From a virus: a stretch of 26,896 nt of DNA. The notes under the pieces are model-generated. The model saw only the letters and a list, made by a program, of their open reading frames with translations. It did no database searches and was not told where the DNA came from. The DNA is taken from positions 1 to 26,896 of the IMG/VR virus record IMGVR_UViG_3300021091_000351. One strand, written 5' to 3'. The translations under genes were made by a program, and so were the position numbers. This document shows, one piece after another, positions 1-26,896 of the stretch (its first letter is position 1; every line of letters begins with the position of its first letter).

Positions 1-6
1 TAATGT

Positions 7-600
7 ATGATTGTAAATGATATTAAAAGTTATGACGGTACGTTGATTCACAAGCGATTTGCTTATAAATATCATCGAAAAAAAACGCTGCCTATTGGTA
101 ATATTATTGCTTTCCGCTCACCTATGCACGTTGAGATAAGCGGGATGATAGATTCTGAAGATATTTTAAATGACGACTTTATATACAGCGACGATGCAAT
201 TAATTTCTGTTGGGAAATCCCTAATTTATGTCCTGTGGGTGCTGTTGCTTTTCAGCGGCTATTTAATACTCAAATTGCTAATATTATTGCTAGTAGCAGG
301 TATCTTAATTGTGCGATCGAAGTAGACGGTGATGATTTAATGGTGCATAAAGCTCATCGCCAACACGGCATTGAGCAAAGCGTGGGTAAGTGTTCGGTGA
401 GTATTACCTATGTAAAAGATAGTGTAGCCTTAGGTCACACCGGAATTAATGTAGTAGCGGGTAAGAAGGCACCCGCCTTTGCATTTTCTACTAATTTAGA
501 AAATAGTCAGGTTGAAGCCTTGATGCTGGAAGTTTGCGAGATGTTTTATAAGCTAGCAGATGATATTTTTATTGCCACGACCAAGGTAAACAGCTGGTAA
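7..600 (+). CDS. DUF366-like protein, function unknown
   Basis: A 197-residue protein whose pattern recalls the DUF366 family, which I remember as mainly archaeal and uncharacterised. Visible family-like blocks are an N-terminal SYDGTLI, then FRSPMHVEISGMIDSED (about residues 36-52), a central FQRLF, a GDDLMVHKA block (about 108-116) and GHTGINVV near residue 143. There is no membrane segment or signal peptide. It begins a run of + strand genes that includes replication and chaperone genes, so an intracellular role is likely. The TATAAATA at 64-71 lies inside the gene and is probably chance. Family assignment is by remembered pattern, not by a search; no function can be given. Confidence 0.6.
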   Translation: MIVNDIKSYDGTLIHKRFAYKYHRKKTLPIGNIIAFRSPMHVEISGMIDSEDILNDDFIYSDDAINFCWEIPNLCPVGAVAFQRLFNTQIANIIASSRYLNCAIEVDGDDLMVHKAHRQHGIEQSVGKCSVSITYVKDSVALGHTGINVVAGKKAPAFAFSTNLENSQVEALMLEVCEMFYKLADDIFIATTKVNSW

Positions 601-616
601 GTTTAATGTATCAACG

Positions 617-985
617 ATGACTATTTTTGATATAATTAGCGGCATTATATACTCTAAAACTAGCGCTCCCATGGCAAATCTCGACGATGAGCCGGCGTTC
701 AATTCTTATATGGTCAATAGGTGGCTATCTATGTACTCACCCGAATTGGCTAATTTTGTAAATGAAACTACTAATAAATATTCTACTATTTTTGATAGTC
801 GTAAAGAATTATTCGATTTTTATGTGTCGATATTTCCTAAGACAGAATTTAAAAAAATAGATTACATAAAAAAAGCCGTCAAGGAGAAAGATAAGACTAA
901 TATATCTGGTTTAGTAGCCAAATCCCGGGAACTCTCTGTAAGAGAAATAGAAATGTACAATCAATTAGTTGATATTTTAGATTAG
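617..985 (+). CDS. 62: putative clamp-loader small subunit (gp62-like)
   Basis: A 122-residue soluble protein. The block FNSYMVNRWLSMYSPELANF (about residues 28-47) resembles the conserved F/YMVN-x-x-LS-x-x-P stretch of T4-type gp62, the small subunit that with gp44 loads the gp45 sliding clamp for phage DNA replication. It is shorter than T4 gp62 (187 residues), as I would expect for a marine T4-like relative. It begins 17 bases after the DUF366-like gene and is followed by a GroES-like gene. In T4, gp62 sits next to gp44 and gp45; neither is seen here, so the assignment rests on this motif alone. No clear Shine-Dalgarno sequence is seen upstream. Confidence 0.55.
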   Translation: MTIFDIISGIIYSKTSAPMANLDDEPAFNSYMVNRWLSMYSPELANFVNETTNKYSTIFDSRKELFDFYVSIFPKTEFKKIDYIKKAVKEKDKTNISGLVAKSRELSVREIEMYNQLVDILD

Positions 986-1005
986 TTCCATAAGCGTCAC
1001 CATAT

Positions 1006-1455
1006 ATGCCAGCTAACATTGATTTATTGCCTACACAAAAAAGTCTCATCGATTTGGCGGCGCTACCTAAAAATAGCTTTAACTCTGTGCTTTACGGCTA
1101 CAAGCTTAAGACTATTTTAGATGATGTCATTTTAGTTAAATACTCAGACGAGACGGCTGATGGAGCTGCTATTATCCGTAGAGGTATATTTGTACCAGTT
1201 AACTCTGATACCAAGGCGTGGCGAATAGGTAAGGTAATTCTCGCGGGTCCCAATGTTAAATTTGCTAAGCAAGGTGAATATGTAATTTTTCCAAATAATC
1301 TCGGTGTACCTATTGCAAATATTGAGGTTGAGGGTTATGGTACTCTTGAGACCGGTCTATTTTTGAATGAACAAAGAATTTTCGGTATTGCGTCTATAGA
1401 TGGAAGTGCAAATGAGAGCGTCGCTGAGTACAATTCAAAGTCTTCAAAGGAATAA
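1006..1455 (+). CDS. 31: GroES-like co-chaperone (gp31-like)
   Basis: A 149-residue protein with the Cpn10 layout: a core strand DVILVKYSDE near residue 41, a mobile-loop-like stretch AAIIRRGIFVPVN (about 54-66), then WRIGKVILAGPN and GEYVIFPNN (about 72-100). T4 gp31 replaces host GroES so that GroEL can fold the capsid protein gp23, and a full gp23 gene lies downstream in this window. The protein is longer than GroES (97 residues) because of a roughly 35-residue N-terminal extension and a polar C-terminal tail. The 3' end overlaps the next gene. The function is inferred from family resemblance; the fold call is moderately sure. Confidence 0.55.
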   Translation: MPANIDLLPTQKSLIDLAALPKNSFNSVLYGYKLKTILDDVILVKYSDETADGAAIIRRGIFVPVNSDTKAWRIGKVILAGPNVKFAKQGEYVIFPNNLGVPIANIEVEGYGTLETGLFLNEQRIFGIASIDGSANESVAEYNSKSSKE

Positions 1456-1789
1456 TGTTCTCGAAATTAAATTTCTTAGAAGAAGAGTAAAACCAGGAGC
1501 TTCGCTTACTCGAAGAATGCTGTGTACTGGAAGTCTCCCTCTTTTAAACTCACCAGAGGGGCGTATAGGTTTAAATTTTAGACCAGCATATAATAGAACT
1601 GCATATAACCCTTCTATTAAAAATTTAGTCATTACCTGGGATATTTTTATGCAAGATTATCGTAATATTAATATGAATGCATGCGACCTGCTAGCGGTTA
1701 TACCCGTGGCTGACTTTTGGAATTTTTTTAATGAGAGGGGCCTTGGAGTAATGTCCGCTCAGGATAAGATAGGCTTTATGAATAAATGA
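1412..1789 (+). CDS. small phage protein, SH3-like (DUF2693-type)
   Basis: About 125 residues from the ATG at 1412. That ATG is preferred over the in-frame ATG at 1400 because GGAAG lies five bases before it. The first 44 bases overlap the GroES-like gene in another frame. The pattern (short basic N-terminus, NPSIKNLVITWDIF, then YRNINMNACDLLAVIP near the C-terminus) resembles small T4-like phage proteins annotated as SH3-fold DUF2693, in which a 'VWD...WR' block is followed by a 'D.l' strand. No catalytic motif is visible. It overlaps the next gene by ATGA-type coupling, so both are probably translated together. The function is unknown. Confidence 0.5.
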   Translation: MRASLSTIQSLQRNNVLEIKFLRRRVKPGASLTRRMLCTGSLPLLNSPEGRIGLNFRPAYNRTAYNPSIKNLVITWDIFMQDYRNINMNACDLLAVIPVADFWNFFNERGLGVMSAQDKIGFMNK

Positions 1790-2148
1790 TCTACAATATT
1801 ACAGAGTTTGAGGAATCCTTTAAGTCTTTACTACAGCAAGAAATCGTAATAAAACTTAATGATAAGATTTTAAGAAAAGGTAAATTAGTTCTTTTTACTA
1901 TTAAAAATTACTATTTAATTTTTAGTATACTACAAAATAAAGCTGTTAGTAAGCTCTCATACTATGAACTCCCTGTTCCATTTTCATATATCAAGGACGA
2001 CAATGCTTACAGTCTTTCATACAAAATAGAAGACTTTCATGAAAACGACCCTGATATTACAATCAGTATGAAATTAGTACCGAAGTCTAAGCTGCATAAA
2101 CTATACGATAAAAACGTTATAGTTTATGTAGATGTGGAATCTGAATAA
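1786..2148 (+). CDS. hypothetical protein
   Basis: A 120-residue lysine-rich protein that I do not recognise. Its ATG at 1786 overlaps the stop codon of the preceding gene (ATGA), which supports real translation and coupling. The sequence alternates charged and hydrophobic segments, for example EIVIKLNDKILRKGKLVLFT at residues 19-38, suggesting a small beta-rich fold. There is no signal peptide, membrane segment or cysteine motif. It sits between the SH3-like protein and the helicase on the same strand. Confidence 0.6.
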   Translation: MIYNITEFEESFKSLLQQEIVIKLNDKILRKGKLVLFTIKNYYLIFSILQNKAVSKLSYYELPVPFSYIKDDNAYSLSYKIEDFHENDPDITISMKLVPKSKLHKLYDKNVIVYVDVESE

Positions 2149-2167
2149 TATACACCTATATTAACCG

Positions 2168-3802
2168 GTGAGTTTAAAATATCTTTCTGCATTTCCTGAG
2201 GGTTATACCCCGACTCCTGCCCAGACCGCGCTTCTTTCTAAGATAGAGAATGCTTATAAGTGCGGTAAAAAATTTGTAATATGCTGTGCACCTACTGGTT
2301 CTGGAAAGAGTATGATTGCAAAAACGTTTGATAAGTTAAGCAAACCTGCTTCTAGCAAATATAATGATCTTATAACCTCGCATGATGCATTCCGACAAAA
2401 TTATCTTGGAGAATTTATACATGAAGATGATTGTACGAGCGAAGGACCGGCGAATGCTTTTGTACTGACTATTACAAAATCACTACAAGATCAATATCAA
2501 TCTATCTTTAAGGACGTTGCTGTTATAAAAGGTAAGTCAAACTACATGTGTAATATTAATAGAAATGTAGATGTAGAAGGTGGGCCTTGTGTTTTATCTA
2601 AGAAGTTAAAAGAAACGTGTTGGCGTGAGAATGCCTGCTCGTACTATACCGCTAGAAAAGAGGGGTTAGTAAATAGATTTTCTGCGCTTAATTATAAAAT
2701 GTTTCTCTCTCTACCTGGTCATGTTAAGCATAGGTCATTTTTAGTGTGTGATGAGGCTTCTGAACTAGAGGAAGAATTAGTAAAGAGATTTTCTGCAGAA
2801 ATAAGTATTTTAAAACTCAACCGCAACGATGTTGTATGTGATCTACCGGCGGATATTCTTCCTGAGTCGGTAAGACCGTGGATTAGTAATCTCATTCTTG
2901 AGATGTCACAGGTAATCGAGGGACTCAAAGCAAGACTATCCAAAAAGAAAAACGACCCCACCGTCACTGAGATAGCTAGACTAAAGTATCTGACTGCAAC
3001 GCATAATTCACTTATATTGGTTGATACACGCTGGGATCATGCTGAGTATATTATAGAAAAGGTGGGTGATGATTTTATAAAATTAACACCCCTCAGAGTA
3101 GATAAACTAGCATCGAGTATTTTCGACTACGGTGATAGAGTTTTGTTGCTATCTGCTACGATTATCGATCACAAAAATTTTGCAAAAACATTGGGTATCG
3201 CCGATTACGAATATATTGAAGCAGATTCACTGTTCGATCCTAATAAATCACCCATATTAATATCTACTAAACACAAACTAAACTACTCTTTACTCAAAAC
3301 CAATTTACCAAAGGTAATTGATATGGTTGCGGGTATCATAGATCAGCATTCTAATGTCAAGGGCATAATTCATACCCATACACAGTCTATCTGTGATGAA
3401 CTACAGTACAGACTTGGCGATAATAAAAGATTTTTATTTAGAACAGAAAGACAAACTAATGAGGATATTTTGCGTGATCATTTTACATCTAGCGAACCTA
3501 CGGTTTTGGTAAGCCCGTCGCTTGCGTATGGAATAGATTTAAAGGATGAGTTGGCCCGCTTTCAGATTGTTATAAAGCTACCGTTTTTACCGCTGTCGGA
3601 TAAAAGAATTAAAAAACTATTCGATCTGGATAAAGATTGGTATGAAAATAGAATGCTTAACACAATGGTCCAGGCGTGTGGTAGAGCTACTAGGAGTGCA
3701 GATGACCATTCTGTTACTTACATACTCGACGGTTGCATTAAGGATGTTATATTGAGAGCAAAGCACAAGCTACCAAAGCATTTTATCAATAGAATACAAT
3801 AG
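2168..3802 (+). CDS. XPD/DinG-type iron-sulfur superfamily 2 DNA helicase
   Basis: A 544-residue helicase starting at GTG. Walker A is APTGSGKS (41-48), the DEAD-type box is DEAS (195-198), motif III-like LLLSAT is near residue 330, and motif VI is QACGRATRS starting near 502. Between motifs Ia and II sit four cysteines (C128, C141, C151, C157) following KGKSNYMC, which is the Fe-S cluster arrangement of XPD/DinG helicases that unwind DNA 5'-3'. The cluster would sit beside the path of single-stranded DNA. Such a helicase could act in phage recombination, repair or R-loop removal; the exact role is inferred. T4 itself has UvsW, Dda and gp41, none of this Fe-S type. The gene ends the first + strand block and a late promoter follows at 3807. 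Confidence 0.85.
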   Translation: MSLKYLSAFPEGYTPTPAQTALLSKIENAYKCGKKFVICCAPTGSGKSMIAKTFDKLSKPASSKYNDLITSHDAFRQNYLGEFIHEDDCTSEGPANAFVLTITKSLQDQYQSIFKDVAVIKGKSNYMCNINRNVDVEGGPCVLSKKLKETCWRENACSYYTARKEGLVNRFSALNYKMFLSLPGHVKHRSFLVCDEASELEEELVKRFSAEISILKLNRNDVVCDLPADILPESVRPWISNLILEMSQVIEGLKARLSKKKNDPTVTEIARLKYLTATHNSLILVDTRWDHAEYIIEKVGDDFIKLTPLRVDKLASSIFDYGDRVLLLSATIIDHKNFAKTLGIADYEYIEADSLFDPNKSPILISTKHKLNYSLLKTNLPKVIDMVAGIIDQHSNVKGIIHTHTQSICDELQYRLGDNKRFLFRTERQTNEDILRDHFTSSEPTVLVSPSLAYGIDLKDELARFQIVIKLPFLPLSDKRIKKLFDLDKDWYENRMLNTMVQACGRATRSADDHSVTYILDGCIKDVILRAKHKLPKHFINRIQ

Positions 3803-3806
3803 TAAA

Positions 3807-3814
3807 TATAAATA
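3807..3814 (+). promoter_or_regulatory. T4-type late promoter box TATAAATA
   Basis: An exact TATAAATA, the consensus for T4 late transcription (gp55/gp33/gp45-dependent), lies in the gap 58 bases before the sheath-stabiliser start. Its position at the start of the virion gene block fits late expression. The only other exact + strand copies I noticed are at 4887 and inside a gene at 64. Confidence 0.6.
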
Positions 3815-3871
3815 TCTATACATTCTAAGCTTATTAAAAACGAAACATACCATTTTGAGATTAAGGATATA

Positions 3872-4849
3872 TTGACGCAGTTTGTCGCAGCGTTTGATAA
3901 CGTTATAATACGTAGATATAATAAGAACAGGGATGTTGTGAGTAAGTTGCAGGTTAGGTATGTATATGCACCTAAGGAGAGGGTATTATATGATTTGGTA
4001 AATAAGGCGCAAAATATTACAATACCTGTTATTTCTGTTTCTATTACAAGTGTAGCGCGTGCGCAGGAAAGAGTTTTTAATAAGGTACCGGGATTTTATT
4101 TTCAAAAACGTACACAAGATCAAGATCCGTCTCAGACAACCACATCTTTTATGAGATCTCCGGTGCCGGTTGACATTGCTGTTAGCATGTCTATCCTCAC
4201 CAGATATCAATCTGATATGGATCAGATTATATCTAATTTTGTCCCCTATAGCAATCCGTACATAATTATCTCATGGCCAATCCCGACCGGTTTTAACCTA
4301 TCCAGCAGCTATGAAATAAGATCAGAAGTACTGTGGGGGGGTAGTGTTACTCTCAGCTATCCTACAGAATCACAGGCTAGTCAGAAGTATAGAATTACAG
4401 GTGACACTAGTTTTACTATTAAGGGCTGGCTATTTCCTGCTGCTCCTACCTTGCCTACTGAAAACATATTTTATATTTGCGCGCCGTTTCATAATACAAG
4501 GGACATTACACTCGAGACGAGATATTCAGATCTTAGCAGTGAATCCTTCACTTATGCCGCGAGTTCATTACTATTAAATGATCTCGAGACCGTATATATT
4601 TCAGGCGCTCAAACAAAGGGGTTCCGAGCTAATATTGATATACCACCCAGCTATTTTATTACCACGCCGCTAACTTTAATAAGTCAGCAGTTATTAACAA
4701 AATACCCTGTCGGTATTTCGTCTAATATGTTTATAACATCCACCGATTATTTAAGCGTGACTAATTTTAATGCTAACCTTTCTACTTATTTCGTCGCTGC
4801 AACTGCAAATACCATAGAAGGCAAGACTTTAAGCGGAGAGTGTGTTTAA
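3872..4849 (+). CDS. 15: tail sheath stabiliser / tail completion protein (gp15-like)
   Basis: A 325-residue protein starting at TTG with AAGGA six bases upstream. The order of blocks matches T4 gp15: an IRRYNKNR start, VRYVYAPKERVLYDL (28-42), SILTRYQSDMDQIISNFVPY (107-126), and FTIKGWLFP (181-189). In T4, gp15 forms the ring at the head end of the tail that caps sheath and tube. It is longer than T4 gp15 (272 residues) because of a C-terminal extension of about 90 residues that I cannot assign. It precedes the portal gene, as gp15 precedes gp20 at some distance in T4, but the terminase, sheath and tube genes that separate them in T4 are absent here. Confidence 0.75.
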   Translation: MTQFVAAFDNVIIRRYNKNRDVVSKLQVRYVYAPKERVLYDLVNKAQNITIPVISVSITSVARAQERVFNKVPGFYFQKRTQDQDPSQTTTSFMRSPVPVDIAVSMSILTRYQSDMDQIISNFVPYSNPYIIISWPIPTGFNLSSSYEIRSEVLWGGSVTLSYPTESQASQKYRITGDTSFTIKGWLFPAAPTLPTENIFYICAPFHNTRDITLETRYSDLSSESFTYAASSLLLNDLETVYISGAQTKGFRANIDIPPSYFITTPLTLISQQLLTKYPVGISSNMFITSTDYLSVTNFNANLSTYFVAATANTIEGKTLSGECV

Positions 4850-4886
4850 TGTAAAAAATAAAGTAGTTTAATACAGGTCTAAAAAT

Positions 4887-4894
4887 TATAAATA
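4887..4894 (+). promoter_or_regulatory. T4-type late promoter box TATAAATA
   Basis: An exact TATAAATA in the 56-base gap before the portal gene, 12 bases ahead of the ATG. If used, the transcript would start close to the start codon and have almost no leader. It matches the T4 late consensus. Confidence 0.55.
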
Positions 4895-4905
4895 AAATTA
4901 TAAGT

Positions 4906-6744
4906 ATGTCAGATTATTTACAATCTAGCAGTCAGAATACGTTTGGTAGGGATCTCGCCAAATATATCACCTCCAGGCTGCCATACACATCCTACAATGT
5001 AATTGACAGGATTGAGGAATTAAATCCCAAATTTGCAGTTTTCAGTGGGGAGGGTTCTAGTTTACAGCAAAATCTTATCAATAAATCAGTTGCGTCTAAC
5101 GTTCAGTACGACGAACCAGCTGCAAATGTTTTAAGAAATAAAGAATTCTATGACTATATGTACGCTAACGTTTCGCCTGATAAGGGAAAACGTTTAGGGG
5201 ATTATAGGGTGATGGCTGCTTTTTCTGAGGTTGCTGATGCACTAGATGAGATCTGCGATGAGCTAATAAATCCAGACAAAAACGGCAACATTGTAAATAT
5301 AAAATTTACAGACGAGCGATATCCTGCTAAGAATCAGGATAAAATTACTTCTGAATTCAGACAATACATAGGTTATTTCAAATTGCAAACTAACGGCTGG
5401 GAATATTTTAGACAGCTTCTTGTAGATGCAGAAGTATATTTCGAGCACGTTATTCACAAGGATTTCCCTGAAAAGGGCATTCTTGGTGTGTTGCCTATAC
5501 CCGCAGACTTAATAGATCCTATTTATTCTAACTCTCAAAACCAGGTGGTTAAGGGCTATTTGTTTAGAAAGCATATTTTTGATGCAACTAATCCTACTAA
5601 GGTCGTAGATACCAAGCTTGTTCCGTTAAACGTTAACCAAGTTAGTTATATTAATTCAGGCATATGGAATGAGAGCAAATCAGTAAGACTTCCCTTCATT
5701 GAAAATGCTCGTCGAGCATATAGACAGCTCTCATTAATCGAGGACTCTATTGTAGTTTACCGACTAGTTAGAGCTCCTGAAAAACTTGTATTTAACGTCG
5801 ATGTAGGTAACATGCCGCCCCCTAAAGCCGAGGCGTACTTGCGCAAGCTGATGCAGCAATATTGGTCAAAGCGTACTTTTGATACTGACAGTGTTTCCGG
5901 AACAGTTAATAAGTTTAACCCCCAGTCAATGCTTGATAGTTATTGGTTTGCTAAAAGGGCGGGTAGTGAAGGTACGAGCGTCACTCAATTAGCAGAGGGC
6001 GGTAATTTAGGTGAGATTACCGATTTAATTTATTTTATCAAAAAGCTTTATAAGTCTCTTAAAGTACCTACCACTAGAGTTAACCCTGAAGATCAGTTTA
6101 ATGATGGTGAGAATATTTTAAGAGAAGAGCTTAAGTTTGCTCGGTTTTGTATTAGACAGCAGCAAAGAATTGCAGCTGCGTTGAAGCCGGGCTTTATTAC
6201 GCATCTTAAATTAAAAAAGCTGTGGGACAAGCTCGACATGCGCGAAGAGAGTTTTGAGCTAGAATTTAATGTACCTACCAATTTTTATGAATTAAGAGAG
6301 CAACAAAAATTGCAGCTTAAGTTTGAGAGTTATAATAATCTCGCCTCCTCTGAGTTTGTTTCCAACACATTTGCCCAGAAAAAATATTTAGGGTGGACTG
6401 ATTCGGATGTTCTCGCTAATAGAGAATTTCTAAGAAAAGATGCAGGATTTATGTGGGAGATAGAACAAATTAAATCAGGGGGACCAGAGTGGCGCGAGAG
6501 AGCTGAAGCGCAAACTCAAAGTGGAGATCTAGGCGGTGAGCCTGCTCTCGGCGGTGGAGCTTCGGGAGGTACACCACCGGCGTTCGGTCCTACGCCTGGC
6601 GGGGGTGGCGGACCTGCTCCTGAGGCAGGGGCGGGAGCGGAGGCGGGGGCTGGGGCGGGAGCGGAGGCGGGAGCGGGAGCGGAAGCTGCGCCATCGCCAG
6701 AGGCGGCGTCGGCGTCAGTTCCTGCAGCCGGGGGAGCTGAATAA
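4906..6744 (+). CDS. 20: portal vertex protein (gp20-like)
   Basis: A 612-residue protein with the T4-type portal pattern: an N-terminal wing, a central FRQYIGYFKLQTNGWEYFRQ region, YRLVRAPEKLVFNVDVGNMP (about 286-305), and a stem region with PTTRVNPEDQFNDGENILRE. The dodecameric portal sits at one head vertex, where DNA is packaged by the terminase and the neck attaches. From about residue 541 to the end there is a Gly/Ala/Pro/Glu low-complexity tail with tandem GAGAEAG units, which I would not expect in T4 gp20 (524 residues). This tail makes the 3' end very GC-rich. The stop codon overlaps the next ATG by one base (TAATG). Confidence 0.9.
   Translation: MSDYLQSSSQNTFGRDLAKYITSRLPYTSYNVIDRIEELNPKFAVFSGEGSSLQQNLINKSVASNVQYDEPAANVLRNKEFYDYMYANVSPDKGKRLGDYRVMAAFSEVADALDEICDELINPDKNGNIVNIKFTDERYPAKNQDKITSEFRQYIGYFKLQTNGWEYFRQLLVDAEVYFEHVIHKDFPEKGILGVLPIPADLIDPIYSNSQNQVVKGYLFRKHIFDATNPTKVVDTKLVPLNVNQVSYINSGIWNESKSVRLPFIENARRAYRQLSLIEDSIVVYRLVRAPEKLVFNVDVGNMPPPKAEAYLRKLMQQYWSKRTFDTDSVSGTVNKFNPQSMLDSYWFAKRAGSEGTSVTQLAEGGNLGEITDLIYFIKKLYKSLKVPTTRVNPEDQFNDGENILREELKFARFCIRQQQRIAAALKPGFITHLKLKKLWDKLDMREESFELEFNVPTNFYELREQQKLQLKFESYNNLASSEFVSNTFAQKKYLGWTDSDVLANREFLRKDAGFMWEIEQIKSGGPEWRERAEAQTQSGDLGGEPALGGGASGGTPPAFGPTPGGGGGPAPEAGAGAEAGAGAGAEAGAGAEAAPSPEAASASVPAAGGAE
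6627..6690 (+). repeat. G-rich tandem repeat in portal gene, G-quadruplex candidate
   Basis: The coding strand carries repeated GGGGCGGGAGCGGAGGC-like units with at least six runs of three or more G within about 60 bases. It encodes the alternating GAGAEAG tail of the portal. The sequence fits the G-quadruplex pattern on the coding strand (mRNA and non-template DNA) and stands out in an AT-rich genome. Confidence 0.7.
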
Positions 6745-7808
6745 TGAACTGTACTACCGTAACACCTATCTCAGCATTTGTTTCAACTAATCTTAATAAC
6801 AAGATTACTAGTTTCCAGCGCCTCGGGGATCGCATCACCCGAGCGCTTGGGGCGCCATTAGTGAATGTAGAGATACATCATGATCAATTATTTGAGAACA
6901 TTAGTATTGCGTGCGAGATGTTTACTAAATATGCCGGTTATACCAACGAATATCTGGTGTTTGATTCAAATTTATATGATGGTAAAAAAGGGATTAAACT
7001 CGATAGTCTATTTTCTATAACACCAGATTTTAATAAAATTAATCATCCCAGCGAAGAAGTTTATATAGCAGTATCCTCTATAGCCAGTTCTGGATTTATA
7101 TCTAGCTCGGCCTTATCTGCATCTTACGCAGATGGCATTTTTGTAAATCAAATAGTTACTGCAACGGATTATGCATCCATAACTTCGTTTAACGCGTCTC
7201 TAACCAGCAGTTTTAAATCTTCACTACCAGAAGAAAGTAAGCGGTACAATAATTTCGATTATGATGTAATGAGCTATCGCAAAGTAATTGATGTTATCGA
7301 CTTTGAAGAGGGTTCTAACCAAGGTGTTAATACATTATTTACTATTGAACAGACATTAGCTCAGCAAACGTACTTTACGTACGCGTTAGGTAACTATGGA
7401 TTTGATCTTATTAGTTGGTATATTTTAAAAGACTGGCTCGATAATAGAGAGAAACTATTGTCGTTAAGGCGATCTATCAAGTTCGATCCACGTACTCAAT
7501 ATCTTGTAATGCACCCTGCACCTCACTCAGCGAGATTTTACGGTATAGTCTCCTGTTACGTGGAGCGCCCGCTTTGCGATGTTATTAAAGAACAGTGGGT
7601 GTATCAGTATGCGTTAGCTTTAAGTAAGATTTCTGTCGGTACAGTCAGATCCAAGTACAGTGGAACTACTTTGTTTGGGGGAGGCAGTATTAATGCAAGT
7701 GATATGATGACACAGGGTCTTGCTGAGAAGGAAAAGTTAGAGCAAAAACTTTACGAGGGGGCCCCTGGATTAGGAGATGCCGATCCGCCGATGTTCTTTG
7801 TCGGCTAA
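6744..7808 (+). CDS. virion structural protein, probable neck/connector
   Basis: A 354-residue soluble protein between the portal and the head-completion nuclease, coupled to the portal by a one-base stop/start overlap. Conserved-looking blocks are ALGAPLVNVEIHHDQLFENI (34-53), LVFDSNLYDGKKGIKLDSLF (about 71-90), and the C-terminal WVYQYALALSKISVGTVRSKY and TTLFGGGSINAS. I recall similar proteins in marine T4-like phages in the head-neck region. It could be the functional counterpart of T4 gp13 or gp14, but I cannot tell which. A Ser/Thr-rich stretch near residues 110-155 may be an inserted loop. Confidence 0.5.
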   Translation: MNCTTVTPISAFVSTNLNNKITSFQRLGDRITRALGAPLVNVEIHHDQLFENISIACEMFTKYAGYTNEYLVFDSNLYDGKKGIKLDSLFSITPDFNKINHPSEEVYIAVSSIASSGFISSSALSASYADGIFVNQIVTATDYASITSFNASLTSSFKSSLPEESKRYNNFDYDVMSYRKVIDVIDFEEGSNQGVNTLFTIEQTLAQQTYFTYALGNYGFDLISWYILKDWLDNREKLLSLRRSIKFDPRTQYLVMHPAPHSARFYGIVSCYVERPLCDVIKEQWVYQYALALSKISVGTVRSKYSGTTLFGGGSINASDMMTQGLAEKEKLEQKLYEGAPGLGDADPPMFFVG

Positions 7809-7833
7809 AGCTCTCAAGAATGAGTACTGAAAG

Positions 7834-8289
7834 ATGATACCCCTAACTGGTAAAGGTAAATTTCGACAGGGTATATTTACACCGATTAATTCTAAAAAAT
7901 ATATAGGCAAGCATAAACCTTTGTATAGATCTAGTTTTGAGCTCAGATTTTTTAGATGGTGTGATTCTAACACGAATGTATTGGAGTGGGCGAGCGAGGC
8001 TGTTGTTATTCCTTATACATGCCCGGTGGATAATAGAGTACACAGATATTATACAGACGGTATATTAGCCTTGAAAGAAGCTACGGGCATTGTAAAATAT
8101 ATCATTGAAATTAAACCACTTAAACAAGTTATTCCGCCTATTTCGTCAAAAGGCAAGCGTCAGTCTACTATTATTTACGAAAATATACAGTATGCAAGAA
8201 ATACTGCTAAATGGGAAGCTGCGCGCAAATGGTGTAGTGAGAGAGGTTTTAGATTTCAAATACTCACAGAAAAAGAGTTGGGAATTTAA
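7834..8289 (+). CDS. 4: head completion nuclease (gp4-like)
   Basis: A 151-residue protein resembling T4 gp4 (also called gp50/gp4): KYIGKHKPLYRSSFELRFF near residues 22-40, VVIPYTCPVDNRVHRYYTDG (57-76), YIIEIKPLKQ (89-98) and a C-terminal RFQILTEKELGI. The layout is that of a PD-(D/E)XK nuclease of TnsA-like type, with likely active residues E36, D75, E92 and K94. In T4, gp4 acts in the last stage of head maturation before tail joining. The length is almost identical to T4 gp4 (150 residues). It lies 25 bases after the neck-type gene. Confidence 0.85.
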   Translation: MIPLTGKGKFRQGIFTPINSKKYIGKHKPLYRSSFELRFFRWCDSNTNVLEWASEAVVIPYTCPVDNRVHRYYTDGILALKEATGIVKYIIEIKPLKQVIPPISSKGKRQSTIIYENIQYARNTAKWEAARKWCSERGFRFQILTEKELGI

Positions 8290-8324
8290 ATAATTACAGA
8301 CAGTTTTAATAAGTATTTTAAACT

Positions 8325-8996
8325 ATGCCATATAAAGTATTAACCGAGCGACAAGATCCCGAAGAATTCGAATATATTGTCGAGGAGAAAAATAGCAAAG
8401 AACAAAGTGCTTTATATGTACGTGGTCCTTACATGGGAGCAGAGACAGTTAACAAAAATAAGCGCAGATATGGCTTACAGAACATGAAGTATGAAGTAGA
8501 CAGATATATTCGGGAGATGGTAGCTACTAAAAGAGCTATGGGTGAGCTCAACCACCCGGCTTCTGCGGAAGTAAATCCTGAGAGAGCGTGTCATTTAGTA
8601 GTGGAGATGTGGCAGGACGGTAACATTTTTTATGGTAAATCGAAAGTACTCTCAACACCCATGGGTCAAATTGTAAGATCTCTTATAAATGATGGGGTGA
8701 AGGTGGGGATGTCGTCTAGAGCATTGGGTAAGTTAACAGAAGAGGGGGATGGTGTCAATAGAGTTGATGACATGCGCCTGATTGCAATTGATTGTGTAGC
8801 GGACCCGTCTTTTAATAAAGCATTTGTTAACGGTATTTTAGAAAGTAAGCAATTTGTATTAAATGGCAGAGGCGACTTTGAAGAAATGTATGAGTCTTTT
8901 GAGAAATCACTTCATTCTCTTCCTAAGAAAGACCTTGAAAAATATTTTATGGAACAAGTACTCACGTTTATTAACGAAATAAAGCATAAAATTTAA
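8325..8996 (+). CDS. 21: prohead core protease (gp21-like)
   Basis: A 223-residue serine protease of T4 gp21/S78 type, which cleaves scaffold and capsid proteins during head maturation. Visible marks are GELNHPAS with the likely catalytic H77, the GMSSRALG block with S130/S131, and AIDCVADPSF with a conserved Asp. The N-terminal YVRGPYMGAETVNKNKRRYG matches the family start. T4 gp21 has 212 residues. It lies upstream of the scaffold and capsid genes in the T4 order. Confidence 0.9.
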   Translation: MPYKVLTERQDPEEFEYIVEEKNSKEQSALYVRGPYMGAETVNKNKRRYGLQNMKYEVDRYIREMVATKRAMGELNHPASAEVNPERACHLVVEMWQDGNIFYGKSKVLSTPMGQIVRSLINDGVKVGMSSRALGKLTEEGDGVNRVDDMRLIAIDCVADPSFNKAFVNGILESKQFVLNGRGDFEEMYESFEKSLHSLPKKDLEKYFMEQVLTFINEIKHKI

Positions 8997-9007
8997 TAAG
9001 TAATAAT

Positions 9008-9421
9008 ATGAACAACGATATACGTACTGAGCCTAGTATCGAAAAAGGTGGTACTAAGATGTGGTATAAAAACGGTGAGCTCCACCGCGAAGATGGGCCC
9101 GCTGTTATTCATCCTGATGGTACTGAGGAGTATTATTTAAACGGCATACAGCAACTGCCCCCTCCGCCTTCTGAAATCAAAATTGATCCAGCACACTTAG
9201 CCAATGCTGGACCTGCTAAGCCTAGTATCGAAAAAGATGGTACTAAGATGTGGTATAAAAGCGGCGAACTTCAAAAAAAGAAAGTTAATGAGAGCAATAT
9301 CGTTAAATTTATTTGCTCTATTACGGAAAAAAAATATAGTGAGGCCGATAAGTATTTACAGCACGAAATCGATAATCGTATTAGATCAAAAATTTTAAAG
9401 TGTTTAAAAGACCATGAGTAA
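9008..9421 (+). CDS. repeat protein with scaffold-like C-terminus (gp67/gp68 position)
   Basis: A 137-residue protein with two copies of a PSIEK-x-GTKMWYK-x-GEL repeat (about residues 9-25 and 72-88). The first continues into HREDGPAVIHPDGTEEYYLNG, as in bacterial and phage MORN-like 'WYKNGELHREDGPA' repeats. The last 45 residues (NESNIVKFICSITEKKYSEA and onward) look like the short helical prohead-core motif found in small core proteins of T4-like phages. The position between protease and scaffold equals that of T4 gp67/gp68 in gene neighbourhood. It may be a fusion of a core peptide with a tandem-repeat domain. The stop overlaps the scaffold start by 8 bases. Confidence 0.5.
   Translation: MNNDIRTEPSIEKGGTKMWYKNGELHREDGPAVIHPDGTEEYYLNGIQQLPPPPSEIKIDPAHLANAGPAKPSIEKDGTKMWYKSGELQKKKVNESNIVKFICSITEKKYSEADKYLQHEIDNRIRSKILKCLKDHE
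9031..9081. repeat. direct repeat copy 1 (with 9220-9270)
   Basis: A 51-base segment repeated 189 bases later with 47 of 51 bases identical by my alignment. It encodes the PSIEK-x-GTKMWYK unit of the repeat protein. The high DNA identity suggests a recent in-frame duplication. Confidence 0.85.
9220..9270. repeat. direct repeat copy 2 (with 9031-9081)
   Basis: The second copy of the 51-base repeat within the same gene. It diverges from copy 1 after GEL, where HREDGPA is replaced by QKKKVNES, so the second protein repeat is truncated and runs into the scaffold-like tail. Confidence 0.85.
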
Positions 9422-10292
9422 AGATATTAAAACATTACTTAAAGAAGCCACCAAAGACCTTCTAACGGAGGATACACTTAATGGCATTGAACAGGCGTTT
9501 GACGTTGCCGTCAAAGAGCGTTCCAATATTCAGGTTGAGAAAGCTCTCCTAGAGCAAGACAATGAATACGCGGACAAGCTCGAAAAGCTTGTTAACGCCA
9601 TCGACAAAGACCATACTCTCAAACTTAATCGAGTGATGGAAGCTATTGATATCAATCATGCCAAAAAGCTTAAACACGTCATTATGAGTTATGAGAAACA
9701 ACTAACTGAGGAGGCTGGTAAGTTTAAGGGTGATATGGTGAATACACTCAGTAAGTATCTCGATATGTATCTTGAAGAGAAGATTCCTACACAATCTATT
9801 CAAGAAGCAACTTTTAATAAGAGATCTACTCTCGTTTTACAAGAAATTAAAAAAATTCTTGCTGTTGATCATGCCATGGCTCAAGAATCCATTAGGGAAG
9901 CCGTTGTGGACGGTAAAAATACTATCGATGAGTTGCAGCAAACTGTTGACGAACTGTCTAAAAAGAATAAGCAGCTCTCCGAGGCTTATGTGGTTACTAA
10001 ATCACAACTACTCGTGGAGCAGAAGATTTCTGATCTTGATGAAGAGAGGAAAGCTTACATGCACAAAATGCTTGAGAGCAAATCCCCTAAGTATATTACT
10101 GAAAATTTCGAATATATATTGTCTCTATATGATAAAAATGAGGAGGAGACATTAGATATTCTTAAGGAACAAGCCACTGCGTCAACGAATGTTGTGGATG
10201 CAGAGGTGCCTAAGATAGTCGAAGAGAGTGCTGGAGAGTCTGTTATAGACCCTGCATTCAGAAATTACTTATCTGAGTTAGGTAAATACTAA
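9414..10292 (+). CDS. 22: prohead core scaffold protein (gp22-like)
   Basis: A 292-residue, highly charged, mostly helical protein with long Glu/Lys heptad-like stretches, for example ELQQTVDELSKKNKQLSEAY in the centre, the pattern of T4 gp22. It forms the inner core on which the capsid assembles and is degraded by the gp21 protease. The start MSKDIKTLLKEATKDLLTED and the C-terminal FRNYLSELGKY fit the family. It overlaps the upstream gene by 8 bases and lies directly before the capsid gene, as in T4. Confidence 0.85.
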   Translation: MSKDIKTLLKEATKDLLTEDTLNGIEQAFDVAVKERSNIQVEKALLEQDNEYADKLEKLVNAIDKDHTLKLNRVMEAIDINHAKKLKHVIMSYEKQLTEEAGKFKGDMVNTLSKYLDMYLEEKIPTQSIQEATFNKRSTLVLQEIKKILAVDHAMAQESIREAVVDGKNTIDELQQTVDELSKKNKQLSEAYVVTKSQLLVEQKISDLDEERKAYMHKMLESKSPKYITENFEYILSLYDKNEEETLDILKEQATASTNVVDAEVPKIVEESAGESVIDPAFRNYLSELGKY

Positions 10293-10311
10293 TTCAGCAT
10301 TAATCAACATG

Positions 10312-10326
10312 AGGTTGTTTCAACCT
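10312..10326 (+). promoter_or_regulatory. small hairpin in capsid gene leader
   Basis: AGGTTG-TTT-CAACCT forms a 6-bp stem with a 3-base loop, 31 bases before the capsid ATG. There is no U-run, so it is not a terminator; it could stabilise or process the highly expressed capsid mRNA. A GGAG ribosome site follows 11 bases before the ATG. The role is inferred. Confidence 0.35.
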
Positions 10327-10357
10327 GAACCACAGATATTATGGAGAAAAAGCAAAT

Positions 10358-11884
10358 ATGAGTAATCAAATTCGTCCTTCAACAGCGTACATCAGTGAGA
10401 GTCGCGCGAAAGGTCTGTTAGACAAGTGGAAGCCTGTGCTTGAGTACAGCTCTGCTAACGTTCGTGCAATCGAAGATGATCACACTAAGTTAAATACCGC
10501 TATTCTTCTAGAGAATCAGGAACAGTGGTGCCATGAAGCTTCTAATAGCTCCGGCGGCACCGGTTCTGTGTTTTCTAACGGCACCCCTAACGCGGGCGCC
10601 TTTGGTAACCAGTTCCCTTCTCAGAATGATAGTAGTTACGCGCCTGGTGATTATCGTCTACCGAAGATCCTCATCCCGATGATTCGTCGTACGTTCCCTG
10701 AGTTGATCACTAACGAAATCGTTGGCGTTCAACCCATGAGCGGTCCGGTTGGACTTGCTTTTGCTCTTCGCTACAAATATGAGCCAACTAGTTTAGGTTA
10801 TGGTAACAACGTGCACGATGGCAGCAGCAATCAGCAATTTGCTGTTGCTGGTGGTCGCGAGACCATCAATCGCGCACTTTCAACTAACCCTGAACTTGGC
10901 TATCAGTTCCTCGACACTCGTTTCACGGGTACAACATCTACAAAGTTGACCGGCAATGCAGATTTTGCAATTGCCGCGCAAGACTCGGGTGTTGCTCAGT
11001 TGCTCAGTCAGTTTGAGCTTAACAGCAACATTCCTCAGATGGTTGTGTCTTTTGAGAAGACTGCTGTCGAAGCTGGTACTCGTAGATTAGCGGCTCGCTG
11101 GTCAGTTGAATTGGAACAAGATCTGAAGAACATGAACGGTATTGATATCGATTCTGAGCTCACAAACGCCATGTCGTATGAGCTACAGGCCGAAATCGAC
11201 CGTGAAATGATCATCAGAATGATCCAAACAGCCCTCAATGGTGGTCTTGGAACCGGATATTCTATCTGGTCCCCTGCCTCTGCTGACGGCCGCTGGCTTG
11301 TTGAGAGAAACCGCGACTTCTATCAAAGACTCATAATTGAGGCTAACCGTATCGCCGTGCGCAATCGCCGAGGTGCAGCAAACTTTATTGTTGCTACTCC
11401 TCGAGTTTGTGCTATCTTGGAAATGCTCCCTGAATTTCAGTGGGCTCCGGTCCAAGGTAACGTCAATACGCAGCCTGTCGGAGTTGCAAAAGTGGGTACT
11501 CTCGGTGGAAGATTCAACGTATATCGTGACACACGTACGGAAGCTCAGTTCGAAGCAAATGCTGGCGGTAATTTCGCCGGCTCTGCCTATCCGAGCAACG
11601 GCGCCTCGTTTGGTGGAACCTACACTCGTTCTACTCGTCTTGAGTATGCCCTCTTGGGCTACAAGGGACCTGAGTTCTACGACACAGGTATCATCTACTG
11701 CCCGTACATTCCTGTCATGGTACAGCGTACAATTGGTCCGAATGACTTCTCACCTCGCGTGGGAATGTTGACTCGCTACGGCGTTGTCGACAATATCTTC
11801 GGCGCTAACTTGTACTATCACGTTATCATCCTCAAGAACCTCGGCGAAGCATTTACACCTGGTACACAATCTGTGTATTTCTAA
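10358..11884 (+). CDS. 23: major capsid protein (gp23-like)
   Basis: A 508-residue T4-type major capsid protein (T4 gp23 has 521). GVQPMSGPVGLAFALRYKY (123-141) matches the conserved GVQPM block of gp23, and the N-terminal SRAKGLLDKWKPVLE is a typical propeptide. A likely gp21 cleavage site is after HE at residue 60, by comparison with T4 cleavage before Ala in a similar context. It assembles the HK97-fold head shell and probably needs the GroES-like protein encoded at 1006. The gene uses more C-ending and GC-rich codons than its neighbours, as expected for very high expression. It is followed by a strong terminator. Confidence 0.95.
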   Translation: MSNQIRPSTAYISESRAKGLLDKWKPVLEYSSANVRAIEDDHTKLNTAILLENQEQWCHEASNSSGGTGSVFSNGTPNAGAFGNQFPSQNDSSYAPGDYRLPKILIPMIRRTFPELITNEIVGVQPMSGPVGLAFALRYKYEPTSLGYGNNVHDGSSNQQFAVAGGRETINRALSTNPELGYQFLDTRFTGTTSTKLTGNADFAIAAQDSGVAQLLSQFELNSNIPQMVVSFEKTAVEAGTRRLAARWSVELEQDLKNMNGIDIDSELTNAMSYELQAEIDREMIIRMIQTALNGGLGTGYSIWSPASADGRWLVERNRDFYQRLIIEANRIAVRNRRGAANFIVATPRVCAILEMLPEFQWAPVQGNVNTQPVGVAKVGTLGGRFNVYRDTRTEAQFEANAGGNFAGSAYPSNGASFGGTYTRSTRLEYALLGYKGPEFYDTGIIYCPYIPVMVQRTIGPNDFSPRVGMLTRYGVVDNIFGANLYYHVIILKNLGEAFTPGTQSVYF

Positions 11885-11900
11885 TAGGTGTTGAATCAAT

Positions 11901-11938
11901 AAAACCTTACAGCGGATACCGCTGTAAGGTTTTTTTTT
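11901..11938 (+). terminator. rho-independent terminator after capsid gene
   Basis: A perfect 15-bp inverted repeat (AAAACCTTACAGCGG, loop ATA, complement), with the core CCTTACAGCGG followed by an uninterrupted T-run of nine or more. It begins 16 bases after the capsid stop codon. Confidence 0.95.
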
Positions 11939-11986
11939 AATTTATTTGAGCGCTAAAAAAACTACATTTATAGAATAAGTATTTAT

Positions 11987-12358
11987 ATGTCATTTCAAAA
12001 CTTTGATAGTGTTGTAAAAAATCCTAACAATACATTTCCAATTAGCTTAAATTTAAGCTTAACATCAAATAGCGTCGCTCTCGATAGTACCGCCGGGACT
12101 GTGGAGGCGTTGTTATTCACTGCGCGTACTACGACAACTGGTGTGTTGTGCTCTATTTCGGGCGCTAATAATGGAAGTACTTTTACTTGCAGAGTAGATA
12201 AAGCGTATCACGGTGACACGTTTGCTGTGTATTACAGCGACAGGTCGAGCTCTTTATTTACCTGCAACACGGCTTCTGTAACTCAATCTCTCACACCCAA
12301 TAGCTTTAATGCGCAGGGACCTGAGTTCTTACGTTTAAATAATCTTGGTTATATCTAA
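11987..12358 (+). CDS. hypothetical small protein, possible virion component
   Basis: A 123-residue Ser/Thr/Asn-rich protein with little charge and predicted beta strands, lying right after the capsid terminator. I do not recognise a family. The composition (FPISLNLSLTSNSVALDSTA, then FTARTTTTGVLCSISG) resembles small virion decoration or fibre proteins of marine phages. It has three cysteines but no paired motif. It is convergent with the QueF gene. A structural role is inferred from composition and location only. Confidence 0.5.
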   Translation: MSFQNFDSVVKNPNNTFPISLNLSLTSNSVALDSTAGTVEALLFTARTTTTGVLCSISGANNGSTFTCRVDKAYHGDTFAVYYSDRSSSLFTCNTASVTQSLTPNSFNAQGPEFLRLNNLGYI

Positions 12359-12417
12359 GTGTAGAGCGGTTGTTTTTCTCACGCCGCATTACTACTAATT
12401 GGTATAATATTGAAAAA

Positions 12418-13332
12418 TCATTGTCTTGCAGTCTTTTTAAATATAATTTTTGGATCAGTAAATATCCTGTAGATACCTTTAATGTTATTTGATCTAATAG
12501 GATTGATATCTATACCGCCGCGTCTCACGTACAAACACATTACCGTCAGTTCGATTGGATTAAATGCATCATATAACCTCTTATAGATAGTCTCACAAAT
12601 CTCCTCGTGAAAGTGACACTCATCTCTAAAGGATATTATATACTTAAGTAGAGCGGCAGGATCCAGACTGTGACTGCCCTTATAGGTAATATAGACATCG
12701 CCCCAATCCGGCTGACTGGTCACCCTGCAATTACTTTTAAGTAGTGACGAGTGATATTTTTGTTCTGTTACTGCCTGTTTATTGTACTGACTCGATCTAA
12801 GTAGCGTTGAATTTTCTGAATATATATTACACGAGACATTTTTATTGCATTCCATATATTCTAGAGTAATAAAATCGTGAATATCATCTACTATATCTGT
12901 ATATCCTGTATTAGTAGTAGAGGGAAAGATTTTACAAATAACGCTTGTCTCTAGGAGAAAAGATAAATCTTCAGCCACAAGCTTTTCGATAGAGTTATAA
13001 ATTTCCTCTCGTTCGACATTGTCGAAATATGTCATGTTGAGAGAGTTTAAATAGAGTTTGAGAGACTTAGATTCTACAATATAGGTGCTATCACAAGGAT
13101 AAATAATTTTAGCCAAACCCGTAACCGGAACCCCGTTAGCGTTCAAACAGGATATCTCGTAAGCGTTCCACAAATCGTACCCTACAAAGGGCAGATTATC
13201 CTCAGTTATGTTGAGATGTTGACGATTATTAGATCTCGCTTCCCTTACAAGTAAGCTAGGGTCATACTTGGATTTATATTTACTTGTTTGACCGAGATGT
13301 TTGATGATATTGCTATTATCTAGATATGACAT
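12418..13332 (-). CDS. queF: QueF, NADPH-dependent 7-cyano-7-deazaguanine (preQ0) reductase
   Basis: A 304-residue bimodular (E. coli-type, 282 residues) QueF that reduces preQ0 to preQ1 with NADPH. The catalytic cysteine is in LKSNCRVTSQPDWGD (C202) with D209 nearby; the substrate loop FHEEICETIY (H242, E243), the VESKSLKLYLNSLNMT block and RRGGIDINPIRSN are all present, so it should be active as a nitrile reductase. It is the last gene of the - strand operon and overlaps the pyrophosphatase gene by 17 bases. In phages QueF supplies preQ1 for 7-deazaguanine DNA modification; linkage to the DpdA-like gene supports this. The upstream preQ0 pathway is not seen here. Confidence 0.93.
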   Translation of the reverse strand: MSYLDNSNIIKHLGQTSKYKSKYDPSLLVREARSNNRQHLNITEDNLPFVGYDLWNAYEISCLNANGVPVTGLAKIIYPCDSTYIVESKSLKLYLNSLNMTYFDNVEREEIYNSIEKLVAEDLSFLLETSVICKIFPSTTNTGYTDIVDDIHDFITLEYMECNKNVSCNIYSENSTLLRSSQYNKQAVTEQKYHSSLLKSNCRVTSQPDWGDVYITYKGSHSLDPAALLKYIISFRDECHFHEEICETIYKRLYDAFNPIELTVMCLYVRRGGIDINPIRSNNIKGIYRIFTDPKIIFKKTARQ

Positions 13333-13828
13333 AAGCGCTGTGATATTTCTTAATAATATTAAGTGTTTCTTGTCTATTTGTCCAGTTGTTTATTGCAACT
13401 ATTTTACCTTCAAGGTTTTTATAGTTACGGAAAAAATCCTCAAATATATGGAGAGCTACTTTATCTAGGTCTGTGTATTCGGTATAATTATTAAAATTAA
13501 ATGCGGGTACTCCTAATATTTTATAATCATTAACACCATGATCGACCATATTCATGCAACCTAAAATCTTACATTCTACTAAGGTACCTCTCTCTATGGG
13601 TAAAGAGCTATGGATCATGATATCTAAAGGGTCGCCGTCTTGCGCAATAGTTTGAGGTATGAAACCGTAGTTAACAGGGTAGCGCATAGAGCTAATTAGA
13701 TACCTGTCGAGCTTAAAGAGATTGGTCTCAACATCATATTCATACTTCGCGCTAGTATCTTTAGGTATCTCCACAATACAATTAGTATACTCCGGAAATT
13801 TCTTACCTATGGGTGTATCAATAAGCAT
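13316..13828 (-). CDS. ppa: family I inorganic pyrophosphatase
   Basis: A 170-residue soluble inorganic pyrophosphatase (E. coli PPase has 176). The signature QDGDPLDIM (D64, D66, D69), KYEYD (28-32), YPVNYGFIP (50-58) and the C-terminal DKVALHIFEDFFRNY block are all present. It hydrolyses PPi and draws nucleotide-polymerising or activating reactions forward. Start and stop overlap its neighbours (11 and 17 bases), so it belongs to the modification operon. A phage-encoded PPase is uncommon; it might remove PPi released in DNA synthesis or in a nucleotide-activation step. The link to DNA modification is inferred from position only. Confidence 0.92.
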   Translation of the reverse strand: MLIDTPIGKKFPEYTNCIVEIPKDTSAKYEYDVETNLFKLDRYLISSMRYPVNYGFIPQTIAQDGDPLDIMIHSSLPIERGTLVECKILGCMNMVDHGVNDYKILGVPAFNFNNYTEYTDLDKVALHIFEDFFRNYKNLEGKIVAINNWTNRQETLNIIKKYHSAYVISR

Positions 13829-14381
13829 TTTTAAGTACTTCTTTAATCGTTTCTATTCTATCTTTTACGTTGCCTTTGAGTCTTACTATCAAGGGCCTAT
13901 GTATGTTGATAGTTGATAACAGTTTAAGTTCTGTTTCAAATAAATTTATAATACCATCTCTAAACTGTTTGTCTGTGCTTCGCACACCATCATCGACCAA
14001 AGGTATATTAGGGTCTGTATAAAAAATTAAATCATAACTAAACAACCCCCCTTGCAGATATGTTTGCGCTGAAAAATCGTAGATTTGTTTTGATACTTTA
14101 CCTGCATCAAAAAAATATCGCGTATATATGTATCCATCTAAAGAGCATCTATCTAAAACAGCGTTATTCATTTTCATATTTTTTATATGATCAGCTGTAA
14201 TAAGAATCTGAGTATAATCATAATTATCACTATCATTATTGATAGGCACGTTGTTTTCTCTTTTTATACGCCTGGTAACTTCTTCAACAAAAGAATACCC
14301 CGTTAATTGGGGTAACTTTTTACACTCTTCAAGTAAAGTAGATTTGCCGCTCGATTGAGCTCCCGAAAAAGCGATTAGCAT
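13818..14381 (-). CDS. P-loop NTPase/kinase, AAA_28 / NadR-like
   Basis: A 187-residue P-loop protein with Walker A GAQSSGKST (7-15), the DRCSLDGYIYTRYFF block (about residues 76-90) and YDLIFYTDPNIP (about 115-126), the pattern of the AAA_28/NadR nicotinamide-riboside-kinase-like group. Such proteins phosphorylate nucleosides or related small molecules. In this operon, between pyrophosphatase and the Nmad1-like gene, it could phosphorylate a (deoxy)nucleoside or nucleotide, possibly recycling modified bases or NAD precursors. The substrate cannot be told from sequence. It overlaps the PPase gene by 11 bases and lies 8 bases after the gene before it. Confidence 0.75.
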   Translation of the reverse strand: MLIAFSGAQSSGKSTLLEECKKLPQLTGYSFVEEVTRRIKRENNVPINNDSDNYDYTQILITADHIKNMKMNNAVLDRCSLDGYIYTRYFFDAGKVSKQIYDFSAQTYLQGGLFSYDLIFYTDPNIPLVDDGVRSTDKQFRDGIINLFETELKLLSTINIHRPLIVRLKGNVKDRIETIKEVLKNAY

Positions 14382-14389
14382 AATTTATA

Positions 14390-14692
14390 TTATTTACCCC
14401 ACTTATTTCTATCAACTAAAATTGCTATTTTTGCTAGTAAGGCAATATCTTTAAATGCATCTTCGATAGGTTCGTTAGCAGCTTCGGTTACGCCTTTTTT
14501 AATTACAAGATTGATAAGTCTTTGCACCTTATCATTTATTCTAAAGATAAGAGCTGACTTAGCTACTCGTTGACCTTCCAGTGTGCTGAGATCTTGACCT
14601 ACTGTTACATTACCGCTACCATAATCATGCTGTTTTTTAAGAAAAAGTTTGTATTCTTCTTCTAAAGTATCTTTTAACCCTTTACAGGTCAT
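14390..14692 (-). CDS. DUF1599 / nucleotide modification associated domain 1 (Nmad1)
   Basis: About 100 residues from the ATG at 14692. That start is preferred over the ATG at 14755 because it gives an ATGA overlap with the formyltransferase stop, and because the recognisable domain begins right there (MTCKGLKDTLEEEYKLFLKK). The blocks KKQHDYGSGNVTVG, RINDKVQRLINLV and EPIEDAFKDIALLAKIAI fit DUF1599/Nmad1, a helical family found beside phage base-modification genes. Its exact role is unknown. The longer reading would add 21 residues overlapping the upstream gene by 67 bases. Confidence 0.72.
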   Translation of the reverse strand: MTCKGLKDTLEEEYKLFLKKQHDYGSGNVTVGQDLSTLEGQRVAKSALIFRINDKVQRLINLVIKKGVTEAANEPIEDAFKDIALLAKIAILVDRNKWGK

Positions 14693-15258
14693 AGGATACA
14701 ATTGCTCAATTTCGTAGTAGTTAGGTTCAGTTTTTGTTTCAGGAATATTACCCATAAATTGATTGAGACGTTGTGTAGTTTATTAATAACTGCGCAGGTG
14801 TCGAGATTTTCAATCGATACCTCTTTTGAAGCGAGTATCTGGCCTTCATCTACTCCCTCTGTTACTTCATGTATTACTGATCCAGAGGTAGGTAGTTTAA
14901 GGTTTACGGCCTTTGCTTGGGGGTCTTTACCTTTAAGCTCGGGGTATTTAGTTATAAGACCTGGGTGCCCGTTATATATTGTATATCTTTTACATATACT
15001 CGGCGGTATGATGCGTAACCACCCGTTGAGAGTAATTATTTTATTGTCTGGGTCACCTAGAATATTATTATATACGCTTTCGTTCAAAGGTGAAGGTGTG
15101 AATATTAATTGATCCTTTTTTATTTTACTGTTAATTTTTGATATATTTGTTTGATTGGTAATAAGTTTATCTGGGTATATATCCAGCTGGCGCGAAATCT
15201 CAACAATTTCTGAACCAGATTGTGAAAATAGCGCGTACCACCTCATATTAGCGACCAA
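14689..15258 (-). CDS. dpdN: formyltransferase, candidate dPreQ1 formyltransferase DpdN
   Basis: A 189-residue protein with the formyl-tetrahydrofolate formyltransferase active site: N96-G-H98 in YNGHPGLITKYPELKG and D137 in EGVDEGQILASKEV, matching the Asn-His-Asp triad of GART and Met-tRNA formyltransferase. It is shorter and more divergent than either housekeeping enzyme. It lies between a DpdA-like transglycosylase and Nmad1 in an operon with QueF. Published work on phage 7-deazaguanines named DpdN as the predicted formyltransferase converting dPreQ1 to formylated dPreQ1, and this context fits that closely. The start at 15258 overlaps the upstream gene by 11 bases; an in-frame ATG at 15246 is also possible. 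Confidence 0.78.
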   Translation of the reverse strand: MVANMRWYALFSQSGSEIVEISRQLDIYPDKLITNQTNISKINSKIKKDQLIFTPSPLNESVYNNILGDPDNKIITLNGWLRIIPPSICKRYTIYNGHPGLITKYPELKGKDPQAKAVNLKLPTSGSVIHEVTEGVDEGQILASKEVSIENLDTCAVINKLHNVSINLWVIFLKQKLNLTTTKLSNCIL

Positions 15259-16057
15259 TAATGCGTTTGAATTGTGAAGTATTATAATAAGCTAGTTCAA
15301 TTGTATCGTCGTCAACCTCAGCATTTATTAAATCAGCGAGGAGGGTAGATGGTTTGATTTTAAGGCCAAAGTCACCATTATACTGCAATCCTTGCAGTGC
15401 TGCCACTATTGGATTAGATGTATCGCATGATCTTATGTTGTAGATATTGTTATTGACGTAGTATTTAAATTCTTTTGCTAAGGAGCAACCCAGAAGATGG
15501 TGTGGTTTATCCCAGTTCCAGATACCTTCATCAATTAACTGCTGAATAAATCTTTGTCTGCCCGAACACCAAAGCTGTAGATTACTATCACCAACTCCTG
15601 TAATAGTGTAATAGGAGTAATCAAAACTAATGGCAATATAATCTGCATTAGTCGACATAAATTTATAGCAGACTACTAAATCATTCCACGTCTTGCCCTG
15701 GACAACGCCTATTTTTTCAGGTCCTGTTATCTTGTCGTTAGCATAAATAGTATTAAACTCATTCCACTTCTTGATTGTTCCATGTGTATCCTCTAAAACA
15801 TCGGGTATAATATAATAGTTGGGTTTAATTTTTTTTACCCACTCAGCATATTTTGTAGAGTCAAATGCCTCTTTCAATTCAAATATAGAGTTGTCGAGCA
15901 ATACCTCTGCTCCTGTACGAGCGTTAACGTTTAAAAACCACTCTCTATATTGTTCATTCGTTTCCATAAGATGAACCAGGCAGTATTGATAATCATTGTA
16001 ATCAAGAGAACGGCAGAGAAGATTTACAGGAGATTCATGACTAACAAGTAGTTTCAT
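15248..16057 (-). CDS. dpdA: DpdA-like DNA guanine transglycosylase (TGT superfamily)
   Basis: A 269-residue TIM-barrel protein of the tRNA-guanine transglycosylase superfamily, much shorter than tRNA TGT (about 370 residues) and lacking its zinc site. Likely base-binding and catalytic blocks are VLLDNSIFEL (D55), IIPDVLED (D86), VVQGKTWND (Q120, G121) and AISFDYSYY (D146); which Asp is the nucleophile is not certain. DpdA enzymes exchange guanine in DNA for a 7-deazaguanine base after replication. The subfamily (DpdA1-4) cannot be assigned by eye. It is the first gene of the operon with a sigma70-like promoter immediately upstream. Role in DNA modification rather than tRNA is inferred from the operon and the small size. 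Confidence 0.75.
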   Translation of the reverse strand: MKLLVSHESPVNLLCRSLDYNDYQYCLVHLMETNEQYREWFLNVNARTGAEVLLDNSIFELKEAFDSTKYAEWVKKIKPNYYIIPDVLEDTHGTIKKWNEFNTIYANDKITGPEKIGVVQGKTWNDLVVCYKFMSTNADYIAISFDYSYYTITGVGDSNLQLWCSGRQRFIQQLIDEGIWNWDKPHHLLGCSLAKEFKYYVNNNIYNIRSCDTSNPIVAALQGLQYNGDFGLKIKPSTLLADLINAEVDDDTIELAYYNTSQFKRIIGR

Positions 16058-16063
16058 ATTATT

Positions 16064-16092
16064 AATATATGCTTAAATAATAATAAAGTCAA
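16064..16092 (-). promoter_or_regulatory. sigma70-type promoter of the 7-deazaguanine operon
   Basis: On the - strand, TTGACT (16092-16087), a 17-base spacer and TATATT (16069-16064). The -10 box ends six bases before the DpdA ATG, so the transcript would start at or beside the start codon, making it leaderless or nearly so. Near-consensus boxes with ideal spacing suggest early, host-polymerase transcription. Confidence 0.6.
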
Positions 16093-16093
16093 C

Positions 16094-18568
16094 ATGAAAT
16101 ACCCTAAACATTATGGTAATTACACAGGAATAGTTGTTCAAAACAACGATCCGCAGAGACGAGGCAGAGTGAAAGTTTTCGTGCCACACATTTCACCTGT
16201 AATTTATGATAGGTGGAATAAAATTAGTAAAGATAAAAAATTTAAATTTATTGGGGTTAATACCTATTCTGATCTTACAGATGTACTTGATGATCTTAAG
16301 TTAGTACTTCCTTGGGCTGAGTATGCTGGTCCTCTAGTGGGCGAAAGCTCATCAGGTAGGTTTAATAGGAGTAGTAATGTAGGTTCAACTAGCAATACCA
16401 ACAACTCTACTACTTTCGTTTCTGACAACGCATCACCCGAAGCTAGCCTTAATAAGATTACAAAATACACTCAAAACCTCAACAATATAGGTGAAAGTCC
16501 GGGTAACAAATATGATATTGATTATTATAAAGTTAATGATGCTTTTACAAGCGCCAAAGAAGCGGGGGTTAATAATATAAATAAATACGCATTTAATTAT
16601 AAACCTGAAATATATAGCAATGCTGCAAAAGGTTCTTTTGCAGTGCCGGCAGTTGGAGCTCATGTTTGGGTATTTTTTACTGCCGGTGATTCTTTGAGAC
16701 CGGTTTATTTTGCAGCAGCATACGGCGAAGAGGATTGGAATTCAATTTATGATTCCGGTCTAGATTATCCCGGTGGTTTTGAAAATAGTAAAACCACCTC
16801 CTCCGACCAGCGTAATCTCGATCATGACACGTATAGAAACAAGTATGTAGTAAATCAAAAAGGAGGCACAATACAAATTAATAATTCAGATAAACGAGAG
16901 TCAATCAAGATGTCTCATTACTCTGGATCGTTTAAGGAAATGGCTAATGGGGTAAGTGTTGAGCTCGCCACTGGCAATGATCAAAAGCTCGTTATTGGAG
17001 ATACTTTTACTACAGTAAGAGGCGGTGCTAACAATTTCGTACAGGGGGAATCGGATTCTATTATACAGGGCAATAGTTATATTAAGATAGGTAACTTGAA
17101 GGTAGAGCTCGTTGATAAATGGTTTTCTCTCGTTAAATCTATATCTGACGTCAAGCAATTGTTTGATATACAGAGAGCGGAGTTACTAGTTAGAAACGAT
17201 ATTTATTTAACTTCACCAGCTCAAACGAAAGCAGGTACTCCAGCGCCTTGTCCAGTTTGTAAAGGCAATGAAACATTTTATTGGAATCTTAATAATGAGG
17301 CGTCAGGGGTTTCATTTTCATTTCAAGCATCGGAGGGTGGCGGCCCGTATATGTTAGGGAGTGTTGATTCGCCTGGACCGCAACCATTCGCTAAGGCTGG
17401 TACTTTTAGGGGTAGTGGTAAGATTTTTGGTGCTACCTGTCCTGCATGCGGCGGGTCCGGTAAGTCTCCTAGTTCCATGAACGGTAATTGGAACAAAGAG
17501 CCGAAAAAAAATGGCTTAAATAACCTTATATTAGAGAAAGCAAAAGAGCTTGCGGAAATAGAGAGACAGATGGGGCTTGGCGGTTCGTTGATAATGGATA
17601 TAACTAAACATCGCATCGAGACGGTAGGCTTAAGAATGAATGATGCGTCCTCAATACGGGTTGACCTCAAGGGCAAGATGTATGTCGCTGAAGTTGTAGT
17701 TCAGCCAGAGGGGGTAATTAACAACAGGGCTGCTACACCACTCGTTGAATATGTTCAAGTAGATGACCCACCAGGGGGTAATTACACTCTTAACGTTTGT
17801 AATAAATATACCATACAAGTAGGTGCGGGTGGAGTTAGCATGAAAGCTTACGGTCCCGTCAATATATCCGGTAGTATTACCAATATAGCTGGTGAGCAAG
17901 TCAACATCGGTAGTTCCAACGAAGTTAATATAGATGGTGGCAATAGATTGTCTTTAATAGCAGATATTATATCTTTAAGACAACGCGAAAGAGGGCAGGT
18001 AGTAGTTGACAGTTCTTTGGGTGTTACGAATAATGCAATTATAGGTGGTAGTTGTCATATTGAGGGTGAGCTTTCTGTTAACCATATTACAGCTCCTACT
18101 GAAATACAACAAACAGAGGGTACAGTAGCATATGGTAGGCCTACCTCTCTGGGCGGTATTTTAGGGTCTAAAATAGGTACTGCAGCTTCCCTGTTTACTA
18201 TTACTACTTACGATCCTGTAACAGAGCAAGATATACCTTCAGGAGCCCCAGCGTATATAGGTATACCTGACCCAATGATGATTATCGGCTACGTGGTGGT
18301 TGCCAACGTGACGTACCCGGTGTTCGGTAGCGGTATCCCGTCAATAAGAGGCTCTGCGCTAGGTATTGCCGGGACGGTTCCGTTTGTTACTAGAGTATAC
18401 GGCACCGGGGCTGATGATGATTGTATCGAACTATCTAACCACTCACACAACTTTAAAAATATACCGCTGAATCTGACGAAGTCAAATAAAGAGGTGCGAG
18501 AAAGAGGGGCTGCGTGCAATAAGGTCGGCAGACAGCCTGCTGATCCTATTGATAATTCCAAGAAATAA
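16094..18568 (+). CDS. 5: baseplate hub/spike protein (gp5-like) with zinc-ribbon insertion
   Basis: An 824-residue protein starting YGNYTGIVVQNNDPQRRGRV, the gp5/VgrG OB-fold start. Residues 1 to about 230 hold the OB region, interrupted by a Ser/Asn/Thr-rich loop near 90-120. A repetitive beta region follows (about 540-660, with VNISGSITNIAGEQVNIG), like the spike beta-helix. Between them, where T4 gp5 carries lysozyme, there is no Glu-Asp-Thr lysozyme signature but a pair of CPVC and CPAC motifs (C386, C389, C449, C452) resembling a zinc ribbon of DnaJ CxxCxG type. The C-terminus has HITAPTEIQQTEG and a NHSHNF segment. It forms the membrane-piercing tip of the tail. Confidence 0.82.
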   Translation: MKYPKHYGNYTGIVVQNNDPQRRGRVKVFVPHISPVIYDRWNKISKDKKFKFIGVNTYSDLTDVLDDLKLVLPWAEYAGPLVGESSSGRFNRSSNVGSTSNTNNSTTFVSDNASPEASLNKITKYTQNLNNIGESPGNKYDIDYYKVNDAFTSAKEAGVNNINKYAFNYKPEIYSNAAKGSFAVPAVGAHVWVFFTAGDSLRPVYFAAAYGEEDWNSIYDSGLDYPGGFENSKTTSSDQRNLDHDTYRNKYVVNQKGGTIQINNSDKRESIKMSHYSGSFKEMANGVSVELATGNDQKLVIGDTFTTVRGGANNFVQGESDSIIQGNSYIKIGNLKVELVDKWFSLVKSISDVKQLFDIQRAELLVRNDIYLTSPAQTKAGTPAPCPVCKGNETFYWNLNNEASGVSFSFQASEGGGPYMLGSVDSPGPQPFAKAGTFRGSGKIFGATCPACGGSGKSPSSMNGNWNKEPKKNGLNNLILEKAKELAEIERQMGLGGSLIMDITKHRIETVGLRMNDASSIRVDLKGKMYVAEVVVQPEGVINNRAATPLVEYVQVDDPPGGNYTLNVCNKYTIQVGAGGVSMKAYGPVNISGSITNIAGEQVNIGSSNEVNIDGGNRLSLIADIISLRQRERGQVVVDSSLGVTNNAIIGGSCHIEGELSVNHITAPTEIQQTEGTVAYGRPTSLGGILGSKIGTAASLFTITTYDPVTEQDIPSGAPAYIGIPDPMMIIGYVVVANVTYPVFGSGIPSIRGSALGIAGTVPFVTRVYGTGADDDCIELSNHSHNFKNIPLNLTKSNKEVRERGAACNKVGRQPADPIDNSKK

Positions 18569-19030
18569 TTAGTAGGTTATATCTAAATCTTCTGGGGATA
18601 CTGCATACCAAAATTTATTACCATACTGCTTTAATGATGCTTTAATTTTAAAATTTTTGACAGTTATTTCACCTATAAGATGAACTTCATTCGGCTTTCT
18701 TTTAATATCACAAACCGCTAAAACGAATTTTTCTACCTTGCATTTTTCATCAGGAAATTTACTCATTTTGAGTTGCGGTGTACCCCCGTTATAGGAGATT
18801 GTTTTTACATCAGCACCGTCTGGAAAGTCAGCTCCTCCGTCACCGCGGTCACTCCATATATTAGTGTTAAGCTGCATATTATTCATTAAACCGTACGCAG
18901 TTTCACCCAACAAACCTAAAGCAATGTTATCGATATTCCAGCTCTTGGTATACTCTTTTGATTTTTGTATTTGATCTGCCACATGGTATGCTAACTTAAC
19001 TTGATCTTCCGACAAGGTAAAGGATTTCAT
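18569..19030 (-). CDS. PD-(D/E)XK nuclease-like protein
   Basis: A 153-residue protein with a helical start LLGETAYGLMNNM (E43), then DRGDGGADFPDGADVKTISY with D68, D74 and K76, the arrangement of PD-(D/E)XK nucleases, followed by VLAVCDIKR and VHLIGEITV strands. I infer a small metal-dependent DNA-binding or DNA-cutting enzyme, perhaps for host DNA degradation or repair; the true substrate is unknown. It ends on the same base position as the gp5-like stop (convergent). A sigma70-like -10 box lies five bases before the ATG. Similar small proteins are common hypothetical genes in marine T4-like phages. Confidence 0.6.
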   Translation of the reverse strand: MKSFTLSEDQVKLAYHVADQIQKSKEYTKSWNIDNIALGLLGETAYGLMNNMQLNTNIWSDRGDGGADFPDGADVKTISYNGGTPQLKMSKFPDEKCKVEKFVLAVCDIKRKPNEVHLIGEITVKNFKIKASLKQYGNKFWYAVSPEDLDITY

Positions 19031-19035
19031 ACTTA

Positions 19036-19064
19036 ATATTAAATGAGGTGGGGTATTTTTTCAA
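19036..19064 (-). promoter_or_regulatory. sigma70-type promoter before nuclease-like gene
   Basis: On the - strand, TTGAAA (19064-19059), a 17-base spacer and TAATAT (19041-19036), with five bases to the ATG. The -35 overlaps the end of the upstream gene. It predicts a leaderless or near-leaderless transcript, as for the DpdA promoter. Confidence 0.5.
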
Positions 19065-19564
19065 CTCTTGTCGATAAGAAGAAATAACGCTAAATAGGAA
19101 AAGTTTTGCCACTTACAGTCAACTCTCGAAAAATCGTAGAAGTTTTCATAATAGTACTTGAGAGAATTTTCATTTGTAGGTGCTACAACTTGATCGTAGC
19201 ATTCGCTATTAATAGGATAGACGCCAGTAGCTCTATACGCAAAACATTCAGAGCTCGATAATTTGAATTCACCTAAAATTTTTTCATATATCTGATCTGA
19301 TAGTTTATTATCATCTATAATACAAAGCTGGTTGTATAATAGATCAAGATTTGATTCTTTTTTAAAGGGTAGTTGAAGAGCTTTTAGAAAGGTATTTCCG
19401 AGTCGTAAATTTTTTATTTTTAGTTCATTGTTTGCAACTATGCGCTCTTCATCATATTTATGTCTTACTCTACAACCTAAAAATAACGTCGGGTTGTAGT
19501 CTCTATTTACTGTCTGATATAAAGTATCAGATACTGGTTTATCTACTAGATTGTGATGTATCAT
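19061..19564 (-). CDS. hypothetical protein
   Basis: A 167-residue protein that I do not recognise. It is soluble, mildly charged, with five cysteines not in an obvious motif and a Tyr/Phe-rich C-terminus (YYENFYDFSRVDCKWQNFSY). It lies between a tRNA-Tyr gene and the nuclease-like gene on the - strand. A -10-like TATAAT at 19575-19570 stands five bases before the ATG but has no good -35, so the gene may mainly be read from the upstream tRNA transcript. Its role is unknown. Confidence 0.6.
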   Translation of the reverse strand: MIHHNLVDKPVSDTLYQTVNRDYNPTLFLGCRVRHKYDEERIVANNELKIKNLRLGNTFLKALQLPFKKESNLDLLYNQLCIIDDNKLSDQIYEKILGEFKLSSSECFAYRATGVYPINSECYDQVVAPTNENSLKYYYENFYDFSRVDCKWQNFSYLALFLLIDKS

Positions 19565-19569
19565 AAAGA

Positions 19570-19575
19570 ATTATA
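19570..19575 (-). promoter_or_regulatory. -10 box TATAAT abutting start codon
   Basis: A perfect TATAAT on the - strand, five bases before the ATG of the hypothetical gene at 19564. At 17-base spacing the -35 position reads CATGAA, a poor match, so the support is the -10 and its repeated position relative to the ATG in this region. Confidence 0.35.
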
Positions 19576-19602
19576 TAGTAAGCAAACTTTTGTTCATGCT
19601 AA

Positions 19603-19688
19603 TGGTGGGTATGGTAGAATTCGAATCTACTCACCACGAGGGAGCCGATTTACAGTCGGCTGTAACTCTCCAGCGTTACCGCATACCC
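19603..19688 (-). tRNA. tRNA-Tyr (GUA anticodon)
   Basis: Read on the - strand: acceptor GGGTATG pairs with CATACCC, then discriminator A and an encoded CCA at 19605-19603. The D-arm has a GTAAC/GTTAC stem, the anticodon arm GCCGA/TCGGC encloses the loop CTGTAAA with anticodon GTA, a long (about 13-base) variable region is present as in bacterial tRNA-Tyr, and the T-arm is GTAGA-TTCGAAT-TCTAC. All stems pair fully, so the gene is intact. It decodes UAU and UAC. tRNA-Tyr is one of the four tRNAs normally carrying queuosine at the wobble base. Confidence 0.95.
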
Positions 19689-19739
19689 GAATATATGATT
19701 GATCTATTTGCTTGGTTATTTCGGAGCCCAGTCTGGCGG

Positions 19740-19949
19740 TTAATAGAGAGTACCTTTATATATACCTGTTCTCTCGTCGTATTGCTTGGTGACAACGCTA
19801 CCGTCAGATTGTCTCACGGGGACATATATATGATTATTATAGATTACTGGTGTTTCGACAATATTTTTAATATCGCTAATAGTATCTCTTCTCACACCGT
19901 TACTGAAGAGATTAATGTTATTTCCGTTTACAACAGGCACTGTATTCAT
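19740..19949 (-). CDS. hypothetical small protein
   Basis: A 69-residue polar protein (MNTVPVVNGNNINLFSNGVR at the start), with no recognisable domain. Support for it being real is the position ahead of the tRNA-Tyr on the same strand and a -10-like TATATT (19961-19956) six bases before its ATG. The overlapping + strand reading is a shadow that runs through the tRNA gene. The VETPVIYNNHIYVPVRQSD stretch suggests a small beta structure, perhaps a virion-associated or adhesion peptide, but this is a guess. Confidence 0.45.
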   Translation of the reverse strand: MNTVPVVNGNNINLFSNGVRRDTISDIKNIVETPVIYNNHIYVPVRQSDGSVVTKQYDERTGIYKGTLY

Positions 19950-19955
19950 ATTCTT

Positions 19956-19983
19956 AATATATAGCTTTATTTCTAGAGAGCAA
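19956..19983 (-). promoter_or_regulatory. sigma70-like promoter before small gene and tRNA
   Basis: On the - strand, a TTGCTC -35, a 16-base spacer and TATATT (19961-19956), six bases before the ATG at 19949. It could drive the small gene, the tRNA-Tyr and the genes beyond. The -35 match is modest. Confidence 0.4.
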
Positions 19984-20001
19984 GAATAAATATTTAAGAT
20001 T

Positions 20002-21255
20002 ATGCCAGAAAGTATTACTAAGATTTTATTTCGAAAAGGTAACGATATTCACAGACGTACTGGTGCCGGCACAGGGGTAGTTTTAGCCGAAGGCGAGCCT
20101 GGTTTTTGTCTTGATACAGGTAGATTATATGTAGGCGATGACCAGCGAATTGGTGGTAGACCTATAGGTGTGGTCAATCATCAGCCTCTAACGGTAAATT
20201 TATTCGACCCCTCAAACAATAACACTAATGGGTACAATCAAGCAGTATACAATACTTTAACAAGCGCTGGCGTCGATACAGGAGATTTAATATTTAGTAC
20301 TGTCAGCTCGACCCTTTTTAGAGTAACAAAAAATCATCCCGAAGCTGTGGTTCCGGCTCCGGCAGATCTTTATAGATATCCGTTATTTGGACAATTATCG
20401 GCTGGTAACGGACTTTCTGGGTTAAAGATTGAAGTGGGATCTCAGGGTCCGGTAGTGGCTTACTTTGAGCTTAATAAAGACGTATTCAGTGTAGACACTG
20501 CACTATTTGAAGTAAAGATACCTGCGAGGTTTTCTCAAATTGTAACTATTGGTGGTGACTTAGCAGTTAACGGTAATTGCATCCTGGGAGATGGGAACGA
20601 TACTGTTACCGTAAAAAGTACTCTTTCGGCTACGGGTTCAATCTCGGCGGGTGGGGGGTTCTATGCGAGAAACGGGGGCCCGGGCGATAAAAGTATAGAC
20701 TGGTTCAATGCGTGGACATATGTAAATACAGAGAGTGCGGGTGCTAGGGATGTAAGTACTGTATTTAGAGGGTTAACACCACTCGCTTGGTCTTCGCCTG
20801 TAAATCCAGCCGGATCTAGTTTTACTCAGCAAAAAAACGCCGAGGGAGGAACGGAACTCAGCGTTAACTGCAAATATGGCATTAATGTTCAAAATACTAC
20901 TACGGTTGGGTTAGTAGTTAAAGGCTCTAATACTACAATAACTGCTTTAAGTGTTATGGGTGGTATAGAGGCTACTGGCGATATCACTGCATTTAAAACG
21001 TCTGATGAGCGCCTGAAGACAAATATTAAGCCTATCGAAAATGCTCTTGATATCATACAGCAGATTGACGGAGTCGAGTTTGATTGGAATTGTGATCATA
21101 AATTCGGCCCTGATGTAGGTATATTAGCACAACAATTAGAAAAGGTTTTTCCGAGAGTAGTAACCGAAAGAGCCGATGGTTATAAGGCAGTTAACTATGA
21201 GAAATTAGTGGCTTTATTAATACAGGGTATTAAAGAGCTTGTTAAACGAAAATAA
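20002..21255 (+). CDS. tail fibre / receptor-binding protein with S74 chaperone domain
   Basis: A 417-residue fibre protein. The N-terminus (KILFRKGNDIHRR, then LAEGEPGFCLDTGRLYVGDD) is the start seen in many phage fibres, likely for attachment to the baseplate. A low-complexity beta middle follows. The C-terminal 85 residues are an intramolecular chaperone of endosialidase (peptidase S74): TSDERLKTNIKPIENALDII begins near residue 333, then VGILAQQLEKVFPRVV and YEKLVALLIQGIKEL. These domains trimerise the fibre and cut themselves off at the Ser of the SDERLK motif. It lies in the tail module before two further exposed-looking proteins. Confidence 0.85.
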   Translation: MPESITKILFRKGNDIHRRTGAGTGVVLAEGEPGFCLDTGRLYVGDDQRIGGRPIGVVNHQPLTVNLFDPSNNNTNGYNQAVYNTLTSAGVDTGDLIFSTVSSTLFRVTKNHPEAVVPAPADLYRYPLFGQLSAGNGLSGLKIEVGSQGPVVAYFELNKDVFSVDTALFEVKIPARFSQIVTIGGDLAVNGNCILGDGNDTVTVKSTLSATGSISAGGGFYARNGGPGDKSIDWFNAWTYVNTESAGARDVSTVFRGLTPLAWSSPVNPAGSSFTQQKNAEGGTELSVNCKYGINVQNTTTVGLVVKGSNTTITALSVMGGIEATGDITAFKTSDERLKTNIKPIENALDIIQQIDGVEFDWNCDHKFGPDVGILAQQLEKVFPRVVTERADGYKAVNYEKLVALLIQGIKELVKRK

Positions 21256-21263
21256 TTAAATGA

Positions 21264-22463
21264 ATGAAATCTTTTACTTTTTGTCTAACAAGCAACCCGT
21301 TAGCTCCCATTCTTCCAGCTATTTTAGATCACTGGTTTTTTACTGACCCAGCGTTTGGTCTTAATTTTACTTATCCCGCTACTACATATGGCGGTGAATT
21401 GACCTCTACTCCAGAGAGTTTTACCTCTTTTGTATGCGGCGGATTATTCTTTCCATGGGGGTATCAGGTTCAAACTGAAACAAGTAACGTACTTTTAGGT
21501 ATTAATGGTAAATTTAAAGGTGACACTACCATCACTTTCGTACCGTCATGCTTAGATATTTCATATCATGATGTTTTTAAAATATCCTACTCTTTTGAGA
21601 GCGGTCAAGAGTTTTCGGTTCAAAAATCGCCTGTAGATAAGCAAGCTTTTAATACTATAGATACCTTTATTTATGATTACGAGTTAAATTCGCCAAAATT
21701 TACTAACGTAAGTCATGTATTTTATGCCTCGTCGCAACCAGTAACATATACACCATCCATTACAGTTTTTTACGGTGATTGTACGTTCGTGTTTTTTAAT
21801 TTAACGTTTACAATTTACCCCAACTCAATTTACGACATAGACGGTGTTCATTTAATTAATTCTATTCAGCTACCCGGTATAGCTAACTCTAATTTAAATA
21901 TAATCGAGGTAGAATCTGAAAATGCAGTGTCAAATGTAATAATTAATAGTGTACCCCTAGCTACACCTACACCATCAGTTACCCCGTCGGTTACACCTAC
22001 GCCAACTCTCACACCGACCGTAACACCTTCAGTATCCCCTACACCGACTGTCACGCCGTCAATCACACCTACTACAACACCTACAGCTACACCGACGCCG
22101 ACGCCTACACCGTCTTCCGTCCCTGAAGCCAACATATTTACCGTTAGCCACAGCGGACATTCAAATTACGTTATAAACACATCATCTAACCCTACACTAA
22201 ATTTAAATAAAGGACAAACTTATATATTTTATATAAACACACCCAATCACCCTTTCTGGATTAAAACACAAAGCTCCACAGGGCAAAATAATATATACAG
22301 TGGTGGGATAACTAACAATGGAACTGCTAGCGGTACGTTAACTTTTGTAGTACCTCTTAGCGCCCCGTCTACATTATTTTATAACTGCGAACACCATATT
22401 AATATGGCAGGAGGGATCAATATTATCGATCATGGAAATCAATTATATGTAAGATATGAATAA
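21264..22463 (+). CDS. virion protein with PT-rich linker and cupredoxin-like domain
   Basis: A 399-residue protein in three parts. Residues 1 to about 230 are an unassigned beta-rich region. Residues about 233-288 are a Pro/Thr linker with tandem TPTPTVTPS-type units. The last about 100 residues look like a cupredoxin: NHPFW with H329, and YNCEHHINM with C375, H378 and M381, the C-x2-H-x2-M copper-binding pattern of plastocyanin-like proteins. The linker suggests that the terminal domain is displayed on a stalk. It starts 8 bases after the fibre gene and overlaps the protease gene by 8 bases. Copper binding is inferred from spacing only. Confidence 0.6.
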   Translation: MKSFTFCLTSNPLAPILPAILDHWFFTDPAFGLNFTYPATTYGGELTSTPESFTSFVCGGLFFPWGYQVQTETSNVLLGINGKFKGDTTITFVPSCLDISYHDVFKISYSFESGQEFSVQKSPVDKQAFNTIDTFIYDYELNSPKFTNVSHVFYASSQPVTYTPSITVFYGDCTFVFFNLTFTIYPNSIYDIDGVHLINSIQLPGIANSNLNIIEVESENAVSNVIINSVPLATPTPSVTPSVTPTPTLTPTVTPSVSPTPTVTPSITPTTTPTATPTPTPTPSSVPEANIFTVSHSGHSNYVINTSSNPTLNLNKGQTYIFYINTPNHPFWIKTQSSTGQNNIYSGGITNNGTASGTLTFVVPLSAPSTLFYNCEHHINMAGGINIIDHGNQLYVRYE

Positions 22464-23847
22464 TTACACCTCAGAAGAAATTCAGATTATAAAAGAACAG
22501 GTTGAAAAAATGTTTCTATCCAACCCTACTTGGAAATCCGTAGGTATTTCAATGAAAGAAACTAAGGGAGAGGTTTTACCGATACCTGCTATTACTTTAT
22601 ATGTTGAAGAAAAAAAAGATGTTTCCGCTCTCGACGTTAAAGATCTTTTTCCTAAAACGGTAGACCTTGGTACTAAGGTCATAGCTACTGATGTTAAAGT
22701 TATTAAATCTCTCGACGTCATAGCATTTAGTTCTTGCTACACACTACCTGCCGCTTGCACTACAAATAATACTTGGCTAATGCCAGTAAGTGCAAACAGA
22801 TCTGTTATTAGACCGTTGCAGGGTGGCATTTCTTGTGCAATTTTTCCCCCTAGCGGTTATAATGGACAATTCATTGGCGGCGGTACCTTAGGGGGGTTAT
22901 GCGTTGATCTTGAAGATAATACGCTTGTAGGTGTCAGTAATAATCATGTTATAGGTGGCTATAGTGTGTTGGGTACGTTTCTTTCAGCATACACCAATTC
23001 TTATAACTTAACTTTTTGGAGCTTTTTGTCAGCTAATGATACCACTGTTTCACCCAATGAGGTGGAGTACCCGGTATATCAAAGATCTTCACTTGATGAA
23101 TGCACCGCGAGCAAGAATGTACTAGATAATTTAAAAATAGGATCAGTGAAGAGGGCTTACCCTCTAATGTCTAGTTTATCTGGTAATAAGCTTGATATAG
23201 CAATTTTCGCATTAGATGCTACTAATGTAAATTTATCAAGCACTGTTGATAATTGGAAGCAATTAGGGTTAAACTATAATACCCCTATGCCATTCGCCAC
23301 TACTGCAGAGATTGATAGTCTTATTACTACTCAATCAGGCGCTCCTGTTTTTAGATCAGGTAGAACTGAAGGGCCTGTGGGCTGGCCGGGAAGCTTGCCA
23401 TACGGATCAAATCAATGCTCTCTATCCTGTTATGATATTTCAAATAGTGTATCAGTAAATTTTGGTGGTAATATGGATTCAATCACATTTAATAATCAAC
23501 TGGCAATACGAGGCACTACTAACGCTTCAAGTGCAGGCGATTCAGGCAGCTTTGCGTGTGCACTATTTAATAGTACTAATCCATCAACCTCAGCTTGGAA
23601 GATTATAGGATTAATATTTGCAGGAACCGTTGATACCCCAAGTATTGCTTTTGCAAATAGAATAGACAATATTGCTTCTATGTTTAAACTAGCCGCGTAT
23701 ACTGGTCAAACCCTCCCCATAAAATATACCACTAAAAATATACAGGTTATTTCTTCACGGCAATCAGCAGTTACTGCCATGATAGGCGGCAAAATGTATT
23801 GGCAAGCCGGTTCGACTAATATGCCTGCCACTACAACCTTTGATTGA
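22456..23847 (+). CDS. trypsin-like serine protease, tail-module
   Basis: A 463-residue protein with a chymotrypsin/trypsin-like triad: H164 in SNNHVIGG, D247 in NKLDIAIFAL and S363 in AGDSGSFACAL, the classical GDSG motif. The first about 120 residues form an unassigned N-terminal region, VEKMFLSNPTWKSVGISMKE and onward, that resembles the N-terminal part of some bacterial secreted proteases. There is no signal peptide, so it is probably virion-attached or cytoplasmic. It overlaps the cupredoxin-like gene by 8 bases. It might cut a host surface protein or a fibre protein during infection. The catalytic assignment is strong; the biological target is inferred. Confidence 0.78.
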   Translation: MNNYTSEEIQIIKEQVEKMFLSNPTWKSVGISMKETKGEVLPIPAITLYVEEKKDVSALDVKDLFPKTVDLGTKVIATDVKVIKSLDVIAFSSCYTLPAACTTNNTWLMPVSANRSVIRPLQGGISCAIFPPSGYNGQFIGGGTLGGLCVDLEDNTLVGVSNNHVIGGYSVLGTFLSAYTNSYNLTFWSFLSANDTTVSPNEVEYPVYQRSSLDECTASKNVLDNLKIGSVKRAYPLMSSLSGNKLDIAIFALDATNVNLSSTVDNWKQLGLNYNTPMPFATTAEIDSLITTQSGAPVFRSGRTEGPVGWPGSLPYGSNQCSLSCYDISNSVSVNFGGNMDSITFNNQLAIRGTTNASSAGDSGSFACALFNSTNPSTSAWKIIGLIFAGTVDTPSIAFANRIDNIASMFKLAAYTGQTLPIKYTTKNIQVISSRQSAVTAMIGGKMYWQAGSTNMPATTTFD

Positions 23848-23988
23848 GTTGAAACGCTTTTAGTTAACTAATTGATAAATCTTTGCGCTGTATAATGTTC
23901 GCACCTACAATAAAAAAAGCCTGTTAAAAGAACCAGTGGTTATTGTGGTGTTCTCAGTAAAATTCCGAGTTTGAGTTATAGTAGATAA

Positions 23989-24270
23989 CTAAGTTTTTGA
24001 TAACTGTATTTCTGTTTTAGTAACCACATCACCCGGCTCAAAATTTTTTCCGTTGTTAGTAATTTTATAGGTTACAAGATTTCCAGGAGTATTTTTACCG
24101 TTTTTTACTTTTTTAGTTTTTATTACTGGCATAGAAGCGACTTTTACTACCTCGCCCTCCGATTTAAAATGGGCACACTCGGGGTTAATATTTTTAACAG
24201 TATTACCTCGTTTTAATTCATTAGCCCTAATGTTGGTTTTTTGCTCGTAAAAAAAATCTTTAAAGGACAT
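23989..24270 (-). CDS. hypothetical small protein, SH3/KOW-like
   Basis: A 93-residue basic protein. KRGNTVKNINPECAHFKSEG followed by EVVKV, and a C-terminal FEPGDVVTKTEIQL, give an alternating pattern like a small SH3 or KOW barrel. I recall similar small proteins in marine T4-like phages, without function. It is the only - strand gene in this part of the window and lies apart from its neighbours. Upstream, GGGAGG is present but 15 bases before the ATG, which is too far for an ordinary ribosome site. An RNA- or protein-binding role is possible but not shown. Confidence 0.55.
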   Translation of the reverse strand: MSFKDFFYEQKTNIRANELKRGNTVKNINPECAHFKSEGEVVKVASMPVIKTKKVKNGKNTPGNLVTYKITNNGKNFEPGDVVTKTEIQLSKT

Positions 24271-24322
24271 ACAATTATTTATTGCCTCCCAACTAATTAT
24301 AGTCTACTTTATTATATAGAAT

Positions 24323-24583
24323 ATGATAAAAAAAATATACTCAAAACAGGATAAATTTTCAGCTGCTTCTACTGATACAGTATTGAGCGAGTTGTCTCAG
24401 GAATATGTTGAATGGGCTACAGGAGGACCTATTGAATATAGAGAAGGAGCTATCAGCAGAGGAGGAACATGTCAACGTCCAGATATAAGAGTAGGATCAA
24501 AATCATGTGATGGGTGTGAGTATTTTAAATACTGCCTCGTACCTGGCAAAATATTAAAGCGTACTGGTGGCATAAATAATTAA
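24323..24583 (+). CDS. small four-cysteine protein
   Basis: An 86-residue protein with C50, C62, C65 and C71 (GGTCQRP, then SCDGCEYFKYC), spacing C-x11-C-x2-C-x5-C, likely a zinc or Fe-S site. The N-terminal half is polar and helical. It is the first gene of the short + strand cluster that continues with the holin-like gene. No enzyme motif is visible. It could be a regulator or adaptor protein. The next gene begins 9 bases after its stop. Confidence 0.55.
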   Translation: MIKKIYSKQDKFSAASTDTVLSELSQEYVEWATGGPIEYREGAISRGGTCQRPDIRVGSKSCDGCEYFKYCLVPGKILKRTGGINN

Positions 24584-24592
24584 AGATAGATT

Positions 24593-25033
24593 ATGCTACC
24601 AATACCTTCAGAATTGCTAACAATGGGATTTGGCGCTATTACCGGATTTGTGTTTAAATATATGGCGGAAAAAGCCAAGGATAGGGCCGAAGAATTTAAG
24701 ATGATTATCCAACGAAACGATATAATTGAAAGAAGCAGAAAGGCTGCTTCGGAGAGAGATTCTTGTTCTAACGGGAAATGGGTGAGGCGGATAATAGTAT
24801 TATGCGTACTGTTTGGGGTTATATTGGCTCCGTTTATTCTTGCAATATTAGGTAAAGGAAGCGTAGTCGAAATTGAGTTGCAAAAAAATAGCTATTTTTT
24901 TGGGTTATTTGGGGGTGGTACGGAAAAAAAATTTGTTGAACTATCGAGTTATTTCTTAATTCCAGAAGTGAGACAAAGCTTAATGGCGATTATAGGATAC
25001 TATTTTGGAAGTTCGACAGCGCAAAGACAATAG
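24593..25033 (+). CDS. membrane protein, probable holin
   Basis: A 146-residue membrane protein with likely segments MGFGAITGFVFKYMAE (about 11-26), IIVLCVLFGVILAPFILAIL (67-86) and a C-terminal SLMAIIGYYFGSSTAQRQ. The closing YYFGSS motif and three-segment layout resemble the three-TM holins of phages and gene-transfer agents. Holins open the inner membrane at lysis. A candidate spanin gene follows immediately, which supports a lysis cassette. A charged cytosolic loop (about 27-65) is unusually long. No endolysin is seen in the window, so the call is moderate. Confidence 0.55.
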   Translation: MLPIPSELLTMGFGAITGFVFKYMAEKAKDRAEEFKMIIQRNDIIERSRKAASERDSCSNGKWVRRIIVLCVLFGVILAPFILAILGKGSVVEIELQKNSYFFGLFGGGTEKKFVELSSYFLIPEVRQSLMAIIGYYFGSSTAQRQ

Positions 25034-25034
25034 T

Positions 25035-25532
25035 ATGAAGAGTTTATTATACATTCTACCATTAATAATTACACCCGGGTGTTCTATTATGGTTAAATCG
25101 CCCCCGTCTTCGACACCTCCATCGTCTTTATATACGAATAATTTAGCACCCCAAAAAAATAATCCTGATGTATTAGTAATGAAACCCACAACTAATAATC
25201 ACAAAATTTCTATTGAGCGGATTGCGCCGAAACAACCTGTAACTGTAAGTTCTAATCACACTAATACTAGTAGCTCATCACCCGCCAATTTATCTACCAC
25301 TAATTCAATAGTTGAATTGGTTTATAATAAAAAATCACCACCCAGTGTGCCTGCTACTACTAGTTATTTAAAAGTAGATTGGTTTATGCTGTTAGTGTAT
25401 TATTTGGTAGTTATACACCTAGGTATTATTTTATATATTTTAAACAAAAGAGATATAATAAAGGTGAACCCGTTTGTAGAAAAACAAAATAAACAAAAAA
25501 ATAAAAATAAGACTACCAATAATTTAAAATGA
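25035..25532 (+). CDS. candidate unimolecular spanin (lipoprotein plus C-terminal TM)
   Basis: 165 residues from the ATG at 25035, one base after the holin-like stop. That start is preferred because it gives a clean signal: MKSLLYILPLIITPGC, with C16 as the lipidation candidate (the lipobox TPGC is atypical). Then comes a long Pro/Ser/Thr/Asn-rich periplasmic stretch, one transmembrane segment WFMLLVYYLVVIHLGIILYI (116-135) and a lysine-rich tail. Lipoprotein at one end and inner-membrane anchor at the other is the topology of u-spanins such as T1 gp11, which fuse the two membranes at lysis. The size is near that class (T1 gp11, 131 residues). Confidence 0.55.
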   Translation: MKSLLYILPLIITPGCSIMVKSPPSSTPPSSLYTNNLAPQKNNPDVLVMKPTTNNHKISIERIAPKQPVTVSSNHTNTSSSSPANLSTTNSIVELVYNKKSPPSVPATTSYLKVDWFMLLVYYLVVIHLGIILYILNKRDIIKVNPFVEKQNKQKNKNKTTNNLK

Positions 25533-25786
25533 AACCCTTTAATACTCTATTTGCTGAAGCGTTTGAGCTAGAAGATAAAGCTAAAAAAATTAAAAAATTA
25601 GAAGAAGAGCGAGACAAATTGTATGACCAGTGGAACGACGCTGATCGGTTCAGCGATCCCTACAATTGGAATAGAAAAATGGAAATACAAAAGAGATTAG
25701 CAGAAATATCAGAGTTGCTTAACCGGTTAACTTGGAAACCGCCCTGGGATAAATTGCTGGCCTCTTTAGAAGAGCCTCCAAAATAG
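25529..25786 (+). CDS. small coiled-coil protein
   Basis: An 85-residue, highly charged helical protein. Residues about 10-35 are rich in Glu/Lys (KAKKIKKLEEERDKLYDQWN) and look like a coiled coil, with a second helix near 50-67. The ATG overlaps the stop of the spanin-like gene (ATGA), indicating coupled translation. There is no known motif. It could be a chaperone, a lysis accessory or a regulator, and I cannot choose. Confidence 0.5.
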   Translation: MKPFNTLFAEAFELEDKAKKIKKLEEERDKLYDQWNDADRFSDPYNWNRKMEIQKRLAEISELLNRLTWKPPWDKLLASLEEPPK

Positions 25787-25832
25787 AAACCGACGCTTAC
25801 TGAGACTCGGGGTCATAGCACAAGTCATAAAT

Positions 25833-26567
25833 CTAGCTAGCATAGATCCGCTCTAGCTCTTTACATATTGCAGGAGTCATATTCTGCTCCTTGCATTCTT
25901 TAATCGTTATGTTAGGTGCGATAGTGCTTAGTTTGAGATCGAACCACGATGACGTGTAAAGAATTTTTCGATCGCAATCAAGGGTGATAAAGAACAATAC
26001 AGATTCCTGCAGATTGGTTATGAAATAGTCGACCGGTACACCGTTAATCGTTCTAGGCAATTTATTGTAGAAGTCTGCATTACCAATCGCTCTGAAATCA
26101 GTTATGCATAAGACTATGTCATAGTCCTTATGCTGCTCTCTCTTCGAGACTAAAGACCCGGTAACCAGTATATTCTTGATATATGGTTCTTTATAGAGGT
26201 ATGATAGCTCAGCCTTAATGGTGGACCACACTGGAGGTATTGCTACATCCATTTTACTCTTGTATGCATTTAGCACCTTCTTGATAAACCAGCCTGGTGT
26301 AGGCTTAAGCCCTATGATATCAAACATACACCTAAATGACTGCACCATGAACTTATCCTCAGCCTCTGGTGTGAGAGCTCTGCCGTGATAGGGGCCTATT
26401 ATCTTACAGCTTTTCTCGCAATACTCTTCACCAACAATAAACGGTCTTCCTAATCGAGCAGATATGAACTCACAAATCGAATTACCTCCCTTATGAAAGG
26501 CAAACGAGTCACCAAAATTAGTCTTCAACAAATAGGGGCACATCAAGCAGTACGCGTCACACTCCAC
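25833..26567 (-). CDS. nucleotidyltransferase-fold protein with Cys-rich N-terminus
   Basis: A 244-residue protein. The C-terminal half holds a minimal nucleotidyltransferase core: GSLVSKREQHKDYDIVL with G137, S138, D148 and D150, then PVDYF with D180, the three carboxylates needed for NTP transfer. The N-terminal about 60 residues carry six cysteines, C3, C7, C10, C32, C50 and C54; the first three have C-x3-C-x2-C spacing but the protein is far too short to be a radical SAM enzyme, so a zinc or Fe-S site is more likely. Its start overlaps the 3' end of the upstream gene by 25 bases. It might add nucleotides to an RNA or a protein; the substrate is unknown. Confidence 0.65.
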   Translation of the reverse strand: MECDAYCLMCPYLLKTNFGDSFAFHKGGNSICEFISARLGRPFIVGEEYCEKSCKIIGPYHGRALTPEAEDKFMVQSFRCMFDIIGLKPTPGWFIKKVLNAYKSKMDVAIPPVWSTIKAELSYLYKEPYIKNILVTGSLVSKREQHKDYDIVLCITDFRAIGNADFYNKLPRTINGVPVDYFITNLQESVLFFITLDCDRKILYTSSWFDLKLSTIAPNITIKECKEQNMTPAICKELERIYAS

Positions 26568-26869
26568 ACCTGAGCATACACGCAGGTATTGAGAGGTGTG
26601 TAAGAATTATTATACGCAGTATAAGAGAATGCAACACTGAATGTCTTGGGGGCTAAATGGGTGGCAATTAGGTTGGCAGTAGGTGCCCAGTCTTCATGGA
26701 TAGACATCGATCCTCCTACGTCGAGAGCCTCCATAGCATTGTAACAATTACAGTTAACGCCATTCAACACATCCTCTTGACATATTGGCCCGGTAAGGAT
26801 AGCAAGACTGTAGTTGCCTAACGATTGGCAATACGATACTGGAGACGGCGTAGGTGTCTCAGTAGGTGG
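26543..26869 (-). pseudogene. C-terminal part of a PT-rich protein, possibly interrupted
   Basis: An open - strand reading from just after an in-frame TAA (26872-26870) to a TGA at 26543. It begins with the Pro/Thr-rich run PPTETPTPSP and continues into an about 100-residue unassigned domain with several cysteines (GVNCNCYN, then a VTRTA end). Beyond the TAA the PT repeat continues in the same frame to the window edge, so the stop interrupts a longer PT-linker protein, or lies in an assembly error. If translated alone, a GTG at 26770 would start a 75-residue product. The PT linker plus terminal domain recalls the cupredoxin-like protein. Confidence 0.45.
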
Positions 26870-26896
26870 TTATGTAGGCGTAGGTGTCTCAGTAGG
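26847..26896. repeat. 20-base direct repeat, 30-base period, at window edge
   Basis: The 20 bases at 26847-26866 are exactly repeated at 26877-26896, separated by 10 bases, and the window ends on the last base of the second copy. On the - strand it encodes PTETPTP units. A contig break in such a repeat would be expected. Confidence 0.85.

Follow-up and report, generated by a model that had tools for sequence, protein, structure and literature searches.

The locus analysed here raises the question of what a compact set of six phage genes does to the guanine of DNA, and whether it does so before or after replication. The window is an entire 26,896-base IMG/VR record, a fragment of a T4-like phage. 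All six open reading frames are present on the minus strand at 12418-16057, where an earlier note had placed a six-gene operon; neighbouring frames overlap or are separated by gaps of at most 8 nt, and they form one operon. Our reading, which we rate at slightly under one in two (about 0.48), is that the operon carries out a DpdA3-type replacement of guanine in DNA by a 7-deazaguanine, with formylation of the base and with exchange in the free nucleotide pool. The best-predicted product would be formyl-dPreQ1.

The 304-residue product of the gene at 12418..13332 is QueF, the nitrile reductase converting preQ0 to preQ1. Both of its domains are recognised by profile (PF14819 at 4e-34 and PF14489 at 3e-22), and C202 and D209, described earlier as intact, are indeed in place and are shared with the QueF of Flavobacterium phage vB_FspM_immuto_2-6A (NC_055915, here immuto), to which it is 45% identical; its TIGR03138 score is 266 bits, under the equivalog cut-off of 293. 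Because the window is the whole record, the absence of preQ0 genes from it is uninformative by itself. In longer relatives these genes lie elsewhere: QueC and QueD are found on the longer contigs, and the immuto genome carries FolE, QueD, QueE and QueC, which supports the earlier proposal that the operon serves 7-deazaguanine modification of DNA.

The base exchange is predicted to be carried out by the 269-residue DpdA-like protein encoded at 15248..16057. No Pfam family exceeds its cut-off for this protein, sequence-profile searches alone do not link it to tRNA-guanine transglycosylase (TGT; 0.012 at best), and hhalign finds no recognisable similarity to the DpdA1 of phage 9g, so that the assignment is carried by the fold and the order of the motifs. 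When the predicted model (built from three sequences, pLDDT 63, with the C-terminal 57 residues unreliable) was searched with Foldseek, the 50 best PDB matches were all TGT, the best with an E-value of 1.5e-5 and a probability of 1.00. The motifs are colinear with those of E. coli TGT (DSGGFQ/DNSIFE, IIQG/VVQG, LMGV/LLGC and FDCVMP/CDTSNP), and D55, D86, Q120 and D212 vary little or not at all among 26 sequences. The zinc-binding CxCxxC cluster of TGT is absent from the protein in the motif comparison with the E. coli enzyme, which, judged from the sequence, sets it apart from the tRNA enzymes. The homologs in Campylobacter phage CP220 and in immuto are 43-45% identical to it (43% for CP220). 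The model thus points to a member of the TGT superfamily, of DpdA3 type, in agreement with the earlier designation as a DpdA-like transglycosylase; a place outside that superfamily, named then as a refuting case, was not what we found. Just upstream of the gene, at 16064..16092 on the minus strand, there is a promoter-like TTGACT-17-TATATT that matches 10 of 12 consensus positions, overall no better than chance, and is not evidence of function.

The formyltransferase gene (14689..15258) follows DpdA directly, and the two overlap in 71 of 111 operons. The protein is 189 residues long from a TTG start or 185 from an ATG; the ATG, 1 nt past the DpdA stop, fits the alignment of relatives better. 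It matches PF00551 at 2e-10, and the Asn-His-Asp triad noted previously (N96, H98 and D137 from the TTG, hence N92, H94 and D133 from the ATG) is invariant in 21 relatives. The nearest solved fold is GART/PurN (8e-17). A housekeeping role as PurN or Fmt was nevertheless rejected, and with it the refuting case that the earlier note set for this protein, since the protein scores far under both curated cut-offs (47 against 150 bits for PurN, and 20 against 201 bits for Fmt). The libraries searched contain no DpdN profile, and membership in that family therefore rests on context and on homology, the immuto counterpart being 53% identical (51-53% in our comparisons). On fold and triad the protein is a candidate DpdN, and its context suggests that it may formylate preQ1 or dPreQ1.

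Among the remaining genes it is the kinase that we consider most informative. The earlier note treated it as one of three additions, together with Nmad1 and a pyrophosphatase, that might amount to an undescribed version of the pathway; the other two, and the pyrophosphatase above all, are indeed extras, but the kinase is the most constant partner of DpdA, and the order DpdA-formyltransferase-kinase-QueF is already visible in the immuto isolate genome. Gene counts among 157 non-redundant operons are 151 for QueF, 149 for DpdA, 118 for the formyltransferase, 32 for Nmad1 and 2 for the pyrophosphatase. The broad kinase alignment was too variable for scanning, and a search seeded by a narrower one, which covers the window-like kinase clade only, returned 80 loci, all 80 with QueF or DpdA adjoining (QueF in 78, DpdA in 73). 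Within the DpdA3 clade, with DpdA clustered at 40-60% identity, the association of DpdA with the kinase holds in 97% of 237 redundant loci; outside that clade the kinase HMM misses other kinase families. The kinase and QueF genes overlap in 91 of 152 cases. In operons that do not have the formyltransferase, DpdA and the kinase overlap in 31 of 38 and lie within 20 nt in 37 of 38. The kinase is thus the constant core partner of DpdA, and the formyltransferase the variable gene.

The kinase itself (13818..14381, 187 aa) matches AAA_28 at 1e-15 and phrog_2107, thymidylate kinase, at 1e-27. It has a P-loop and a DR motif with the downstream Tyr spacing; the DRC-xx-D-xxx-Y motif aligns with the DRF motif of the thymidylate kinase 2pbr, and G7, K13, R78, D82 and Y86 are invariant in 26 sequences. 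By score it is about equally close to NadR ribosylnicotinamide kinase, a deoxynucleoside kinase and thymidylate kinase, and it is best described as a deoxynucleotide or deoxynucleoside kinase-like protein.

Other phages help to separate the roles. In the Campylobacter phages CP220 and CC_R7, DpdA and the kinase are adjacent (QueC-DpdA-kinase-DNA polymerase in CC_R7), and neither QueF nor the formyltransferase was found in the whole genomes, which argues that the kinase follows the exchange enzyme and not the side-chain chemistry. The kinase was not found in the genomes of phages 9g and Dp-1, and Vibrio nt-1 gave a weak match only; as viral contigs yielded only seven 9g-type DpdA1 relatives, this negative control rests on few genomes. 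No recognised kinase adjoins DpdA in Rhizobium RHph_I1_18 or L341. The gene immediately upstream of DpdA encodes a P-loop protein in Cellulophaga phi13:1, in Chryseobacterium MA9V-3 (AAA_18) and in Weizmannia Youna2, and in divergent short-DpdA phages another P-loop protein, MazG-family pyrophosphohydrolases and a DNA polymerase often adjoin DpdA.

The two accessory genes are less regular. The Nmad1/DUF1599-like all-helical protein (14390..14755, 121 aa) matches phrog_1485 at 8e-10 and stays below the Pfam thresholds (14 against 25 bits for Nmad1, and PF07659 under its cut-off). Its model (pLDDT 84.7) has no significant PDB fold match, and it shows no similarity to the PRA-PH profile; a role as a MazG-like dGTP pyrophosphohydrolase was rejected as unsupported. 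PF03819 MazG is absent from 19 records (the contigs of 18 relatives, and immuto), and a MazG-superfamily pyrophosphohydrolase stands upstream of DpdA in 38 immuto-like loci, in Cellulophaga phi13:1 and in L339. The inorganic pyrophosphatase (13316..13828, 170 aa; PF00719 at 5e-49) occurs, among the 157 operons, only in the window and in L166, and was rejected as a general part of the system.

These observations suggest the following pathway. PreQ0, from the host or from genes beyond the fragment, would be reduced to preQ1 by QueF; the short TGT-fold DpdA would swap guanine for the 7-deazaguanine base, and the formyltransferase would N-formylate the aminomethyl group, giving 7-(formylamino)methyl-7-deazaguanine as the DNA base. 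The dedicated kinase points to an exchange among free nucleotides, either on dGMP or on a deoxynucleoside: it would rephosphorylate the modified nucleotide for the polymerase, and in the window phage the pyrophosphatase might remove pyrophosphate, pulling polymerisation or dGTP breakdown. Exchange in the pool, followed by phosphorylation and polymerisation, would explain the complete replacement of dG reported for Firehammervirus (PMC10273834). There are precedents for such steps, since MazZ converts dGTP to dGMP (PMC8342488) and DmtZ exchanges the base on dAMP to give dZMP (PMC12884076). We tentatively extend the proposal, at a little under even odds, to DpdA3-type phages in general: DpdA3 would swap the base on free deoxyguanylate before replication, the kinase would rephosphorylate it and the polymerase incorporate it, in a scheme that would be to guanine what the Z-genome pathway is to adenine. 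Several things count against exchange in the pool, namely the roughly equal closeness of the kinase to NadR and deoxynucleoside kinases, the lack of MazG resemblance in Nmad1 and of PF03819 in the 19 records, and the two DpdA genes in RHph_I1_18 and L341 that have no recognised kinase beside them. The known substrates of TGT-fold enzymes are polynucleotides, and for the other DpdA subfamilies the accepted substrate is DNA. Cui et al. (2023), who described DpdA3, reportedly inferred post-replicative insertion.

The main competitor, which we regard as rather less likely than the pool reading, is that DpdA exchanges guanine in finished DNA, as is accepted for DpdA1 and DpdA2, and that the kinase and pyrophosphatase do no more than support dNTP supply or recycle the released guanine and nucleotides to GTP for further preQ0. 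Nucleotide kinases are common in phages, modification in CAjan depends on DpdA, for which a TGT-like base exchange has been proposed (PMC6884629), and a phosphoribosyltransferase in many immuto-like loci (39 loci) could salvage guanine. Most window-like loci, however, have the kinase but not that enzyme. Nor would a general supply kinase be expected to be tied so exclusively to DpdA, both in the reciprocal search and in its absence from 9g and Dp-1, and the Firehammer phages already own a second copy elsewhere in the genome (next to a dUTPase in IBB_35).

It is unlikely that the end product is plain dPreQ1 or some other derivative of preQ1, with the formyltransferase acting elsewhere, for example on GAR for purine supply. 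PurN/GART is its best profile match, and the 39 of 157 operons that do not have it retain DpdA, the kinase and/or QueF; its low scores against both curated profiles, its position directly behind DpdA and the related protein at the same position in immuto nevertheless speak for a role here. Least probable by far is a role in increasing the queuosine content of host tRNA: QueF does make the bacterial queuosine precursor, and Hutinet et al. raise such a role for phages without DpdA (PMC6884629), but here a DpdA-type exchange enzyme is present, without the Cys cluster of E. coli TGT, and the Campylobacter relatives have modified DNA (PMC6884629, PMC10273834).

The preferred reading, exchange in the nucleotide pool, bears on the stage, before replication or after it, at which phage DNA with full replacement of dG acquires its 7-deazaguanines. 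For Campylobacter phages, a route through modified dGTP had been suggested at a time when no transglycosylase was yet recognised in them (PMC6884629). With a kinase partner that is nearly obligate, two purified proteins are enough to put the question to the test. Should the pool route prove right, mononucleotides would be substrates of a TGT-fold enzyme, and E. coli could be given a complete pathway for replacing guanine, as has been done for Z-DNA. If it is false, the survey still defines the system genetically, with DpdA and the kinase as core and QueF and the formyltransferase as side-chain modules.

Of the known systems, immuto resembles the window most directly: DpdA, a small ORF, the formyltransferase, a 'thymidylate kinase' and QueF stand in the same order, with 45-53% identity for DpdA, the formyltransferase and QueF and 34% for the kinase, so that the set of QueF, DpdA and formyltransferase is not new. 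The immuto operon differs in having neither Nmad1 nor a pyrophosphatase, and in having FolE, QueD and QueE adjacent, a MazG-superfamily PRA-PH protein upstream and a DNA polymerase A nearby. The DpdN pathway to formyl-dPreQ1, in which Cui et al. (2023) are said to have predicted a formyltransferase acting with DpdA and QueF, is extended in the window by Nmad1 and the pyrophosphatase. The Z-genome pathway (PurZ/MazZ/DatZ/DpoZ; DmtZ) shares with our model the conversion of dNTP to dNMP, a base change on the dNMP, rephosphorylation and a dedicated polymerase (PMC8342488, PMC12884076); there adenine is replaced and here guanine, and the likeness is one of proposed steps rather than of homologous key enzymes, the level of action in our case being inferred. 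In the Firehammervirus CP220, finally, a member of the same kinase family comes immediately after a short DpdA, with QueF and the formyltransferase lacking and the second kinase copy distant; dADG is the base reported in Firehammer DNA, whereas formyl-dPreQ1 is predicted for the window phage.

The six minus-strand ORFs that run from 16057 to 12418 form a genuine DpdA3-type 7-deazaguanine operon. They are found in a complete 26,896-base IMG/VR record of a T4-like myovirus, with portal, head protease, gp23-type major head, sheath stabiliser, and baseplate hub and wedge genes in the window, and are set in reverse orientation, with the major head gene region on one side and the baseplate hub gene on the other. 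The junctions are tight throughout: the formyltransferase ATG begins one nucleotide on from the DpdA stop, and the pyrophosphatase gene overlaps both the kinase and QueF genes. Profile searches identify QueF, the inorganic pyrophosphatase, the formyltransferase and the kinase (an AAA_28/thymidylate-kinase-like P-loop protein) beyond doubt; the Nmad1 match is weak with Pfam and is backed by PHROG. The residue positions that the earlier note gave for QueF and the formyltransferase are right, those of the formyltransferase with numbering from the TTG start.

The DpdA-like protein is claimed by no family in Pfam or NCBIfam. The 50 best PDB matches to its predicted structure, a model of moderate confidence with a poor C-terminus, are all tRNA-guanine transglycosylases. 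The E. coli TGT motifs DSGGFQ, IIQG, LMGV and FDCVMP have colinear counterparts here in DNSIFE, VVQG, LLGC and CDTSNP, and D55, D86, Q120 and D212 are conserved. Unlike TGT, it has no CxCxxC zinc motif. It is 43-45% identical to its homologues in Campylobacter phage CP220 and Flavobacterium phage immuto.

No preQ0 genes were found in the 26,896-nt window. QueC and QueD occur in 9 and 11, respectively, of 18 longer contigs of relatives, so that, on gene content, the phage probably carries its preQ0 genes outside this fragment. It is worth adding that a tRNA-Tyr(gta) gene (19603-19688, minus strand), whose GUA is a queuosine-type anticodon, lies just downstream of the region, and that a small protein in which GTKMWYKNGELHREDGPA-type motifs recur (9008-9421, plus strand) is encoded next to the head genes.

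IMG/VR was scanned with profiles of DpdA, formyltransferase, Nmad1 and kinase, giving 157 non-redundant operon clusters with the kinase plus DpdA or QueF. These contain QueF (151), DpdA (149), formyltransferase (118) and Nmad1 (32). Pyrophosphatase occurs in just 2 of them, the window and L166, which are about 65-75% identical in DNA where they can be aligned. The kinase was an entry condition for this set, and the unbiased tests are therefore the loci found through DpdA, where the kinase is present in 103 of 110 (non-redundant), and those found through the kinase alone, where 73 of 80 have DpdA and 78 QueF, the latter adjacent in every locus lacking DpdA. Of the 38 operons that have no formyltransferase, 31 show an overlap between the DpdA gene and the kinase gene. 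One locus has two DpdA ORFs in its operon and another has two kinase ORFs (L084, L046), and in L007 a QueF of about 441 residues (18320-19645), longer than elsewhere, is some 5.3 kb from the kinase. Nmad1-like proteins are frequent in phages without a DpdA operon (L165, L189-L242), and so are not deazaguanine-specific; in Microcystis phage Mel-JY01 the gene is beside replication genes and S-adenosylmethionine synthase.

The kinase tracks DpdA, and neither QueF nor the formyltransferase. Both of these are absent from the whole genomes of CP220 and Campylobacter phage CC_R7 (PQ092953), which retain DpdA followed by the kinase; in CC_R7 (3306-8408, locus L329) QueC, DpdA, kinase and DNA polymerase are directly adjacent, with a DpdA only 28% identical to that of the window. 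A second CC_R7 kinase lies elsewhere, beside a dUTPase (L164). No such kinase was found in the 9g and Dp-1 genomes, and Vibrio nt-1 gave only a weak match to it. At BLAST sensitivity, the relatives of this kinase among 50,697 phage records are limited to immuto, the Campylobacter phages and a single Streptomyces group, the last with no recognised deazaguanine genes nearby.

Short DpdA genes also have nucleotide-pool enzymes as neighbours. In 38 immuto-type loci a PRA-PH protein, which belongs to the MazG superfamily, shows the EExxE...ExxD pattern and is annotated in immuto merely as 'hydrolase', is encoded just upstream of DpdA on the same strand (for example 9273-9797 in L003), and immuto-like loci have DNA polymerase A near DpdA. 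Cellulophaga phi13:1 has the order QueD-QueE-FolE-MazG-ORF-P-loop protein-DpdA-ORF-DNA polymerase III alpha. A P-loop protein directly precedes DpdA in Chryseobacterium MA9V-3 and Weizmannia Youna2, and DNA polymerase A directly follows it in Youna2. The exceptions are L341 and Rhizobium phage RHph_I1_18; the latter has a DpdA-like/DUF3310 fusion (L325, 3962-5230), then a DCD/dUTPase-like gene in place of a kinase. Since P-loop proteins outside the main clade belong to different families, this looks like repeated recruitment, in a few lineages. In CP220 an HD-domain/P-loop (AAA_33) fusion directly upstream of DpdA (L004, 6868-7899) may serve this pathway as a nucleotide phosphohydrolase/kinase.

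Three steps are known: preQ1 is produced by QueF, TGT-fold enzymes swap guanine for 7-deazaguanines, and formyltransferases with this fold take formyl-tetrahydrofolate as donor for the N-formylation of amines. The DNA product would be formyl-dPreQ1 in the window phage; in operons without the formyltransferase it would be dPreQ1. We suggest that the base exchange may act on free deoxyguanylate, the kinase feeding the exchanged nucleotide back into the triphosphate route. This proposal draws on the kinase association and the nearby pyrophosphohydrolases and polymerases, and also on the complete replacement of dG reported in Firehammervirus (PMC10273834), an earlier proposal of modified dGTP in Campylobacter phages (PMC6884629), and the precedents of MazZ for conversion of dGTP to dGMP (PMC8342488) and DmtZ for base exchange on dAMP (PMC12884076). 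Against it, the substrate class of the kinase is ambiguous, and no MazG-like fold was found in Nmad1. Action on DNA is moreover accepted for other DpdA subfamilies. The window pyrophosphatase, one of two cases, is only consistent with pyrophosphate removal. Whether 7-deazaguanine is inserted before or after replication is now directly testable, and this is the main interest of the operon.

Both formyl-dPreQ1 and the name DpdN reportedly come from Cui et al. 2023. In immuto the genes already stand in the order of the window (DpdA-small ORF-formyltransferase-kinase-QueF), with FolE, QueD and QueE beside the DpdA locus and QueC elsewhere, so that, as a gene arrangement, the core idea of the earlier note has a precedent. 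What makes the operon more than a further member of the known kind is the observation that the kinase is a core part, together with the six-gene form.
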